Shown: in pieces, positions 1 through 64,000 of the stretch
How the letters are laid out: the number at the start of each line of letters is the position of its first letter
How positions within the stretch are numbered: the first letter of the stretch is position 1
From: Geitlerinema sp. BBD 1991-9
Lineage (GTDB): Bacteria > Cyanobacteriota > Cyanobacteriia > Cyanobacteriales > Geitlerinemataceae
Assembly: GCA_001657325.1 (NCBI GenBank)
Contig: LWRO01000006.1
Location: forward strand, 124,001 to 188,000
Direction of reading: 5' to 3'
Length of the DNA stretch: 64,000 nucleotides
Notes under the pieces: generated by a model
What the model was told of the DNA's origin: nothing
The model's input: only the letters and a program-made list of their open reading frames with translations
Databases searched by the model: none
Program-made: the position numbers and the translations under genes

Positions 1-1
1 A

Positions 2-283
2 GTTTGGGATAAATTTCACGAGGAATTAGACGAGTTTCACCACGCGCTGCGACACGAAAGCAAAGACCGACAACAGGAAGAATTGGGCGATTTGTTGTTT
101 GTCATCATCAATTTAGCACGATGGTACGACATCGATCCAGAGGCGGCTTTACATGGAACGAACCATCGTTTTTTAGAGCGTTTTGAGAAAGTTGAGGCGG
201 CTTGCAATCGACCGCTTTCTGACTATTCCTTAGAAGAGTTAGAGGCGTTTTGGCAAAAAGCGAAAAAGTTATTAAAACAGTAA
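2..283 (+). CDS. mazG: MazG-type nucleoside triphosphate pyrophosphohydrolase, C-terminal part
   Basis: The reading frame is open from the left edge, so the gene is cut by the window and only about 93 codons are present. The visible part has the MazG metal-binding helix pattern: EELDEF, then EELGDLLFVIINLARW, matching the family's ExxE...ExxD arrangement that holds Mg2+ for hydrolysis of NTPs to NMPs plus pyrophosphate. The tail, ending in an LEAFWQKAKKLL helix, is usual for the second MazG domain. The ABC exporter follows on the same strand after 32 nt, so the two may share a transcript. Homologues are housecleaning enzymes. The true start lies outside the window. Confidence 0.88.
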   Translation, partial: VWDKFHEELDEFHHALRHESKDRQQEELGDLLFVIINLARWYDIDPEAALHGTNHRFLERFEKVEAACNRPLSDYSLEELEAFWQKAKKLLKQ

Positions 284-315
284 TTCGATCGATTGGCAAA
301 CACGAACCATAACTC

Positions 316-2175
316 ATGTCCGAAAAACGCTTACGTCGCAGCCTCGAAAGTGCATCGCTTCCACAGAGACCGAACGATCTTCGCACCCGTTTTTTCAGTG
401 TTCTCGCCAACACGCCGCGATTGATTGGATTGGTGTGGAAAGCCACACCGGGACATCTTCTCGCGTCGATTTCACTGACGTTGGTGCGGGGTATCGTTCC
501 CGTCGCGGAACTGTACGTGACGAAATTGGTGGTCGATCGAATGGTCGCCAGTATCGGACAAGCGGAAATTGCCTGGTTTGCCATCTTTCAACTGGTGGGA
601 TTGCGCTTCGGACTCAGTCTCGTGTCGGAAATTTCCAATCAACTCAGTGCCTATACGCTACAAATCCTTAGAGATCGCTTTGCTATTTACGCCAATCAAG
701 TCTTAATTCAACAAGCCATTCGTCTCGATTTATCGCATTATGAAATGCCCGAGTTCCACGATACGTTAAGTCGGGCGCAGCAAAGCGGTAGCGATTATCC
801 GGTACGGATTTTAGGAACGCTGACGAATTTGTTAGGGCAAACTGTAAATTTCGTCGGGTCGATGGCACTGTTGCTGAGTTTTAGTCCTTTAATTATGGTG
901 TTGTTGCTGTTCACGTCTACACCAGCATTATGGGTCAGCGTGCGGTTTTCGGGGCGGCGGTTTTGGATGTCTCGGGCGCAAACGCAGGCGGGACGACGGG
1001 CGGATTATTTGCAGCGAGTCCTGACGCAAAATGCGTTTGCGAAGGAAGTTCGGCTGTTTCGCTTGGGCGAGTATTTATTGAATCAATGGACGGAGATTCG
1101 ATCGAAATTTAACGCCGAATCTGCCGCGTTAGCAAGACGGTTCGCGACGATGCGGGGTTTGGCGGGGACAGTGGCGAATTTGGGATATTACGGGGCTTAC
1201 GGTTGGACGATCGTGCGGACGGTGGGAGGTCAGATTTCGATCGGCGACTTTACTATGTACTCCGGTGCGTTCGCCCAAGCGCAATCGGTGCTTCAACAGA
1301 TTTTACAAAGTATCGCTCAAACTTACGAATACAATCTCTACGTCGCCCAATATTTCGAGTTTCTCAGTTTACAGCCTCAAGTGGTCGATCCGTCACACCC
1401 TCGATCGTTTCCAACGCTGATGCAGCAGGGTTTGGAACTGCGAGACGTGACGTTTACCTATCCGGGGGCGGAAAAACCGACACTACAACAGTTGAATTTA
1501 ACGGTGCAACCCGGCGAAAGCGTTGCCCTCGTGGGTGTGAACGGGGCGGGAAAAACCACCCTGCTGAAGCTGATAACGCGGTTGTACGATCCCGAGGATG
1601 GGGAAATTACGATCGATGGAATTCCCTTAAATCACTTTTCTTTGGAAGAATTGCGGTGCAATATCGGCGTGTTGAATCAGGATTTCGCCCGGTACAGCCT
1701 CACCGCCCAGGATAATATCGGATTTGGCGATCTTGCGCGACGGGACGACCTCGATCGAGTCCGACAAGCCGCAGCCGATGGCGGTGCGGCGGAAACGATC
1801 GAATCACTCGATCGAGGCTACGATACGATTTTGGGCAAAATTTTCTCGGGCGGAACGGAGTTATCCGGGGGACAGTGGCAGAAAATCGGAATCGCGCGGG
1901 CGTTTATGAGTTCGGCCCCGATTTTGATTCTCGACGAACCGACGGCGGCGTTAGATGCAATGGCGGAGGCGGAACTATTCCAGCGATTTCGCCGGTTAAC
2001 CCAGGGACGAACGACGTTTTTCGTCAGTCACCGCTTTTCAACGGTTCGCATGGCCGATCGCATTGTAGTTTTGGAAAACAGCCGCATCGTCGAAGTGGGA
2101 AGTCACGACGAGTTAATGGCGAACGAGGGATTGTACGCCCGGATGTTTCGCTTGCAAGCGTCGAGTTATCAATAG
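316..2175 (+). CDS. ABC transporter half-molecule (fused permease and ATPase)
   Basis: A 619-residue exporter-type half transporter. About residues 35-340 form a six-helix membrane domain. The nucleotide-binding domain follows, with Walker A GVNGAGKTT near residue 407, Q-loop NQDFARY, signature LSGGQWQKIGIARA, Walker B ILILDEPTAALD near residue 536 and the H-loop in FVSHRFSTV. These show an ATP-driven exporter that probably dimerises in the plasma membrane. Substrate cannot be read from sequence; such proteins export lipids, peptides or drugs. The ATG at 316 is the first in frame after the upstream gene. The gene ends just before a 23-bp-stem hairpin shared with convergent obgE. A second half-transporter lies 3.1 kb downstream, but the two are not adjacent. 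Confidence 0.93.
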   Translation: MSEKRLRRSLESASLPQRPNDLRTRFFSVLANTPRLIGLVWKATPGHLLASISLTLVRGIVPVAELYVTKLVVDRMVASIGQAEIAWFAIFQLVGLRFGLSLVSEISNQLSAYTLQILRDRFAIYANQVLIQQAIRLDLSHYEMPEFHDTLSRAQQSGSDYPVRILGTLTNLLGQTVNFVGSMALLLSFSPLIMVLLLFTSTPALWVSVRFSGRRFWMSRAQTQAGRRADYLQRVLTQNAFAKEVRLFRLGEYLLNQWTEIRSKFNAESAALARRFATMRGLAGTVANLGYYGAYGWTIVRTVGGQISIGDFTMYSGAFAQAQSVLQQILQSIAQTYEYNLYVAQYFEFLSLQPQVVDPSHPRSFPTLMQQGLELRDVTFTYPGAEKPTLQQLNLTVQPGESVALVGVNGAGKTTLLKLITRLYDPEDGEITIDGIPLNHFSLEELRCNIGVLNQDFARYSLTAQDNIGFGDLARRDDLDRVRQAAADGGAAETIESLDRGYDTILGKIFSGGTELSGGQWQKIGIARAFMSSAPILILDEPTAALDAMAEAELFQRFRRLTQGRTTFFVSHRFSTVRMADRIVVLENSRIVEVGSHDELMANEGLYARMFRLQASSYQ

Positions 2176-2196
2176 ACCTCCTGCGTGAATATTTTT

Positions 2197-2245
2197 GACC
2201 CCACCCCAACCCTCCCCTTAGCAAGGGGAGGGTTGGGGTGGGGTC
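2197..2245. terminator. 23-bp perfect hairpin between convergent ABC gene and obgE
   Basis: The arms 2197-2219 and 2223-2245 are perfect reverse complements with a 3-nt AGC loop and a very C/G-rich stem. A TTTTT run precedes the left arm and the right arm ends in GGTCTATTC. The element sits between the stops of two converging genes, so it could end transcription from both sides. Its CCCCAACCC-type sequence resembles dispersed repeats seen elsewhere in this window, so it may also be a repeat element co-opted as a terminator. Confidence 0.75.
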
Positions 2246-2273
2246 TATTCAATCAAGCTATCCGTTAAAGATC

Positions 2274-3326
2274 TCAGTTAGAGACCCCAATACCCCGATC
2301 GATCTCCACACCCGCTGTCACTGGAACTTCGGTTTCTTCGAGAACTTTCCACACGCATCGCAACAGTTCGTCGAGGCCTTGCTTCGCCACAGCTGAAATC
2401 CGGAAAATCGGATAAGCGGACTCCGGTTGTAGTGTTTGGGCGATCGAATCGAGTTCTTCTTCCGATCGATCGATCGCGTCTAACTTATTCAACGCGATAA
2501 TTTGCGGTCGGTTTTCCAACTCGCGACCGTAGGCGAGTAATTCTTCTCGAATCACGCGATAGTTTTCGATGGGATCTTCCGCCGTCGCATCGATGAGGTG
2601 CAGCAAAACCCGCGTCCGTTCGATGTGTCGCAGAAATTCGTGACCTAAACCCAAACCTTCGTGGGCCCCTTCAATCAATCCAGGGATATCGGCGAAAACC
2701 GTTCCATCTCCCGTAGGTTTGCGAACGACACCTAAATTGGGAACGAGCGTCGTAAACGGATAATCGGCGATTTTCGGCCGGGCGGCGGACAAAACTGAAA
2801 TGAGCGTCGATTTTCCAGCGTTGGGAAGTCCGATAATACCCACCTCTGCCAGTAATTTTAACTCGAGGCGCAGTTGGCGAATGCGTCCCGGTCGTCCTTC
2901 CTGAGCGTATTCTGGGGCGCGATTGCGGTTGCTGAGGTAGTGGCGGTTGCCGTTTCCCCCGCGTCCTCCTTGCGCGACACAGACTTTTTGGCCGGCTTCG
3001 ACGAGATCGCCGATAATTTCGTCCGTTTCGAGATCGTAAGCTACGGTTCCGCAGGGAACTTCGAGAATTCGATCGTTCCCCGAAGCCCCCGTGCAGTTGT
3101 TGGGTTTACCCCGTTTTCCGTCTTCAGCTTTGAATCGATGGGCGTATTTAAAATCGAGGAGCGTTTGCAAGCGTTCTGTGGCGACGAGATACACTGACCC
3201 TCCGTGTCCACCATCTCCCCCAGCGGGGCCGCCTGCGGGAACGTATTTTTCACGGCGAAAGGCGACGATACCATCGCCACCTTTGCCACCTTCAACTTCA
3301 ATTTCAGATCGATCGATAAATTGCAT
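2274..3326 (-). CDS. obgE: GTPase Obg
   Basis: A 350-residue Obg/CgtA GTPase, the essential 50S-associated GTP-binding protein. The N-terminal glycine-rich Obg fold (residues 1-158; [18 protein letters not shown]) is followed by a G domain with G1 [10 protein letters not shown]3 [13 protein letters not shown]4 NKLD and G5 SAVAKQG. The extra C-terminal OCT domain is absent, as expected for the short form. The ATG at 3326 is chosen because the protein family starts at [11 protein letters not shown]. The frame continues 42 codons upstream, but those codons are made only of the AGCAGTG-type heptamer repeat and are not expected to be coding. It converges on the ABC transporter gene. Confidence 0.95.
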
Positions 3327-3332
3327 TTCTAG

Positions 3333-3440
3333 GCAGTAGGAAGCAGTAAGCAGTAAGCAGTGAGCAGTGAGCAGTAAGCAGTGAGCAGTGAGCAGTGAGC
3401 AGTTACCACTGTTCACTGTTGGCTGTTGACTGTCCACTGT
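3333..3440. repeat. Heptanucleotide tandem repeat (AGCAGTA/AGCAGTG) with inverted tail
   Basis: About nine units of AGCAGTG or AGCAGTA run from about 3341 to 3401. They are followed by units of the opposite sense (ACTGTTC, ACTGTTG, GCTGTTG, ACTGTCC) up to 3440, so the whole can fold as a long hairpin. It starts 7 nt upstream of the obgE start codon and must lie in the obgE leader. It is the same class as the short tandemly repeated sequences known in cyanobacteria, and the same heptamer recurs inside the CHAT gene at 45.65 kb. Confidence 0.85.
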
Positions 3441-3487
3441 AAAGGGGGACAAGGAGAAAACGGGTGCATCTCACTTTGGCGATCGCC

Positions 3488-3537
3488 ACCCCTCCCATCC
3501 TCCCCTGGCTAAGGGGAGGTGCCGAAGGCGGAGGGGT
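3488..3537. repeat. Palindromic dispersed element
   Basis: Outer arms ACCCCTCC (3488-3495) and GGAGGGGT (3530-3537) enclose an inner hairpin CCTCCCCT/AGGGGAGG (3499-3506 and 3512-3519) and a small GCCGAAGGC hairpin. This composite fold looks like a mobile palindromic repeat and not a simple terminator. It lies between obgE and the convergent-side end of the next minus-strand gene. Confidence 0.6.
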
Positions 3538-3609
3538 CATTCTACGAAATTGAGATGCGCCCGAGAAAACAGCCTTTTCCCTCTCCCTTGTCTCCCCCTC
3601 ACCTCTCCA

Positions 3610-4293
3610 TTACAAATACGGTGTCACGTCTTCGTCGCAATCGTCGGCGAGATAGGATAAGGCCCGGAAACGCAAACCCACTAACTGCTCGTACAGGGGA
3701 TTCAATTTGCACATGGCAGGAATGTGAACCACCTTTTTACCGAACAGCGTAATGTCTCGCTCGAAAGGACATTGAGACGGAATCATTCGACACAGAAACC
3801 GGGCGACTTTCGGATCGTGCATTTCCACGTTATCCAGCCAACCTCTCACCGGAGCGAGAACGTCGATTTTACCGCCTTTTGACACGTCTCCAGCGTCCCC
3901 AACCGCCAGCGAGGCAGACTCGCCGTTGTCTTCGAGGGTTTCGAGGGTGTGGCGCAGAGTGTCGAGAGCTTCCGGGCGAACGCCGAGCGCTTCACAAAAG
4001 TCTTGTAATACCTTATCTTCGGTAGTCGTGTAAACGCCGTCCGCGATCGCGACCATGACGGCCGTGCGGAGGAAATTTTCCGATACGTGCGGGTCGTTGT
4101 CAAATGCTTCAGCCAGTTCTTGGGGCGAGATAGGCTCGAGTTCAGCCGTTTGGGATTCGCCGTGCGTCAGTTCCGCAATCAATTGACGCTCGTTTTCATC
4201 GAAGTTACCATCCGCCCAAGCGACTGCCAGCAGTCCTCTCAACCAAGCTTGACTGCGTGCATCGGTTTGCGGAGATCGAGTCGTACTCGTCAT
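3610..4293 (-). CDS. TerB-like / Mo-dependent nitrogenase C-terminal domain protein
   Basis: A 227-residue cytoplasmic protein. Residues 13-120 form an acidic helical region of the TerB type (LLAVAWADGNFDENERQLI; VMVAIADGVYTTTEDKVLQDF). Residues 148-227 match the cyanobacterial family called Mo-dependent nitrogenase C-terminal (VRGWLDNVEMHDPKVARFLC; CPFERDITLFGKKVVHIPAM). Despite the family name, these proteins occur in cyanobacteria without a demonstrated nitrogenase link and their function is unknown. The start at 4293 is supported by a GGTGAGG ribosome site 4-10 nt upstream; a 23-codon upstream extension has no such support. The divergent membrane transporter begins 57 nt away. Confidence 0.85.
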   Translation of the reverse strand: MTSTTRSPQTDARSQAWLRGLLAVAWADGNFDENERQLIAELTHGESQTAELEPISPQELAEAFDNDPHVSENFLRTAVMVAIADGVYTTTEDKVLQDFCEALGVRPEALDTLRHTLETLEDNGESASLAVGDAGDVSKGGKIDVLAPVRGWLDNVEMHDPKVARFLCRMIPSQCPFERDITLFGKKVVHIPAMCKLNPLYEQLVGLRFRALSYLADDCDEDVTPYL

Positions 4294-4350
4294 AAACCTC
4301 ACCTTCAATTGATACGTTTCCCAATTTACTGTTGCGTTCGCGGTTGTCTC

Positions 4351-4719
4351 GTGTCCCCACAAGAGTTGGCGTTGTTTCTCGTTTCGATTTTAACGAATAC
4401 TGTCGGTCAGTTTTTACTCAAAGCTGGTGCGTTAAAGCTCGGTACGACGAATCCCAGTTCTATCCTCAGTTTTGTCGTCGGCGTACTGGCCACGCCGGAA
4501 TTGTTATTCGGTTTAGCATTTTATGGATTCGGGGCGATGGCCTATATCCTACTCCTCACCCGCGTCAATCTCAGCGTTGCGGGCCCGGCGACTGCTTTAG
4601 CCTATGTCACCGCCGTTCTCATCGGTCATTTTGTCTTCAAAGAAAGCCTTCCCCTCGATCGACTTTTCGGAATCGCCCTCATCATCTGCGGTGTTCTCAT
4701 CGTCGTCAGTCGCCGCTAG
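4351..4719 (+). CDS. Small EamA/SMR-like four-helix membrane transporter
   Basis: A 122-residue hydrophobic protein with four predicted membrane helices. The first begins in LALFLVSILTNTVGQFLLKAG, the last is LFGIALIICGVLIVVSRR. This is the half-size layout of the drug/metabolite transporter superfamily, close to EmrE and the ArnE/ArnF type. The substrate is unknown. No ATG fits the mature-looking N-terminus. The GTG at 4351 places a short leader before helix 1, and the longer frame upstream would overlap the divergent gene, so GTG is preferred but not proven. Confidence 0.7.
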   Translation: MSPQELALFLVSILTNTVGQFLLKAGALKLGTTNPSSILSFVVGVLATPELLFGLAFYGFGAMAYILLLTRVNLSVAGPATALAYVTAVLIGHFVFKESLPLDRLFGIALIICGVLIVVSRR

Positions 4720-5290
4720 GTGCAAGCGTGAAGCGGTTAGACGCTGTACGTTCGAGTTTACAGCTCGAACTCCTCATTCGTCCAAAATGTTTGAGGCGCT
4801 GTCAGTTTTGGGGAATGACGATCGAATCCTCTCCATCAGTTGAAGGATCTCGACACTCTGGATTTCGCGTTCGTTCTCTCGAAGCTTCTTTGCACGAGTT
4901 TGGCATCAATTTCGATGCTCGAGGAACTGTTTCCGATGGCAGAGGAACGTTTCGACCGATTGAAACACACCCAGCCCGAACGAGCTTAAAGCTTGTAACT
5001 TTTCATGTATTCACATCTGCTACGAAGAGGAAATACCTTCGTTTTTTTGACACCGAGATCTATCTCTAGACTCGATTTATTTGGTTTTTCAATTTATAAT
5101 GGAGCCTGGAATTCTTCGGCGATTTCCTTGGCTTCCTTTTTTATGACTGTAATTCTAATGAAACAATCGAGGTCGATTCAATGGTTTGGCCGCAAACCAT
5201 CTTGGGTGAATTCATTTATCCAAGACTCAACTTTACATCCAAAGATTTAAGACGATCGAAAGTCGTCAATCTCAAATTGTAATTCTCATT
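4720..5290. other. 571-nt gap without a recognisable gene
   Basis: Open frames here are short, lack ribosome sites and resemble no family I know in either strand. The right half (about 5000-5290) is clearly more AT-rich than the flanking genes. The stretch could be a decayed gene or the leader of the downstream ABC transporter. Confidence 0.5.
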
Positions 5291-7090
5291 ATGAAAGTCG
5301 ATCGAGCTACTCGAAAACCGCCAGAAAACGACTGGCGATTGTTTTTACGCCTCGCACCCTATGCTAAGCGCAACCAGCGGCTGTTATGGCTGGCATTTCT
5401 GTTACTGCTACCGCTATCGTTAGCGGGTTCCGTACAACCGATTCTCGTCGGACAGGCGATTTCTTTTATCCGTCAAGAACCAACGTATTTCTTCCTCGAG
5501 GGCAAAACCTTCTCCGAAGGAATTGCACTTCTCGTCGGGTTGCTGTTTTTAACGATCGTCGTTCGATCGATGCTCGATAGCGCGCAAGGGTTGCTCGTGC
5601 AGATCGTGGGACAGCGGATGACGATGCAGATTCGCAACGATCTGTTCGATCGTGTCACGTCTCTGTCGTCGAGTTTTTTCGATCGAACGCCCGTCGGTCG
5701 CCTCATCACTCGTCTGACGAGCGACGTGGACGCCCTCGGCGACGTCTTTTCAACCGGGGCGATCGGCATCGTGTCCGACTTAGCCTCGATCGTCGTCATC
5801 GTCTTCGTCATGTTCGGCGTTCAGTGGCAACTGGCCTTAATGTTAGTGGCGATGTTAGTTCCCGTGTCGGGGGTCGTGATTTACTTCCAACAGCAATTCC
5901 GCAAAGCCAACTACCGGGCCCGCGAAGAACTGTCACGTCTCAACTCGTCCCTGCAAGAAAACATCGTCGGCATCAGCATCGTGCAACTGTTCCGACGCGA
6001 ACGCTACAATTGTGAAGTCTTTCGCAACATCAACCAGTCCTATATCGATGCTGTCGATCGAACGATTTTTCACGATTCCGCAGTGTCCGCAACCCTAGAA
6101 TGGATTTCTCTCGTCGCCATCGCTGGGGTGTTGTGGCTGGGAGGATATCAGGTTTTGGGAGGAGAGATGAGCTTCGGACTTCTCGCCTCGTTTATTCTCT
6201 TCGCCCAACGTCTGTTCGACCCCCTGCGCCAGTTTGCTGAAAAATTCACCTCTCTCCAATCTGGATTTACCGCCGTCGAACGCATTCGCGATTTACTCGA
6301 CGAACCCATCGAAATTCGCGACCCCGAAACGCAGGATGTCCCCTCGATTCAAGCCGGAAGCAGTGGCGAAATTCGCTTTGAGAACGTTTGCTTCGGCTAC
6401 AAACCGGACGAATACGTCTTGAAAAACCTCGACTTTACGATTCGCCCCGGAGAAAAAGTTGCCCTCGTCGGGCCGACGGGTGCGGGTAAAAGTTCGATTA
6501 TCCGGTTACTCTGTCGCCTTTACGAACCGCAGCAGGGGCGCATTCTCATCGATGGTATCGACATTCGCGAGTTGCGTCAGTCGGAACTGCGCCAACACAT
6601 CGGCGTGATTTTACAAGATGGCTTCGTGTTTGCAGGCAACGTCAAAAGTAATATCACGTTAGGCGAACACTATCCTTTTGAAACGGTGAAACAGGCTGCC
6701 GAACAAACCAACGTTTCGCAGTTTATCGAACAGCTCCCGCAAGGGTACGATACCGAATTGCGGGAACGGGGAACGAACTTGTCCGGTGGTCAAAAACAAC
6801 TGCTGGCGTTCGCACGAGTTGCGATTCGCGATCCGAAAATTATGGTGTTGGACGAAGCAACGGCGAACCTCGACGTGAAAACGGAGTCGTGGATTCAAGA
6901 AGCTCTCGAACACTTGTGGGAAAATCGCACTGCTATCGTCATCGCTCACCGCTTATCTACCATTCGCAACGTCGATCGAATTCTCGTTCTCAAACGGGGC
7001 GAACTGGCGGAATCGGGTTCTCACGAGGAACTGTTAGCTCAGAACGGACTGTACGCCAGTTTGTATAAGTTGCAATTGTTGGGAACTTAA
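5291..7090 (+). CDS. ABC transporter half-molecule, MsbA/MdlB-like
   Basis: A 599-residue exporter with membrane helices in about residues 30-330 and an ATPase domain from about 365. Visible motifs are Walker A GPTGAGKSS near 394, signature LSGGQKQLLAFARVA near 497, Walker B IMVLDEATANLD near 517 and the switch histidine in IVIAHRLSTIRN. The intracellular loop SSFFDRTPVGRLITRLTSDV is typical of the MsbA/MdlB/Sav1866 group. It probably works as a dimer in the plasma membrane; substrate unknown. The ATG at 5291 follows the AT-rich gap, and the gene ends at a hairpin shared with the convergent kinase gene. Confidence 0.93.
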   Translation: MKVDRATRKPPENDWRLFLRLAPYAKRNQRLLWLAFLLLLPLSLAGSVQPILVGQAISFIRQEPTYFFLEGKTFSEGIALLVGLLFLTIVVRSMLDSAQGLLVQIVGQRMTMQIRNDLFDRVTSLSSSFFDRTPVGRLITRLTSDVDALGDVFSTGAIGIVSDLASIVVIVFVMFGVQWQLALMLVAMLVPVSGVVIYFQQQFRKANYRAREELSRLNSSLQENIVGISIVQLFRRERYNCEVFRNINQSYIDAVDRTIFHDSAVSATLEWISLVAIAGVLWLGGYQVLGGEMSFGLLASFILFAQRLFDPLRQFAEKFTSLQSGFTAVERIRDLLDEPIEIRDPETQDVPSIQAGSSGEIRFENVCFGYKPDEYVLKNLDFTIRPGEKVALVGPTGAGKSSIIRLLCRLYEPQQGRILIDGIDIRELRQSELRQHIGVILQDGFVFAGNVKSNITLGEHYPFETVKQAAEQTNVSQFIEQLPQGYDTELRERGTNLSGGQKQLLAFARVAIRDPKIMVLDEATANLDVKTESWIQEALEHLWENRTAIVIAHRLSTIRNVDRILVLKRGELAESGSHEELLAQNGLYASLYKLQLLGT

Positions 7091-7105
7091 TCTCCGCTCC
7101 CTTTC

Positions 7106-7133
7106 GTAGAGTCGTTGCACGTCACGACTCTAC
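7106..7133. terminator. Hairpin between convergent ABC and kinase genes
   Basis: Arms GTAGAGTCGT (7106-7115) and ACGACTCTAC (7124-7133) pair perfectly around an 8-nt loop. It lies 16 nt after one stop codon and 24 nt before the other, so it can serve both strands. The GTAGAG/CTCTAC core is shared with hairpins at 19117 and, as ATAGAG, at 60157. Confidence 0.7.
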
Positions 7134-7156
7134 AGAATTCGATGGCGAACGGCCGA

Positions 7157-9193
7157 TTACTCGTGCCAGTGCCAAACTTTAATTGTTTTGTCCCAACTTC
7201 CCGAAACGATCGTTTGGCCGTTGGAACTGGCCGCGACCCCGTGAACGGCACCGATATGTCCGGACAGCGTCTGAGTGACGCGGCCGTCGCTGAGATTCCA
7301 CACCTTTAAGGTTTTGTCGCTACTACCGCTTACGAGAAGGTTGCGTTTGGGGACGTAAGCGACCGCGTTGACGTCCCAGAGGTGACTGGTTAGGGTTTGA
7401 AGTTCCACGCCATTTTCGAGATCCCACAGTTTGATCGTGCGATCTTTGCTACCACTGGCCAGCTGTCGGCCGTCTGGGGAAATCGCGACGGCGAGGACTG
7501 AGTTGAGATGTCCCGATAACGTATGGACGAGCGAGCGATCTGGCACATTCCACAGGTGAATTTTGTTGTCGAGGCCGCCACTGGCCAGCCAACGTCCGTC
7601 TCGGGACAGGGCGATCGATTTAATCGAACCCGAACGGGCGGTAAGCGTCGCGCTGGCCTCAGTTTGTTTGGGTTCCCACAGTTGAATCGTGCGGTCTTTA
7701 CTGCCACTGAGGAGAAACGCACCATCTTTAGCAAAGTCGAGGGAGGTTACACCCCGCAAGTGACTGCTTAAGGTCTCGACGAGCTGTCCGGTTGGTAAAT
7801 TCCACAGCTTGACGGTGGCATCGTCGCTACCGCTGGCGAGAACCATGCCGTCGGGACTAATCGCCACGGCGTTGACGGGGCGGCGGTGTTGAGACAAGGT
7901 ATGCTCGAGTTTGCCCGTGCTTAAGTTCCAAACGAGGACGGTGTTATCTAAACAACCTCCAGCAACCCAATGCTCGCCTTCGCTGATGGCCACGGAGGTC
8001 ACGAGGGAGGTGGGTGCGGGTAAGGTGTAGGCACAGTACCAACCTCGGGTTTTCGGCAGAGGGGGGGCGTGAGAAATGGGAGCAACCGCCGCTTTCGGGG
8101 TCGTGGGTGACGTCGAGGCCAGGGGGCGAGTCGAGTGGCGGGGGGGCGGCGAGATCGATCGTCTCGGCTGGCTCGATGACGATGTGGGTTTGGCAGAACG
8201 CAACTCTTTTTCGGTTTCGGGCATCGGGTCGATGGTAGTCGGCGAGGTTGCGTTGACGGCTTTTTGGGGGGAACGGCGACGCATGGTCTGCCTCGACGAC
8301 GGCGCTTTGACCTCTCTGACGATCTCGTCGACAGATTGGTAACGATCGACGACGCGCTCTTGAATCATTTTGTCGAGAATGCGGGCGAGTCGATCGCTGA
8401 CGGAACGATGCTGTGTCATGAGGTATTCGCGCCAGCGCCATCCGTGTAAGGGGTCGAAGAGGGTGTCCGGACGACTCCCCGTTAGCAGTTGGATGCAAGT
8501 CACGCCCAAACTGTAAATATCGCTGGCGGGGTAGGCTTGACCGCTTCGCAGCTGTTCGAGGGGAGCATAGCCGACGGTGCCGACTTTCGTTCCCGGTACG
8601 GACATGGCATCGCGGGTCAGTTGCTTGGACACGCCGAAGTCGATGAGCATCAACCGTCCGTCTTTTTGACGGCGCAGGATGTTGACGGGGGTGATGTCGC
8701 GGTGGATGACGTGGTGTTGGTGAACGAAGCGCAGGACGGGAAGCAGTTGGGCGAGGACTTGTTTGATTTTGGATTCGCTAAAGGCTCCTTCTCGCTCCAT
8801 TTCGTGCCAGAGGGTCTGGCCGTCGATATACTCTTGGACGAGGTACAGGCGCGACTCTTCTTCAAAAAAGGCGAACAGTGTCGGAATGTTGGGATGTTCG
8901 CCGAGTTTGGAAAGTTGGGTGGCTTCCTGGTAAAACAGCTCGATCGTTTTGTTATGGGTACTCGGCGTTGCCTCGCTTCCCGCCCCATCGGGTAAGAGTT
9001 GTTTGATGACGCAGAAGGTGTTGAGCCGGTCTTCGTCAATGGCGAGGTACGTGCGACCGAAACCGCCTTGGGCGAGGGGCTTGGTCGGACGATAGCGTCC
9101 TCGAAGTTTGAGGCGGGAACCACAACTGAGACAGTGGGTTGCGTCGTCGGGGTTACGGGTGTGCGAGCAGTTGGGGTTGAGGCAAAAGATCAT
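7157..9193 (-). CDS. Zinc-ribbon Ser/Thr protein kinase with C-terminal WD40 propeller
   Basis: A 678-residue protein in three parts. Residues 1-26 carry four cysteines (CLNPNC, CLSCG), the mark of the cyanobacterial 4-Cys kinase group. Residues 30-300 are a Hanks-type kinase with the glycine loop GGFGRTY, ATP-binding lysine in FCVIKQ, catalytic loop HRDITPVNIL and DFG in LIDFGVSK. A Ser/Pro-rich linker (about 310-395) leads to about seven WD40 repeats (for example LASGSDDATVKLWNL, VSGSWDKTIKVWHW) that would bind partner proteins. The lysine usual in HRDxKPxN is threonine here, which could lower activity. It probably phosphorylates partners in a cytoplasmic scaffold. Substrates are unknown. 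The gene is divergent from the HAD hydrolase. Confidence 0.93.
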   Translation of the reverse strand: MIFCLNPNCSHTRNPDDATHCLSCGSRLKLRGRYRPTKPLAQGGFGRTYLAIDEDRLNTFCVIKQLLPDGAGSEATPSTHNKTIELFYQEATQLSKLGEHPNIPTLFAFFEEESRLYLVQEYIDGQTLWHEMEREGAFSESKIKQVLAQLLPVLRFVHQHHVIHRDITPVNILRRQKDGRLMLIDFGVSKQLTRDAMSVPGTKVGTVGYAPLEQLRSGQAYPASDIYSLGVTCIQLLTGSRPDTLFDPLHGWRWREYLMTQHRSVSDRLARILDKMIQERVVDRYQSVDEIVREVKAPSSRQTMRRRSPQKAVNATSPTTIDPMPETEKELRSAKPTSSSSQPRRSISPPPRHSTRPLASTSPTTPKAAVAPISHAPPLPKTRGWYCAYTLPAPTSLVTSVAISEGEHWVAGGCLDNTVLVWNLSTGKLEHTLSQHRRPVNAVAISPDGMVLASGSDDATVKLWNLPTGQLVETLSSHLRGVTSLDFAKDGAFLLSGSKDRTIQLWEPKQTEASATLTARSGSIKSIALSRDGRWLASGGLDNKIHLWNVPDRSLVHTLSGHLNSVLAVAISPDGRQLASGSKDRTIKLWDLENGVELQTLTSHLWDVNAVAYVPKRNLLVSGSSDKTLKVWNLSDGRVTQTLSGHIGAVHGVAASSNGQTIVSGSWDKTIKVWHWHE

Positions 9194-9595
9194 GGTGACG
9201 CACGTGGCTGGGTCTATAGGTTATTGTCTCCGATTGCGAAGCCGATGTATCAGCACGACTCAGCAAACCGTTGCGCGAAAGGCCTTGGAAGGCGAATCGG
9301 TCGGATTGTCTTTCTTCTAGACAAACCGGAATCACACAGCTCTCTGGCGTTCGCGCACCCCTCTTAATTCGATCGAACGCCACTCGATCTTTGTCTCGAT
9401 CGTTCTTTTTATCGCGATGCGATCGAACGTCTAGAGTTGAGGTCAACAATTGTTTGCTAAACTCTATCGGTCGGGAAATGTCACATTTTAACTGGGTTTG
9501 TTCGGCAATCGGCGATAGGTAGAATCGATCGAGATTGACTTTAATCTAGAAATCCTAAAATCTTAAATCGGTTCACTGTTTATTTTAACTAAACC
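9194..9595. other. 402-nt divergent intergenic region
   Basis: The region separates the minus-strand kinase from the plus-strand HAD gene and must hold promoters for both. I see no gene, RNA or strong repeat. It becomes AT-rich towards 9595. Confidence 0.5.
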
Positions 9596-10399
9596 ATGGA
9601 CGATCGAACAGGACAGGATAGGCCGGACAAGCTGGAAACATCGCTCCTCTTGGCTTTGGATTTTGATGGCGTTGTGTGTAACGGACTGGCGGAATATTTT
9701 CAAACGGCGTGGAAAGCGTATTGTCAGATCGTCGATCTCTCGCATCGAACACCACCGGACGATCTCGCCCCGAGTTTTTATCGCTTGCGCCCGGTTATTG
9801 AAACGGGTTGGGAAATGCCCGTTTTGCTTCACGCTCGGTTGCATGGAGTCGGTGAAGGAGAGATTTTGGAGAACTGGCACGATATTTGTCAGAAGTTCGT
9901 GCAACGGGAGGGTTGGAGTGCGGCTCGATTGGCGGAAGCGGTGGATGGGACGCGGGACTTGTGGATCGATCGAGATCTCGAGGGGTGGTTGACCCTGCAC
10001 GAGTTTTATCCGGGGACGATCGATCGATTGCGTCGGTGGCAGTCGGACGGGATATCTTGGGTCGTGATTACGACGAAGGAAGGCCGTTTCGTTCGATCGT
10101 TGTTGCAACGCGAAGGCATTACATTATCGGAGGGTCAGTTGTTTGGCAAAGAGGTCAAACGCCCGAAACATCAAATCTTGAGAGAGTTGGGCGCTGCTCG
10201 ACGACCGGTCGTGTTCGTCGAGGATCGCTTGAAAACGCTAGAGTCGGTCGCCAGTCAGCCGGATTTGACTTCGGTACGGCTCTATCTGGCGGATTGGGGC
10301 TATAACACGGAATCGATGCGACAGACGGCACGGGAGATCGATCGAATTCAACTGCTTTCTCTGCCACAGTTTTGCGAAGATTTAAGCAACTGGTCTTGA
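9596..10399 (+). CDS. HAD-superfamily hydrolase
   Basis: A 267-residue cytoplasmic hydrolase. HAD motif I is LALDFDGVVCNG (nucleophile and acid aspartates, residues 21-32), motif II is the threonine in WVVITTKEGRF, motif III the lysine near GKEVKRPKHQIL and motif IV the acidic VVFVEDRLKTLES. A helical cap of about 100 residues lies between motifs I and II, as in the phosphoglycolate-phosphatase-like C1 class. Substrate cannot be assigned. The ATG at 9596 opens the frame and is followed by about 17 polar residues before motif I. Confidence 0.85.
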   Translation: MDDRTGQDRPDKLETSLLLALDFDGVVCNGLAEYFQTAWKAYCQIVDLSHRTPPDDLAPSFYRLRPVIETGWEMPVLLHARLHGVGEGEILENWHDICQKFVQREGWSAARLAEAVDGTRDLWIDRDLEGWLTLHEFYPGTIDRLRRWQSDGISWVVITTKEGRFVRSLLQREGITLSEGQLFGKEVKRPKHQILRELGAARRPVVFVEDRLKTLESVASQPDLTSVRLYLADWGYNTESMRQTAREIDRIQLLSLPQFCEDLSNWS

Positions 10400-10480
10400 G
10401 TTTTGTTGCAAATCCCGCTTCTACTCTAGATTTCAGGTTTCAGAGAAGCTAATTTAAACAGTGGTGTGAGTGGCTTTTTT

Positions 10481-10858
10481 ATGTTAAGTTTTTCGATCGA
10501 CTGGGCGACGTTAGCGGATTTATCCCGCATTCACTGCATCGGCATCTGTGCGGCTTTGGTGCCGAGTAACCTGTTAGCGACACTGGCGACAATGGGACTC
10601 GCGGCAACGGAACGCCCGAAATCGCAAATTTGGATCTCTGCGGGAATTGCCAGTCTGTGTGCAGCGGCCATGGTGCTGCACGTATGGACGTGGTTTGCGG
10701 TGGGTGTGGTTCGCGTCCCGACGTTTGTTTTGTTGGCGTTGGCCAGTGTGTGTTTGGGACTCAACGCTGGGGCCGTTTTCCAACCTCAACTGTTCGTGAA
10801 AGTTTATGGTTGGGGTCGCACGTGGTGGATGTTGCGTTGGCGCGACTGTGGCAGTTGA
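10481..10858 (+). CDS. Small integral membrane protein, function unknown
   Basis: A 125-residue hydrophobic protein with about three membrane segments (IHCIGICAALVPSNLLATLA, IWISAGIASLCAAAMVLHVW, VPTFVLLALASVCLGLNAG). I do not recognise the family. ATG 10481 is preferred to the in-frame GTG at 10466 because it gives a short polar start before the first helix; neither has a clear ribosome site. It is 45 nt upstream of an ABC permease on the same strand and may be co-transcribed with it. Confidence 0.6.
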   Translation: MLSFSIDWATLADLSRIHCIGICAALVPSNLLATLATMGLAATERPKSQIWISAGIASLCAAAMVLHVWTWFAVGVVRVPTFVLLALASVCLGLNAGAVFQPQLFVKVYGWGRTWWMLRWRDCGS

Positions 10859-10903
10859 CGCGGTTTGCGATTGCCCCTCAAAATCAACGGTGAACTTTTC
10901 GAG

Positions 10904-11827
10904 ATGCCGTTGATGTCCACTGTAAAGCCGTCTCCTGTTGCTGAAGTTCCCCACCGTTCGCTCTGGGAAGAAGCATGGCGACAGTTTCGCCGCGATCGAA
11001 TGGCGGTCTTCGGTTCGATCGTGTTCGGGGTGGTGGTGGTGGGAACCCTTTTCGGTCCCATCCTGTACGATGTCCCCATCGACGAAATCGATTTCGCTCG
11101 ATCGAGCGTTCCGCCATGTTGGCCGCATCCGTTTGGCACCAACGCTCTCGGACAAGATCAACTGGCTCGGATTTTGTGGGGCGGGCGCGTTTCGCTAGCA
11201 GTTGGCATGGCGGCCATGACGGTTTCGATCGGTTTGGGAACTCTCGTGGGTTCGATCGCGGGATTTTATGGAAAATGGGCGGACGGCCTGCTAATGCGAT
11301 TGACGGATTTATTTCTGGCGTTGCCACAACTGCCCCTGTTGCTCCTGATTGTCTACCTGTTTCGCGAACCCCTCAAATCGATCGCCGGCCCGGAAACGGG
11401 CATTTTTATCCTCGTCGTCCTCATCATCGGTGGACTGAATTGGATGTCTGTGGCGCGGTTGGTGCGGGCGGAATTCTTAACGCTTCGGGAAACTAACTTT
11501 ATCGCCGCCGCCCGTGCGCTCGGTGCAACTCCCCTACGTTTGATTTGGGTTCACCTATTACCGAACGTTCTCGGGCTGATTATCGTGGCGGCAACTTTGG
11601 CCGTTGGCCGCGCCATTCTCATCGAATCGACCTTGAGTTTTCTCGGCTTGGGCTTTCCTCCAGATGTTCCCACCTGGGGACGAATGCTGTTCGACGCGCA
11701 GAACTACCTCGAATCGGCTCCCCATATGGCGATTTTTCCAGGTTTGGCCATTTTTCTGACTGTCTTGAGCATTAATTTTATCGGCGATGGGTTGCGCGAT
11801 GCCTTCGATCCGAAAACGCAACGCTGA
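10904..11827 (+). CDS. Oligopeptide/dipeptide-type ABC transporter permease (DppC/OppC-like)
   Basis: A 307-residue permease. After a short cytoplasmic start with HRSLWEEAWRQFRRDRMAV comes a first membrane helix, a periplasmic segment with HPFGTNALGQDQLARILWGG typical of OppC/DppC/NikC, and four to five helices. The EAA loop that docks the ATPase is visible as AAARALGATPLRLIWVHLLP. It should import peptides, nickel or similar solutes with a partner permease, binding protein and ATPases, but none is encoded nearby, so it is an orphan subunit here, as is common in cyanobacteria. The start is uncertain: ATG 10904 or 10913 are likely, while the upstream TTG at 10865 is not supported. Confidence 0.88.
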   Translation: MPLMSTVKPSPVAEVPHRSLWEEAWRQFRRDRMAVFGSIVFGVVVVGTLFGPILYDVPIDEIDFARSSVPPCWPHPFGTNALGQDQLARILWGGRVSLAVGMAAMTVSIGLGTLVGSIAGFYGKWADGLLMRLTDLFLALPQLPLLLLIVYLFREPLKSIAGPETGIFILVVLIIGGLNWMSVARLVRAEFLTLRETNFIAAARALGATPLRLIWVHLLPNVLGLIIVAATLAVGRAILIESTLSFLGLGFPPDVPTWGRMLFDAQNYLESAPHMAIFPGLAIFLTVLSINFIGDGLRDAFDPKTQR

Positions 11828-11902
11828 TTTTTCTCGATCGACAAACCCATTGACCAAAACCCATCGATCGAAACTCATTGACAAAATCTGCTAATTGTGA
11901 TA

Positions 11903-11945
11903 CGAGGCGGTTCGAGACACGAAAGCCTCGCAACTGCGAGTTTTT
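11903..11945 (+). promoter_or_regulatory. Overlapping hairpins with U-tract upstream of a response regulator
   Basis: CGAGGC (11903-11908) can pair with GCCTCG (11925-11930). The 3' part of that arm also starts a second hairpin, CTCGC/GCGAG (11927-11931 and 11936-11940, loop AACT), which is followed directly by TTTTT. The two folds share bases and exclude each other, as in attenuators. It may instead simply terminate the upstream permease transcript. It lies 54 nt before the response-regulator start. Confidence 0.45.
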
Positions 11946-11998
11946 CCGCGAAAGATGGGTACGTTAAGTGTACGATCCATAGATTTCGTCAACCGTCT

Positions 11999-12727
11999 AT
12001 GAGTACTGTCCTCGTTGTTGAAGATTCGAGAATGCAACGGGAGTGTATCACCCATCAACTGAAGTGGAGCGGACTCGATGCAATTCCCGCCTGTGACGGT
12101 GTCGAGGCGCTCGAACGAGTTGAAGAGTCCTGTCCCGATGTGGTGTTGATGGATTTGGTGATGCCGAATCTCGACGGGTATGCGGCGTGTCGCTTGTTGA
12201 AATCTAATCCACAAACTCATCACGTTCCCGTCATTATGGTAACGGGGAACTCGCAACCGATCGCGTTGTATTGGAGTCTCAAACACGCTGAAGCGTATAT
12301 CAGTAAACCCTGGCATCCCCGAGATTTGCTGACGACGATCGATCGAACCATTGCGGACAATCACCCCGAAACCACCTCGCCCTCTGTGGAAGCGTGGACG
12401 GATTACGGTTGGTTGCTCTTCGAGCAAGGGCGACTGTACGAACGACGACGGGACGCGGCAACACGCTACGGTTTGAAAGTCATGCGGTTGTACGAATTCT
12501 CGATCGAGGCCTTCGAGAAAGCGTTAGAACTCAATCCGAGCAGTCGTTGGGCGACTCGATCTCGGGTAACGGCCGAGAAGGCTCGTCAGTCTTGGCAGGA
12601 AACCCTAGAAAGCGTTCGCCCCTGTCAGGCCTGCGATTACTACTACGGCCGCGACGGAATTCACTGTGCGCCCCATCCGCTAGGCGTTGACGACGGGACT
12701 TGCTCGGACTGGACGTTACCTGGTTAG
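11999..12727 (+). CDS. Response regulator with cysteine-rich C-terminal tail
   Basis: A 242-residue protein. Residues 1-125 are a CheY-like receiver: acidic pocket VVEDSRMQ, phospho-acceptor aspartate in VVLMDLVMPN, conserved threonine/serine in VIMVTGNS and lysine in YISKPWHP. A helical middle part (about 150-200; FEKALELNPSSRWATRSR) resembles a single TPR. The tail has a CxxC...C...C pattern (CQACDYYYGRDGIHC, then DDGTCSDW), a short motif seen at the ends of several cyanobacterial proteins and possibly metal-binding. No DNA-binding domain is visible, so output is probably by protein contact. ATG 11999 is chosen; an in-frame GTG at 11897 would run through a regulatory hairpin. No histidine kinase is adjacent. 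Confidence 0.85.
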   Translation: MSTVLVVEDSRMQRECITHQLKWSGLDAIPACDGVEALERVEESCPDVVLMDLVMPNLDGYAACRLLKSNPQTHHVPVIMVTGNSQPIALYWSLKHAEAYISKPWHPRDLLTTIDRTIADNHPETTSPSVEAWTDYGWLLFEQGRLYERRRDAATRYGLKVMRLYEFSIEAFEKALELNPSSRWATRSRVTAEKARQSWQETLESVRPCQACDYYYGRDGIHCAPHPLGVDDGTCSDWTLPG

Positions 12728-12750
12728 GTTGAGGTCTCAACCTAACCTTT
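12722..12750 (+). terminator. Intrinsic terminator overlapping the response-regulator stop codon
   Basis: Arms GGTTAGGTTGAG (12722-12733) and CTCAACCTAACC (12736-12747) are perfect complements around GT and are followed by TTT. The stop codon TAG (12725-12727) lies inside the left arm. Confidence 0.75.
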
Positions 12751-12785
12751 CAGGGTGTCGTCGATCGCCAGCTCCAAATTAGACC

Positions 12786-12810
12786 GAGGGTTGTTACATA
12801 CGACGACCCT
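12786..12810. terminator. Hairpin downstream of gatC
   Basis: AGGGTTGT and ACGACCCT can pair with one G-T wobble around TACATACG. The element is adjacent to the gatC stop at 12809 and would serve the minus-strand transcript. It shares the loop style and the CTACAGAATT flank with the 7106 hairpin. Confidence 0.5.
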
Positions 12811-13096
12811 ACAGAATTTTCGGAACCTTGAAAAATTCCCCTTCCTGTTCCGGTGCCACTTGCAGAATTTCATCCCGCTGGGGATAGTCTTCGCGTTTAT
12901 CGGTTCGCATCACGTTCCGCATCTCAATCGCGTGTATCGTCGGCTGTACGTTATCCGTGTTGAGTTCTTGCAGTTGCTCGAAGTATTCGAGGATATCGTT
13001 CAATTGCTTGGAAAACGCTTCTTCTTCCGATTTCGTCAGTTCGAGACGGGCTAAGTGTGCGACTTTTTGAACTTCTTCTCGATCGAGTTTGGTCAT
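12809..13096 (-). CDS. gatC: Aspartyl/glutamyl-tRNA amidotransferase subunit C
   Basis: A 95-residue protein with the GatC signature: MTKLDREEVQKVAHLARLEL at the start, the FSKQLNDILEYFEQLQELNT helix, and the extended arm ending in EFFKVPKIL. GatC stabilises GatA-GatB in the complex that converts Glu-tRNA(Gln) to Gln-tRNA(Gln), a pathway cyanobacteria need. It follows ycf3 after only 11 nt on the same strand, so the two are probably co-transcribed. gatA and gatB are not in the window. Confidence 0.95.
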   Translation of the reverse strand: MTKLDREEVQKVAHLARLELTKSEEEAFSKQLNDILEYFEQLQELNTDNVQPTIHAIEMRNVMRTDKREDYPQRDEILQVAPEQEGEFFKVPKIL

Positions 13097-13107
13097 GTCT
13101 TTATCCT

Positions 13108-13623
13108 TTAAAATCCGTCAGCAGAACGTCCAGTGGTTTTGAGCCAGTTTTGCACTTCGATGTAGTTATTCGGTGCTAAGTTAATCGCTTGTTTCCAAAA
13201 CGTCGCCGCTTTGTCAAACCAACCTTCTGCTTCGTCCAGGTTGCCAGCATCTTTGGCCCGTTCGCCACGATAGTGATAAATAACGGCTACATTGTTAAAG
13301 GCTTGGGGCATCCGAGGATTGAGTTCGAGTGCCTCGAAGTATTTTTCTAAGGCTTTTTCGTGTTCGCCGTTGCTGGTGTGAATCAAGGCGATGTTATACA
13401 GGATATAGCCTCGATCGGTGGGGTCTTCCTCGAGTTTGAGGGCTTCGAGGTAGTTCTCCATGGCTTCAGCATATTCCCCGTCGGCTTGTGCAGACATTCC
13501 GTCGCGGTAGTATGCAAAGGCTTCTTTAGAAGATTGTTTGGTGGGAAGGAGCTTCAGGATGATGTCCGCCATCACCGTGAAGGTTTTATCGATAAAGTTA
13601 TCGTTTCGCTGTGTCCGTGGCAT
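13108..13623 (-). CDS. ycf3: Photosystem I assembly protein Ycf3
   Basis: A 171-residue protein nearly identical in layout to cyanobacterial and plastid Ycf3: [20 protein letters not shown] at the start, then three tetratricopeptide repeats ([60 protein letters not shown]). It acts at the thylakoid membrane as a chaperone for PsaA/PsaB assembly into photosystem I. The length fits the family. It is the upstream partner of gatC in a tight pair. Confidence 0.97.
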
Positions 13624-13775
13624 GGTGGGGTTTTGCGTTTTTTAGGTTTTGCGGTTTTCTTAGAGTTCGCGGTTGTGATGGATTCGTTAATCTAGCTTAG
13701 TTCAGTTTACGTCGATCTGAGTTAGCACGAGGCACGACCCCTATCGTCCTCCCTCATCTCCTCCCCCTCATCTTC

Positions 13776-14465
13776 TCACCTTCCCCGGTGGCGCAAAATA
13801 AATTCAGCGATGGTCAAATCGATGGGGGTCGTAACCTTGAGGTTGGTTTCTTCGCCGGGAACGATTTTGACCGGTAAGCCACATTTCTCAAAGAGGGCTG
13901 CGTCGTCGGTGACTTCCCAACCTTCCCGAAGTCCTCGATCGTGGCATTGTTTGAGGCGTTCGACCTCAAAAGCCTGGGGGGTTTGGGCGGCCCAGAGATT
14001 ACTTCGATCGGGCGTATCGCAAATCGTCATGGCCTCGTCTACAACTTTAATCGTATCTTTGACGGGGATGGCGGCGATGAGTCCGGCGCAGGTTTGGAGG
14101 GCTTCAGCGCATCGATCGAACAGTTCTGGAGTGGCCAAACACCTGGCCCCATCGTGGATTAACAGGTGGGTTGCGTCGTCGGGGAGAGCTTGTAAGCCGT
14201 TGTAAACGGATTGTTGGCGGGTGTCACCGCCTTGAATGAAGCGAACGGGTTTGGAAATCGAGAGTTGACTGAGGATGGCTTTGAAGTCGTCCCAGTCGTC
14301 GGGTTGGGAGAGCAAGCCAATCCATCGGACGTGTTTCGAGGCTTCGGCGGCTTCGAGAGTCCAAGCGATAATGGGTTTTTCGAGGAGGGGAAGGAGCAGT
14401 TTGTTTCGATCGCTCCCCATGCGACGACCCGAACCGGCCGCAGGTATGAGTAAGTGCATCGTCAC
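13776..14465 (-). CDS. ispD: 2-C-methyl-D-erythritol 4-phosphate cytidylyltransferase
   Basis: A 229-residue enzyme of the non-mevalonate isoprenoid pathway that makes CDP-methylerythritol from MEP and CTP. The CTP-binding start LLIPAAGSGRRMGSDRNKLL holds the glycine loop and the catalytic arginine and lysine. Further family motifs are HDGARCLATPELFDRC, AIPVKDTIKVVD, LWAAQTPQAFEVERL and VTDDAALFEKCG. Length is normal. The next minus-strand gene (response regulator) is about 500 nt away, separated by a decayed nuclease gene, so ispD is likely transcribed alone. Confidence 0.96.
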   Translation of the reverse strand: MTMHLLIPAAGSGRRMGSDRNKLLLPLLEKPIIAWTLEAAEASKHVRWIGLLSQPDDWDDFKAILSQLSISKPVRFIQGGDTRQQSVYNGLQALPDDATHLLIHDGARCLATPELFDRCAEALQTCAGLIAAIPVKDTIKVVDEAMTICDTPDRSNLWAAQTPQAFEVERLKQCHDRGLREGWEVTDDAALFEKCGLPVKIVPGEETNLKVTTPIDLTIAEFILRHRGR

Positions 14466-14625
14466 TGATGTGTTGTCGGGATGTTTGGTCGGGCTGAACC
14501 TTTTGTATTGTGCGGGTTCGGCTTCCGGTTCGAGGCGGTCTTTATAAAACGTTACATCAAGACTCAGGTTTGAGAATTCCGGAATTTGGAAGAGTCCAGG
14601 GTTTTGGAGAGAAGCGGCGTCTACT

Positions 14626-14961
14626 TCAACCGTTGCGCGTTTCTTCCCGTAAATCTCGAACAGCTTTCAGGCTTAATCCCGTCGCTTCTGCGATCGACTC
14701 ATCGTCGAGTCGATCGAGTAACTTTCAAGCGATCTCCGGTTTGACTTCTGTCCGACCGAGGTTGACGGCCCCCTGCTGGTCGTAGATAAACATTTCTCGA
14801 CGCTCCAACGCCTCGAGTTCCTCGGGGGTTAAACTGGCTTGGTTGGCAATTTCAAAGGCATGATGGAGTTCGGGAACTTCGTCTAAGCTCGGCGGAATTG
14901 AGGTGAGCGATCGAGCAACTTTCATGAAGTAAATCCAAGATTGAAATCTAAATCGCAACAC
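14626..14961 (-). pseudogene. Truncated Rpn/PD-(D/E)XK transposase-like nuclease remnant
   Basis: Only the C-terminal third of a Rpn-family recombination-promoting nuclease (PD-(D/E)XK transposase-like) can be seen: FMKVARSLTSIPPSLDEVP, then ASLTPEELEALERREMFIYD. A TGA at 14725-14727 interrupts the frame. Beyond it the same frame continues as LLDRLDDESIAEATGLSLKA followed by VRDLREE, the usual tail of the family, and stops at 14626-14628. The catalytic N-terminal domain is missing upstream, where the fragment meets the end of the response regulator gene. This is a dead gene. Confidence 0.75.
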
Positions 14962-15510
14962 TTATTTCAGCTTTTGCTTGATAAATGTCAGGATTTGCGT
15001 AACTTGCTTCTTCAACATCGCAATTTCTTTTTCCATCGCATGAATTTTTGCCTGTAGTTCAGCGACATCTGCTCCACCCCCCGTAGCGGAAGCAGCGGCC
15101 GCAGCAGCAGCCGGAGCCGGGGCGGAGCGTGGCTTCTTGGCTTTCACCATTGCCGTTTTAATCGCGCCGATGAGTTGCTTTTGCTCGAACGGCTTTTCGA
15201 TAAACTCAAAGAACTCGAACGGTTCAGAAATCTTCTCCGTCACTTCTTCTTTGCGCCCAGACATCACCACCAAGGGGATTTTTCGCAATTCCTCATGGGC
15301 TTGAATTTCTTGAAAGACTTCCCAGCCACTCTTTTTCGGAAGCAAGAAGTCTAACATGATCAAGCTGGGTTTTTCAGAGCGAATCTTTTTGAAACCGTCT
15401 TCGCCGTCCTTCGCTTCGACAATATCGAATTTACCCGGCGGCAACATACTTTTGACCGTCTTCTGGATGACACGACTGTCATCGATAACCAGGATTTTGT
15501 GACTTGCCAC
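14962..15510 (-). CDS. Single-receiver response regulator with C-terminal coiled coil
   Basis: A 182-residue protein. Residues 1-125 are a receiver domain with acidic residues in VIDDSRVI, the phospho-acceptor aspartate in LIMLDFLLPKKSGW, serine in LVVMSGRKEE and lysine in FIEKPFEQ. An alanine-rich linker (about 132-150) leads to a heptad-patterned helix (VAELQAKIHAMEKEIAMLKK) ending in FIKQKLK, likely an oligomerising coiled coil. It has no DNA-binding domain. The start is GTG at 15510, with an excellent AAGGAG ribosome site 7 nt upstream. No partner kinase is next to it. Confidence 0.88.
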   Translation of the reverse strand: MASHKILVIDDSRVIQKTVKSMLPPGKFDIVEAKDGEDGFKKIRSEKPSLIMLDFLLPKKSGWEVFQEIQAHEELRKIPLVVMSGRKEEVTEKISEPFEFFEFIEKPFEQKQLIGAIKTAMVKAKKPRSAPAPAAAAAAASATGGGADVAELQAKIHAMEKEIAMLKKQVTQILTFIKQKLK

Positions 15511-15899
15511 GATTGACTCCTTGAGAGGTGCGTGAATGGCCAGGCAGGTTTTGGGAGTTGCCGATCTAGTGTACCCCCATCTCCATACAGTTTATCAAGG
15601 CGATCGACGCGATCGATCCCATCGGGGGAGGTGAGGAGTTGAGGTGATGAGGGGGTGAGGTGATGGGGAGGTGAGGGGAGAGATACCGATTATCGATCGT
15701 CAATTGGTAGGGGGGTTACGTGTTTTCAGAGAAACGGCGTTCCGGTTCGCGGTTCAGCTTGAAGGTTCGGGTTGAGACCCCGAAATCGGGGTCTCGCTGT
15801 CGATCGATCGGTTTTGGGGCGTAAGACAGCTTGGCACAAGTTGACACTTGACACAGTTGTAAAACGATAGCTGTTTGGCAATGGCTCGTCTTCTGTCCG
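15511..15899. other. Intergenic region with G-rich repeats and an inverted repeat
   Basis: About 15625-15690 is a run of degenerate GAGGTGAGG/GATGAGGGGGTGAGGT units. A perfect inverted repeat GAGACCCCGA / TCGGGGTCTC spans 15774-15795 with a 2-nt spacer. No gene is visible. It lies between the response regulator start and an IS630 remnant. Confidence 0.5.
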
Positions 15900-16127
15900 G
15901 TCAGAATTGAAGGATAAAGACGCTTGAGTTTAATCCGGGTCTCATCCGTGGTAAAGCGCTAATCAATCGTGCAGCGTTGAGAATTTCTGTGTCTCTCCCA
16001 AGCCGTCAGCTCACGTTGCAACGTCTCTGGGTTAGGGATGTGCCAGTTGAGACATTGACGAGCCACCGCACTCAGCTCGATTTCAGCCAGATTGAGCCAA
16101 CTGCCATACTTGGAGGTGTAGTAGACC
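15900..16127 (-). pseudogene. IS630-family transposase C-terminal remnant
   Basis: Read on the minus strand, 16127 downwards gives VYYTSKYGSWLNLAEIELSA, then VARQCLNWHIPNPETLQREL and TAWERHRNSQRCTID, a TAG stop (15959-15961), then RFTTDETRIKLKRLYPS. This matches the end of IS630-family DDE transposases, including the GSWLN-AEIE block with the last catalytic glutamate. The rest of the element is missing, so it is a dead fragment. Confidence 0.8.
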
Positions 16128-16220
16128 TCCTGCATGAATCTAAAAAGAGTATGCCAGTTGACTCGTTCGAGCGGGAGAAGGGGATAAAGCTAGAACAACA
16201 GCATCGGAGGAAACCCCGAG

Positions 16221-16709
16221 ATGCGTGACTCAGACTTAGACAAACTATCAGACGGCGAGTTCAAACGCTGGTGTGGCGTAAGCCGTTCTACCTTTACTCA
16301 GATGTTGGAAATTCTATCGCCTCGCCTAGAACGTGGAGGTCGGTGAGGGGAATAGAATAAATTGAGCGTGGAAAACCAACGGCTAATAGCCCTGGAGTAC
16401 TGGCGAGAGTATCGCACTCAGTTCCACATTGGGGTCAGTTGGGAGCTGCACGAAACCACAGTGGATCGGATTATTAACAAAGTGGAGAAGCTGCTGGTCA
16501 ACTCAGGTCGCTTCAAGCTTCCGAGTCGCCGCCAGCTCTACCAACCGGGACGGAAACACCAAGCAATGATGTTAGCAGAGAAGGAGACCCAGAGCGAAGA
16601 ACCTGAATCCGGAAATCGAGATTTGAACGTCCTTGACGAGGCTGCATCGCCACAACTGTTAACAGACGCTCGACAAATTTACGGCCGGCCGCTGACTGAG
16701 AGTCCATAG
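16221..16709 (+). pseudogene. IS5-family transposase N-terminal remnant
   Basis: From ATG 16221 (preceded by CGGAGG) the frame reads MRDSDLDKLSDGEFKRWCGV, then SRSTFTQMLEILSPRLERGG, meets TGA (16344) and TAG (16353), and resumes as NKLSVENQRLIALEYWREYR and TQFHIGVSWELHETTVDRII up to RRQLYQPG. This is the helix-turn-helix first half of a two-frame IS5-type transposase. No DDE domain follows; after about 16550 the sequence does not look transposase-like. It abuts the oppositely oriented IS630 remnant. Confidence 0.8.
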
Positions 16710-18144
<1,435 letters not shown>

Positions 18145-18251
18145 CGTTCCCATCTCGGTGAGTTATGGTGAAAAGTTCCCCACGATCGATTCTTCCCAGT
18201 GTCTTTCACCGCCGTAACTCACTCGATCGAAAAACCCTATTGATTAACGTT

Positions 18252-19121
18252 ATGTCTCTGACGCTCAGAAGCCAAAGTCGCTGTTTCGGCGGAACGACGC
18301 AGTTTTACAGCCACAACTCAGAAACCTGTCGCGCCGAAATGCGATTTTCGGTATATCTGCCACCCCAGGCGGAAACGCAACGAGTTCCAGTTCTCTACTG
18401 GCTGTCGGGGTTGACCTGTACTGAGGAAAACTTTATCACCAAGGCGGGAGCGCAACGGTTTGCAGCGGAATACGGTTTGATATTAGTCGCACCGGATACT
18501 AGCCCTCGGAATTTGGGGCTACCGGGTGAGGAAGAAAGCTGGGATTTCGGTTCGGGTGCCGGGTTTTACGTCGATGCAACGCAAGAACCGTGGAAAGCCC
18601 ACTATCAAATGTATAGCTACGTGACGGAGGAACTTCCGGCGTTGGTGGCAGCGTCGTTTCCTGCGGATGTGGCACGCCAAAGCGTATTCGGACATTCGAT
18701 GGGCGGACATGGGGCGCTAGTGTGTGCGCTTCGCAATCCGTCGCAGTATCAGTCAGTCTCGGCATTTGCGCCAATTGCAGCGCCGACGCGCTGTCCTTGG
18801 GGAGAAAAAGCCTTTCGCGGCTATTTGGGCGAGAATCGAGAAGATTGGAGCGCTTACGATGCCAGCGAGTTGGTGGCGGCGTCGGGTTGGAACCGTCCGA
18901 TTTTAATCGACCAAGGTGAGGCGGATTCGTTTTTGACTCAGGGGCAGTTATTGCCAGAGGTGTTTGAGGCAGCCTGTAAAGCAGCAGGCGTTGAGGTGAC
19001 GTTGCGCTGTCAACCCGGGTACGACCACAGTTATTATTTCATGGCCACGTTTATGGAAGACCATATACGCCATCACGCGACAGCATTAGGGTGTTTGGCG
19101 AGATCGATCGAAAAACCGTAG
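18252..19121 (+). CDS. fghA: S-formylglutathione hydrolase
   Basis: A 289-residue alpha/beta hydrolase of the esterase D family that splits S-formylglutathione to formate and glutathione. The nucleophile elbow is [10 protein letters not shown], the acid is in [11 protein letters not shown] and the histidine is in [10 protein letters not shown]. The early motif [16 protein letters not shown], which forms the oxyanion region, is diagnostic. ATG 18252 gives the family-type start MSLTLRSQ; an upstream in-frame ATG at 18165 adds 29 unrelated residues. It is paired with frmA and ends inside a terminator hairpin. Confidence 0.95.
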
Positions 19122-19146
19122 AGCCTTTGAATCAAAAGACTCTACG
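19117..19146. terminator. Hairpin between convergent fghA and S1-protein genes
   Basis: CGTAGAG (19117-19123) pairs with CTCTACG (19140-19146), and inside it CTTT pairs with AAAG. The fghA stop TAG lies within the left arm. It has the same GTAGAG/CTCTAC core as the 7106 hairpin and also sits between converging genes. Confidence 0.65.
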
Positions 19147-19179
19147 GGAGAACGCAGTGATTTTCAACCGGATTTTAGA

Positions 19180-20118
19180 TTATTCTTCCTCTGAAGGATT
19201 GGCTGACGATTGGATTTCCGTGTCCGCTTCAGCGTTTAATCCCGATACACGTTGTTCGGCGTTGGACATCACTTCGTCGAATCGATCGAGCAGTTCGCCC
19301 GGATAGCTTTCAAGCTCTTTCATCGATAGGGAAATACGATTCTTCCACTCGTCGATCTCCGTCACGATAACTTTGACCGATTGTCCCTGGTGAAACAAAT
19401 CGTCGAGATTGGGAATCCGTGCTTTGCTGATTTGCTTGATATGCAGCAAGCCTGTCATACCCCCCAAATCGACGAAAACACCATAAGGCTTGAGGTTGGC
19501 GACCGTCCCGTCGACTAGTGCGCCTGGTAAAAGGCGACTCATGCGGGAAGCGCGTTCGGCGAGGCGATGAGAGAGAACGAGCTTGTTTCGATCTCGATCG
19601 ACTTCGAGGATCGTCGTGACGAGAACTTGACCCACCAAAGAGTCGAGATCCTCCCGTTCGAGGAGATGCGATCGAGGGATAAATCCCCGCAAACCGCCCA
19701 CATCCACGACGACACCGCCTCGATTGGTTCCGGTTACGCGCACCTCGATCGATTGGTTTTCGTCTTGTCGTTCCGCCATCTCGTCCCAAGCACGCTTGAT
19801 TTCCATCTGGCGAATCGACAGTGTCACTTGTCCGTCAGCGTCTTGTCCGCGAATCACGAGAAACTCTCGCTCTTCGTTGAGGGGAAGTGCTTCTTCGAGG
19901 TTTGTTACTAACTGTGCAGAAACTTCTCGTAGGGGGATAAACGCGGGAGACTTGCCCCCGACATCGACATAGGCACCATTGGTTTCATACTCGAAAACCT
20001 TTCCGCGAACAATTTGTCCTTTATCAAAATTGTAATCTTGGCCTTCAAGAGCTTTGGCAAAATCTTCAGCAGAAAAAGGCGTGTTTGCCTCGCGATCGGG
20101 GCGGGATTGAGCAGTCAT
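19180..20118 (-). CDS. rps1: S1 RNA-binding domain protein (ribosomal protein S1 homologue)
   Basis: A 312-residue protein with three S1 domains: about 35-105 (GQIVRGKVFEYETNGAYVDV), 120-190 (VRVTGTNRGGVVVDVGGLRG) and 205-275 (GALVDGTVANLKPYGVFVDL), then a short acidic tail. Cyanobacteria have short S1 proteins of this type; some bind mRNA on the 30S subunit. Which paralogue this is cannot be decided without alignment. ATG 20118 begins MTAQSRPDREANTPFSAEDF, like relatives; the open frame continues upstream without support. The last residues (AEADTEIQSSANPSEEE) are probably disordered. Confidence 0.88.
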   Translation of the reverse strand: MTAQSRPDREANTPFSAEDFAKALEGQDYNFDKGQIVRGKVFEYETNGAYVDVGGKSPAFIPLREVSAQLVTNLEEALPLNEEREFLVIRGQDADGQVTLSIRQMEIKRAWDEMAERQDENQSIEVRVTGTNRGGVVVDVGGLRGFIPRSHLLEREDLDSLVGQVLVTTILEVDRDRNKLVLSHRLAERASRMSRLLPGALVDGTVANLKPYGVFVDLGGMTGLLHIKQISKARIPNLDDLFHQGQSVKVIVTEIDEWKNRISLSMKELESYPGELLDRFDEVMSNAEQRVSGLNAEADTEIQSSANPSEEE

Positions 20119-20560
20119 AGGTTTTGAATACAGCAGTCTGAAACTAGAGTGAGAAGGTCGATTCTTCTCACAATGGAAACATCCTTGGAGAAAGCGCTCC
20201 AAATTGAACGGTCTAATTTTGAAACCCTTGCCGTTAAGCAAATGCCCTGACGGAAGGTTCTTGTTTCAGTAATCGAACTCCCTTTGAAGTTGTTGTTAAC
20301 AAAAAAGTTTGTCCCAATTTCCCGAAACAAGTTAACACTAAAGTGGGTGAACTGTCCGTATCTAAATTTTCAAACAAGAGAACGTTTTTTACCCTTGGTC
20401 GTGAGTTTTACGCCCCCCGTGTTGGGAACTTTTAGAGTCGGATTCTCCCTTGGCAAACAGCCCCATTTGAGCGGGTTCGGCTCGCTTGCAGGTCTTGCCA
20501 ACCTACATTGTACAACTGACCCTCAGCGAAGATTTTTGCGTATCGATCGAATCGATCGGC
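20119..20560. other. 442-nt leader region upstream of the S1 gene
   Basis: The stretch lies upstream of the S1-protein start and downstream of the 3' end of the next minus-strand gene. It should contain the S1 promoter and perhaps a long leader. The part 20280-20390 is AT-rich. I see no gene and no convincing hairpin. Confidence 0.45.
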
Positions 20561-21628
20561 TCAAGGGGATTCTGGGGGAGGGTTGGCGATCGTTTCCGTC
20601 TTTTCGGGGCGTTCTTGGGAATTCCATCGCTCGACGTGTCGATCGCAGGTGCGTTGGAGGCTGCCAAAAAATTCTCGAAGGATTTGTCCGGTCAACGATC
20701 GAGCGACCGCTGGCTCGATCTCGGCCAGCAACGCCCGAACGTCGGCTTCGAGCTTTTGTGCGGATTGTTCGATCGTGTCCGTCGCGATTTCTAAGTGTCG
20801 GTTCGCAACGTCTCGCGCCGCTTTTTCCCGCTCGATATAGGCATGAATCGACGGACTGACCGGTGGTGAAGGGGAGGGATCTGGGTTGACATCGAGTCCC
20901 GTTTTGCGAATGCTTCCCTCATCTGCGGGAAACGTGAAGGTCAGATCGAAATCGTCGTCTTCATCCGCCATGGGAAAATCCAAAAACGGTACGTCGGTAC
21001 TGCTTCCGCTGTAAAACAATTCCATTTCCCGGTACAGCACCTGTGCGATCGCGTCGTATTCCGCCGGTCGATCGAGACACTTCGCCACGCCAAACAGACG
21101 CATTGCCAAATCCTCAGCCGTCGGACAAATCTCGAAGAGCGATCGCGCGAGGCTATCGAACTCCTGATGGTTGAGTTGGTTCCAATCCTGTGTTGTATAG
21201 CTGATTTGGCCGTGGATTGCGGAATGGACGAGCATTTTCGCTTGAGATAAGCTCGCTACCTGCGACAGCGTCAGTCGTAAATCGAACCAGCGATTTTCAC
21301 TCGGGGAAATCTGGCACGCCAACTGTCTCGACGTTCCCGCATACAAGGGATAAAGTGCGCTGAGCGCGCGAACGGCTAAAGAAAAATACAACGATTTTTT
21401 GTTGATTCTCGCGACAACGCGCACCAGGCTCTCTCGCAATTGCCGACGTGACGGCATCGTTGCTCGAACCTGTCCTAAGAGTGTCAGCCAGTCTAAAGCA
21501 TCGAGCTTTTTGGGATCGTTTTCCCAGCGATTCTGACACGTACACAACAGCAACTTTTTCAGACGATCGGACTCAGGATCGTTTTCCAACCGCGAGATCG
21601 CTAATGCAAACGGTTCGATTTCTTTCAT
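20561..21628 (-). CDS. Conserved-type hypothetical protein with helical C-terminus
   Basis: A 355-residue soluble protein that I do not recognise. The first 200 residues are mainly helical with several tryptophans (LDALDWLTLLGQVRATMPSR; QISYTTQDWNQLNHQEFDSL). Then comes an acidic, Pro-rich linker (MADEDDDFDLTFTFPADEG; PDPSPSPPVSPS) and a long helix (IHAYIEREKAARDVANRHLE) that could form a coiled coil. There is no signal peptide or membrane segment. ATG 21628 is chosen over an earlier in-frame ATG at 21682 that adds Arg-rich, unrelated residues. It is divergent from the DUF389 gene, whose start is 130 nt away. Confidence 0.65.
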   Translation of the reverse strand: MKEIEPFALAISRLENDPESDRLKKLLLCTCQNRWENDPKKLDALDWLTLLGQVRATMPSRRQLRESLVRVVARINKKSLYFSLAVRALSALYPLYAGTSRQLACQISPSENRWFDLRLTLSQVASLSQAKMLVHSAIHGQISYTTQDWNQLNHQEFDSLARSLFEICPTAEDLAMRLFGVAKCLDRPAEYDAIAQVLYREMELFYSGSSTDVPFLDFPMADEDDDFDLTFTFPADEGSIRKTGLDVNPDPSPSPPVSPSIHAYIEREKAARDVANRHLEIATDTIEQSAQKLEADVRALLAEIEPAVARSLTGQILREFFGSLQRTCDRHVERWNSQERPEKTETIANPPPESP

Positions 21629-21758
21629 AGCCGTTGGGAAAGCACCACAGATGGAGTCACCGCGAGCGCGAGCGAAAACCATGCGCTAGACTTGACTGTA
21701 TCGATCTTACGACTCTAACGCGGTTTCGTCGTCTGCTGATTCAGCTTCTCGTTATCCT

Positions 21759-22964
21759 ATGCCCAAGGTTTCCGCCTCAACCCTTGAAAGCTTACGCAAA
21801 ACGCTTGCTGAAGATGCGACGCTCGATCTCAATTTCTTATTTCTCAGTGTTGCCGCCTGCCTCATCGCCACTTGCGGTTTACTCCTCGATAGTCCAGCAG
21901 TCATTATCGGTGCGATGATCGTCGCACCGCTGATGCTACCGTTGCGCGGCTTAGCATTGGGCGCTCTCGAAGGCGACATCGATCTATTTCAGCGCAGCGG
22001 ATTGTGTATTTCGGCCGGAACAGTTGTAGCCGTTGGGCTGTCGCTGGCCATCGGCTCGATCGCGGATATTCCGGCGACAGAGTTTAACGGTGAAATTCTC
22101 TCGCGCACGCAACCGAACCTCGTCGATCTCGCGATCGCGTTGACTGCGGGTGCGGTCGGGGGATTTGCCAAAATTCGTCCGAAAATTAGCGATGCCTTAG
22201 CAGGAACAGCTGTTGCGGTAGCACTCATGCCGCCGTTGTGCGTGGTGGGATTGTCGCTGTCCCAAGGGAGTTGGGTGGCAGCCCGAGGTTCGTTTTTATT
22301 ATATCTAACCAACTTACTCGGTATCGTTCTCGCCTGTATGGTGGTGTTTGTTTGGGGCGGATACTACGTCGAGAACAGTCGCATTACTCGGGCTTTTTCT
22401 TACACGCTTTTGTTAACGGCTCCCATCGTCGTGCCGCTTTCTATCAGTTTGGCGCAATTGCTACGTCAAGTTCAGCTGCAATCGACCCTTCGATCGATCC
22501 TCGTCAACCAAACGATTACGGTGGGTCAACAGGTGGAACTATTGGGAACGCGGGTCGAATGGCAACCGCGTCCCGTACACGTTTACTTGCAAGTGCGGGC
22601 GCGTCCGAGCGCTCCAGTGACCCCCAAGCAGGTGTTCGAGGTGGAAAAACTGGTCGAAGAGCGGTTGGGACAGCGATTTATTTTGGTCTTTCAGGTGGAA
22701 AATTTCGACGAGGTTCGATCGGAGAATTTGTTCGAGTTAACCGTTCCCATGCCGATCGAGCGACGAATGCAAGATCGAAAAGACTCGAACGATTGGGATA
22801 AGGTTAAAAAAGGCGAAGTGGCCCCCGAAACCCTCGAACCCTCCGATGGCGAACCGGCTTCTGAAGCACTGACGGGAGACGAAAACGAGCGAGAAACCCT
22901 CGAGATCCCCGAATTGAGCGAAGATTCGATCGAACCGACAGAACCCCTAGACGTGACGCCTTAA
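21759..22964 (+). CDS. DUF389 (TIGR00341-type) membrane protein
   Basis: A 401-residue protein. Residues 20-235 hold about five to six hydrophobic helices with the family's hallmark SPAVIIGAMIVAPLMLPLRG followed by LALGALEGD. The middle part repeats it as ALTAGAVGGFAKIRPKISDA. Residues 240-330 form a soluble domain (VYLQVRARPSAPVTPKQVFE), and the tail is acidic and probably disordered. The function of DUF389 proteins is unknown. ATG 21759 gives a short helical start before helix 1. Its stop overlaps the stop of the converging next gene within TTAA. Confidence 0.85.
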   Translation: MPKVSASTLESLRKTLAEDATLDLNFLFLSVAACLIATCGLLLDSPAVIIGAMIVAPLMLPLRGLALGALEGDIDLFQRSGLCISAGTVVAVGLSLAIGSIADIPATEFNGEILSRTQPNLVDLAIALTAGAVGGFAKIRPKISDALAGTAVAVALMPPLCVVGLSLSQGSWVAARGSFLLYLTNLLGIVLACMVVFVWGGYYVENSRITRAFSYTLLLTAPIVVPLSISLAQLLRQVQLQSTLRSILVNQTITVGQQVELLGTRVEWQPRPVHVYLQVRARPSAPVTPKQVFEVEKLVEERLGQRFILVFQVENFDEVRSENLFELTVPMPIERRMQDRKDSNDWDKVKKGEVAPETLEPSDGEPASEALTGDENERETLEIPELSEDSIEPTEPLDVTP

Positions 22965-24529
22965 AAATCTTGCCAGTTCTCGGTGTTCCAATCCTCAGTA
23001 TTCCAGTCCTCTTCCCAATACTCGTTTTCGGGTTCCTCTGTGCGAATCGTCCAGGTTCCCAGTCCCAACCGTTCTAACAACTGAGCGCAACGATCGAGGG
23101 TGTCGAGAGATACGTTTTCTCGCTCTTGCAACCACAGAACAGCTGCAGGTGTGTCTTGTTGCAGCGCCAAGACCAGTACGCCCCATACGACGGCGTCTTC
23201 GTCAGTGGGACGGACGCGCAGCGCCGCATCGATACGCCGCCAGAGTCGGTTCGTGTCTGCGGACAACATTTGCACGATTTCCGGCGCTCGATCGAAATGA
23301 CCTTCTAGGGTTTCTAAGCCTTGCGTCCAGCGGCCGTCTAGCAGCGCCGCCAAGACCTTCTGACTGGGATTGGCCCAAGACGCTTCCGCTTGCGTGCGCG
23401 TGACATCGGCGTGAAAGGCGATGGTGTCGAGTTGCGCCTGAGCGTCGGCGGTCCACTGGGTGCCGCTCTCTTGACGGATCGATTCTAAAATTGTCCGAGC
23501 GGGCGACCACAAGCCACTGCGGGCTAACAACAGGGCGTTTTTATACGTGCGGCTGTCGAGGGCGGGTTCGGAGATCGAAATCGGTTCGAGTCGGACGGGA
23601 TTGAGGAAGAAATTGTGCGGTTGCAGGCGGTACGCGGCAAAATCGGGTTCGAGTCCTACGGTTCGATCGACGACCAATTCAGCGATGCCCCCACCGGTCA
23701 ATTCTTGCCAGTGGGGAAACTGTCCGGCGGGACTACTCCACTGCAACATCAGGCTCAAATGCGATCGATCCCGGTTGTAGCGAAAGATTTGTCCGTAAGT
23801 CAACGGCGTGTCTCCTTCGGAGCGCTCGCCGATGAGATTGAACCAAAGTCCATCTTGGGGGACGTTTTCGGTCAACCGTTGCAGGTGCGTTAACGGTAGC
23901 GAGCGCGTCGAACCCGGTGCGCTGGCGTTGGCATCGACGAGGGGAGCGATAACGAACGATTCGGCTGGGCCGCTAACGGATAGCTGTTTGACGAGATAGT
24001 ACGTTGCCGACTCGCTCGTGTCGTTGGCTCCGTCGAGCTTCCGGTAAACGCGCAGTTCGACGATTTTACGACATTGAGGTTCGCAGGGGGTCGGACGCTC
24101 TTCCAGGACGGGGAGTAAGATTTCAGATCGACCCGGCGAGTTTGAAAGCTCGACGGGTTCTGCCGGAATGGCCTCCGACGCTCGAAGACTCGATCGAATT
24201 TCATCGAGGGTTTGCGGGCCGTTGGGGTCTTCGAGTGCGATCTGCGTCCAGTCGGGCAAGCGTTCCGACAACCAATTCAGACCGTCCGGATCGAGCGTGA
24301 GCTTCATCCCCAACCACACGCCGCCAGCAACGATACCCGAGGCGCTCGCCAAGGCGGTCGCGATCGTACCCTGGACGATAAAGCCCTGCCACAACGACTT
24401 GTCTGGAGGGCGGTTGTGTCGGATCGGTCTTCTTACAGTTTTTTGCTTCAAGGGTCGAGATCGATCGCGCCGTGACGCATCGCCAAGATACGGAGTACGG
24501 ATAGGACGCCAAACAATTCCATCCTGCAA
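22961..24529 (-). CDS. Membrane-anchored hypothetical protein
   Basis: A 522-residue protein with a basic N-terminus (about 45 residues) followed by one hydrophobic segment (FIVQGTIATALASASGIVAG), so it is probably anchored in the plasma membrane with its large C-terminal part outside. The rest is soluble, with a beta-rich centre (LPVLEERPTPCEPQCRKIVE) and a helical end (LARSGLWSPARTILESIRQE) that looks TPR-like. The end carries a repeated acidic motif (EDWNTEDWNTENWQDF). I do not know the family. The start is a TTG at 24529; no ATG lies before the membrane segment. It converges on the DUF389 gene with overlapping stop codons. Confidence 0.65.
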   Translation of the reverse strand: MQDGIVWRPIRTPYLGDASRRDRSRPLKQKTVRRPIRHNRPPDKSLWQGFIVQGTIATALASASGIVAGGVWLGMKLTLDPDGLNWLSERLPDWTQIALEDPNGPQTLDEIRSSLRASEAIPAEPVELSNSPGRSEILLPVLEERPTPCEPQCRKIVELRVYRKLDGANDTSESATYYLVKQLSVSGPAESFVIAPLVDANASAPGSTRSLPLTHLQRLTENVPQDGLWFNLIGERSEGDTPLTYGQIFRYNRDRSHLSLMLQWSSPAGQFPHWQELTGGGIAELVVDRTVGLEPDFAAYRLQPHNFFLNPVRLEPISISEPALDSRTYKNALLLARSGLWSPARTILESIRQESGTQWTADAQAQLDTIAFHADVTRTQAEASWANPSQKVLAALLDGRWTQGLETLEGHFDRAPEIVQMLSADTNRLWRRIDAALRVRPTDEDAVVWGVLVLALQQDTPAAVLWLQERENVSLDTLDRCAQLLERLGLGTWTIRTEEPENEYWEEDWNTEDWNTENWQDF

Positions 24530-24578
24530 GTTACCCGATCGACAGGGAAAGTTTCAAGTCCACCCCAGAACGGGTTAA

Positions 24579-24608
24579 ATCTTTCTGAGTTTCATCTTTC
24601 TGAGTTTC
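24579..24608. repeat. Perfect 15-bp tandem duplication
   Basis: ATCTTTCTGAGTTTC occurs twice without a gap (24579-24593 and 24594-24608) in the space between the divergent hypothetical and DUF3120 genes. It could be a duplicated regulatory site or simple slippage. Confidence 0.6.
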
Positions 24609-24736
24609 AAGCGGTCGATCGACGGTTTGAAGCGTTTGGGTTTCGAGGGGAATCGAGGCAACCCTAGGGGGTCTGAAGGCGACGCCGCGCAGCAAACGGG
24701 CGAGATCGACGCACCGTCGCCCATAACAACGATATG

Positions 24737-24754
24737 TTATCTTGATTAAGATAA
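24737..24754. promoter_or_regulatory. Inverted repeat just upstream of the DUF3120 gene
   Basis: TTATCTT (24737-24743) and AAGATAA (24748-24754) are complementary around GATT. The repeat ends 7 nt before the ATG at 24762, where it could be an operator or affect ribosome access. Confidence 0.4.
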
Positions 24755-24761
24755 TTTGCAA

Positions 24762-25517
24762 ATGTTAACAATTCCGTTGTTTTACTACCCATTCACCGAT
24801 CCAACGCTTTACGCCACTCGATCGAAGCGCCAGGACGAGAAGCGATCTCGGTGGGGCATTCTTGCAGAACCGGCTTGGCAAGTTTTCGCGGCGGCGATGT
24901 TTCTCGTTTCCGTTCCCGTCTTTGCGGAAGCCCCCCTCGTTCGACACGTCCCATGGGTGAGTTTGCTGTTGACTTTGGGATGGGTTTGGCTCAGCGGCGT
25001 GTTACTCTCCCAGCGCAAAACCTGGCTGTGGGGCGATCTGTTGCTCGGATTCGCGGGGAGTTGGCTGGCGGGTTCGATTTACTGGGGTTGGTTGCGATGG
25101 GAACCGCTGTATCACCTTCCCGTTGAATTTATCGCGCTTCCCCTGCCCCTGTGGTGCATCAGTCGCCGACGTTTGCTCGTGGGGAGTTGGTTTGCCATCG
25201 GTTCGCTGTTCGGGACGGTCGTCACCGATGTATATTTTTATTTCGTCGATCTCATTCCCCAGTGGCGGCAATTGATGCAAGCCGATCCCGAACTGGCAAT
25301 GCCGATTTTTCATACTGCTATTGCGAAGGTTCAGACCCCGTGGGGAATTTCTTGTGCTGTGGTCTTAGGCAGCATTTTATTTTTCGCCGGTATTTTGCCC
25401 CTCGGCACGGCCGGGCAGTCGCCGAACACATCCCTTCACCGCTGGGCGTTTTCAGGTGCTGTGCTGAGTACGATTTTCGTAGATACACTGTTTTGGTTCG
25501 CTGCCCTCGCAGCTTAA
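24762..25517 (+). CDS. DUF3120 family membrane protein
   Basis: A 251-residue protein of a cyanobacterial membrane family with no known function. Six or so hydrophobic segments are visible: VFAAAMFLVSVPVFAEAPLV, VSLLLTLGWVWLSGVLL, LLLGFAGSWLAGSIYWGWL, WFAIGSLFGTVVTDVYFYFV, ISCAVVLGSILFFAGILPL and AVLSTIFVDTLFWFAALAA. The YWGWLRWEPLYHLPVE block is characteristic. ATG 24762 is chosen over a TTG two codons upstream. A small inverted repeat lies just before it. Confidence 0.82.
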   Translation: MLTIPLFYYPFTDPTLYATRSKRQDEKRSRWGILAEPAWQVFAAAMFLVSVPVFAEAPLVRHVPWVSLLLTLGWVWLSGVLLSQRKTWLWGDLLLGFAGSWLAGSIYWGWLRWEPLYHLPVEFIALPLPLWCISRRRLLVGSWFAIGSLFGTVVTDVYFYFVDLIPQWRQLMQADPELAMPIFHTAIAKVQTPWGISCAVVLGSILFFAGILPLGTAGQSPNTSLHRWAFSGAVLSTIFVDTLFWFAALAA

Positions 25518-25807
25518 TATGGGGATAGGGTGTATCGTGCCGGACGAATTGACCTTTTCGTCGTTCGGGTTAAGTTATTAGTAGGTCTCGAAATCTGTCG
25601 ATCGAACGTCGTTCGGCCATCGTGCGAACGAACGCTCGAGGCCGAACGTGAGGATAGACGTAGACGTTGGTAGGTTCCACGCCTAGACAAGCGTGTCAGT
25701 CGCGTAATTGGCCTTCGATCGAACCCTGTCAACACCGTACTCGCTAAAATTCGACAAAATATTAGGATGTAGCTCTCCCTCTGTTCCGCCAACCTGTTTT
25801 AGAGAGT

Positions 25808-26821
25808 GTGCCTGTGGTGACTTGGAAATCTACCCCCCATCTCGTCCTGCGAACCGAAACTGGATCTCAATACTTTCCGCTGTCGGGAAATTCTTGTTGG
25901 ACGATCGGTCGCAGCGAGGACAACCAGATGACATTACCCGATCGATGGATTTCCCGCGCTCACGCGATGCTCCAACAAACTGATTTAGGAGAGCTGTACT
26001 TAATCGATCTCGGGAGTCGTAACGGCACCTTTGTAAACGGCCGTCGGGTGAGCGTTCCCGTTCGCCTCAATAACGGCGATCGACTCACCCTCGGCCAAAC
26101 TGAAATGGTCTTTTACTCTCCGACTAAAACTCGCACCGACACCGAAGATCCCGATACCGAGGATTCGGGAGCCACTGCGGTTTTATCGGTGCGACGCTTG
26201 ATTTCAGTCATGGTGGTCGATATTCGAGATTTTACGGTTCTGACGCGCCAGCTCGACGAACGCATCCTCTCCGAAATTATCGGCACTTGGTTTCGACGGG
26301 CGGGTAATATCATTCGCGAGGCAGGAAGTTGGGTCGATAAGTATATTGGCGATGCGGTTATGGCGGTGTGGTTTCACACGGCTCAGGGGATCGCTCAAGA
26401 AGGCGTGAGTAAAGAGGAAGTCCTTCGTATTTGTCAGGCGTTGGGCGAACTCCACCACATGACGCGAGAACTCAGCGATCGATACCCGCTTCCGTTTCCC
26501 CTTCGCATCGGGGCGGGCGTCAATACGGGATACGCCATGGTCGGCAACACGGGAACGGGCGATCGCCCCGATTATACGGCGCTTGGCGATACGGTCAATG
26601 CGGCCTTCCGCTTGGAATCGTCGACGAAGGAACTCCAAAAAGATATCGCCCTCGGTGAGACGACCTATCACTACCTCAGCGCGCTCGAAGCGAGTCGCGA
26701 GGTCTTCGAGGAACATCGGGTTACACTCAAGGGCTACGATCGACCCACGCTCACTTATGCGGGAAATTTTGACGATCTCGATGCCTTCGTACGGGTCAGT
26801 TACCAAGAGATGGAAGTGTAA
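25808..26821 (+). CDS. FHA domain class III adenylate/guanylate cyclase
   Basis: A 337-residue soluble protein. Residues 25-105 are a forkhead-associated domain that binds phosphothreonine peptides (WTIGRSEDNQM, ISRAHAML, LIDLGSRNGTFVNGR). Residues 140-320 are a class III cyclase: metal aspartates in MVVDIRDFTVL and YIGDAVMAVW, and the substrate/transition-state residues in YTALGDTVNAAFRLES. It probably makes cAMP under control of a phosphoprotein, perhaps a Ser/Thr kinase target. The start is a GTG; 25808, 25814 and 25817 are all possible, and an AGAGAG at 25801-25806 would suit 25814. Confidence 0.92.
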   Translation: MPVVTWKSTPHLVLRTETGSQYFPLSGNSCWTIGRSEDNQMTLPDRWISRAHAMLQQTDLGELYLIDLGSRNGTFVNGRRVSVPVRLNNGDRLTLGQTEMVFYSPTKTRTDTEDPDTEDSGATAVLSVRRLISVMVVDIRDFTVLTRQLDERILSEIIGTWFRRAGNIIREAGSWVDKYIGDAVMAVWFHTAQGIAQEGVSKEEVLRICQALGELHHMTRELSDRYPLPFPLRIGAGVNTGYAMVGNTGTGDRPDYTALGDTVNAAFRLESSTKELQKDIALGETTYHYLSALEASREVFEEHRVTLKGYDRPTLTYAGNFDDLDAFVRVSYQEMEV

Positions 26822-27032
26822 ACGATCTCGGTTCGGCTTGCTCTCTCAAAAACAACACGGCTTCGTGCCTGCCCTGTCAGTGCTTTCCCGCTCTTCCTCC
26901 ACAATTCTCTCAACTCCTTATCTCTCCATGACCAGCCGCTGAAACGCCCGCTGTCGCTTCAGATGAGAAGCGATCGAAAATGCTAATATTTCTTTAAAAT
27001 AAGTCTCATATATCATCGAGAGAGGGATTGAA

Positions 27033-27425
27033 ATGATGAAACGACTGGCTCGTCTGTTGGCAATTTTTTGTTTGTGCGTTGGCTTTTTGGGCTGGGTCGT
27101 GTTACCGCCCACAGCACTCGCTGCTGAAAACGCGAGGGTCGAAAATTCGTTTGATGCGAAGTTGAACACAGAGTTCGGTCAAAAAATCGATCTCAACAAC
27201 ACGAACCTTCGGGCATTTCGTAAGTATCGCGGGATGTATCCCACTCTGGCTAAGTTGGTGGTGGAACACGCACCGTATAACAAGGTTGAAGAAGTCTTCG
27301 ACATTCCAGGCTTGAGCAAACGTCAAAAAGACATCCTACAAGCAAACTTCGATCGCTTTACGGTGTCACAACCCGAACCGTTCTTGATTGAAGGCGACGA
27401 CCGTATCAACAACGGTATTTATTAA
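27033..27425 (+). CDS. psbU: Photosystem II 12 kDa extrinsic protein PsbU
   Basis: A 130-residue precursor. Residues 1-31 are a Sec signal peptide ([18 protein letters not shown], cleavage near ALAA). The mature part contains [20 protein letters not shown], the helix-hairpin-helix type fold [20 protein letters not shown] and the end [14 protein letters not shown]. PsbU binds the lumenal face of photosystem II and stabilises the oxygen-evolving centre and chloride requirement. Two adjacent ATGs occur at 27033 and 27036. nadB follows 130 nt later on the same strand, separated by a hairpin. Confidence 0.97.
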
Positions 27426-27491
27426 GGCCTGCGCCAACGCGAGAGCGGGATCGTCCCCCTCGCTCGGCAGACGAACGTTTAAAATTTGTAA

Positions 27492-27555
27492 CGTCCCTTG
27501 TAAACTGAGTTGAAAGCGATTTGGCTTCAATCTTTCGCAAGGGACGATTTTTATT
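27492..27555 (+). promoter_or_regulatory. Hairpin and U-tract ending exactly at the nadB start codon
   Basis: CGTCCCTTG (27492-27500) pairs with CAAGGGACG (27538-27546), and inside it TTGAAAGC can pair with GGCTTCAA. The structure is followed by ATTTTTATT and then GTG 27556. It has the form of an intrinsic terminator for psbU, or of an attenuator on nadB, and the only GGGA-type ribosome site lies in the stem. Confidence 0.55.
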
Positions 27556-29247
27556 GTGAATTCACCTGCGTTTCCGGCTACACCAGCCTCGCTACCCGAA
27601 GAATTCGATGCGATCGTGGTGGGAACTGGAGCGGCAGGACTCTATGCAGCCCTGTGTTTACCCGACTTCCTCAACGTGGGCTTGCTGACGAAAGACGACT
27701 TTCCGCTCTCGGCGAGCGATTGGGCGCAGGGAGGAATTGCTGCGGCGATCTCCCCAGACGACTCGCCCAAGCTCCACGTTGAGGATACGCTCCAGGCGGG
27801 TGCGGGTTTGTGCGATCCGGTCGCCGTGCAATTTCTCGCCGAACGGGCCCCGGACTGCATTCGATCGTTGGTGGATTTGGGGGTGGCGTTCGATCGTCAA
27901 AACGACCGGAAACTCGCCCTCACGCTGGAAGCCGCCCACTCGCGCCGTCGCGTCCTCCACGCTGCCGATACCACGGGACGAGCGGTTGTCAGCACGCTGA
28001 GCCAACAGGTGGCACGACGTTCCAACATTACGCCGATCTCTCATGCGTTCGTTCTCGACCTGTGGCTCGATCGATGGGGAAATTCCTGCCAGGGGGTCTG
28101 CGTCCTCCATCGGGGTAAAATCCGTTGGATTCGGTCTAGGGCAGTGGTTTTGGCGACGGGGGGCGGCGGCCAGGTGTTCGCTCAAACGACGAATCCTTCT
28201 GTGAGTACGGGAGATGGGGTTGCTCTGGCTTGGCGGGCCGGTGCGATCGTCCGAGATTTGGAATTCGTGCAGTTTCATCCGACGGCGTTGACGAAACCCG
28301 GCGCACCGCGATTTCTCATCAGTGAAGCGGTTCGAGGTGAAGGCGCTCATCTGATCGACGATCGAGGCCGGCGTTTTACGTTCGATTACCATCCGAACGG
28401 CGAACTCGCCCCTCGCGATGTGGTCAGTCGTGCGATTTTTCTCTATTTGCAACAAACTGGGGTCGATCCGGCAGACAATCGTGTTTGGCTCGATTTTCGC
28501 CCGATCTCGCCCGAGCGCATTCGCCACCGTTTTCCCAATATCGTGCGCGTCTGTCGTCAGTGGGGCATCGATGTATTTTCCCAACCCGTTCCCGTCGCAC
28601 CGGCTGCTCACTATTGGATGGGGGGCATCGTCACGGATTTACGGTGTCGCACGTCGATCGAAGGACTCTATGCGGTTGGCGAAACGGCCAGCACGGGAGT
28701 TCACGGCGCCAACCGACTCGCCAGCAATTCCCTGCTTGAATGTATTGTCTTCGGGGCTCAACTGGCTGAGATCGACTTGGTCTCTTTACCCGAACGAGAT
28801 CCTCCCTCGCCACCCGAAACGTGGTCGGTGGACGACGCCACCGCCCAATCCACCCTCAATCGACTGCGGAAAGATTTACCGAGATCGATCTGGCAAAGCG
28901 CGGGGATTTGCCGGAATGCCTCAGCTTTGGCGGCAGCACTCGATCTCGTTCGTCAATGGAAAGTGGAGTTCGCTGCCTTGCAGGTATCGGAACGAGTTGC
29001 CAACTGTACGCCCGGCAGGTCGGTTGATTTAGCCTCTACCCTCGACCCGCCGCTGCTGTTGGCATGGGGAGAAACTCGCAATCTCCTCGATATTGCAGAA
29101 CTGATCCTTCGCAGTGCAGCCTTTCGCACGGAAAGCCGTGGAGGACACTATCGAAGCGATTTTTCCGAGATCGACCCCCTCTGGCAAGTTCACACCTTAG
29201 CCCAATCCAGCCGCCTGTTGCGTTCTCCCATCTCCGACGAGACTTAA
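27556..29247 (+). CDS. nadB: L-aspartate oxidase
   Basis: A 563-residue flavoenzyme that oxidises L-aspartate to iminoaspartate, the first step of NAD synthesis. The FAD-binding start is FDAIVVGTGAAGLYAALCL. The active region shows SASDWAQGGIAAAISPDD, DLEFVQFHPTAL, RFLISEAVRGEGAHLID, APAAHYWMGGIVTD and GVHGANRLASNSLLECIVFG, all NadB/succinate-dehydrogenase-type motifs. Length fits the family. GTG 27556 is the only workable start, since the FAD loop begins about 15 residues later. The gene lies after psbU behind a terminator-like hairpin. Confidence 0.95.
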   Translation: MNSPAFPATPASLPEEFDAIVVGTGAAGLYAALCLPDFLNVGLLTKDDFPLSASDWAQGGIAAAISPDDSPKLHVEDTLQAGAGLCDPVAVQFLAERAPDCIRSLVDLGVAFDRQNDRKLALTLEAAHSRRRVLHAADTTGRAVVSTLSQQVARRSNITPISHAFVLDLWLDRWGNSCQGVCVLHRGKIRWIRSRAVVLATGGGGQVFAQTTNPSVSTGDGVALAWRAGAIVRDLEFVQFHPTALTKPGAPRFLISEAVRGEGAHLIDDRGRRFTFDYHPNGELAPRDVVSRAIFLYLQQTGVDPADNRVWLDFRPISPERIRHRFPNIVRVCRQWGIDVFSQPVPVAPAAHYWMGGIVTDLRCRTSIEGLYAVGETASTGVHGANRLASNSLLECIVFGAQLAEIDLVSLPERDPPSPPETWSVDDATAQSTLNRLRKDLPRSIWQSAGICRNASALAAALDLVRQWKVEFAALQVSERVANCTPGRSVDLASTLDPPLLLAWGETRNLLDIAELILRSAAFRTESRGGHYRSDFSEIDPLWQVHTLAQSSRLLRSPISDET

Positions 29248-29395
29248 CGCTCGCTGTAGCGAAAGTCACAGATAGCATAGCAGGCTCGTGATTCAATGCT
29301 ATGTTGTTGAATTCAACGTTTTCTGAAGGATATTGGCAGAAAGATGACGTTTCCTTTCTATTCTTGCAACTCCCTCAAAACGACAAAATCGTTGG

Positions 29396-29599
29396 CTAGG
29401 GGCGACAGCGACTGCCACTTCCGGGTGAGGGAGGAGGGTCGCCACTGGGGGGAATGTTGGGGTCGTACTCAGAAATTTCCGGACTAGACAAGGCTGCACC
29501 AGACCCAGCGATCGAAGCCGATTGGGCGATCTCTGCCAAAAACGCCTGTGAGCTGATTGCCAGAAGTGCAACGCTGGTGAGTTTTAGGAACGTCTTCAT
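29396..29599 (-). CDS. Small exported peptide
   Basis: A 67-residue protein with a clear Sec-type signal peptide: MKTFLKLTSVALLAISSQAF, cleavage probably near AQSAS (about residue 29). The mature part of about 38 residues is Gly/Ser/Pro-rich (PPSGDPPPSPGSGSRCRP) with a single cysteine. A TGGAG ribosome site lies about 11 nt before ATG 29599. I do not recognise a family. Small secreted Gly/Pro-rich peptides of this kind are common in cyanobacteria. Confidence 0.55.
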   Translation of the reverse strand: MKTFLKLTSVALLAISSQAFLAEIAQSASIAGSGAALSSPEISEYDPNIPPSGDPPPSPGSGSRCRP

Positions 29600-29870
29600 C
29601 GATCGAATAGCTCCACAACCACGAACAACTCAGTTAGATGTTGTAGATCTTGAAAATTCAGTCTGGCAGATGGAACTTCTCCTCTACTATATCAGTATTT
29701 TCACGGACACGCCCTAGGTATTCCGGAAAGACGACTTAAATTGATAAATTTTGTAATGAATCTATAACAACAGTAAAAAATCTTTACCATCTAAAAAACA
29801 AATCGCCGGCAAATTTTAACAAAAATTAATATTTGACTCAATTCATATTTTCGATCGATGCGGGCAATCT

Positions 29871-31163
29871 TTAGAGGGGTTCCAAGCTATCGATCGAACA
29901 CCAAGTGCGAACGATCTGTCCGCCGAGAAAAACGCCCAGCAGCGGTGTGTTCCGCGAACGAGAATATATCTCGCTCGCTTCTACGGTTCGAGGATTTTGC
30001 GGGTCGAATAACAATAACTCTGCTCGTTCGCCAACGGCAACGCCTGGGGGAGGTTGCTGCAAACATCGAGCGGGCCGGGTACTCGTGGCCTGCCAGAGAT
30101 CCATCGGCGTCCAGTCTCCCGAAGCGACCAAACGATGCCACAACATGGCAAACGAATATTGTAACCCAATAACGCCTGCGGGGGCTTCCGAAAAGGCCAC
30201 TGTTTTTTCTTCGTAGGTATAGGGGGTATGATCGATCGCGATCGCGTCGATCGTTCCAGACTTCACTCCATCGACTAAGGCCGCTCGATCGAGTGGCGTT
30301 CCCAACGGCGGGTCGAGTCGCAAGTTTGGATCGTAGTTCTCCAAATCTGTCGTATCCCAGAGCAAGTGCGTCCAAGGAGTACTTGCTGTAACCGGAAGCA
30401 ACTTCTCCTTCGCCGATCGAATCGCTTCCACCCCCCGAGCTGTTGACACCCGCATCACGTGAACGGGCGTGTTCGTTTCCGCCACGCACTCTAACAACGC
30501 TGCTAACGCCGAAGTTTCCGCCATCACGGGAATCCCCGGTAATCCCAAGCGCAGCGAATCGACGCCTTCTCGAGCAACGCCATCCCCCACCAAATCCGAT
30601 CGCTTCGGATACAGGGCGATGGGCTTATCCCAGATCTGGGCGTATTCCAACACGCGCCGCATCAACACGCCATCGTCGATCGGCCGACCGTCCGTAAACC
30701 CGACCGCACCCGCCGCCACGAGATCCGCCAATTCCGCCATCTGCTTCCCGTCGAGGTTGCAAGTCAACCCTCCCCAGAAGCGACAGTGCGGCTTAGGGGA
30801 AACCGTCGTTCGCGCTCGATGGCGAACTTGAGCCAACCCAGCGGGTGTATCCAGGGGCGGAACCGTTTCCGGAAGCAGAGTCAAGCGCGTATAGCCGCCA
30901 GCGACGGCCGAACGCTGGAGGGATTCGAGGGTTTCGCGTTCTTCAAATCCCGGTTCTCCCGTGCGACTGTAGAGATCGACTAACCCCGGGCCGAGAATTA
31001 AGCCGCGACCGTCCGTGACCTTTACGCCTGACGGTATCTCTTCGAGACGATCGACCATGGCTGTAATTCGATCGTCGACGATCGACACGTCCATCACTCG
31101 ATCGATACCCGACACCGGGTCGATAACGCGAACCTGTTGGAGGATTTCGCTCTTTTCAGTCAT
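29871..31163 (-). CDS. Dihydroorotase-like protein lacking metal ligands (PyrC' type)
   Basis: A 430-residue amidohydrolase-fold protein of the dihydroorotase family. The overall pattern fits (LILGPGLVDLYSRTGEPGFE; GGYTRLTLLPETVPPLDTPA; VHVMRVSTARGVEAIRSA; AIDHTPYTYEEKTVAFSEAP). The first metal site, normally HxHxR after the VD, is YSRTG here, and the histidine usual near the second metal reads ALYPKRS. It is therefore probably inactive, like the PyrC' subunits that hold aspartate transcarbamoylase together in some bacteria. An active PyrC would be needed elsewhere. Its start codon lies inside a heptamer repeat. Confidence 0.85.
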   Translation of the reverse strand: MTEKSEILQQVRVIDPVSGIDRVMDVSIVDDRITAMVDRLEEIPSGVKVTDGRGLILGPGLVDLYSRTGEPGFEERETLESLQRSAVAGGYTRLTLLPETVPPLDTPAGLAQVRHRARTTVSPKPHCRFWGGLTCNLDGKQMAELADLVAAGAVGFTDGRPIDDGVLMRRVLEYAQIWDKPIALYPKRSDLVGDGVAREGVDSLRLGLPGIPVMAETSALAALLECVAETNTPVHVMRVSTARGVEAIRSAKEKLLPVTASTPWTHLLWDTTDLENYDPNLRLDPPLGTPLDRAALVDGVKSGTIDAIAIDHTPYTYEEKTVAFSEAPAGVIGLQYSFAMLWHRLVASGDWTPMDLWQATSTRPARCLQQPPPGVAVGERAELLLFDPQNPRTVEASEIYSRSRNTPLLGVFLGGQIVRTWCSIDSLEPL

Positions 31164-31212
31164 CAGTCACCAGTTATCCGTTACCAGTCATGAGTCACCC
31201 GTCATCCGTTAT
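31157..31212. repeat. Degenerate heptanucleotide tandem repeat
   Basis: Eight successive 7-mers can be read: CAGTCAT, CAGTCAC, CAGTTAT, CCGTTAC, CAGTCAT, GAGTCAC, CCGTCAT, CCGTTAT. The first contains the dihydroorotase-like start codon. Oppositely oriented units (GGATGAC, GGGTGAC) follow near 31269, so a long fold-back is possible. Confidence 0.75.
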
Positions 31213-31293
31213 CTGTAAAAACAGGGTTCACCTGAGTCGTCAGTTCCCCAAATCCTCTGAAACCGGTGGATGACGGGTGACGAGTGGACGGTC

Positions 31294-32658
31294 TTACAAC
31301 GCTCCGGCCGCCGTTCGATCGAATAACTCGCCGTTCTCATTTAAATGACGAGTCACGTTCGATGTTTGCAGCACCGGTTTACCATCCGGGCCGTTCGGAT
31401 AATCGATGACGCTCACCGAACCGTTCCCTTGTTTGAAGTTCCAAAAATGCTCCGGCCCGAGGTCGAACAGGGACGAGAGAATCGCTTTGTTAATGGCATC
31501 GTGAGCGACCACGATTCCCGTTAGCGGTCGATCGCTGTCTGAGTAGGTTTTCACGATCGAAGCCCACGCCACTTTCGCGCGATCCCAGACCTGCTGTAAG
31601 TTTTCCCCTTCCGGCATTTGTACGATTTCCGGCTTCACCTTCCACTGTTCGAGGAGTTCGCCGTACTCTCCTTGAATTTCCGATTCCAACTTCCCTTCCC
31701 AGAGACCGTGGCCGATCTCCCGCAAGTTGTCTTCGGTGTTCAATTCAACACCCGGATGGTGCTCTAAAATCAATTCCGCCGTTTCCTTGGGTCGCAACAT
31801 CGGACTCGTGACCGCAAAATCCAAATGCACCGATTTCAACAAATCCGCCACGCGCCGACCTTGGGCCCGTCCGTTTTCGTTCAGAGGAACGTCGATCTGA
31901 CCTTGAAAGCGCGATTCTCGGTTCCACTGGGTTTCTCCGTGGCGCACCAGTAAAATTCGCGGACCTCGGTGGGGTTTGCGGGGTGTGGGAAACGGATCGT
32001 CGCTGAGATGGCCGATTTGGTTCATCGACTCCATCTGCACCGTATCGCCCAAATCTCCTGAAAAGCGCAGGATGGTAATACCACAGTTCGATTGTTGAAC
32101 GCTTTGATAGTACTCGGGTGCGATGCCCAAAGCCGTACTAATCAAACAGCGGTTGATTCCGTTGTGAGCGACGACGGCGACTGTTTGTCCGGCGTGTTTC
32201 GAGAGGACAAACTCCCAAAACTGTTTGGCTTGTTCGTGAAGTGCCAACACGGGAAAATGTTCGCGAGTCCCGCCGTCCGCTGTTGGCACGACCATCTTAA
32301 AGTCTTGGGGACGGTCTTTCCACAATCGATAATCGCCAGGAAACGCTTGCATCACCTCCTCGCGACGGCGATCTTCCCAGAGGGGTAAATCGACTTCCCG
32401 CAATCGATCGGACAGTGTCGGGGAGAGCGTTCCATTGCTCGGAAGTGTTTCGCAAAGAATCTGTGCCGTTTGCGCTGCACGTTGCAGAGGGCTGCAGTAG
32501 ACGGCATCGAACGGAATTCCATTGAGGGCGCGTGCCACCTGACGGGCGGTTTCTCGTCCGACTTCTGTTAAGACGGATCGATCGCAACGCCCTTGAATGC
32601 GTCCTTCAACGTTATATGTACTTTGCCCGTGACGGATGACGATGACAGTAGTAGCCAG
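31294..32658 (-). CDS. Double-domain histidine phosphatase (phosphoglycerate mutase-like)
   Basis: A 454-residue protein with two histidine-phosphatase domains. The first has the catalytic RHG in VIVIRHGQSTYN at the very start, FDAVYCSPLQRAAQTAQ and VAVVAHNGINRC. The second, from about residue 215, has LLVRHGETQWNRES, FAVTSPMLRPKETAEL and GIVVAHDAINKA. The start appears to be CTG at 32658: it has GGAGG 8 nt upstream and an in-frame TGA six codons back, and no ATG, GTG or TTG lies before the RHG motif. Starting at ATG 32538 would delete the first catalytic histidine. Substrate is unknown; phosphoglycerate or phosphoserine are possible. Confidence 0.88.
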   Translation of the reverse strand: MATTVIVIRHGQSTYNVEGRIQGRCDRSVLTEVGRETARQVARALNGIPFDAVYCSPLQRAAQTAQILCETLPSNGTLSPTLSDRLREVDLPLWEDRRREEVMQAFPGDYRLWKDRPQDFKMVVPTADGGTREHFPVLALHEQAKQFWEFVLSKHAGQTVAVVAHNGINRCLISTALGIAPEYYQSVQQSNCGITILRFSGDLGDTVQMESMNQIGHLSDDPFPTPRKPHRGPRILLVRHGETQWNRESRFQGQIDVPLNENGRAQGRRVADLLKSVHLDFAVTSPMLRPKETAELILEHHPGVELNTEDNLREIGHGLWEGKLESEIQGEYGELLEQWKVKPEIVQMPEGENLQQVWDRAKVAWASIVKTYSDSDRPLTGIVVAHDAINKAILSSLFDLGPEHFWNFKQGNGSVSVIDYPNGPDGKPVLQTSNVTRHLNENGELFDRTAAGAL

Positions 32659-32924
32659 GGTTCTTTCCTCCAGTCAGTGACTCGCGTTGCTCGTTGAGAT
32701 CGAGTTCGATTGTACCCCGTCTCGGGAACGGGAACGTTGGGGTTGCGAGTAGAGACGTTGAATCTCGCATCTCTGACTGAGAAGGTAGGGTTGAGTGCGT
32801 CAGGGTGGTTTTCACGGGCGAGAGGTCAGTGCAACGTGGCCGGAAACTGTTTTGGGAACATGCCGAGGATTGCGGAGCGAACGTTAAAAGATTGCTTTTT
32901 CTAAAAACTTCCCTCAAAAAGCAA

Positions 32925-32945
32925 GGGTGGAGTTCTCCTCCACCC
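32925..32945. terminator. GC-rich hairpin upstream of the phosphatase
   Basis: GGGTGGAG (32925-32932) pairs with CTCCACCC (32938-32945) around TTCTC. It lies between the petH terminator and the phosphatase leader and could add to transcription arrest on either strand. Confidence 0.45.
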
Positions 32946-32965
32946 CAACTCGATACCGCGTACTG

Positions 32966-32984
32966 AAAATCCCGCGAAGCGGGA
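32966..32984 (-). terminator. Intrinsic terminator of petH
   Basis: On the minus strand, TCCCGC, TTC loop and GCGGGA (32970-32984) are followed by TTTT (32966-32969). It is 25 nt past the petH stop codon, the right place and orientation for petH termination. Confidence 0.75.
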
Positions 32985-33008
32985 AATGCTAAGGGAACGC
33001 TTTTAGGC

Positions 33009-34520
<1,512 letters not shown>

Positions 34521-35234
34521 GTGTTGGAAGACTGGCTGACTCCGAGTCATTTCGTCATGTTAGGGATGCTTTTCGTGTTTGCACTCGTTCACAGCGGATT
34601 GGCTGCGTTGCGTCCGTGGGGCGAGTCGAAAATCGGAGCGCGTCCCTACCGAGTTTTGTTTGCCGTGGCGAGCATTCCCCTCGCCGTCGGACTCGTGGCG
34701 TATTTCGTCGCTCACCGCTACGACGGGATGCAACTGTGGATGGTACAAGGGATATCGGGGATCGAGCCGTTGGTCTGGGGACTATCTTTTGTCTCGTTTC
34801 TCTTTCTATACCCGGCGACGTTTAATTTAGGAGAAATCGCAGCGATTGCTAAACCCGAAGTTCATTTATACGAAACCGGTATCATCCGAATCTGTCGTCA
34901 TCCCCAGATGGTCGGACAGGTCATTTGGTGTATTGCACATACCCTTTGGATCGGGACGAGTTTTACGCTAGTTACGTCGCTCGGATTGATCGCACACCAT
35001 CTCTTTGCTGTGTGGCACGGCGATCGACGACTGGCTGCTCGTTTTGGCAAATCTTTTGAAACGCTGAGATCCCGCACCTCGATCGTGCCGTTCCTGGCAA
35101 TTGTTCGAGGACAACAAACCTTAAACTGGCAAGAGTTTGTCCGTCCTGCCTACCTAGGCGTGGTGATTTTCGTTCTCGGATTTTGGTTCGCTCATCCTTG
35201 GCTGATCCGTGTTACGGGGAACATACCCTGGTAG
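34521..35234 (+). CDS. NnrU family membrane protein, possible zeta-carotene isomerase
   Basis: A 237-residue protein with about six membrane helices. It belongs to the NnrU family, which in plants and some cyanobacteria includes 15-cis-zeta-carotene isomerase (Z-ISO), a heme protein. Family-like blocks are LVHSGLAALRPWGESKIGAR, YETGIIRICRHPQMVGQVIW and LGLIAHHLFAVWHGDRRLA, with histidines that could bind heme. In a cyanobacterium Z-ISO activity is plausible but not shown. The start is GTG 34521. A thioredoxin gene follows after 43 nt on the same strand. Confidence 0.78.
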   Translation: MLEDWLTPSHFVMLGMLFVFALVHSGLAALRPWGESKIGARPYRVLFAVASIPLAVGLVAYFVAHRYDGMQLWMVQGISGIEPLVWGLSFVSFLFLYPATFNLGEIAAIAKPEVHLYETGIIRICRHPQMVGQVIWCIAHTLWIGTSFTLVTSLGLIAHHLFAVWHGDRRLAARFGKSFETLRSRTSIVPFLAIVRGQQTLNWQEFVRPAYLGVVIFVLGFWFAHPWLIRVTGNIPW

Positions 35235-35277
35235 CATGATCCCAGAACGATAAAAGAAGTTAATAGATCCCTAAATT

Positions 35278-35637
35278 ATGTCGTTGTCTATCAGCGAACA
35301 ACGTTTCAAGAAGGACGTTTTAGAAGCCGGCGTTCCCGTTCTGGTTAACTTCTGGGCCCCTTGGTGTGGGGTTTGCCACTTGATTCATCCGATGCTGAAC
35401 CAATTTCACGCACAGTTCGGAGATCGCGTCAGATTAGTCGATATTAACGCTGACGAGAGCTTAAAGCTCGCCAGCACTTATCGACTGACGACGTTGCCCA
35501 CTTTACTGCTGTTTGACGGCTACCAGGTCGTCGAACGGATTGAAGGGTTCCACGGACGCGATACCTTGCGGAACGCCCTATCCGAGATCGCTCAACGCTA
35601 TCATCGCGATCGAACGATCGCTGTTTCCTCTCCCTAG
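35278..35637 (+). CDS. Thioredoxin-fold protein with WCGVC active site
   Basis: A 119-residue thioredoxin. The active site is FWAPWCGVCHLIHPM, where the usual WCGPC proline is valine; such CGxC variants mark a group of atypical cyanobacterial thioredoxins. The cis-proline loop is TTLPTLLLFDGYQ. It lacks a signal peptide, so it should act in the cytoplasm. The partner proteins are unknown. ATG 35278 is the first start. It is close behind the NnrU-like gene and probably shares its transcript. Confidence 0.9.
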   Translation: MSLSISEQRFKKDVLEAGVPVLVNFWAPWCGVCHLIHPMLNQFHAQFGDRVRLVDINADESLKLASTYRLTTLPTLLLFDGYQVVERIEGFHGRDTLRNALSEIAQRYHRDRTIAVSSP

Positions 35638-35848
35638 AAACCGTCGAGATCGATCGCGGTCGTTTTACACCGCGATTCTTGTCCCGCGCGATCGAACCGC
35701 CGGGATTTTTTATCGGCTGAGAAAACGTCTGAAAAGATAAAAGCAAAATTATAGCGACTTCGATCGATAAATTTTACGGCTAGGTATATGCAACAATAAA
35801 AACGTCCTTGCCTCATTAATGTGAAGAAATATAAAGTAGGCGTTTGCG

Positions 35849-37903
35849 ATGGAACCAATATACCAATACGCCTGGTTAATTCCAGTGCTACCTCTTGTCG
35901 GCGCGACGCTCGTCGGCTTGGGGTTAATTTCCTATAACCGAGCCACCAATCGCTTGCGACAGTGGAATGCCGTTGTCATTCTCACTTTGCTCGGCGCGTC
36001 GACCGTCATGTCGTTCGCCTTACTGTGGAGTCAAATTCAAGGTCACGCTCCCGTGACCCAAACCATTGACTGGGCAGCAGCGGGAGACTTCCACCTCAGC
36101 ATGGGCTACGTCATCGACCCGCTCACCTCGGTCATGTTGGCGATCGTTACCACTGTTGCCTTTTTGGTGATGCTGTACACCGACGGCTACATGGCGCACG
36201 ATCCCGGCTACGTGAGGTTTTACGCCTATTTGAGCTTGTTTAGCTCTTCCATGCTCGGTCTCGTCATCAGTCCCAACCTCGTCCAAATCTACATTTTCTG
36301 GGAATTGGTCGGGATGTGTTCCTATCTACTCATCGGGTTCTGGTACGATCGCCCCTCCGCCGCCGATGCCTGCCAAAAAGCCTTCATCACCAACCGCGTC
36401 GGTGACTTCGGGCTACTCCTCGGTATCCTAGGACTCTACTGGGCAACTGGAAGCTTCGACTTCGTCACCATCGGCGAACGTCTCGAAAGCCTCATCTCCA
36501 GCGGTGCCCTGAGCAGTATCCTTGCTGTTCTCTTCGGCGTACTCGTTTTCCTCGGTCCAGTCGCGAAATCCGCTCAATTTCCGCTTCACGTCTGGCTGCC
36601 CGACGCAATGGAAGGCCCGACCCCGATTTCCGCTCTCATTCACGCCGCTACGATGGTTGCAGCTGGCGTGTTCCTGATCGCACGGATGTTCCCGGTTTTC
36701 GAGCAAGTTCCTGCCGTACTCGACGTCATTGCTTGGACGGGTGCCTTTACCGCCTTCCTCGGAGCGAGTATTGCCATCACCCAAAACGACATCAAAAAAG
36801 GTCTCGCCTACTCCACCATCTCTCAATTGGGTTACATGGTCATGGCGATGGGGGTTGGTGCTTACAGTGCCGGACTGTTCCACCTCATGACCCACGCCTA
36901 CTTCAAGGCCATGCTGTTCCTCGGTTCGGGTTCCGTCATCCACGGCATGGAAGCCGTTGTCGGACACGATCCCGATCTCGCCCAAGACATGAGACTCATG
37001 GGCGGACTGCGAAAATATATGCCCGTGACGGCTGGAACCTTCTTCGTTGGAACCCTGGCGATTTGTGGAATTCCCCCCTTCGCAGGCTTCTGGTCGAAAG
37101 ACGAAATCCTCAGCGCCGCCTTCTCCGCCAACCCCGCGCTGTGGGCTGTTGGCTGGCTGACCGCCGGGATTACCGCTTTCTATATGTTCCGGATGTACTT
37201 TTCCACCTTTGAAGGGGAATTCCGGGGCAACGACACGAACCTTCGCAAACAGCTTTCTAGTGCCGTGGCATTCGGCCCCGGTGCAATGGACGTGCGCGAA
37301 CTCGATTCCGAAGCTGAAAGCCACGATAGCCACAGTCACGGCCACAGCGATAGCCCTCACGAATCCCCTTGGACGATGACGCTGCCCCTCGTGGTGTTAG
37401 CGGTTCCCTCAACCCTGATCGGCTTTTTGGGAATGCCGTTTTCCAACTACTTTGAATCCTTCATTCACGCCCCCGGCGAAATCGTTCCCACCTTGGCAGA
37501 AATGGCCGAAGAATTCGAGTTGGGCGAATTTGCGATTATGGCAGGGAACTCCGTCGGAATCGCCCTCATCGGCATTACCCTCGCTTCCTTCATGTACCTG
37601 CGGGGTAAAATTGACCCGGCAGCAATTGCCGACAAAATCAAACCGCTCTATCAGCTCTCGCTCAACAAGTGGTACTTCGACAACCTTTATGACGTTCTCT
37701 TCGTCAAAGGCAGTCGTCGCCTCGCGCGCCAAGTGATGGAAGTTGACTATCGTATTGTCGATGGTGCCGTGAACCTGACGGGACTCGCTACGCTACTGAG
37801 TGGAGAAGGTCTGAAATACTTCGAGACCGGTCGCGCTCAATTCTACGCCCTGACCATTTTTGCGGCAGTTCTAGGTATCGTCATCTTCTTCGGCGTCACC
37901 TAA
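35849..37903 (+). CDS. ndhF: NAD(P)H-quinone oxidoreductase subunit 5 (NdhF)
   Basis: A 684-residue antiporter-like subunit of the thylakoid NDH-1 complex for respiration and cyclic electron flow. Start MEPIYQYAWLIPVLPLVGAT is typical of NdhF1. Proton-channel motifs are present (SQFPLHVWLPDAMEGPTPIS appears as AQFPLHVWLPDAMEGPTPIS; AYSTISQLGYMVMAMGVGAY). There are about 14 to 16 helices, with the long C-terminal lateral helix region after about residue 570. A His-rich loop (DSHSHGHSDSPHES, about 490-505) lies in a soluble segment. ndhD follows 175 nt later, a common cyanobacterial pair. Confidence 0.96.
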   Translation: MEPIYQYAWLIPVLPLVGATLVGLGLISYNRATNRLRQWNAVVILTLLGASTVMSFALLWSQIQGHAPVTQTIDWAAAGDFHLSMGYVIDPLTSVMLAIVTTVAFLVMLYTDGYMAHDPGYVRFYAYLSLFSSSMLGLVISPNLVQIYIFWELVGMCSYLLIGFWYDRPSAADACQKAFITNRVGDFGLLLGILGLYWATGSFDFVTIGERLESLISSGALSSILAVLFGVLVFLGPVAKSAQFPLHVWLPDAMEGPTPISALIHAATMVAAGVFLIARMFPVFEQVPAVLDVIAWTGAFTAFLGASIAITQNDIKKGLAYSTISQLGYMVMAMGVGAYSAGLFHLMTHAYFKAMLFLGSGSVIHGMEAVVGHDPDLAQDMRLMGGLRKYMPVTAGTFFVGTLAICGIPPFAGFWSKDEILSAAFSANPALWAVGWLTAGITAFYMFRMYFSTFEGEFRGNDTNLRKQLSSAVAFGPGAMDVRELDSEAESHDSHSHGHSDSPHESPWTMTLPLVVLAVPSTLIGFLGMPFSNYFESFIHAPGEIVPTLAEMAEEFELGEFAIMAGNSVGIALIGITLASFMYLRGKIDPAAIADKIKPLYQLSLNKWYFDNLYDVLFVKGSRRLARQVMEVDYRIVDGAVNLTGLATLLSGEGLKYFETGRAQFYALTIFAAVLGIVIFFGVT

Positions 37904-37943
37904 TTCGGCACAATTCGTTCGCGTAGTGGAACGGAGTTCTTTC

Positions 37944-38067
37944 GGTAATGGGTAATGGGTAATGGGTCCTAGAACGTCAGTTATAGGTACGGGTTAACAG
38001 GCGCGATCGAGCCCCTCACGCAACAAAGACCAAATTACCGATTACCAATTACCAATTACCAATTACT
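37944..38067. repeat. Inverted heptamer repeats between ndhF and ndhD
   Basis: GGTAATG-type 7-mers (37944-37967) face ATTACCA-type 7-mers (38035-38067) in opposite sense, separated by about 68 nt. The transcript between ndhF and ndhD could fold into a long hairpin here. The repeat is of the same class as those at 3333 and 31157. Confidence 0.75.
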
Positions 38068-38078
38068 CAAGACAACCT

Positions 38079-39656
38079 ATGGATTTTCCTTGGCTGACTA
38101 CAATTATTTTGTTTCCCATCGTTGCCGCTTTGTTCGTGCCGTTCGTGCCGGATAAAGACGGGCGGACAGTGCGTTGGTATTCCCTCGTTATCGGACTGAT
38201 CGATTTTTGCCTCATTGTTTATGCGTTCTACACGCAATACGACCTGAACGACCCAGGGTTGCAACTGGTCGAACGTTATTCCTGGATTCCCCAAATTAAC
38301 CTGAATTGGTCGGTCGGGGCAGATGGGTTGTCGATGCCCCTGATTATTTTGACGGGCTTCATCACCACCCTGGCGATTCTCGCCGCCTGGCCGGTTTCGT
38401 TTAAACCGAAACTGTTTCATTTTTTGATGTTGGCGATGTACGGCGGACAAATTGCCGTGTTTGCCGTTCAAGATCTGTTGGTGTTTTTCCTCGCTTGGGA
38501 ACTGGAACTCATTCCGGTTTATCTAATTTTGGCCATCTGGGGTGGAAAAAAACGCCAGTACGCTGCCACGAAGTTCATTCTCTATACGGCGGGAGGATCG
38601 CTGTTCATTTTGGTCGCCGCCCTCACGATGGCTTTCTACGGCGATTCGGTGACGTTCGATATGCAGGAGATCGCCCTGAAAGATTACGGGTTGGCCCTGC
38701 AATTGTGGCTGTATGCGGCGTTCCTCATCGCTTACGGGGTCAAACTGCCGATTTTCCCCCTCCACACTTGGCTTCCCGACGCGCATGGTGAAGCAACGGC
38801 ACCGGCTCATATGTTGCTGGCCGGTATTCTGCTGAAGATGGGGGGATATGCCCTGATTCGCATGAACGCCGGAATGTTGCCAGACGCGCACGCGGTATTT
38901 GCCCCAGCGTTGGTGATTTTGGGGGTCGTGAATATTATCTATGCGGCGTTAACGTCGTTTGCCCAACGGAACTTGAAACGAAAGATCGCCTATTCGTCGA
39001 TTTCTCACATGGGATTCGTCCTCATCGGGATCGCGTCGTACACCGATCTCGGTTTGAGTGGGGCGGTGTTGCAAATGGTGTCTCACGGCCTCATTGGGGC
39101 GAGTTTGTTCTTCTTGGTCGGCTGTACTTACGATCGAACTCATACGTTGATGCTCGATGAAATGGGTGGAGTCGGACAGAAGATGAAGAAGGTCTTCGCC
39201 ATGTGGACGACTTGTTCTCTGGCCTCTCTCGCGTTACCGGGGATGAGTGGCTTTATCGCCGAGTTGATGGTGTTTGTCGGCTTTGCCACGAGTGACGCTT
39301 ACAGTTTGACGTTCCGCATTGTTGTCGTTTTCCTCGCAGCGGTAGGCGTGATTCTAACGCCGATTTACCTGTTGTCGATGCTGCGGGAAATTCTCTACGG
39401 TCCGGAAAACAAGGAACTCGTAGAACACGAAGTTCTCGTGGACGCGGAACCTCGCGAAGTCTTTATTATCGGCTCGCTGTTGGTGCCGATTATTGGAATC
39501 GGGCTGTATCCGAAGATTTTGACGCAAATGTACGATGCGACGACGGTAGAGCTGACGGCGAGATTGCGCGATGCTGTCCCGACGCTTGCGCCGGATAGCA
39601 AAGTGGCCGTGCAGCCGTTGCCATTCCAGATTAAAACGGCTCCGTCGATCGATTAA
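38079..39656 (+). CDS. ndhD: NAD(P)H-quinone oxidoreductase subunit 4 (NdhD)
   Basis: A 525-residue proton-pumping membrane subunit of NDH-1. Features are the start [20 protein letters not shown], the loop [20 protein letters not shown], the channel motifs [20 protein letters not shown] and [20 protein letters not shown], and [16 protein letters not shown]. Around 14 helices are visible. It is of the NdhD1/NdhD2 type that partners NdhF1, matching its neighbour. Transcription should stop at the strong terminator 35 nt downstream. Confidence 0.96.
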
Positions 39657-39690
39657 TCGTTTGCTCTTTCAGCAATTTGATTCGATGGCT

Positions 39691-39720
39691 AACCTCGGTT
39701 TTTGACAACCGAGGTTTTTT
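39691..39720 (+). terminator. Intrinsic terminator of ndhD
   Basis: AACCTCGGTT (39691-39700) and AACCGAGGTT (39707-39716) pair around TTTGAC and run into TTTTTT. It is a textbook terminator, 35 nt after the ndhD stop. Confidence 0.88.
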
Positions 39721-39867
39721 GTTGTGAATACCTGAGAAAAAATGGTTCTCTTGGAATTGCGGTGGTATTAGGTTTTGGCGTCTCATAAGTTCTGCTTGTA
39801 AACCTAAGTCCAGCCGACCTAAAACAATTCTCGATCGAGTTATTTTTGTAATGATTAGTAACAAAAA

Positions 39868-40401
39868 ATGGCAATTGCCGTAAAAATGGCTGGTTTTGAG
39901 CGAGAGAACTATAGAATCTCTCAGTTGACCTTAAAACCAATGGCTCCAATAGAACACGCTCCATTGAGACTGATGCCTCAACTCAGTTGTTGGCTGAACG
40001 AGTCGACGATCTCCCCCGATCGTCAACTCCCCTCACTCTGGCGTTTGACTTTCCCCGTCAACCCATTACAGTTTCGGAAGCAAGCTCGCTTGTGTGCAGA
40101 ATTGAGTAAACAACTCTCGTTCGAGAACGATCGTGAAATTTCCCTATTTTTGGGGATTATGCCCGCCATCGTACCCAACGAAATGGATTTGTGGGTTAGA
40201 ATTTGTTCTCAGAATAGCACTTCATTCCTTCCCAGCAATCTAAAGCTCATGATTCTCGACGCAGATCGAGAGGTGGTCATGCAAGCCACCACTCGCGAAA
40301 CCCACAGACTTCAACTGGAGTTTAGTGGAGAAATTGGTGAAATATTTGGAATTCAATTAGAATTTCAAAACTTTAAATTTTCCGAACAGTTTCAAATCTG
40401 A
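39868..40401 (+). CDS. DUF1822-like protein upstream of a CHAT gene
   Basis: A 177-residue soluble protein. The C-terminal part (LWVRICSQNSTSFLPSNLKL, LMILDADREVVMQ, LQLEFSGEIGEIFGIQLEF) has the pattern I associate with the C-terminus of the cyanobacterial DUF1822 family, genes of which often precede CHAT-domain genes. The middle region of full-length DUF1822 proteins is missing, so this is a short version, or a diverged relative. It has no signal peptide. The CHAT gene starts 37 nt downstream on the same strand. Function is unknown. Confidence 0.6.
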   Translation: MAIAVKMAGFERENYRISQLTLKPMAPIEHAPLRLMPQLSCWLNESTISPDRQLPSLWRLTFPVNPLQFRKQARLCAELSKQLSFENDREISLFLGIMPAIVPNEMDLWVRICSQNSTSFLPSNLKLMILDADREVVMQATTRETHRLQLEFSGEIGEIFGIQLEFQNFKFSEQFQI

Positions 40402-40438
40402 GCTAAGTACTGCCGATCGATTGTCAAGGGGAAGCATC

Positions 40439-42406
40439 ATGATCAAACACGTTGTCCTCAAGATTGAAGGCCATGTCGAACAGCAAGACTGTCGAGTAAC
40501 GCTCGAAATTGGTATCGACAATCAGCGCCCCCATATTGAAAAAATTGCATATTTACCGGCAAACCCCGATCTCGCTCGAGCGATTCAAGAGCATTGGCAA
40601 GATAAATATCGTCAAGCGGGCTCTCCTTGTTCCCGTAAACAGAATTCTCAGTATTCTCGAGATTTAAACTCAATCCGAGGATTGTTAAAATACGGGATTG
40701 ATTATCGAATTAAAGTTAAAAGGATACTTCATGACGGACAAATTAAGCGGCTAAAAGAATGCCAGGAATCGGCCGATGTTGTCGAGAAAAAGTTTCAGGA
40801 ATGGATCGGTTCTCCTAGTTTTCAAGGCTTGGAACTTTGTTTGCGAGAAGAAGTAAGCCAGGAAGACGATATTTATATTACGCTTCGGACGGACGATCGA
40901 GATATTCAAAAGTTACCGTGGCATCTCTGGAAATTTTACCAACGCTATCAGAGATCGGAAATTTCGTTGAGTCCGTTGGTGGCGGCTCGATCGAACGGAA
41001 GTCAGCGAGTACCCTATCCTAAAGTTAGAATTTTAGCAATTCTCGGACACCAAGATGGTATTGATGTTAACAAAGATCGAGAGTTTCTAGAGAATTTACC
41101 GAACGCTGAAGTGACGTTTTTACCAGAACCCAAACGCCAAGAAATCAACGATAAACTTTGGGAACAAGCCTGGGATATTATCTTTTTTGCGGGACACAGC
41201 GAGACGGAAGGAGAAACGGGTAAAATTTACATCAATCCCGATGAAAGTTTAGAAATTAAAGACCTTTGGTATGGGTTAAGGAAAGCGGTCGATCGCGGGC
41301 TGAAGCTGGCGATTTTTAACTCCTGTGATGGTTTGGGTTTGGCGCAAAAAATTGACGATTGGCAAATTCCGATTGCGATTGTAATGCGGGAGTTGGTTCC
41401 CGATCGAGTCGCTCAGGAGTTTTTGAAATTTTTTCTCGATCGATTTGTGCAAGGGGTTCCGTTTCATTTGGCGGTTCGGGAAGCGAGGGAGCAATTGCAG
41501 GGTTTAGAAGGGGAGTTTCCCTGTGCGAGTTGGCTTCCAGTGATTTGTCAACATCCGACGGAATCGCTGTTAAACTGGGAGGATTTTTATCAGGCTGAAG
41601 ATTCGACATCGACATCCGAGAGTGCTTTTTCAAGCGTTGAAAGTGATATTGTTTGTGACGAGAAAAATGAAGGCAAAAAGAAATCCGTGTTACCGCTATG
41701 GAAGCCTTCTTTTTACAATAGGTTGGTTTTATCGATTTTTGCGATCCTGCTCGTAGGATTCAATGAAATTATCAGTCCTAGATTGTCGTTATTTTTTAAC
41801 AAAAAAGGTATTTTTTATGTCAACGAACTTTACCGAAAAAATGATGAGATCGATCGAAGTCTTTATTGGCGAAAAGCTAAATTCTATATCAATCTTGCAT
41901 TTATTCTAGACAGCAAAAATCCAAAAATTAATAACAACCTGGGATATATCTACGAAGACATGACAAACCTTGACAAAGCCAAGTATCTTTACGAACTTGC
42001 TCTGAAGTCAGGAAATTCTTCTAGCTGCAATAGTTTGGGGCGTTTGTCTATTATAGATGGCAGCTATGAACGAGCTGCTAAGATACTTATACATTGTCAC
42101 AATCTCGTCAAAACAGAAGAAAAAAGGTTTCGTGTTTTAAAAAATCAAGGATGGCTTGAATACGAGCGTCAAAATTACCTGCAAGCCATCGATTTTTTGA
42201 CCCGAGCGATAGATATTGCACCTGAAAACTATGAAGGATATTGTTTACTTTCACTGGCACAAGATAAACTCAATAAAACAGATTTAGCGATTCCAAATGC
42301 CTCAAAATGTATTGAGTTTAGTCAAGATAAATATGCTTTGCGATCCGAAGAACAACAATGGCGACAGCAAAATCTAGAAATTTTGGAGAAGACCCAGAAA
42401 AAATGA
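40439..42406 (+). CDS. CHAT-domain protease with membrane helix and C-terminal TPR
   Basis: A 655-residue protein. Residues 1-190 are an unnamed domain common before CHAT. Residues about 200-390 are a caspase-like CHAT domain with the catalytic pair histidine 253 (IIFFAGHSETEG) and cysteine 296 (LAIFNSCDGLGLA). A single membrane segment near 427-445 (RLVLSIFAILLVGFNEIIS) follows, then a TPR region (about 460-650; NLGYIYEDMTNLDKAKYLYE). With no signal peptide, the protease should face the cytoplasm and the TPR the periplasm. ATG 40439 has GGGGAAG ahead of it. From 41.69 kb the gene is clearly more AT-rich. Its stop overlaps the start of the next gene (ATGA). Confidence 0.86.
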   Translation: MIKHVVLKIEGHVEQQDCRVTLEIGIDNQRPHIEKIAYLPANPDLARAIQEHWQDKYRQAGSPCSRKQNSQYSRDLNSIRGLLKYGIDYRIKVKRILHDGQIKRLKECQESADVVEKKFQEWIGSPSFQGLELCLREEVSQEDDIYITLRTDDRDIQKLPWHLWKFYQRYQRSEISLSPLVAARSNGSQRVPYPKVRILAILGHQDGIDVNKDREFLENLPNAEVTFLPEPKRQEINDKLWEQAWDIIFFAGHSETEGETGKIYINPDESLEIKDLWYGLRKAVDRGLKLAIFNSCDGLGLAQKIDDWQIPIAIVMRELVPDRVAQEFLKFFLDRFVQGVPFHLAVREAREQLQGLEGEFPCASWLPVICQHPTESLLNWEDFYQAEDSTSTSESAFSSVESDIVCDEKNEGKKKSVLPLWKPSFYNRLVLSIFAILLVGFNEIISPRLSLFFNKKGIFYVNELYRKNDEIDRSLYWRKAKFYINLAFILDSKNPKINNNLGYIYEDMTNLDKAKYLYELALKSGNSSSCNSLGRLSIIDGSYERAAKILIHCHNLVKTEEKRFRVLKNQGWLEYERQNYLQAIDFLTRAIDIAPENYEGYCLLSLAQDKLNKTDLAIPNASKCIEFSQDKYALRSEEQQWRQQNLEILEKTQKK

Positions 42407-43191
42407 CAATGCAACTGTTTAAACTCTCGTTTTTGCAGCTTTTATCTGCACTGAGCGGATCGATTCTCTTGTTAACATTCAAGCTTCCCTTGCAAATGGG
42501 AACACATCCTCTCATCGCAGCAGAGCTACCTTTAGAGATCGGCAAAATCAACCCACTGACCAAGGAAGAAATACCACCTTGCAACGAGGAAGATGGTTGC
42601 GATCGACCCGTTCTCGATCGATCGATCCCGCATCTCATTTCACCCCGAGCCACTTTGGTAACGGTATCGGCAACAGATAACCTAATCTTGTGGTGGTCTG
42701 CGGTGGAAGTTCCCAACTATACGCCCAACTATACCGTCCGCATTCGAGGACTTGACGGGACGAATTGGGAACGCGACGTTCGAGATACGGTGACAGTTTA
42801 CAACGGAGAGCCGTTACAACCGGGAGGACGATATATTATCAGCGTAGACGCTCACAATGGCGAACAACCGGCCGAGTCGATTTTTCAAGTGATGACGGTT
42901 GAAGAAGAAGCCGAGATCGATCGTCAAATTGCCGAACTCGAAACTGCCAATTTAAGCGAAGTCGATCGACTGTTGGAAACGGCGAAAATTTACCGAGAAG
43001 CTGGAGCGTTTAGCGAAGCGATCGCCGTACTCAAAACCGCCATCGAGTTGTTTCCAGAAACCCCCAAACTCTACTGTGAAATTACGTCGATTTACCAAGA
43101 GCATTACAGCGAACTGATGGCGTTGGACTTTTATCAAGCCTTCGTTCACCGAGGACGTGAATTAGGCGCAACTTGTCCGACTATTCCCTAA
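42403..43191 (+). CDS. Exported Fn3-like/TPR protein, coupled to the CHAT protease
   Basis: A 262-residue protein. Residues 1-38 look like a signal peptide or anchor (FLQLLSALSGSILLLTF). A beta-rich segment (about 80-165; LILWWSAVEVPNYTPNYTVR, LQPGGRYIISVDAHNGEQP) resembles a fibronectin-III/Ig domain. The end is TPR-like (AGAFSEAIAVLKTAIELFPE). Its ATG overlaps the TGA of the CHAT gene, which implies translational coupling. If exported, its TPR could meet the periplasmic TPR of the CHAT protein. I know of no assigned function. Confidence 0.72.
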   Translation: MTMQLFKLSFLQLLSALSGSILLLTFKLPLQMGTHPLIAAELPLEIGKINPLTKEEIPPCNEEDGCDRPVLDRSIPHLISPRATLVTVSATDNLILWWSAVEVPNYTPNYTVRIRGLDGTNWERDVRDTVTVYNGEPLQPGGRYIISVDAHNGEQPAESIFQVMTVEEEAEIDRQIAELETANLSEVDRLLETAKIYREAGAFSEAIAVLKTAIELFPETPKLYCEITSIYQEHYSELMALDFYQAFVHRGRELGATCPTIP

Positions 43192-43220
43192 CGGCGGTAT
43201 CTGTCTCGACCGATTTCAGA

Positions 43221-43247
43221 AACCCGGTATCTCGAAGATACCGGGTT
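43221..43247. terminator. Perfect 12-bp hairpin after the exported Fn3/TPR gene
   Basis: AACCCGGTATCT (43221-43232) pairs with AGATACCGGGTT (43236-43247) around CGA, followed by TCTCG. It is 30 nt past the stop codon. The sequence type recurs as a dispersed repeat in cyanobacteria. Confidence 0.65.
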
Positions 43248-43259
43248 TCTCGTGGGTTT

Positions 43260-43427
43260 CTCCGCCTGTGATACCATTTCTCGATAATCCTGCTAGAGCA
43301 GCGGTACAAAAGTGCTGGGTGCGACGCGAAAATCTCATGAACTGGATTTTAAAGCCATTTTTCGTCCGCGTAACACACCCTACCATTACTCCGCCTGTGA
43401 TACCATTTCTCGATAATCCTGCTAGAG
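43260..43427. repeat. 39-bp perfect direct repeat
   Basis: The sequence beginning CTCCGCCTGTGATACCATTT occurs at 43260-43298 and again at 43389-43427, 129 bp apart, identical over 39 bp. The second copy is followed by the GGGCGAAC inverted repeat. Confidence 0.85.
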
Positions 43428-43506
43428 ATCCTCGGCTGAACTCGGGCGAACACCGTTCGCCCCTACAGACATCTATGGCATGAATTTTTAAAAATGGTAT
43501 GAAATG

Positions 43507-46455
43507 CTATCGCCAATTTCCCACCAACACGAAGGGAGACCAATAATGGGGGTTTTGATAAGCTTCCCCGGCTTCCCCGCGAATTAAAGCAATTTGTGCT
43601 TGTCGCAGGGCTTCCGCTTTGTTAAAGTCGTCGCGATCGCTGAGGGCATTGTAAAAGTATTGCATTAGCTGCGAGGTCGATCGATCGTTGACGTTCCACA
43701 GACTGCCGATAATGCTGCGAACGCCTGCACGAATGGCGATTCCTGCCATTCCTAACACTGCTCGATCGCTCTCTTGTGCTGTTTGACAAGCACTTAATAC
43801 CACTAAGTCGAGATCGTTGCGTCCGCTGGGATCGTCAACTTGTAAAATGTCGGCGAGTTCGGTCGATCGAAGCAATCGATCGACTACGATAAAGGTACTT
43901 TCGGCAAAGTTGCTAAACCGTCCGTGAGTTGCAATGTGTAAGATTGGATACTTGAGGGAATGGACACCCCGCTGCAAATTTTCGACGGTAAATGTTTCTT
44001 CAAAAAGCTGTTGCGTATCGGCGACTTCTTGAATTCCATTGAGTTCGTCGTCAATATATTTTAAGTTACTGAGTTGCGTTCCGGGTGCGATGCGAGTATC
44101 GTCGAGAACTAGGCTGTTAAAGTTTTGTCGCCCTGCGGCTAAAACGCGAATTTTGGGAGTTTCGAGACGTTTGGGAGCGAGGAGTTGTAAACTCGGCGCA
44201 ACAGCGATCGCGTACTTTTCAATTAAGTATCGTTCGCCGTCATAAAGGACAGACATGGGAACCGATCGCAATTGTCCATCTAAGACAAAGACGATTTGCG
44301 ACACCTCAGCGGCTTGTAAGTCTGTTTCGAGAGGTGCAATGATTTTTTGATAGGCTTGCTGTGCGAGAGATTTTAACTCAGATTTTTCTTTTAAAGAAAT
44401 CTCAAGAAATTCAAACGTCAGTCCGATCTCTCCAAACTCTCGGTAACGATAAAATCGATCGCCGCCAAAGTTTGCGATAATTTCTAGACGATCGAAAAAC
44501 AAAATTGCGTAAACTGTCGCGGTGTCAGAATCGATTTCAGTTAAATCGACGGGTTGAGTTTCTAAACAAGCGATTCCAAAAAAATCGTTGATTTCAGCAA
44601 TTTGTAACGCTTGAATTGTCTGGGCTGCGATTTGTAAAGCTTCTTGGGAAACTGCCTCGGGACGCAGCAACAAATCGGCGTATTCTCGATAGACGGGTTC
44701 GACGCGATCGCGGAAAGAAAAACGCGAGTCTGGATCGAGGGTGTTTAAATCTAATTGAATTATTGTTAGGATATCAAGTGCTTTTTTATAATAATTGAGG
44801 GTATTAAAATATATCGGTTCTAATTCTAAATTGATTGGATTCTGTTCTTTTGAAAAATAGCCCATTCTCCAATAAAGTCGATATAAAATCTCTCGTGTAT
44901 TGGCACGTTCAGCCCGTTCGATCGCCTGTAAAGTGATGAGTTTTGCCCTATCGAAATTTCGATCCTGTAAGGTGTAGAGACTCGCAAAGGCTTCTAAAAC
45001 GTAAGCTTGCGATCGATCGTCTCCTAACTGTTGCGCTTCCTCTTTCGCAAGGTTTAACTGGTTTTCGACTTCCACCAGCGAGAACCCTGGAACCGCAGGC
45101 GGTTCGGTGTCAGAAAGGCGATCGCAGTTTAACGCCAAACACGCAAACTTGACACGAGCCTCAACGGTGAAGCGACTGGGGGGAAGGGCTGTCAGTTGAG
45201 TTTGAATCGATCGAACCCGAGTTTCAATATCGTTCGGGTGGATTTCCTCTCGGGTTAAATCCCGAATTAACGCCAAAGCGTTCAGGTTCGATCGCAATTG
45301 CAAGGCAGGAGACGCGGTGCGAACCTCGGCGGCACGATGGTAATATTGAAGCGCCCGGTCAAACGCGATGTCTTCGTCTTGTTGAATGTTGAGTTCCCGA
45401 GCGCGACGGGCGGCGGAGGCTTCCGTATTCCCCAAATCGAGGGAGACACGAGCGATCGACTCCTCAGACGCGATCGTTTCAGCCATCTCCAAACTGCGTT
45501 TTAACACGATACGCGATCGATCGAATTCTCCGATCGATCTCAACCCATTCGCCAACCCCTGCAACACCGCCACAGAAACCGCCGGATTTTCCCGAATATC
45601 GATCGATCGCTGTATCTCTACAACATCCTCCATCGCCAAACCCTGACACTGCTCACTGCTCACTGCTCGCTGCTCACTGTAAAGTGGCGCATCCAACACC
45701 TGCAACACCGTATCGCAAGCTCGTCGCGCAAAGCCCATCCCCTGCAACGCTTGCGCCTGATTCAACAATCCCCCCGTCACCCCTTCCTCGTCAGAAAGGC
45801 GGCGGTAAATCTGCGTTGCATCGCGCCAACTGTCGTAAGCCAACTCCATTTCCCCGAGGGCGAATTGCAACTGACCCCGCGTGTTGAGAATGGCGGCGAA
45901 AATGCGTTGCGTACTTTCATCACGCCTTGCGTCGGGAACGCCGATGAGTTCGAGGCTAAGATCGATCGCCGTTCTCGCCGCCTCCCAATTTCCGAGTTTT
46001 TGATGCGTCAAACTGAGATAATTATGCGCCAATCCTCGAATCGATCGATGGATTTCACCATCGTTTAACAGCGGTTCGAGAACCGACAATGCCGCCTCGT
46101 AGTCGTTATTAATATAGTGCGATCGCCATCGATCGAATTGAGAATCGATCGTCTGTTGTTGCACGGTTCGCGGATTACCCATGCCCTCATCCCCCAACCC
46201 CTTCTCCCAATATTGGGAGAAGGGGAGAAAATCCATCCCCCCTACCCCCCTTTCAAAGGGGGGTAGGGGGGATGGATTTAGGGAGAGGGCTGCATCATGG
46301 GGATGCACTCCAGGCGATCGCGAACTCGCCACTTGTGGAACCATCACCGTAAACGCCGCGATCGCAATCCCCAAAACAACCCAACGCCACAATATTTTTA
46401 CAACACTTAAAACAGCAACGACTCGATCGAAAAATACAACCCCTCTTCTTGCCAC
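43507..46455 (-). CDS. TPR-CHAT domain protein
   Basis: A 982-residue protein. A hydrophobic N-terminal segment (WVVLGIAIAAFTVMVPQVAS) is probably a signal or anchor. A linker made of palindromic repeat DNA follows, then a long TPR region (about 80-560; IRGLAHNYLSLTHQKLGNWE). The C-terminal CHAT domain has histidine in YPILHIATHGRFSN and cysteine in LVVLSACQTAQES, and ends WSPFVLVGNW. GTG 46455 is chosen because GAGGGG precedes it; TTG 46497 and TTG 46392 are alternatives. It overlaps the 3' end of the upstream secretion gene by 49 nt, which suggests coupled translation. It may act outside the cytoplasm. Confidence 0.85.
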   Translation of the reverse strand: MARRGVVFFDRVVAVLSVVKILWRWVVLGIAIAAFTVMVPQVASSRSPGVHPHDAALSLNPSPLPPFERGVGGMDFLPFSQYWEKGLGDEGMGNPRTVQQQTIDSQFDRWRSHYINNDYEAALSVLEPLLNDGEIHRSIRGLAHNYLSLTHQKLGNWEAARTAIDLSLELIGVPDARRDESTQRIFAAILNTRGQLQFALGEMELAYDSWRDATQIYRRLSDEEGVTGGLLNQAQALQGMGFARRACDTVLQVLDAPLYSEQRAVSSEQCQGLAMEDVVEIQRSIDIRENPAVSVAVLQGLANGLRSIGEFDRSRIVLKRSLEMAETIASEESIARVSLDLGNTEASAARRARELNIQQDEDIAFDRALQYYHRAAEVRTASPALQLRSNLNALALIRDLTREEIHPNDIETRVRSIQTQLTALPPSRFTVEARVKFACLALNCDRLSDTEPPAVPGFSLVEVENQLNLAKEEAQQLGDDRSQAYVLEAFASLYTLQDRNFDRAKLITLQAIERAERANTREILYRLYWRMGYFSKEQNPINLELEPIYFNTLNYYKKALDILTIIQLDLNTLDPDSRFSFRDRVEPVYREYADLLLRPEAVSQEALQIAAQTIQALQIAEINDFFGIACLETQPVDLTEIDSDTATVYAILFFDRLEIIANFGGDRFYRYREFGEIGLTFEFLEISLKEKSELKSLAQQAYQKIIAPLETDLQAAEVSQIVFVLDGQLRSVPMSVLYDGERYLIEKYAIAVAPSLQLLAPKRLETPKIRVLAAGRQNFNSLVLDDTRIAPGTQLSNLKYIDDELNGIQEVADTQQLFEETFTVENLQRGVHSLKYPILHIATHGRFSNFAESTFIVVDRLLRSTELADILQVDDPSGRNDLDLVVLSACQTAQESDRAVLGMAGIAIRAGVRSIIGSLWNVNDRSTSQLMQYFYNALSDRDDFNKAEALRQAQIALIRGEAGEAYQNPHYWSPFVLVGNWR
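45647..45679. repeat. Heptamer repeat inside the TPR-CHAT gene
   Basis: Units of CACTGCT repeat four to five times in frame, coding on the minus strand for part of YSEQRAVSSEQCQG. This is the reverse complement of the AGCAGTG repeat upstream of obgE. Confidence 0.8.
46183..46289. repeat. Nested palindromes within the TPR-CHAT gene
   Basis: Two perfect palindromic elements are embedded in coding sequence: 46198-46225 (28 bp, centre AATATT) and 46231-46277 (arms of 23 bp, 1-nt loop). Outer arms GCCCTC (46183) and GAGGGC (46284) enclose both. On the minus strand they encode LNPSPLPPFERGVGGMDFLP and FSQYWEKGLGDEG with no stop codon. Confidence 0.85.
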
Positions 46456-49400
46456 GAATCCCCTCGATCCTCCAAATCCATAAAAGGAATACCCCAATCT
46501 ACCGCAAGACGCAAGCGATCGCCCAAACGAAATCGTAACCCCAACCCCGCCGAAACCAACGCATTTCGTTCGGGATCGTTGCGATCGTCGCTATTCCAAA
46601 CCACCCCCGCATCGACAAACGGAACGATATCCAATTGACCGTTCCACTGCGGAATTTGCAACACCGGAACGCGCAATTCCACCGATCCTAAAATGCCATT
46701 GTCCGCCAACAGTGCATCTTGGCGATAGCCTCGGGCGGTGGAGCGTCCCCCCAAACTAATTTGCTCGAAGGGAACCAGCGCATCTGGGGTTAGCTGTACG
46801 TCGCCGCGAACCACCAACAGGGAATTTCCGACGTTTTCCAAACGACGCACCCACTGCGTTTGTCCCCGCCACGCGAAAAACTGACTGTCCGGTTCGTTGT
46901 CGTTCGTCGTCGCATCGAACCAGTTCACCCCCAAATTAAACTCCGATCGAACCGCAAAAACATAATCGTTCCCTTGTCGCGTCCAATCTTGAAAAAAACG
47001 CAAAACTGAAATCTTTGTTTCCCCATCGTCCTCTGCACCGGGAGACAGGGGAAAATCAAAACCGAGAATTGACGTTTGACTTTCCCGACGGGAGGCGGTG
47101 AAACCGATGGCGAATTCCTCAAAGCGATTCCGCTGACTCCCCACCCCTGGAACTTCCACCACCCGCAGCAGCGGTTGACGAACCGTTAACTCGTACTGGC
47201 GAGAATCCGCTTCGATGTCTAAAGAACGAAAGGGCGATTCCACCACTTCGTTCGCCCCCGTGTCGTAGCCGAAACGCAAGGTTCCCCCAGAACGGTTGAA
47301 AGGGACGGTGTAGCTAACTCCCCATTCGTCGCTTCCGTCGGTGTGGGCGTAGCTGACGCGGGCGGTGTCGCCGAATCCGAGTAAGCTGTTGAATTGCAGG
47401 CGAGCTTGTTGGCGGAAGGTTCCCACGCTTGGGGAGCGGTTGTTGTCGAGGCGGATGTCGGCGGTGATGGGGGAGGCGGCTTCGACGTTGAGGCTGAGGC
47501 GGTTGGTTTCCGGGCGCACTCCGGCGGACAGTTCGGCGGCGACGGTGACGATTCGATCGTCGAGTTGCAGGAGTTGCAGGGTTTGCAGGAGTTGGGTTTG
47601 GTTGACGAGATCGCCGGTTTCGACTCCCAAGCGGGAACGGACGTAACTGGGGTTGAGTCGTCCGCGAACGGATACGTCGATGTCTTCAAATTTCGATTCG
47701 GAGGCTTGCAGAACGAGGGTTCCATCGCGGCTGGTTTGGGGCGGAACGTACACGCCGGAGGTGATGTAGCCTCGTTCTCGGTAGTGTTGGCTGAGTTCGT
47801 CTGCGGCTTGTTGGACTTCGGCGAAACTGAGGGGGCGATTTCGGTATTTGTCGAGGATTCGATCGATCTCTTCGGGTTCTAAAACCGTACTCCCTTGCAG
47901 TGTTAAATCGGAAATCGTCACGGTGTCGGGGACAGTTCCCGGTTCGAGGTGGTCGAGATTGGAATTATCGAGATTGGATTTCTGGGTGTTGGGTTCGCAG
48001 GAGCCTGGTTGTTGGAAACGATCGTTCGCGTTTTGCGGAGCGGGTAACAGTTGGAGATCGCCGTTTTCGTTAATTATCCAGCTTTGGGCTTCGATGAGGC
48101 GTTCTACGGGTTCTTGGGTGACGGGTTCGTCCGTTGCATCGTCGGTGTTTTCGTCGAGGGGAATTGCACGAATATCTTCCCAAGGTTGGCTTCCCGTCAA
48201 CGGATCGTTGGGTGTGGGGGGTAAGCCGCCCCGTCCCGTTTGGACGAACTCGCTGTCTCCGCCGCCGATTTGACAGGGATTTCGATCGAGCGGTGCAGCG
48301 GCGAAACGATCTTCGAGTTCAACGAGTCCTTGCGTGGGATCGACATCGGGAGCGACAATTTCGACGGTTCCGTTGAGTGCGGGGTCAGTCAGAGAAATGG
48401 CGGTAATGAGGTTTCGATCGTCGGTCGTGGGGTCGAAATTCAGTAGGTTTTCTTCGCCAATTTCCGCAACCAGTTCTTCTCGGCTGAGGGGTTCTAATCC
48501 TAAAACGATATCGTCGGCGGTAATGTCGATCGCACCGCCGCGTCCGTTGAAGGCGTTCGCTGCAATGTTGCTGTTTTCTAATCCGACGAGGGTATTTGTA
48601 TTGATGGTGATGTTCCCTCCCGTTCCCGCTCGATCTGGTTGTCCCGAAGTGGTGGAGATTTGAGCGTTTTCGAGGAGGCGAACGTCGTCGGCGTTGACGA
48701 ATAAATTGCCCCCTTGGCCGAAAGCGGCTTCGGCGGTGAGTGCTCCGCCGTTTTCGATGCGGAGATCCTCGGCGTTGAGGGTGACGTTTCCGGCGAGTGG
48801 GCTTCCGACATCGGCATTGACGCTAATCTGGGCGAGATTTGCAATGGTTAGAAAAGGGGTATTAATGGTGACGTTGCCCGCTTCACCGGGATCGATTTCT
48901 TCGGGAAAACGTCGTTCCCGAACCGCTCGAGCAGTGATGCGACTGGGAAGCAAACCATCCTCGTCGATGATGGGATTGAATGGGGCATTAGAGGGCAGAG
49001 AGACGGGATCGTTCGATCGACCGCTCACCTGTACTGACTCAGAAGCCGTTACCGTAACGCGGCCACCATTTCCCGCCGCAAAGGTATCGGCAGAAATTGC
49101 TGCCCCATCGCGAACCGTCAAGCGTCCCGTCGAAATGTTTAAATTGCCGCCATTCCCCGCCATGTCAGGCTGAATTCGGCCTTGAGATTGAACGACAATA
49201 CTGGTGGGCGAGTTGTAGTCAGGAGAAGTTCCCACGAGATCGATCGACTCGTGAGCCGTAACCGTTACGTTGCCGCCATCCCCCGTGCCAAAGGCGATCG
49301 CCTGAATTTGTCCACCGCTATCGAGGGCGAGTCGATCGACGTTCACATTAATATCTCCCCCCGGTTGTGCGCCCCGAGTTGAGGCAACGATCGAAGCGCG

Positions 49401-50912
49401 ATCGCTCACCCGTAACTCGCTTGCTTCGATCGTCAAATCCCCTGGCGCTCCAAGGTTTGCCGGTTCAACTTGACGAGATGGAACCGCTCCCACATCGAGA
49501 CGAGTCTCTTGAAAATTCTGTTCAATTCCTCGAACTTCTACCAAATCCGCCGCGATCGAAATATTTCCACCGTCTCCATACCCCATTGTCATCGCGCCGA
49601 CAATACCGCCATCGCACACTAACAACTCTCGGGTTTCGATAACGATATTTCCCGCGTTCCCCGTTGCTTGAAACTCGATCGTTTCCAGAGGCTGCACTTG
49701 CGAGAGAATACTGCTTCGTCGAGTCCCATCGATCGAGATACCAATGCCATCGACGAGAACCGTATCGGCGGAAATTCTCAGATCGCCACCGTTACCGGAG
49801 GCTGCGGTTCCTGTCGAAATCTGCGCCCCGTTGCGAATCGAAAGGTCGATCGTATCGATGAAAAGATTGCCCGCATTTCCACTCCCCTGTGTTTGCGAAA
49901 ACAATCCAGCGGACTCCAACAGCGGAAGTTCGCCAGATTCCGAACCGTTTTCAGAACCCGGTTGTACGTCTCCTGTCAGATCGATCGTTGCAGCCGAGAT
50001 TACAAACGTCCCACCATCTGCATCGAAAGTACTGCTTGTAATCCCAGAGTCAGAGATGAATAGCTGACCCGATCGAATTTGGATATCGCCACTTCCCATT
50101 TCCGGGTTGCTGTCTGATGCGTGCAAACCGCTGGCATCAACCACAGAATTTTCAGACAAACGAATGGTTCCAAATTGGTCTATCCCGTCGTAACCCAAAC
50201 GATAACCGTTAGAAACGGCATTCAAACTCACCGTTCCCGAACCCGCCACGCTCCCGAGTTCAATACGTCCGCCGAAATTTGTCGCGTTACCCCCTTCAAA
50301 TAGGAGATCGCCGCCAGCAAAAATCAAGCTGTTGTTCGAGTTCACGGTTAACCCAGTGGGTAAATTAATGCTATTTAGACCCTCTACAGAAGCTTGAGAG
50401 GTATTGGTAATCGAACCGGGGGTTTCGCCAAACTGCAAACCCAGGGGAGCGGAGACAGACAGCAGCGGCGAAGGTTGACGAGCATCGAACTCGCTCCCGT
50501 CGGCGAATTGTATGCTGTCGGCGGTGGTAGCGACGAACGAACCTCCGATTTTCAGTTGAGCGTTTCGCCCGAAAATAATGCCGTTGGGATTGAGGAAAAA
50601 CAGACTCGCTCCCTGAGTTTCTAAAATTCCCTCAATTCGCGAAATATTGTTTCCCGTGATGCGGCTAAAAATCGTTTCGATTCCCGCGTCATTTTCAAAC
50701 AACGCGGTCGCGTTTTCGGGAATTGAGAACTCCTCGAAACTGTGAAATAGGTTATTTCCCGCAGCCGTTCCCCCCTGAATGCGGAAGGTTTCGCCTTCCA
50801 AAGTGACGGTGGAGTTTTCTAGGAGGGTGGCATCGGGGACGATTTGCGCCGTGACGGGTGTGGCGATCGAAAAGATTGCTAGAGCGAGGGTAGATGGGGA
50901 TAGGGAAGACAT
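46407..50912 (-). CDS. Fused two-partner secretion protein: FHA-type passenger plus POTRA/FhaC barrel
   Basis: A 1501-residue outer-membrane protein. A signal peptide (LALAIFSIATPVTAQ) leads to a TPS domain of filamentous-hemagglutinin type (about 25-170; FFLNPNGIIFGRNAQLKIGG near 107). A beta-helix of repeats follows to about 860 (AGNVTINTPFLTIANLAQIS). After a disordered stretch come two POTRA-like domains (from about 998, DLTLQGSTVLEPEEIDRILD; then DIDVSVRGRLNPSYVRSRLG) and an FhaC/ShlB-type barrel (about 1150-1501), with the loop GGRSTARGYRQD. Normally passenger and transporter are separate genes. ATG 50912 is preferred over TTG 50939. The CHAT gene overlaps its 3' end. Confidence 0.88.
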   Translation of the reverse strand: MSSLSPSTLALAIFSIATPVTAQIVPDATLLENSTVTLEGETFRIQGGTAAGNNLFHSFEEFSIPENATALFENDAGIETIFSRITGNNISRIEGILETQGASLFFLNPNGIIFGRNAQLKIGGSFVATTADSIQFADGSEFDARQPSPLLSVSAPLGLQFGETPGSITNTSQASVEGLNSINLPTGLTVNSNNSLIFAGGDLLFEGGNATNFGGRIELGSVAGSGTVSLNAVSNGYRLGYDGIDQFGTIRLSENSVVDASGLHASDSNPEMGSGDIQIRSGQLFISDSGITSSTFDADGGTFVISAATIDLTGDVQPGSENGSESGELPLLESAGLFSQTQGSGNAGNLFIDTIDLSIRNGAQISTGTAASGNGGDLRISADTVLVDGIGISIDGTRRSSILSQVQPLETIEFQATGNAGNIVIETRELLVCDGGIVGAMTMGYGDGGNISIAADLVEVRGIEQNFQETRLDVGAVPSRQVEPANLGAPGDLTIEASELRVSDRASIVASTRGAQPGGDINVNVDRLALDSGGQIQAIAFGTGDGGNVTVTAHESIDLVGTSPDYNSPTSIVVQSQGRIQPDMAGNGGNLNISTGRLTVRDGAAISADTFAAGNGGRVTVTASESVQVSGRSNDPVSLPSNAPFNPIIDEDGLLPSRITARAVRERRFPEEIDPGEAGNVTINTPFLTIANLAQISVNADVGSPLAGNVTLNAEDLRIENGGALTAEAAFGQGGNLFVNADDVRLLENAQISTTSGQPDRAGTGGNITINTNTLVGLENSNIAANAFNGRGGAIDITADDIVLGLEPLSREELVAEIGEENLLNFDPTTDDRNLITAISLTDPALNGTVEIVAPDVDPTQGLVELEDRFAAAPLDRNPCQIGGGDSEFVQTGRGGLPPTPNDPLTGSQPWEDIRAIPLDENTDDATDEPVTQEPVERLIEAQSWIINENGDLQLLPAPQNANDRFQQPGSCEPNTQKSNLDNSNLDHLEPGTVPDTVTISDLTLQGSTVLEPEEIDRILDKYRNRPLSFAEVQQAADELSQHYRERGYITSGVYVPPQTSRDGTLVLQASESKFEDIDVSVRGRLNPSYVRSRLGVETGDLVNQTQLLQTLQLLQLDDRIVTVAAELSAGVRPETNRLSLNVEAASPITADIRLDNNRSPSVGTFRQQARLQFNSLLGFGDTARVSYAHTDGSDEWGVSYTVPFNRSGGTLRFGYDTGANEVVESPFRSLDIEADSRQYELTVRQPLLRVVEVPGVGSQRNRFEEFAIGFTASRRESQTSILGFDFPLSPGAEDDGETKISVLRFFQDWTRQGNDYVFAVRSEFNLGVNWFDATTNDNEPDSQFFAWRGQTQWVRRLENVGNSLLVVRGDVQLTPDALVPFEQISLGGRSTARGYRQDALLADNGILGSVELRVPVLQIPQWNGQLDIVPFVDAGVVWNSDDRNDPERNALVSAGLGLRFRLGDRLRLAVDWGIPFMDLEDRGDSWQEEGLYFSIESLLF

Positions 50913-51092
50913 CGAAGACAAGGAGGACGAGGGAAACAAGGTAATACCATTTTAAATAATTAATGCAATAGATAAGCGTAGGGGCAAGTCTCTGTGCTTG
51001 CCCAATTTCAACAACGGGTAACTGTTCGCCGTAAAAGCTGTTTAGAACAGTATTGATTTGGAGGTTAACAACCCGATCGCCGTATTGTTTTT

Positions 51093-51326
51093 TTACAAAT
51101 AAAGAATGACTCGATCGGGGAATTTCCCCTCTCCCACTTTTTTGCCATCGACAAATATTTCAGCATTACCTGTGCTGCTGTGACCAACACGAGCGACACC
51201 ATCGGCATCGGTGTTAACGGGTTGACTCATCCCTCCTAAAAGTCCAGCAAATCCCAACCGGACTCGACAACCTCTTTTTCGTTTTTGGTTTTTGTAAACG
51301 ATAATTTTGCTAATGTGTTTACCCAT
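51093..51326 (-). CDS. Small Ig-like/carboxypeptidase-regulatory-like protein
   Basis: A 77-residue protein: basic start MGKHISKIIVYKNQKRKRGC, then a beta-sandwich-like repeat (VNTDADGVARVGHSSTGNAE, IFVDGKKVGEGKFPDRVILY). The NTDADGVARV pattern recalls the transthyretin-like fold that decorates surface proteins. It has no signal peptide. ATG 51326 has a strong AAGGAG site 7 nt upstream, which supports a real gene. Similar short proteins occur in cyanobacteria, but none has a known role. It lies between the fused secretion gene and the giant subtilase, same strand. Confidence 0.72.
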   Translation of the reverse strand: MGKHISKIIVYKNQKRKRGCRVRLGFAGLLGGMSQPVNTDADGVARVGHSSTGNAEIFVDGKKVGEGKFPDRVILYL

Positions 51327-51499
51327 AACTATCTCCTTGGTTGCGTCGATTTATGTTTTTATAGTTCTAGTTTGATTATATTTTACCGAATCGCAAAATA
51401 GTGAAACCTACATATTTCTTATTGAGATAAATCTTCGATTTTCGTTTTTTGCCATCGGGTATATTTCCGTATTTTATATCAACAAACGATCCGAAAACC

Positions 51500-51527
51500 G
51501 TAGGGGCGAACGGCCGTTCGCCCCTAC
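51500..51527. terminator. 28-bp perfect palindrome after the subtilase gene
   Basis: GTAGGGGCGAACGG and its complement meet at the centre without a loop. It starts 41 nt past the giant gene's stop on the minus strand. A shorter variant (GGGCGAAC/GTTCGCCC followed by CCTACAG) sits at 43444. This looks like a dispersed repeat that may terminate transcription. Confidence 0.6.
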
Positions 51528-51568
51528 AATGGCATTGATATTTATCGTACTACTACAGCGTCTTGAAG

Positions 51569-54500
51569 TTATCCCAAAGAACCGACACCCGCGACGATAT
51601 CGTTATCGCACTCAGGCGCAAGGGTGTAAACATAATCTCCATCCGGCAAGAGATCGCGATCGAACTTCAATACCATCGTATTCGAGCCAGTTGCGCCGAA
51701 TTGACCAAAGTTCAACCCGAACAGATTAGCATTATTCAACACTTCAACATCGCCAATTTTGGTTCCCGAAACCATGCTGTTGGGAACGTGGTGACTGAGA
51801 TTAAAGTAAGGATCGGTCGCACTCAAATCCGCCGAAGTGGGAGTTCCACCATGTTGGGTTATCCAATTGATATAACCCGAAAGACTGGCATCCCACAACG
51901 CCATCCCATTTTCCACTGCAATGTCAGTTGCTCGGACGTTGCGGTAAACGCCAAGTTCGCTAACTCCTGAGTCACTCAGTTCAGCAAACCGGATACCAAA
52001 TAACTCTCCGTTTGCACTGGCTGTATCGAGATTGTTACCCGAGAAATTGAATAGCAAATCGCCCCAACCCACGTGTCCGTCAGTAGCATACGCGCTGCTG
52101 ACTCCCGATAAGGGTAAATTCGAGTTGATAGCCAGGTAAATGCTGTCACTCGTTTCTTTCAAAGCAGTGCCGTAAATTTCATAGTGGGTTCCGCCTACGT
52201 CGTAGCCAGCCATACTATCGTTGAAGCTGTCGATGGAATACTGCCAATCTTTATTGACATAGGGCAGACTTCCCGAATCGTTGGGAATTTCGATGATTCC
52301 TTGACGTGGCGACCAACCTGGGAGTTCAGAAATGTATAGATCGCTCCAAAAATCGTTATCTCTGAAGTGTGTGAAATCTTCTCCTTCAAACACGCCATTT
52401 TTCACGTTGTTTGGTTCTCCAGTTCGAGCCAGCCAGTTGGTGTAAGAAACAGCCTCTCCACCGACCCACTGGAAGTCTCCTTCTCGGGCGTTATAAATCG
52501 GGCTGTCCGTGAAACCAATCCAAGCATCGATGGTTCCAAACGTATCGATAAGCCACTGATTTTCCGCCTCGTTTTCAATGGTGACTAAACGACCGCCGAG
52601 AGCTTCCGCGTGTTCTTGTGCGCCGAGCCAAGTATCGAATTGGCTGAGAACATAGCGGTTTCCGGTGTTGGGGTTGGTGTAAACGGGAGGATTAAAGGGG
52701 GTGGCGCTGTCGTCGATGGTAATTTGACCGATCGCTTGACTGGCCAAGGTATAATCACCGGGCTGAATTTCCACGATCGCCGTCTCAGGACTTTCAACTC
52801 GACCGTCAAAAATGCCGTGAATCGGAACCGTGATGAGTTTTTCACCCGCCGGAATCGTCACTTGATTCGGTAACGCCTCGTAATCTGCCCCAGGCGTGGC
52901 ACTTCCCGACACCGTTAAATCGAGCGTTAAATCTTGACTGAGATCGTCAAATCGTTGAATGACAATCTGTCCGGCGTTGCCATTCTCCCCAGCTTTCGCA
53001 TCTGTCACCATCATCGTGACGATGGGATTATCTAACTGGTTGGGATCGATTTCAGCAATGCCGTGGAGAATATGAGAACCTGGGCGATCGTTCCATTTCC
53101 CTTGGTTGGGGAAATTACCCATATCTTGGTGAAGATGTACTGAATCTTCTTCGCCCAAGTTGTTGGGTTCGCTGGGATGCCAGTTGGTGTAGGTGACAGG
53201 CTCTCCATTGACCCAGATAAACTCACCGCTAGAGCCGCCATACACAGGATTATCTGTGAAACCTATCCAGAGAATTTCGTTGGCACCAAAAGTATCAATG
53301 AGCCAATCCTGTTCGGCTTGGTCGTTGATGGTAACGAGATTACCGCCTAACGCCTCAGCTTGTGCTTGTGCGCCGTACCAAGTATCGCGTTCGGTGACAA
53401 TGTAGAGATTGCCCGTATCGGGATTTTCATAGATAAAAGAGCCGTAACGGGAAATCGTGGAACTGTCGGCGATCGTGGCAGTTCCGTTAATATCGCTACC
53501 TAAGATATAGTCGCTGCCACTCGTCAAAGTAATTTCGACCGTTTCATCACCTTCACCGAGCAAATCGTAATTGGGAACTACAGAAATCGTCGCGCCTTTT
53601 TGTCCCGGTTCTAAGGTAACGCTCCCCGCAAGCGGTTGATAGTCGCTGTCGCGGTTCGCGGTTCCACCGATTTGATAGTTCACCACCAGAGTTTCATCGA
53701 GGTTTTCCTCGCGGGTGACGGCGAAAACGGCTGCGTCACCATCTTCACTTGCTTCAGTATCGAGGACTTCAAGGTTAACCGTGGTCGCTGCTTCTAGTAA
53801 CAGAGTTTGTCCTAAGCTAGTCCGACCGAGTGCGTCAGTGACGGCTGTATTAATGATGAAATCGCCAGTATAGCCGTCACTCGGCGTGTACTGAACGTCA
53901 TCGAGAACGGCATTCACGGCTTCAACCGAACCCGTCACGCGGAATACACCGTCACTAAACTCGACGCTGGCACTATTGCTCGTATTGCTGCTCAGAATTC
54001 CCGCGTCTTTATCAGACAAACTCAAGATCGCCGTCATGGGATTTCCAGCAGGCGCACTGGCATGAACGTCATTGATATCCAGAGACGTACCCGGCGTATA
54101 GATTTGCTTCCAGTCGTATTTGCGAATGACAACATCCATCGAGCCGCTATAGGGTTGCCCATCTACCGAGCTGTGGGAGCGACCTAACGTATACAGCGAG
54201 TTGTTTGTCAATAGAATGTTGTCCATGGCATCCCAAGCGGGATAGGCCAGTTTTTCCGTCCAGTCAATTCGCTGTCCTTGAGGATCGAAGGCGGTGACTA
54301 AGCCATCAAAACTGCTTCCAGTCGTTTCAGATTGCGTCCCCGAGAGTAAAACATTGCCAAAGTCATCGATTTGTACGTCGCCGTAGGTTCCATAGTCGTA
54401 CTCAGAGGTTCCGAACTGTCGAGTCCATAGCAGTTCGCCATCTGAGTCGTATTTGGCAGCGAAAATATCGCCTTCCCCGAACTGAGTTTGTCCTGGGAAC

Positions 54501-57500
54501 GCGCCCCAAGTTACCCCATGAACGGCAATGTTTCCGTGGCGATCGATATCGATTCCATGAATGGCATCCTGGTCTGACGTTCCGAGTTGAAGTGTGCGAA
54601 CGATATTGCCATCGGTATCGATGCTGGCAACAAATCCATCGAGATAACCCTCATGGTTTTGACCCGGAAAAGCACCATAAATCCATCCCGCCATTTCCAA
54701 ACGATTTTCAGTGGCATTAAATCCCACATCCATCGGCACATGACTGGGTAGATCGATCTGTTTTGCCCAAATTTGATTGCCGCTCGTATCCCATTTGATA
54801 ACGATGGAATCATAGCCGTTTGAATTAGCGGAAGTACTATCGAACAATTCTCCCGCCGTATAGCCGACCGTATAAAGATTGCCGTCGTTGTCGGTGACAA
54901 CACCATCTAAAGCATCTTCTTGGGGGGTTCCCAATTGATGAGACCAAATGAGATTTCCGTCAGTATCGTATTTCGCAAAGAAGGCATCTCGCCCGCCTTG
55001 ATGAGCGCCAGCCAGCGAACTAAACGTACTTCCCGTAACGTACAGGTTGCCGTCTTTGCCAATGTCGATTTGGTTAAAGCGATCGCCTTCCGTACCTCCT
55101 AACAACTCTGTCCAAACTAAATTGCCTTTCGCATCGAATTTGCTGATGAAAGCATCGCCATGACCGTTTTCATAGTTGTTTCCGGCATTGGTGTTGTTGT
55201 GTAAATCTCCGAGGGTAAAGCCAACAATATAGCTATTGCCTTCTGCATCGACGGCGATATCTAGCGCTGAATCCCAGGATGGAGTGCCAATTTCTGTTGT
55301 CCAATGTTTAGTGGGTTCGACAAAAAGACTGGGAGGATCTGGCAATTCTGGTTCCGTTCCGTACAGGTTCAGTTTCCAACCCTTCCACTCTCCGCTGATG
55401 TCGTTTCCTTTCTCATCGAGAACCTGTAACGTCCACTCACCCTCAGAGGATTCACCCCAGAAACGAGGAGTGCTAAACGTCCAATATCCTTTTCGGAAGG
55501 GATCTTCGGGCGCTAAGTGCGGAATTTCAACATCGCTGATGTCCAGGTCGGGAATGCTGTGACGGAGAACGGTTTCGGTACCGTCGGGAGAGGTGAGGAT
55601 AACGCTGAGGTCGTTCCAGTCTTCGTGAGCGAAATCGGCAACCACTTCAACCCATTCGAGGGTGATGTCGGATTCGACTTCTACGCTGTCGCTCAAACCC
55701 ACCGTTCCGCCGTTGGGAAGGTCGTCGTTAACGTTGCGGAATTTCGTTTCAACACGGATTTCGGGGGTTACGGTCGTCCATTCGGCGGCCAGTTCGACGG
55801 CGGCTTTCGGGTTCACCGCGCCAAACCCGTATTGATAGTTAATGTCGTACCCTGCGCCGTTCGTCGTCCAACCGGATTCGGTACGGTTGTAGTCGGGATC
55901 GACTTCGTCGGGATGATGGTCGGGATCGACTTTATAGGACGTTTCAGCCAGGATGTGCTGGATGTCGCGGTTCGAGAGATGGGGGTTGACTTCCCGCATT
56001 AAAGCAACAACCCCAGAAACAAAGGGAGCGGCGGCGGAAGTGCCTCCGAAACCGCTTTTACCAGCGGGATAACCTACATAAGTATCTCGGCCGCGGTGGT
56101 TGATGTTAACCCCAGTGGTGACAATGTCAGTTCCGTTTGGGTTCCCCTCTAAGCCGTTGTTGGAGTAGGCGGAAACAAACGCGCCGGGATTGCTGTAGGG
56201 AGCGCGAACGATTTCGATTTCTCCCGCTTCACCTTTGAATGTAACGGCTCCGACTGCAATGGAGTGGCGACTGTTCGTTAGGGCGTAGTTGTTGACTTGA
56301 GCGTAGCCTAAGCCGCTACCGATGTCGCGACTGCGATCGTTCCCGGCGGAAAAGATGTAACTGTTCCCCAAACCGTCGAGTCCGTATTTTGCTCCAGATT
56401 CTAGGGCTGCGGTGGCTAGGGGTTGATGGACAAAGGGAAAAGCCCCCCAACTGTTATTGAAAATGTCGATTTCTGCGTTGCGTCGATCGTCGTATAAGGT
56501 CTGGGCAATTGTTGAACCGTAAATGTCGTAGTCGTAGTCGATCGCGTCGATGTTACCGATCAGCCGCAAGGCTGCAATGTCGGCGTTGGCTGCGATACCC
56601 CGCGTTCCCTTGTCTCCATCTTCGTCGGCGACAATACCCGCGACGGCTGTACCGTGGGGGTTAATCGTCGTGATTTCGATGGAAAACGAGCCGAGTTTCT
56701 CGACGACAGATTTCCAGGTTTCGGGAATTGGACCGTAGGTATCGTTGTAAAAATGAAGCTTCCAAGTGCCACCCGCAAAGCTACGATCGAATCCATCCGC
56801 CAATATTAGGGATAATTCTCCGGGGTTGTTTTCTTGGATAAAGTCACTGGCGGCAAAGTTTAAGTCATTCCAACCGGGGAAATACCAGGAGTAATTTCGC
56901 AGGCTAAACCAGTCACCGGGTATGTCGATCGAGTCTTCTGGAGAAACGAGTTCGATCGCGATATCTTGGAGTGCTTTGAGTTCGCTTGGGGTCAGAGAGG
57001 TATTCTCGAAATGAACGTCAACATCCACCACAACCCCAGTCAGCGTCACGGGAATGTCAAAGGTAAAGCTGTCTTTCGAGAAATCGTCGATTTTGAGATC
57101 GACATTAAAACTCTCGATCGATTGCGGAAAAGGATCGTCGTCGCCGTCGGTGTAGTCGTAACTTAAATCGGGACGATAGCGACCTCCGGTTTCGGGGTTG
57201 AATTCGATGTGGTCGTATTTCAAGCCGTCATCGACGATCGCCACGACAACGCCTTCACCGGAGAGGAATTCGCCAGTTGGATAGCGAAGGGCTGGATGCT
57301 CCCAAACGCCGATAATGTTGGAGTTGGGGTCGCTCGGATCGATGGGTTGATGCAGCGACCATTGCTCGTCTTCAAGATAATCAGGATCGCGTCCCAATAA
57401 ACGCAGGGGAATCGGAACGTCGGGATAGGCGACTTCGACGGTTGGCGTATTGACGATCGATGCAGTAATCTCTGCTGCACTCAATCCGTCGTCGAAATCC

Positions 57501-59782
57501 CAAATATAAGTATTGGAAATGAAACCGCTTTCACCGAGGTTCGTAGCATCCAAGCTTTCAGCTAAAGCAGTTGCATCGGTTCCGGGGGTCAGCCAAACAA
57601 TCCAGTTCGCCGTGTCTTCGATTTCTGCGGCGGTGTAACTGTCGAGATCGGTGGATACGCCGATCGCCAAGCGAACGGGATCGGAAAGTGTCTCGCCACC
57701 GCCGAGATCGCTAATCAGGGAAAAGGATTTAAATTCGAGATTGCTGGATGCGTTGCTGTTGTCGTAGGCGATCGCTTTTAAGGTGTATCGATCGGGGGCG
57801 AGATTTTCCAGGTCGTACTCGAAGTTAAATCGCGCTCGTCCTTGGCTGTCGATCGAAAATTCGGTCACGTCTTCTTCGATGATTTCGATGCGCTGTCCTT
57901 GGCGGTTTTCTAACCAAAAATCCACGCGGTTTAAGTCGTCGATTCCGTTAGCATCGAAAACTCGCGCTCGATCGAAGTTCAACACTTCCCCAGTGGTATA
58001 AACGGGTAAAATGCTAAAGACTAAATCTTCTGGCGGTGCGTTAATTTCTGGGATTTCATCGCCAGAACCTCCATCGTCGATAATTGGCGGTTCTTCTTCG
58101 TCATCGTTGTTGTCAATCGCAAATCCTTGAATGGTACTACTTTCTTCACCCGCTGCGTCTGTGACGATCGACCGAATTCGATACTCGCCATCTGCCAATC
58201 CGCTCACGTCGTACTCGAGGTTAAAGCTCGATCGATCGTCGCCTTCCTCCGTCATTGTTCCCACGACGACTCGATCGATCTCTTCCCCATCTGCGCTTTC
58301 TAAAACCAACGTCACTGATTGAAGATCGTCAACCCCATCGACATCGGAAACCAAACCGCTTAAATCGAGGATTCGATCGCCTTCAACTCGAGAACTGTCA
58401 AGCTGCAGTTCCACCCATTGAGGCGTATGATTTTCGGGTTCTCCAGGCTCTCCAATGCCTCCACCGGGGGGATCTTCTCCCGGTTCACCCCCCCCTGAAT
58501 CGAGGTTCAACCCAAAAGAAACTTCCGCAACTTCACTCGTATCTCCCGTTTGGTCTTCCGCACGAACAGAAACGGTATAATTGCCCAATTCTAACCCAGA
58601 AATATCGTAGTCCCAAACGAGATCGCCTTGGTTTTCTTCGATGTTTTCAAACGTGGGATCTACAATTTCTAGCGTTTTGACGATCGATCCCGTATCATCG
58701 GCGATCGAAATCTCAATCTTCGCGACATCTTCAATCCCTTCACTATCAGACACCGTCAAATTCAACGCCAGAGAATCGTCCACAGTCAGCGAATCTTCAA
58801 CTAAATCAGAATGGAGAATTTGCGGTGCAGTTTTCAGATTAATTTCTTCCGTCCAAGCCTTGTAATCGTCGTCAATTAAATCTTCGACTTTGTGAATACC
58901 TTCCCCGCGCACCCCTTCCAGTCGAAACGCAATATCGTTATAATCTTTATCTGAACTCGCATCGGCACGCCAATCTTCTAAAATGTAAACTTGGCTCCCT
59001 GCATCGGCAATTTGTCCCACATGAAACATTTCGTTCGGGTTGGCACTGGCGAGGGAAAAGAGCGGTCGTTTAGAACCGCCGATTTCGGGATTTTCAAAAA
59101 CCTCTTGAATCAAACCATCGGGAACCAGAATAATTCCCATTCGATCGCCAACGTTCATCGAAAAAGTATTGCGTCCGGCGTAAGTTCCACTGTTTTCAAC
59201 ATCGGTTTCCCAGTCAAATGCCGCATCGAGACGTGCTGCATCGGTTCGATCGTCGATAATAATATGACCGAGGGTCGAATCGCTCATCGATCGACGCGCC
59301 ACTTCTTTAACCCACTCAGGAGAACCCGTCTCGAACTCCTCCAATCCCTCTAAACTAAAAATGCCAACTTGACCTTCATATTTGCCGCCGTCAATGAGAT
59401 AATCTACAGTAATATTTTCGTCTTCAACCGTGAAGTAACCGCTCGAAATTTCGAGGCCGGTAATCGCGTCGTATTCCGGTTCGAGGCTGAAACCGTAATC
59501 GCTGGCTTCCGCTGCGGAGAAAACGAGGTCGTAGGAACCCGCCGCCAAATCGGGAATATCAAATTCAGTTGCAGAACTGAGGGTTAAACTCCCCTCGTCG
59601 ATAAACTCCCCGGCTTCCGTTTCCAACGTCCAGTCAATGGCGGCCTCGACATTGGAGAATCCCAAATTCAGCTGTCCAGTTTCGGTAAAAGCGAAGCGAT
59701 ATCGATCTCGGAGTTCGGTGTCTGTAAAATTCTCAGTATATTCAACGAATCCTTCAAGGTTTTCAAAGTTGTGGGTCACCAT
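51569..59782 (-). CDS. Giant subtilase with P-domain-like insert, beta-propeller, Calx-beta and lectin domains
   Basis: A 2737-residue mosaic without signal peptide. Approximate order: DUF4114-like domain (200-285; GDRMGIILVPDGLIQEVFEN), three cadherin/Ig-like repeats, S8 protease with aspartate 851 (VVAIVDDGLKYDH), histidine 1043 (NPHGTAVAGIVAD), oxyanion asparagine near 1110 (FNNSWG) and serine 1249 (FGGTSAAAPFVSG). A P-domain-like stretch lies between Asp and His, and a second P-domain follows the protease. Then come SBBP-type propeller repeats (IAVDAEGNSYIVGFTLG), Calx-beta repeats (about 1985 and 2255), two C-type-lectin-like domains and a C-terminal region like XDD3 exosortase substrates. 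AGGAG precedes ATG 59782. It probably acts outside the cell. Confidence 0.88.
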   Translation of the reverse strand: MVTHNFENLEGFVEYTENFTDTELRDRYRFAFTETGQLNLGFSNVEAAIDWTLETEAGEFIDEGSLTLSSATEFDIPDLAAGSYDLVFSAAEASDYGFSLEPEYDAITGLEISSGYFTVEDENITVDYLIDGGKYEGQVGIFSLEGLEEFETGSPEWVKEVARRSMSDSTLGHIIIDDRTDAARLDAAFDWETDVENSGTYAGRNTFSMNVGDRMGIILVPDGLIQEVFENPEIGGSKRPLFSLASANPNEMFHVGQIADAGSQVYILEDWRADASSDKDYNDIAFRLEGVRGEGIHKVEDLIDDDYKAWTEEINLKTAPQILHSDLVEDSLTVDDSLALNLTVSDSEGIEDVAKIEISIADDTGSIVKTLEIVDPTFENIEENQGDLVWDYDISGLELGNYTVSVRAEDQTGDTSEVAEVSFGLNLDSGGGEPGEDPPGGGIGEPGEPENHTPQWVELQLDSSRVEGDRILDLSGLVSDVDGVDDLQSVTLVLESADGEEIDRVVVGTMTEEGDDRSSFNLEYDVSGLADGEYRIRSIVTDAAGEESSTIQGFAIDNNDDEEEPPIIDDGGSGDEIPEINAPPEDLVFSILPVYTTGEVLNFDRARVFDANGIDDLNRVDFWLENRQGQRIEIIEEDVTEFSIDSQGRARFNFEYDLENLAPDRYTLKAIAYDNSNASSNLEFKSFSLISDLGGGETLSDPVRLAIGVSTDLDSYTAAEIEDTANWIVWLTPGTDATALAESLDATNLGESGFISNTYIWDFDDGLSAAEITASIVNTPTVEVAYPDVPIPLRLLGRDPDYLEDEQWSLHQPIDPSDPNSNIIGVWEHPALRYPTGEFLSGEGVVVAIVDDGLKYDHIEFNPETGGRYRPDLSYDYTDGDDDPFPQSIESFNVDLKIDDFSKDSFTFDIPVTLTGVVVDVDVHFENTSLTPSELKALQDIAIELVSPEDSIDIPGDWFSLRNYSWYFPGWNDLNFAASDFIQENNPGELSLILADGFDRSFAGGTWKLHFYNDTYGPIPETWKSVVEKLGSFSIEITTINPHGTAVAGIVADEDGDKGTRGIAANADIAALRLIGNIDAIDYDYDIYGSTIAQTLYDDRRNAEIDIFNNSWGAFPFVHQPLATAALESGAKYGLDGLGNSYIFSAGNDRSRDIGSGLGYAQVNNYALTNSRHSIAVGAVTFKGEAGEIEIVRAPYSNPGAFVSAYSNNGLEGNPNGTDIVTTGVNINHRGRDTYVGYPAGKSGFGGTSAAAPFVSGVVALMREVNPHLSNRDIQHILAETSYKVDPDHHPDEVDPDYNRTESGWTTNGAGYDINYQYGFGAVNPKAAVELAAEWTTVTPEIRVETKFRNVNDDLPNGGTVGLSDSVEVESDITLEWVEVVADFAHEDWNDLSVILTSPDGTETVLRHSIPDLDISDVEIPHLAPEDPFRKGYWTFSTPRFWGESSEGEWTLQVLDEKGNDISGEWKGWKLNLYGTEPELPDPPSLFVEPTKHWTTEIGTPSWDSALDIAVDAEGNSYIVGFTLGDLHNNTNAGNNYENGHGDAFISKFDAKGNLVWTELLGGTEGDRFNQIDIGKDGNLYVTGSTFSSLAGAHQGGRDAFFAKYDTDGNLIWSHQLGTPQEDALDGVVTDNDGNLYTVGYTAGELFDSTSANSNGYDSIVIKWDTSGNQIWAKQIDLPSHVPMDVGFNATENRLEMAGWIYGAFPGQNHEGYLDGFVASIDTDGNIVRTLQLGTSDQDAIHGIDIDRHGNIAVHGVTWGAFPGQTQFGEGDIFAAKYDSDGELLWTRQFGTSEYDYGTYGDVQIDDFGNVLLSGTQSETTGSSFDGLVTAFDPQGQRIDWTEKLAYPAWDAMDNILLTNNSLYTLGRSHSSVDGQPYSGSMDVVIRKYDWKQIYTPGTSLDINDVHASAPAGNPMTAILSLSDKDAGILSSNTSNSASVEFSDGVFRVTGSVEAVNAVLDDVQYTPSDGYTGDFIINTAVTDALGRTSLGQTLLLEAATTVNLEVLDTEASEDGDAAVFAVTREENLDETLVVNYQIGGTANRDSDYQPLAGSVTLEPGQKGATISVVPNYDLLGEGDETVEITLTSGSDYILGSDINGTATIADSSTISRYGSFIYENPDTGNLYIVTERDTWYGAQAQAEALGGNLVTINDQAEQDWLIDTFGANEILWIGFTDNPVYGGSSGEFIWVNGEPVTYTNWHPSEPNNLGEEDSVHLHQDMGNFPNQGKWNDRPGSHILHGIAEIDPNQLDNPIVTMMVTDAKAGENGNAGQIVIQRFDDLSQDLTLDLTVSGSATPGADYEALPNQVTIPAGEKLITVPIHGIFDGRVESPETAIVEIQPGDYTLASQAIGQITIDDSATPFNPPVYTNPNTGNRYVLSQFDTWLGAQEHAEALGGRLVTIENEAENQWLIDTFGTIDAWIGFTDSPIYNAREGDFQWVGGEAVSYTNWLARTGEPNNVKNGVFEGEDFTHFRDNDFWSDLYISELPGWSPRQGIIEIPNDSGSLPYVNKDWQYSIDSFNDSMAGYDVGGTHYEIYGTALKETSDSIYLAINSNLPLSGVSSAYATDGHVGWGDLLFNFSGNNLDTASANGELFGIRFAELSDSGVSELGVYRNVRATDIAVENGMALWDASLSGYINWITQHGGTPTSADLSATDPYFNLSHHVPNSMVSGTKIGDVEVLNNANLFGLNFGQFGATGSNTMVLKFDRDLLPDGDYVYTLAPECDNDIVAGVGSLG

Positions 59783-60455
59783 GGTCGTTACTCCTGATGG
59801 ATGGATAAGAAAAATTCATAACTCTCGTTAATCTATCGGTAATTTGAGGGGTGATTTTCCGGAAAAGAGATCGAAATTTATTAAAACTTTATATTCATGA
59901 AGCTTTAATAAAGTCGTCGAGCGTGTGGGAGACAATCCCGTCCTATCGATCGAGAGTCATAACGTTTACGCTTAAGCGCTGGGTGCATCTCAATTCCAAC
60001 AGACCCATCATTCTCAACACCAAAACAGTTTAAAAGATAAGTTCTTTGATTTAAAATTTGTCGTCACGCTTAAAAAAAACAGATATTTTGTTGACAAAAT
60101 CGATTCAAAACCTTATACAGAATCGACTTCTCAAATCAAATCAGCAAATAAAATTGCCCCCATAGAGTCCTTGCATGCAAGGACTCTATGGGGGGTCGGG
60201 CGAACGGACAAAAACCCCCTTTCAGAATCCGATTCCGTATTAAAACATCCCGCAATTTGTCAAAAAACGAGCGTTCGATCTCGAAAATCGAGACAATCCG
60301 CGACAACGACCAACATCAACATCGATCGAACGCTCGAGTCTCAAACGACAACCCTTGAAAAATCAATCGATCGTGCGAAAATCAAACGGAGTCCCCGAGC
60401 CGGATCGTTTTGCGAATGCAACATTTGAGGCTCATCGTTCCTCTCACGGTATTCC
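59783..60455. other. 673-nt divergent region with a 38-bp palindrome
   Basis: The region separates the giant subtilase from the sugar symporter, so it should hold both promoters. It is AT-rich at 60030-60150. Frames open on the plus strand (60171-60428) are not protein-like. The palindrome at 60157 lies in the middle. Confidence 0.5.
60157..60194. repeat. 38-bp perfect palindrome
   Basis: The arm CCCCCATAGAGTCCTTGCA is followed at once by its exact reverse complement, with the centre at TGCATGCA. It shares the TAGAGTC/GACTCTA core with hairpins at 7106 and 19117, but here it sits between divergent genes, where no terminator is needed. Confidence 0.8.
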
Positions 60456-61778
60456 ATGACTGCTTCCAAACTGACTCCTCGCACCATCACGGCTTTCGCG
60501 CTCCCAGCCATTCCCATTTCCGCCCTCGGCTTACCGCTCGTCGTCTACCTTCCACCCTTCTACGGCAGTGAAATGGGATTGGGACTGTCAACCATCGGAA
60601 CGATTTTCGCCATCGCGCGCGTTTGGGATCTCGTCACCGACCCCGTCTTGGGTATCGTCAGCGACAAATTCACAACGCGCTTGGGACGACGCAGGCATTG
60701 GATTATCCTGTCCGTCCCCATTTTAGCGGCGAGTGCCTATGCTGTATTTTTGCCCACACCGCCCGTCAGTGCCAGATATCTACTGTTTTGGATGGTGGTT
60801 CTGTATGCCGGATTTACGATGTTGAGTATTTCCCACATGTCGTGGGGGGCAGAGCTGTCCGACGACTACGACGATCGATCGAGAGTTCAGGGTTGGCGAG
60901 AGTTCGCGCTCATTTTTGGCATGTTGGCGGTGTTGGCCATTCCGGCGATCGTCCAGCAAACGGAAGCCGCAAACTATCAAACGAAAGTTGCGTCGATGGG
61001 ATGGTTCGTCATTCTCACGCTCCCCGTCACCGTGGGAATTGCTGTCACGTCCGTCAGCGAACGCCCAGTTCCACCGTCAAAACACGTTGGATTGCGTCGC
61101 TCTCTCGCAATCGTCCTTCAAAACCGCCTCCTGCAACGGGTTCTCTTAGCCGACTTTCTCACCGGACTCGCACCGGGCATCGTCGGCTCGATTTACCTCT
61201 TCTTCATCAGTGAAGTGATGGCGTTGCCGGAGTGGTCGAGTTTAATTTTATTGTTGTATTTCACGGCGAGTTTGGTCGGCGTTCCCGGATGGATTTGGCT
61301 GAGTTGTCGCATTGGCAAGCACCCCACTTTTATCGTGGCGATGGTTTGGATGGCGGCGACGCTGCCGTTGCTCTTGTGGGTACAACCCGGAGACTTAGGA
61401 TGGAACATCACCGTTAACACCCTGTTCGGCTTAGCCAACGCCGCGAGTCCGTTTCTGCTTCGATCGATCCTGGCCGACGTCACAGAAATCGACAATCTCC
61501 AATCGGGAACGCAACGGACGGGCTTGTATTACGCCTTACTGATGATGACGAACAAGTTCGGCTATGCTTTGGCGGTGGGCGTGACGTATCCCGTGCTGGA
61601 CTGGATTGGCTTCGTCCCAGAGGCGACGAATACCCCGGAAACCTTGTCGGCGTTGAAGTGGCTGTTCGTCTTGTCGCCAATTCCTCTGGTTTTACTGGCC
61701 GCACTGACGTTGTGGCGGTTTCCGCTAGACGCTCAGCGGCAACAAGAACTCCGCAAACAGCTATCGCTCAAGCACTAG
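60456..61778 (+). CDS. GPH-family (MelB-like) cation/sugar symporter
   Basis: A 440-residue membrane transporter with 12 helices. The family motif is DPVLGIVSDKFTTRLGRRRH after helix 2, followed by LSISHMSWGAELSDDYDDRS, the conserved loop in glycoside-pentoside-hexuronide:cation symporters. LRSILADVTEIDN in the second half fits too. It should move a sugar or glycoside with Na+ or H+; the substrate cannot be told. ATG 60456. It converges with and overlaps the glycosyltransferase gene by 11 nt. Confidence 0.88.
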   Translation: MTASKLTPRTITAFALPAIPISALGLPLVVYLPPFYGSEMGLGLSTIGTIFAIARVWDLVTDPVLGIVSDKFTTRLGRRRHWIILSVPILAASAYAVFLPTPPVSARYLLFWMVVLYAGFTMLSISHMSWGAELSDDYDDRSRVQGWREFALIFGMLAVLAIPAIVQQTEAANYQTKVASMGWFVILTLPVTVGIAVTSVSERPVPPSKHVGLRRSLAIVLQNRLLQRVLLADFLTGLAPGIVGSIYLFFISEVMALPEWSSLILLLYFTASLVGVPGWIWLSCRIGKHPTFIVAMVWMAATLPLLLWVQPGDLGWNITVNTLFGLANAASPFLLRSILADVTEIDNLQSGTQRTGLYYALLMMTNKFGYALAVGVTYPVLDWIGFVPEATNTPETLSALKWLFVLSPIPLVLLAALTLWRFPLDAQRQQELRKQLSLKH

Positions 61779-62766
61779 CCTGTGCTAACAAAACTTCGAC
61801 AATGCGGCGTCGAAAAAATCGATCGTTTTCCTCGTACCACTGTCGCGCCCGTTCGCCCAGTTGTCGGCGCGTGGCGAGATCCGATCCCCAAACCATTTCG
61901 ATCGCCGATTCTAACGCCGATTTCGTGACGTTGTATCGAATGCCCCAACCGTGCGGTTGCGTCGTTGCGTACTGGACGAGAACCCCCCGTTCGGACGTTA
62001 CCACTTCGTTCATGGGAGGCGCGTCAGTGGTGACGGTGACGGCTTGACAACTCATCGCTTCGACGAGACGGTGTCCGAATCCCTCCATCTGAGTGGGGTA
62101 AACGTGAACGCCGTTCGTATTTTGATAGGTGATGAGGGTGTCGTCCGGTAAAAATCGATCGATATAGTCGATGTTGTTCGCCAGCATCTCGGGAGATGGC
62201 GGTGCATGGCGAACGACCGTTAGGGTGGGAAAGTCGGGACGACTGCGCCACAGTTCCAGTAGAACTTTCGTTCCCAGACGCGGTGAGGCACTGGCGAGGT
62301 GGAAGCAGCGATCGTAGTTGGGGGAAACGCCGATCGATTGTCGATCGAGGCTACTAAAACTGATAAATTCCGTAGGAGCAAAGGGCGAAAAAATCTCTCG
62401 CGCCAACTGGGTCTTACATAAAATACAGTTGAATCGATCGAGATAAGGTTTCCACTCGTCGCGAAACCACTCCTGATTGGGGAGCAGACAGTTAACGCGG
62501 GCGAAGGGAAACCAACGGGGTACGACATCCTCGACAAACAAGTTGATATCGTAGCGGGGACACGCCCGCCAACGGGTGCTGATAAACTGTTCTGCACTCG
62601 TGGCAAGGCGACGGAATTTGTGGCGGAGACTCGAGTGACCGACAGGGTAACGATAAACTCGAAAACCCACTCGTTCTAGGATTTCCGCCAGGAGTTGCGT
62701 ATCGCGAGTTAAGCCAGAGCCATTGTCGCGAGCGATAAGGTTAATGGAAATTTTACCTTCGGCCAT
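61768..62766 (-). CDS. Glycosyltransferase (GT4-like)
   Basis: A 332-residue cytoplasmic enzyme. It opens with NLIARDNGSGLTRDTQLLAE, a GT-B N-terminal pattern, and the donor-binding half has VYPTQMEGFGHRLVEAMSCQ, the E-x7-E motif of retaining GT4-like enzymes, followed by APPMNEVV. No membrane helix is present. Acceptor and sugar are unknown. It overlaps the symporter's 3' end by 11 nt. The start is ATG 62766. Confidence 0.85.
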   Translation of the reverse strand: MAEGKISINLIARDNGSGLTRDTQLLAEILERVGFRVYRYPVGHSSLRHKFRRLATSAEQFISTRWRACPRYDINLFVEDVVPRWFPFARVNCLLPNQEWFRDEWKPYLDRFNCILCKTQLAREIFSPFAPTEFISFSSLDRQSIGVSPNYDRCFHLASASPRLGTKVLLELWRSRPDFPTLTVVRHAPPSPEMLANNIDYIDRFLPDDTLITYQNTNGVHVYPTQMEGFGHRLVEAMSCQAVTVTTDAPPMNEVVTSERGVLVQYATTQPHGWGIRYNVTKSALESAIEMVWGSDLATRRQLGERARQWYEENDRFFRRRIVEVLLAQASA

Positions 62767-62971
62767 GTCCTCTCCTACAGTGACCGGCGAACGGTCATCG
62801 ACGATCGGCCGTGGAAATAGGTGATTGGCGATCGATTGCTGTAGACGAGGTTAGCAAAGATCGATTCCAGGTCGTCGCGATCGAGGAAACAGTGGGATAT
62901 CATCGTTCAAGACCGCCCGTCTGCGATGGACTTCGATAAGATTCGATCGTAGACCCCAGGAGATCGAAAAA

Positions 62972-63301
62972 ATGAACGACAGCTACGATTCCCTCTACGT
63001 CGGACTCGTCCGCAATCTTGCCAAACGTAAACGCCAGGCTCTTTCTGAAGAACTCGAAACCCTCATCGAAGCGATTCAGAACGAAGGCTATACCTTTGCT
63101 GACCTCATCGGTGCCTTACGTGATATTATTCGCCGTCAAAAGATCGGGGGCTACTGGGACGATTGTACGAGCGATCTCGATCGAGCCTTTGAGTCGGCCT
63201 TGAAAGCCCAGGAAAGCCGAGATGTCCGGGAAACGCGAGACGTGCGGGAAACGCGAGAGGAAGACGATTGGCGCGAACGGGAAAGTCCCATTACGGGCTA
63301 G
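62972..63301 (+). CDS. Small helical protein with acidic/basic repeat tail
   Basis: A 109-residue soluble protein. The first 70 residues are helical (LAKRKRQALSEELETLIEAI; TFADLIGALRDIIRRQKIGG) and resemble small conserved cyanobacterial proteins of unknown role. The tail contains a tandem RDVRET repeat coded by an 18-bp duplication (63218-63253), ending DDWRERESPITG. I do not recognise a family. ATG 62972 starts the frame. No clear ribosome site is seen. Confidence 0.65.
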   Translation: MNDSYDSLYVGLVRNLAKRKRQALSEELETLIEAIQNEGYTFADLIGALRDIIRRQKIGGYWDDCTSDLDRAFESALKAQESRDVRETRDVRETREEDDWRERESPITG

Positions 63302-63844
63302 CGATCGGAGAACGCTCACACGCTGTTTTGGGGGTCTAAGTTTCGGCTTCGGGATCGATCCCCAGCGCTCGCGATCTTGCAGCTCGACGATCGGCGTACG
63401 TGCCGCAGAGATCGGCAACTCATTTCCGTTTTTGTCGCTCCCGTCCGACAAGTGTCGATCGATCTCTAGACAATTCTCCGCGAGGACTCCGTCAACAGCT
63501 ATGCATAAAACCCGTTCGCACAAGTTCCACTTAGAAGGCGTTTGTCCGCACACCAGCAAAGCTTTTCTTAAATCTTCGGCTCCCGTTCCAGGCAAAAGCA
63601 ATTCGATCGAGATCGACGGAGTGCTTTTTTTGGGCTAAACTTTTGGGCTAAACCATGAAATTCAACCCTCAATTCCACCCTCAAGGTAGAGAGACGGGTA
63701 CGGCAAATCAACTCGATCGCTTTTCCCACAAGATATGTTGTGCGTCGTCGTAAAACTTGATATCGGTGACTCTCAACACTTCATAAGCGAAAGAACGAGC
63801 AGGACGAAACATTTCCTTAAAAAGTCGAGTTCGACGGCAATAAG
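63302..63844. other. 543-nt region without a clear gene
   Basis: Frames on both strands overlap here (for example 63222-63638 plus and 63116-63601 minus), but none has a ribosome site or family-like sequence. From about 63640 the DNA is AT-rich and looks like a promoter region for the gene at the right edge. Confidence 0.45.
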
Positions 63845-64000
63845 ATGAGTCTAAAAAACACGATTTTTGAGGATTTTGACTGGGTAAGTCCGATGAGATT
63901 TGATGTTTGTTCGGGTGAAGACAGACGAGTGGAATTCAAACGGTCTTCGTTCTATCACTTTTTCTCAAAATTTAACGATGAATTCCAGGCATTTTTGTCG
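63845..64000 (+). CDS. Possible start of a gene cut by the window edge
   Basis: An ATG at 63845 opens 52 codons to the window end without a stop, starting MSLKNTIFEDFDWVSPMRFD and rich in phenylalanine and charged residues. No ribosome site is clear. The AT content is higher than in neighbouring genes. An open stretch of this size can arise by chance, so this is only a candidate. Confidence 0.3.
   Translation, partial: MSLKNTIFEDFDWVSPMRFDVCSGEDRRVEFKRSSFYHFFSKFNDEFQAFLS

Follow-up and report, generated by a model that had tools for sequence, protein, structure and literature searches.

Gene content of the locus

The window analyzed here, a stretch of 64,000 nucleotides of Geitlerinema sp. 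BBD 1991-9 (contig LWRO01000006.1, positions 124,001 to 188,000), carries five adjoining genes, A to E, at 39868-50939 (Table 1). All of them lie where the initial annotation had placed them, and open reading frames together with Pfam matches confirmed the presence of its DUF1822-like, membrane CHAT-TPR, putatively exported Fn3/TPR, converging TPR-CHAT and fused secretion genes. A small 'Ig-like' protein (51093-51326, 77 aa), which had been counted as a further neighbor in the module, has neither a Pfam match nor a homologue among the 58 other genomes searched and is therefore an orphan rather than a member. Next to the module, a gene at 51569-59782 (minus strand) encodes a protein of 2737 aa with matches to subtilase, P-domain, C-type lectin, Calx-beta, DUF4114 and beta-propeller repeat models.

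Table 1. Genes of the locus and the block exchanged relative to the sister genus (positions in the window).
Feature	Position	Strand	Description
A, short DUF1822 protein	39868..40401	+	177 aa; PF08852 model positions 282-370 of 370
B, membrane receptor protease	40439..42406	+	Pfam CHAT and TPR, one TM helix
C, predicted exported beta-sandwich and TPR protein	42403..43191	+	signal-peptide-like start, weak fn3/TPR matches
D, predicted exported TPR-CHAT protein	43507..46497	-	Pfam CHAT; start probably TTG 46392
E, TpsA-TpsB fusion	46407..50939	-	Pfam TPS, POTRA_2 and ShlB in one ORF
Exchange block, unrelated to sister-genus locus L262	41557..45529	.	blastn, sliding identity, discordant trees

The product of gene A matches DUF1822 (PF08852) with 45 bits (cut-off 25), and the match is confined to the C-terminal half of the family, an Ig-like beta-sandwich. 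Upstream of A, an NADH dehydrogenase-like gene lies in the place of the sigma gene, and no ECF sigma gene adjoins the system either at the window locus or at L262, the syntenic locus of the sister genus; an ECF-like sigma gene is present at the paralogous locus L083 in the window's own genome. That A might be a fresh pseudogene was rejected, since its short form is also conserved at L262 (64.5% identity over 155 aa).

A model of a full-length DUF1822 relative (L181, 9053-9961; pLDDT 91) combines an alpha/beta part at the N-terminus with an Ig-like beta-sandwich at the C-terminus, which suggests that DUF1822 is not a TPR protein, contrary to its earlier description (PMC8195603). While a sigma gene adjoins 81 of the 102 full-length DUF1822 loci, none of the five truly short DUF1822 proteins (<200 aa), a post hoc and exploratory subset, has a sigma neighbor; the contrast holds for these five, and the HMM-defined 'short' class mixes in long divergent proteins. 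This exploratory result fits the idea that the N-terminal part missing in A handles the sigma factor. An assignment of DUF1822 by fold as an anti-sigma or Csx30-like protein was rejected, the best Z score (7.6) lying within noise and the well-covered part being only the common Ig-like sandwich. DUF1822 has no sequence matches in the PDB, and no anti-sigma or Csx30 relatives were detectable by fold and PDB sequence searches, in which mostly the sandwich was compared.

Protein B begins with a separase-type CHAT protease (aa 1-385), composed of EACC2 and a caspase half, followed by a linker, a TM helix (429-447) and a TPR ectodomain. Its match to CHAT (PF12770; 30.6 bits, cut-off 24) places it among the CHAT peptidases, and protein D matches the same model with 201.6 bits. 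The dyad of B, His253/Cys296, is invariant, the catalytic His and Cys being kept in all 102 receptors of the family, and the family of D retains them in 53/54 and 54/54 members, respectively. The initial annotation had made its proposal dependent on intact His/Cys pairs, and both B and D possess them. In the AlphaFold model of B, the CHAT and TPR parts reach a pLDDT of about 90, with low values for the linkers and the TM region. Structure comparison aligned residues 3-381 of this model with the whole protease domain of human separase (Z 22.2, 299 residues, 3.3 A) and with Csx29 (Z 19.8). The modeled fold points to EACC2 being the first half of a separase-type protease, not a module in its own right. 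The alignment of B with CHASE2-type members of the family starts at residue 1, and the C-termini differ. Hydropathy and a weak positive-inside charge bias around the TM helix favor a cytoplasmic protease half and a periplasmic TPR part. PADLOC returned no family matches for B.

The start of C overlaps the end of B by ATGA, as initially annotated, and resembles a signal peptide, from which export is predicted. The fn3 (E 8e-5) and TPR (E 6e-6) matches of C are both below the Pfam cut-offs, and relatives of C adjoin TM-TPR receptors in other genomes. C holds the position that is occupied by DUF928 in CHASE2-type loci. It has no Pfam match to DUF928 (PF06051); profile-profile comparison yielded a probability of 56% (E 1.2e-4) over 131 columns spanning sandwich and TPR, which is suggestive only of a common sandwich-plus-TPR layout of the two protein types. 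A FecR-like N-terminal domain suspected by eye in longer Fn3/TPR relatives was dismissed for lack of a Pfam match.

A normal signal peptide of D begins at TTG 46392, 14 nt past the stop of E, and this codon is probably the true start; relatives of D likewise begin with signal peptides. The adjacency of the TPR-CHAT gene and the fused secretion gene stands as initially annotated. Their 91-nt overlap exists only if the first TTG is the start of D, and is uncertain because TTG 46392 begins such a typical signal peptide. Tight coupling or overlap of D/E-type genes is seen in other genomes. PADLOC returned only weak BovA-like matches for D. After the signal peptide, at 46172-46282, D contains an in-frame palindromic dispersed repeat (45 blast matches, many genome copies) that codes for an extra linker, which is absent from D of the sister genus.

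All three domains of two-partner secretion (type Vb) are present in the single ORF of E, namely the TPS domain (201 bits) and the POTRA_2 (72 bits) and ShlB (107 bits) domains of the transporter, and the chain runs from the TPS domain through a repeat passenger and POTRA to the ShlB barrel. Five more TpsA-TpsB fusions occur in related loci. Against about 50 TPS-domain matches, the window's genome has only four ShlB-type transporters including the fused E, so that most passengers would have to share transporters. Nine single ORFs were found to join an N-terminal TPS domain to a C-terminal CHAT domain, four of them in the window's genome (L085, 11923-18018; L164; L166; L167) and the others at L080, L202, L221, L224 and L237. 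The catalytic His position is Gln in the ORF at L085.

Conservation of the gene neighborhood

The B family was found in 81 of the 292 cyanobacterial genomes sampled. About 100 neighborhoods from whole genomes and 80 from named contigs, two sets that partly overlap because some contigs are identical, were annotated with profiles that had the window and its relatives as seeds, and were compared. The consensus order is ECF-like sigma gene (with weak but consistent matches to ECF models), DUF1822, EACC2-CHAT receptor and exported partner, often facing TPR-CHAT and then TpsB/TpsA. Within 8 kb of the EACC2-CHAT genes from whole genomes (n = 100), DUF1822 was present in 68 cases, sigma in 58, DUF928 in 45, TPR-CHAT in 38 and a TPS domain in 22; the corresponding numbers for the named contigs (n = 83 receptors) were 58, 57, 62, 35 and 26. 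The initial annotation had staked its proposal on the neighborhood recurring in other genomes, and this is what the comparison found. At L131, L217, L219, L220, L224 and other loci, a longer sigma-like type (about 400 aa, with a clear Sigma70 region 4) replaces the short sigma upstream of DUF1822-CHAT.

CHAT and TPS genes might be so numerous that they often coincide by chance, given 26 CHAT and about 50 TPS-domain matches in the window's genome. Co-localization was compared with circular shifts in three single-contig genomes, where DUF928 lay with CHASE2 in 10/14 cases (0.5 expected), TPS with TPR-CHAT in 7/17 (1.0 expected) and the receptor with TPR-CHAT in 4/13 (0.6 expected). In these genomes, TPR-CHAT, DUF928, CHASE2 and TPS genes lie together more often than the shifts predict (p 0.02 to 0.00005). 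As gene order and orientation also recur across orders, and receptor and partner are strictly paired (see below), we regard chance proximity as very improbable.

Pairing of receptor and exported partner

The receptors are of two forms. Those with CHASE2 are followed by an exported DUF928 protein, and those with TM-TPR, as in the window, by an exported Fn3/TPR protein. Across the whole set of loci, CHASE2 was paired with DUF928 in 101:0 and TM-TPR with Fn3/TPR in 19:0 cases, neither partner type adjoining a further 71 receptors. When mapped on a tree built from the CHAT part only, the receptor form changed about 7 times, and so did the partner. All four independent pairs on well-supported branches were concordant; a sign test on these four alone gives p 0.125 and cannot reach 0.05. 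In the window's genome, DUF928 is also found beside CHASE2 proteins with nucleotide cyclase, GGDEF, histidine kinase or SpoIIE phosphatase output, and there the gene order is reversed. Since DUF928 adjoins CHASE2 proteins of other output in the opposite order, the pairing does not reflect linkage or operon layout only.

Block exchange relative to a sister-genus locus

A family search identified L262 (genome G292), a syntenic locus in the sister genus that is 71-79% identical to the window at the DNA level outside a block of 3,973 bp (Table 1). blastn similarity to L262 ends at 41556 and restarts at 45530, and the block covers the sensor of B, the whole of C and the C-terminal two thirds of D including its CHAT domain. 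The CHAT core of B is 93-98% identical between the two loci, and E is 72% identical over 1,526 aa. Inside the block of L262, B continues into CHASE2 and DUF928 takes the place of C, and for the C-terminal two thirds of D no DNA similarity to L262 was detectable.

Trees of the individual parts are discordant. L262 and the window lie together inside the Fn3/TPR clade in the trees of the CHAT part of B (0.974/0.967) and of the N-terminus of D (0.903/0.929). In the tree of the CHAT part of D, L262 groups with the DUF928-type loci L181 and L149 (0.99) and the window falls into the Fn3/TPR clade (0.985), and an AU test rejected the grouping of window and L262 for this part (p 0.012). For the short N-terminal part of D, whose identity is 80% to L262 and about one half to the others, the test of a placement with L181 was not significant (p 0.064), and the support for window plus L262 was 45/38. 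The inner pieces of L262 (receptor C-terminus, DUF928, middle of D and CHAT of D) all have their best match in L181; the sister genome is therefore the likely recipient of the block, and the window likely keeps the older state. Both hybrid genes of L262 are open and in frame and lie on a 4-Mb contig.

At the sequence level, this natural hybrid shows that the predicted sensing parts form a block that can be replaced as a unit, with the remainder of the locus left in place. The exchanged segments are contiguous, so that one recombination moves all of them, whether they interact or not, and the argument for function therefore relies on the independent pairing data. The initial suggestion that an exported TPR protein is read through the membrane CHAT protease gains from these comparisons, the strict pairing and the joint exchange in the sister genome both being consistent with such a reading. 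The exchange divided D, whose N-terminal TPR part remained with E and whose CHAT part went with the sensor, a division that would fit D acting as a bridge. Its link to the partner type is not strict, because in the Fn3/TPR loci L079 and L100 the CHAT part of D lies outside the Fn3/TPR clade.

A second CHAT protease that processes the secreted passenger had also been suggested initially. The exported protease D would then cleave or release the TPS passenger of E, and B and C would form a separate signaling unit that happens to adjoin. In many loci, D lies beside E or TpsB/TpsA and is coupled to them, both D and its relatives bear predicted signal peptides, and the nine TPS-CHAT ORFs, including the four of the window's own genome, combine the two domains in one chain. 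However, the CHAT half of D at L262 was exchanged together with receptor and partner while E was kept, relatives of the window family at L091-L093 and L264-L267 have D beside B and C with no adjacent TPS gene, and the fused CHAT domain of L085 carries the Gln substitution. Passenger processing is thus less well supported than a reading through the membrane protease, and we consider it unlikely.

Discussion

The core of the system, an EACC2-caspase with an ECF sigma factor and DUF1822, has been described computationally (Kaur et al., eLife 2021; PMC8195603). B has the constant EACC2 and caspase module and the variable membrane C-terminus of these proteins, with a DUF1822 gene upstream, and an ECF-like sigma gene is found in complete relatives and at the paralogue L083. 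The window locus differs in that it has no sigma gene and a DUF1822 gene cut to its C-terminal domain. As a sigma gene was reported to adjoin the 'majority' of EACC2-caspase neighborhoods (PMC8195603), it is not obligatory for such a system. DUF928 or TPS partners are not mentioned in the text of that paper.

EACC2 systems in general have been proposed to be suicide effectors, and the protease of the window could accordingly cause programmed death upon envelope attack or phage infection, the sensor exchange being part of an arms race. The domain was defined among predicted conflict systems (PMC8195603), the sensor cassette is polymorphic, and CHAT proteases act in Craspase and SAVED-CHAT, which were among the structure-comparison matches. 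Against this stand the PADLOC results (no family match for B, weak BovA-like matches only for D), the NADH dehydrogenase-like genes that adjoin the locus and the nature of its companions, which are parts of secretion and second-messenger signaling. A role in conflict or cell death therefore appears improbable to us.

Craspase, in which Csx29 (TPR-CHAT) acts with Csx30 and RpoE, is a precedent for a CHAT-controlled sigma factor (PMC9729208). The likeness to gRAMP/Craspase drawn in the initial annotation holds for the CHAT fold of B and for the set of sigma, partner and CHAT genes in complete relatives, and it fails at the window itself, where the sigma gene is missing. B also differs in being membrane-bound and linked to envelope proteins, whereas Craspase works with an RNA-guided effector. 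D scores 12.8 bits against the Csx29 equivalog (NCBIfam NF041237; cut-off 300), among whose matches B is not listed. A TpsA-TpsB fusion is known from Trichodesmium (Tery_3487; PMC3297439) and has the same succession of TPS domain, passenger, POTRA and ShlB-type barrel in one chain as E, which differs in being coupled to a TPR-CHAT gene and in facing a receptor operon. One cyanobacterial CHASE2-DUF928 cluster has been noted in passing (PMC5587647); it likewise has an exported partner beside a membrane receptor in a like position, and in the window TM-TPR and Fn3/TPR replace both together. Our search of the open-access literature turned up no description of the neighborhood as a whole, its exported partners, its TPR-CHAT/TPS association, the strict pairing or the block exchange. 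To the extent of that literature, the exported, TPR-CHAT and TPS parts, the receptor/partner pairing and the block exchange would be new, and the sigma/DUF1822/EACC2 core is already known.

From the gene content, the intact dyads, the predicted fold of B, the export signals, the conservation, the strict pairing and the block exchange, we infer a trans-envelope proteolytic relay in which an exchangeable sensor controls a cytoplasmic separase-type protease, and with it the in vivo topology, the sensing complex, the activation of the protease and its substrate. We give this reading about an even chance of being correct. E would display or secrete its TPS passenger at the outer membrane, and C, D and the TPR ectodomain of B would form a periplasmic sensing unit that reports on the envelope or on E. 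The state of this unit would switch the CHAT protease of B. By analogy to Csx29-Csx30-RpoE, its target in complete relatives would likely be DUF1822 and/or the upstream ECF-like sigma factor, and activation of B would then change transcription, as in Craspase. Having no sigma gene and no more of DUF1822 than the C-terminal domain, the window copy would probably act on A alone or on sigma and DUF1822 products of sister cassettes elsewhere in the genome. In a more specific and tentative version, which may well not hold, the relay has one CHAT protein on either side of the inner membrane: the exported CHAT protein D together with C is a plug-in sensor for B, and B cuts DUF1822 and frees an ECF-type sigma factor; block recombination would then change the input and leave output and passenger untouched.

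CHAT proteases are plentiful in multicellular cyanobacteria, and we know of few with an established input or target. The natural hybrid locus and the conserved pairing yield testable predictions of binding partners, and they open to study a separase-like protease of bacteria whose membrane sensor is defined. If the proposed sigma/DUF1822 step is true, Craspase would exemplify a more general bacterial scheme in which CHAT proteins control sigma factors.

Follow-up and report, generated by a model that had tools for sequence, protein, structure and literature searches.

A two-partner secretion passenger and its TpsB transporter encoded as one chain in Geitlerinema and related cyanobacteria

In two-partner secretion (TPS, type Vb), the passenger TpsA and the transporter TpsB are normally two separate proteins. 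Type Vd proteins carry a patatin passenger and a single POTRA domain, and type Va autotransporters have a 12-stranded barrel without POTRAs. A 2012 review notes in one sentence that beta-helical passengers occur in TPS fusions; its example is Tery_3487 of the cyanobacterium Trichodesmium erythraeum, a "TPSS gene fusion", citing Arnold et al. 2010 (PMC3297439). Going by that sentence, the fused TPS kind is already known though uncharacterised; our literature search beyond the review found no further paper on fused TPS systems. In the stretch of DNA analysed here (the window; 64,000 nucleotides of Geitlerinema sp. BBD 1991-9), one gene likewise encodes a beta-helical TPS-type passenger and a TpsB barrel, the resemblance to Tery_3487 being limited to what its one-sentence description gives. 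An earlier note on this DNA had called the design unusual. The fusion itself was borne out; the word "unusual" has to be softened, since such a protein had been named in 2012.

Architecture and comparison with type V systems

The fused gene lies on the minus strand, a point missing from the earlier note, and is an uninterrupted, stop-free ORF from ATG 50912 to TAA 46407 encoding 1501 residues. The features of the locus are listed in Table 1. In agreement with the earlier note, ORF translation, Pfam matches and structure models place a signal peptide, a TPS domain, a beta-helix, POTRAs and an FhaC/ShlB-type barrel in one frame, and both the NPNG motif of the TPS domain and the RGYR motif of barrel loop L6 (residue 1394; 46722-46733) are present. 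The n-region of the signal peptide is neutral in the window protein, with no Lys or Arg, in contrast to the orthologues in the alignment.

Table 1 Features of the fused locus (positions in the window).
Feature	Position	Strand	Basis and remarks
Giant surface-type protein, 2737 aa	51569..59782	-	Upstream of the fusion, same strand; subtilase, P-domain, DUF4114, SBBP, Calx-beta and C-type lectin domains
Signal peptide, residues 1-22	50847..50912	-	Sequence; cleavage probably after VTA-Q; start ATG 50912, alternative TTG 50939
TPS secretion domain, residues 22-278	50079..50849	-	Pfam PF05860 E 4e-59; TIGR01901; Foldseek; NPNG at 108
Beta-helix passenger, residues 279-855	48348..50078	-	AlphaFold models; Foldseek EtpA, HxuA
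C-terminal anchor region of passenger, residues 856-972	47997..48347	-	Alignments and models
C880, first Cys of conserved pair	48273..48275	-	Cysteine counts in fused proteins
C972, second Cys of conserved pair	47997..47999	-	Alignment, cysteine counts; matches last residues of split TpsA
Fusion junction/linker, residues 973-998	47919..47996	-	Alignment to split locus L103 and to split TpsB leaders
POTRA1, residues 999-1072	47697..47918	-	Pfam POTRA_2 E 2.6e-20; model
POTRA2, residues 1074-1146	47475..47693	-	Model secondary structure, alignment to CdiB and FhaC; missed by Pfam
16-stranded TpsB barrel, residues 1147-1501	46410..47474	-	Pfam ShlB, model, fold search
TPR-CHAT (caspase-like peptidase) gene, signal sequence	43507..46455	-	Pfam CHAT E 2.3e-59; probable GTG start 46455

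Two overlapping AlphaFold models were prepared. The model of residues 640-1501 (44 aligned sequences, mean pLDDT 76.9) begins in the last part of the beta-helix, which a low-confidence stretch separates from two POTRA units and a barrel of 16 strands. The two consecutive beta-alpha-alpha-beta-beta units correspond to the two POTRA-like domains that the earlier note had proposed, while Pfam detects a single ShlB-type POTRA and matches ShlB over residues 1139-1461 (E 2e-30). CdiB is the nearest solved fold, at Z 30.4 (484 residues, rmsd 5.0), with FhaC next at Z 29.6; the sequence search was concordant. The model of residues 1-991 (mean pLDDT 70.7) shows a beta-helix up to approximately residue 855 and disorder beyond, with EtpA, HxuA and the HMW1 secretion domain as the nearest structures; for the TPS domain, the Foldseek matches were the secretion domains of EtpA, HMW1, HxuA and FHA. 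The anchor region (residues 856-972), homologous to the extreme C-terminus of split TpsAs, is predicted to be mostly disordered with a beta-hairpin at residues ~944-956. The pLDDT of the linker is very low, and the path of the chain through the barrel is not visible in either model. Within the linker (residues 973-998), neither an internal signal peptide nor a Pro-rich TpsB leader was seen.

The passenger half of the protein has the TPS domain (here an N-terminal PF05860 domain), the beta-helix and the C-terminal cysteine pair of the type Vb pairs HMW1A/HMW1B and HxuA/HxuB, and the transporter half has their two POTRAs and their 16-stranded barrel, with the FhaC/CdiB fold. These pairs, however, consist of separate polypeptides anchored only by a disulfide loop, whereas in the window protein the putative loop is followed by a covalent link within a single ORF that is conserved in the fused state. 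The presence of a passenger, a POTRA and a 16-stranded TpsB-like barrel in one polypeptide is shared with PlpD of Pseudomonas aeruginosa and would suit a type Vd autotransporter. Such an assignment is nevertheless very improbable: PlpD combines a patatin passenger with a single POTRA, while the window protein has a TPS domain with a beta-helix, no Pfam match to a patatin domain and two POTRAs, which upholds the distinction from type Vd drawn in the earlier note. The split proteins most closely related to it, moreover, are ordinary TpsBs. Classical type Va autotransporters also carry a beta-helix passenger N-terminal to their own barrel, but that barrel is 12-stranded and lacks POTRAs, in contrast to the 16-stranded Omp85/TpsB barrel with two POTRAs found here. 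The window protein lacks one defining feature each of type Vb and type Vd, and its anatomy suggests that it would operate in cis in the manner of type Vb.

Distribution, selection and origin of the fusion

Baaleninema simplex PCC 7105, a second independent assembly, contains the whole fused gene with 74% full-length identity, and the junction at 47.9-48.2 kb is colinear between the two genomes; the frameshift or assembly join near 48 kb that the earlier note had considered is not found. A query restricted to the junction (residues 861-1075) was searched against 391 genomes of the order. Counting open frames of at least 888 codons among the matches listed, the match continued without a gap from the end of the passenger into POTRA1 in at least 27 ORFs from at least 24 of the 391 genomes, representing six families. 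Homologues that carry both halves in a single gene, for which the earlier note had proposed a search, are thus established. Two further genomes, beyond the 24, have truncated or doubtful fused copies. In a phylum survey of 386 genomes, those of the best matches listed that are fused fall only in this order. Nothing at the window locus speaks for an assembly join, a frameshift or a sequencing artefact, although broken copies occur in other assemblies (L148/L238, L102). Because colinear fused ORFs recur in two dozen genomes, we rejected this explanation as barely conceivable.

Between the window and B. simplex genes, synonymous substitutions predominate in each domain (omega 0.10-0.37) except the signal peptide, which is the most divergent part (omega near 1 over 21 codons). 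The omega value was 0.12 over residues 861-975 and 0.22 over residues 970-998, the latter from only 24 aligned codons, and the junction therefore looks to be under purifying selection.

Two candidates were set aside. L074 (genome G348) was not counted as fused; it has merely a TPS fragment ahead of its TpsB, a signal peptide and partial TPS domain leading straight into a complete TpsB, which is probably the scar of a tpsA-tpsB deletion. A 2362-aa frame in genome G021 (L102:6831-13919) has the appearance of a TPS-barrel-CHAT triple fusion, but it is without POTRA1 and its last barrel strand enters the TPR-CHAT frame; it is probably a broken or mis-assembled copy.

Nine of the 80 named loci are fused, one of these with a broken frame. 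In fifteen loci, tpsA lies immediately 5' of tpsB on the same strand, often with an overlap of 11-20 nt. The split loci retain the order tpsA-tpsB-CHAT, and their tpsA stops where the fused chain continues. Specifically, L103 (genome G038) has the three genes consecutively, with tpsA and tpsB in the same frame and a single stop between them; its tpsA ends in NPDSCQKS, the counterpart of which in the fused chain, ahead of POTRA1, is GSCEPNTQKS. The split TpsBs carry a Pro-rich segment (median 102 residues) N-terminal to POTRA1 that is wholly missing from the fused proteins. From these adjacent or overlapping split relatives, comparison of the sequences indicates that the fusion arose through loss of the tpsA stop together with the signal peptide and Pro-rich leader of tpsB.

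The tree of 15 fused rows was best resolved with one fused clade, which had the higher likelihood (AU p 0.53). With 27 fused rows, a minimum of three changes was needed and L237 (genome G502) was placed among split rows, yet a single clade was not rejected (p 0.40); the 26 rows without L237 fitted better as one group. These results favour one main origin, with a second origin in G502 being possible.

The conserved cysteine pair

Passengers of this kind are almost cysteine-free. Exactly two cysteines are present in the mature chain of 25 of the 27 distinct fused proteins, the second of them 13-38 residues before POTRA1, and their spacing is mostly 74-106 residues (241 in one protein with an insertion). 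The two exceptions are the window protein, with an additional C433, and the broken L102. Split TpsAs elsewhere have exactly two cysteines in 35 of 41 cases, and in nearly all of them the last is only a few residues from the C-terminus. In the genome of the window, most intact TPS passengers end with such a pair, which 32 TPS ORFs carry.

The disulfide loop of HMW1 is much smaller than the 92-residue loop that C880 and C972 would form. In HMW1 and HxuA, a C-terminal disulfide loop is unable to pass the pore and holds the C-terminus in the periplasm (PMC3297439; PMC5422565). The C880-C972 pair matches a plug of this type, with a disulfide that would form by analogy. From the last residue of the beta-helix (855) to C880 there are 25 residues, which by our estimate would suffice to span the barrel. 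Given the C-terminal cysteine loop and this span, the fusion would have linked the neighbouring POTRA to a C-terminus that lay in the periplasm beforehand. The conserved pair ahead of POTRA1 strengthens the case that the passenger may remain tethered.

CHAT genes and the proposed export pathway

The start of the CHAT gene overlaps the 3' end of the fusion gene by 49 nt (46407-46455), and the same overlap occurs in many distant genomes at both fused and split loci (e.g. L103:10588-13278). A CHAT gene is located downstream in 16 of 18 fused rows, among which some genomes appear twice. The figures are 11 of 15 for the adjacent split loci and 12 of 60 for the remaining TpsB loci. The His and Cys motifs of CHAT are intact. 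This gene order suggests that CHAT is the third gene of a tpsA-tpsB-CHAT operon. A processing or regulatory role of the peptidase would be a guess, and no functional paper on TPS with CHAT, cyanobacterial ones included, was found in the literature searched. Four single-chain proteins in the genome of the window combine an N-terminal TPS domain with a C-terminal CHAT domain (L217:1923-8015, L218:2591-6811, L219:2338-6984 and L220:2268-5714); in these, the peptidase domain itself may be an exported passenger.

As for the wider neighbourhood, fused relatives belonging to the same family likewise have a giant ORF upstream, and Phormidium-type genomes have a convergent cluster of DUF1822, CHAT-CHASE2 and DUF928 genes beside the fused locus (L099:1744-6614 and counterparts).

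We infer from this anatomy, with a probability of roughly 0.7, a type Vb two-partner system that was fused into one chain and acts in cis, so that an already anchored passenger became covalently tethered. The single signal peptide would direct Sec export, and the C-terminal barrel would be inserted in the outer membrane with the two POTRAs remaining in the periplasm. The TPS domain would bind the POTRAs of its own chain, and the passenger would exit through the barrel from N- to C-terminus as a hairpin and fold outside into the beta-helix (residues ~22-855). Transit would halt at residues ~856-880, because C880 and C972 would close a disulfide loop on the periplasmic side, from which the chain runs on into POTRA1, and the passenger would be kept on the cell surface as an adhesin or coat filament. 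The existing anchor of the split ancestor would have been made permanent by the fusion. Against this reading stand the much smaller loop of HMW1, the very low pLDDT of the linker, the additional C433 and the lack of basic residues in the n-region of the signal peptide. Neighbouring copies may also recognise one another in trans, and the passenger may be cleaved at a later stage.

Cleavage is known for the passengers of PlpD and FHA. The fusion could secure only 1:1 synthesis and targeting. After export the passenger would be cut, possibly by the CHAT protein encoded alongside, and would either leave the cell or stay bound non-covalently. The frequent and often overlapping CHAT genes, their intact motifs and the four TPS-CHAT proteins speak for this account, but CHAT accompanies split systems also, a cleavage motif was not recognised in the fused protein, and the cysteine pair points to retention; we consider it unlikely. 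The fused barrel might instead export in trans the many separate TpsAs of the genome, in which ~45 ORFs have a TPS domain, compared with three stand-alone TpsBs and the fused one; its own passenger would then serve as a plug or specialised stalk. This is distinctly improbable, as the three stand-alone TpsBs could serve the remaining TpsAs, the fused chain is without the leader of split TpsBs, and the pore would be occupied by its own passenger. Returning to the tethered cis-acting system, its placement in a distinct uncharacterised type V class, namely disulfide-locked, covalently tethered TPS proteins that a co-encoded CHAT peptidase trims or releases, is a speculative proposal that we think rather unlikely.

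To what is known of the fused TPS kind, the present analysis adds how widely the fusion is spread, that it derives from an operon, and that it comes with two POTRAs, a cysteine anchor and a link with CHAT. The fused protein provides a natural test of how TpsA crosses the outer membrane, in that a passenger attached to POTRA1 must keep its C-terminus on the periplasmic side, as has been proposed for HMW1 and HxuA. The overlapping split operons illustrate how two separate chains can give rise to a secretion system of one chain, and the analysis links CHAT peptidases with TPS systems in cyanobacteria.

Follow-up and report, generated by a model that had tools for sequence, protein, structure and literature searches.

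The catalytic domain of a giant kexin-like S8 protease of Geitlerinema sp. BBD 1991-9 is split, after the DPxP loop and ahead of the catalytic His, by an insert (aa 887-1040). This insert is very probably homologous to the P-domain of proprotein convertases, although divergent. The gene lies in the 64,000-nucleotide stretch of DNA analysed here as a whole, which we call the window; the coordinates are given in Table 1. A preliminary description of this DNA had put the catalytic Asp and His about 190 residues apart and called the stretch between them P-domain-like. The measured spacing was 192 residues, compared to 36-46 in insert-free relatives, and the stretches that were quoted do exist in the protease sequence. 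The P-domain-like character was borne out by homologous inserts and profile comparison, with a fold model in support. The direct HMM match to P_proprotein proposed there as a check was not obtained in Pfam, so this check fails at face value; the window insert alone had no match in Pfam, NCBIfam or PDB sequences. Since it falls below the Pfam cut-off, we term it a divergent homologue and not a Pfam member.

Table 1. Features of the protease gene and of its neighbours (positions in the window; aa, residues of the respective protein).
Feature	Position	Strand	Evidence
Giant kexin-like S8 protease, 2737 aa	51569..59782	-	ORF; Pfam/NCBIfam domains; PDB sequence relatives
Peptidase_S8 catalytic domain, aa 842-1321, split by insert	55820..57259	-	Pfam 115.5 bits
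Catalytic Asp851 (VDDG)	57230..57232	-
Kexin/furin-type loop YDYTDGDDDPFP, aa 875-886; insertion point directly after	57125..57160	-	Profile A1 aligned to furin chain
Inserted domain, very probable P-domain homologue, ~155 residues, aa 887-1040	56663..57124	-	Homologous inserts, profile comparison, fold model
Predicted short helix in insert, LTPSELKALQD, aa 930-940	56963..56995	-	AF2 model, alignment A5
Aromatic loop WFSLRNYSWYFPGW, aa 958-971, partly common to the window's subgroup	56870..56911	-	Alignment A5
Catalytic His1043 (HGTA)	56654..56656	-
Catalytic Ser1249 (GTSAAAP)	56036..56038	-
Ordinary C-terminal P_proprotein domain, aa 1375-1473	55364..55660	-	Pfam 54.8 bits
XDD3 exosortase-dependent domain, aa 2513-2708	51659..52246	-	NCBIfam 199.4 bits
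Two-partner-secretion (TPS) exoprotein fused to ShlB-type transporter, 1510 aa	46407..50939	-	Pfam TPS 201 bits, ShlB 106.8 bits; conserved neighbour, downstream of protease
CHAT-domain protein, 996 aa, third cassette gene	43507..46497	-	Pfam CHAT 201.6 bits; near TPS in several relatives

Location of the insert in the protease

Furin, the Aeromonas protease ASP and kexin were the best PDB sequence relatives of the 2737-aa protease, and its Peptidase_S8 score compares to a cut-off of 21.8 bits. The catalytic triad runs in the order Asp851, His1043, Ser1249, each residue within a conserved motif, with a His-Ser spacing of 206. This order, the DPxP loop before the His and a P-domain directly after the catalytic domain, as expected of a kexin-like S8 enzyme, are shared with kexin/furin (MEROPS S8B) and with ASP. 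The C-terminal copy is the only P_proprotein domain that Pfam reports in the window protease. The insert, however, lies between Asp851 and His1043 and not C-terminal to the S8 domain; a profile of 17 stretches between the catalytic Asp and His (D-H stretches; profile A1) put the insertion point just after the DPDPQP loop of furin. Neither furin nor Kex2 has space for an insert here, with the Asp region at chain residue 47 or 54 and the His region at 85 or 90, and it is the splitting of the catalytic domain by the probable P-domain homologue that sets the window protease apart from them.

In kexin-like enzymes P-domains are listed after the subtilisin domain (excerpt of PMC2605481). The preliminary description had considered a P-domain inside the catalytic core to be unusual, and, as far as a search of mainly open-access literature goes, this held: it found no publication on a P-domain within an S8 catalytic domain. 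With a P-domain inside the catalytic domain, and two of them in some relatives, the effect of a P-domain on an S8 enzyme becomes testable by position. Tripeptidyl peptidase II and pyrolysin also have, like the window protease, a large insertion between Asp and His; these insertions are not known as P-domains.

Relation of the insert to P-domains

Among 33 D-H stretches, 19 were matched by P_proprotein (PF01483) at E<=0.01, the best one with 67.7 bits. In a scan of ten stretches, those of L022 (67.7 bits), L021 (34.4), L018 (26.3) and L017 (25.5) were above the Pfam cut-off of 21, that of L013 was under it at 14.2 bits, and those of L010, L012, L014, L016 and L027 had no match. In a wider set, scores of 45.2 and 39.0 bits were reached by L033 and L044, while L065, a member of the window's subgroup that carries the window-type aromatic loop, passed the cut-off at 22.8 bits. 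The profile of all 17 D-H stretches matched the P-domain of Aeromonas ASP with E 2.4e-6.

We observed that the long D-H stretches (148-229 residues) are of two sorts, a window-like one (L010, L012-L016, L027) and a more P-like, mostly shorter one (L017, L018, L021, L022, L029, L032, L033, L037, L039). In alignment A5 the intermediate inserts L075-L081 bridge the two sorts, and framework columns of W, G and L are invariant or nearly so among the inserts. Judged by sequence, the homologous inserts at this site form a continuous series. Because homologues at the same site are P-domain-like, a chance resemblance of the window insert to a P-domain was excluded.

Profile comparison with hhalign was made with the flank trimmed and with 100 column shuffles, the window subgroup being represented by 8 inserts and the P-like subgroup by 10. 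The window-type inserts scored 56.2 against the P-like ones (shuffles: mean 10.3, maximum 17.7), and the P-like inserts scored 83.3 against the C-terminal P-domains (shuffle maximum 19.1). Compared directly with the C-terminal P-domains, the window-type inserts scored 20.1, not above the shuffles (maximum 20.2). Therefore, the link of the window insert to P-domains runs through the intermediates.

The fold model, made by AF2 from two sequences alone (the window and L010), predicts a beta jelly roll, mostly of strands, with two helices (pTM 0.63, pLDDT 63). The insert is thus ordered in the model; a disordered one had been named in the preliminary description as evidence against its proposal. 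For the whole catalytic region the AF2 model was poor (pLDDT 35) and was not used to place the insert on the cleft. The best PDB match of the insert model in Foldseek was 3wqb_A, the Aeromonas ASP protease with its P-domain (E 2.6e-4, probability 1.00), followed by a plant virus coat protein (E 6.3e-4). Aligned by VIA-align, the model gave Z 8.0 with furin residues 446-578 (3.2 A over 116) and Z 7.6 with Kex2 462-599; jelly rolls of insecticidal toxins tied with the furin P-domain at Z 7-8.

This tie, together with the missing Pfam or PDB sequence match of the window insert alone and the failure of its subgroup to match C-terminal P-domains directly, is what one would see for a generic beta jelly roll unrelated to P-domains. 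We regard such an origin as very improbable, given that plain P-domains occupy this site in several homologues (L022, L033, L044 and L021, with the scores given above), that L065 from the window's own subgroup is above the Pfam cut-off, and that the score of one subgroup against the other is far above the shuffles.

Besides the D-H site, some relatives have a second inserted P-domain between His and Ser, just before an (I/A/V)TT motif. The H-S spacing was 313-334 in L022, L029, L037, L039 and L057, compared to 174-217 in the others measured. P_proprotein was found in the H-S stretches of L071 (the same gene as L022; 65.3 bits), L057 (64.4), L046 (27.3) and L073 (21.8), and slightly below the cut-off in L045 (20.5); the H-S stretch of the window protease had no P_proprotein match. 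L022, L029, L037, L039 and L057 are therefore written as Asp-P-His-P-Ser enzymes; four of the five also have the C-terminal P-domain, and none was seen in the stretch searched of L057.

Distribution, history and divergence of the inserts

A search with the catalytic region matched 22 of 59 related genomes at E<=1e-30. The insert is also present in Baaleninema simplex PCC 7105, with 51% identity in the best segment of the searched region. In a sample of the class, full D-H matches were found in 5 of 388 genomes (G000, G378, G314, G022, G184), all from the window's order; in a sample of the order, 40 of 388 genomes matched at E<=1e-20, and 45 of the 48 matches spanned the whole profile. The two samples (388 genomes each) overlap, and outside the class the coverage is that of the close-relative scan. 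Plasmids searched by tblastn with the D-H region gave no match, and neither did viral contigs searched with P0002.

In a tree of 69 P-domains, made by a quick method from few columns, all 38 C-terminal domains fell on one side (SH-aLRT 91), opposite 26 D-H and 5 H-S domains, and the H-S domains grouped with one subset of the D-H domains (SH-aLRT 95). The P-domains thus group by position and not by protein, which is why we do not favour the view that the insert arose recently as a copy of the C-terminal P-domain of the same protein. On the catalytic-core tree the presence of the insert takes three changes, so a single gain does not account for it. With a distant outgroup, under a weak root, an insert-free group was nested among the insert-bearing ones, and loss of the insert is therefore possible. 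One old origin of the insert followed by losses is plausible, and we infer that the insertion is old within this cyanobacterial protease group.

By sequence identity, no part of the catalytic region diverges faster than the insert. Between the window and L010 (Baaleninema) the insert was 39% identical, compared to 70-97% for the other catalytic parts and 90% for the C-terminal P-domain. The insert was less alike than the core in all ten pairs with a core value, by at least 9 points in eight of them; the difference was narrow in L070/L078 (78.0 vs 79.9) and L074/L082 (37.4 vs 39.5), and for an eleventh pair, L043/L033, a core value was lacking. Compared to the C-terminal P-domain the picture was mixed, with the insert better kept in L065/L066 and L070/L078.

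Synonymous divergence (pS) was 0.77 in the insert, 0.19-0.56 elsewhere in the catalytic domain and 0.51 in the backbone gene ndhF. The raised value in the insert points to a mosaic gene; in a mosaic gene, faster protein change alone is not evidence of selection. Exchange of gene segments, instead of selection on binding, may account for the divergence of the insert. Positive selection on the insert is not claimed, as synonymous sites are saturated there.

This high divergence, the unrelated inserts that the same loop accepts in L004 and L034, and the many adhesive-looking domains that Pfam and NCBIfam find in the protease would suit a tolerated, weakly constrained surface appendage or a module for adhesion, in either case without a catalytic role. 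We consider this unlikely: the insert was kept in the 45 full-length matches of the order sample, the common framework of W, G and L columns was kept as well, and the insert bearers are the TPS-linked enzymes (see below). The unrelated inserts themselves are those of L004/L118, with a D-H spacing of 128 and helix-rich by sequence, and of L034/L108, with a D-H spacing of 82.

The TPS neighbour and the possible role of the insert

We examined 33 insert-bearing loci (the window, L092, L093-L103 and L121-L140). A same-strand TPS gene was located downstream of 26 of the 33 protease genes, with a median gap of 690 bases; 19 of these TPS genes were within 1 kb. Among the remaining loci, four were too near the end of a contig or region (L124, L128, L131, L133), and L127, L129 and L130 had no TPS gene in 3-9 kb downstream. 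Another 16 loci came from relatives that lack a P-type insert, 14 of them having no insert and 2 a different one; a downstream TPS gene was seen at none of these. A Fisher test of 26/29 vs 0/16 gave 1.5e-9, with the loci related, the counts not independent and relatedness uncorrected. TPS genes are numerous in G000 (50 in a 6-Mb genome), G388 (29) and G022 (9), and they are common in control genomes too (G390 25, G051 14, G225 14). Tandem arrays of two or three insert-free kexin-like proteases were seen at L106, L109 and L115.

The protease, the TPS-ShlB fusion and the CHAT gene make up a cassette, at 43507-59782 of the window and at L092/L104. In the Baaleninema-like genome G388 the same three genes are clustered about 720 kb away from the region that matches the window's flanking genes; in that region there is no cassette between the flanking genes, and ndhD and the MFS gene are close together.

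The insertion point precedes the catalytic His by one short loop, so the inserted domain should border the substrate cleft, and docking or access control would be a reasonable role for it; the preliminary description had suggested that it could gate the active site. In furin the loop before the catalytic His lines the S2 pocket. We tentatively favour the explanation that the P-domain homologue, one loop from the His and beside the cleft, would serve as a docking exosite and rim, selecting which protein reaches the active site; we infer both this role and the substrate, of which the TPS exoprotein encoded next door would be the likeliest candidate. The protease would then be a dedicated processing or releasing enzyme for that exoprotein, the insert may change quickly because it tracks its substrate, and the C-terminal P-domain would retain its usual stabilising job.

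The main competing explanation is that the insert stabilises the catalytic domain and helps it fold. It is modelled on CspB of Clostridium, in which a jellyroll of about 130 aa, likened by the authors to P-domains, interrupts the S8 domain; its deletion gave a protease-sensitive protein and slower autoprocessing (excerpts of PMC3567191). The predicted fold class of the window insert is the same. By triad spacing, however, the CspB insert must fall between His183 and Ser494, outside the D-H stretch. The second site of the relatives is, like that of CspB, in the H-S stretch, but the domains at this second site are P-domains according to Pfam. A stabilising part would also hardly be expected to change fastest in the catalytic region when the C-terminal P-domain stays 90% identical in the same pair, or to be absent from existing relatives. 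We therefore rank stabilisation as rather doubtful, behind the docking explanation.

For TPS exoproteins, release by a subtilisin-type surface protease is described for SphB1 of Bordetella, which acts on FHA; this enzyme is an autotransporter, encoded by a gene without linkage to the TPS locus (excerpts of PMC5422565). The window-type protease gene, unlike that of SphB1, is usually the upstream neighbour of the TPS gene, and the window protease has no autotransporter beta-barrel domain in Pfam. According to the same review, TPS operons do not seem to include the genes of maturation proteases; should the exoprotein be the substrate, the window-type locus would run counter to this. A broader proposal, which we put forward with considerable doubt, is that the cyanobacterial kexin-like lineage uses the P-domain as a movable specificity module at one or two sites of the core (Asp-P-His, Asp-P-His-P-Ser) beside the C-terminal one, each enzyme being a dedicated, gene-linked protease for a TPS exoprotein.

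No strongly hydrophobic 19-residue window, as for a signal peptide or a C-terminal membrane segment, was found near either end of the protease. Features of exosortase anchoring were present, namely the XDD3 domain in the protease and an exosortase in the genome. The C-terminal part of the protease seems exchangeable: the Baaleninema homologue (L010) ends in beta-propeller-like repeats and lacks the XDD3 domain of the window protease. The G000 genome has five XDD3 proteins with one exosortase.
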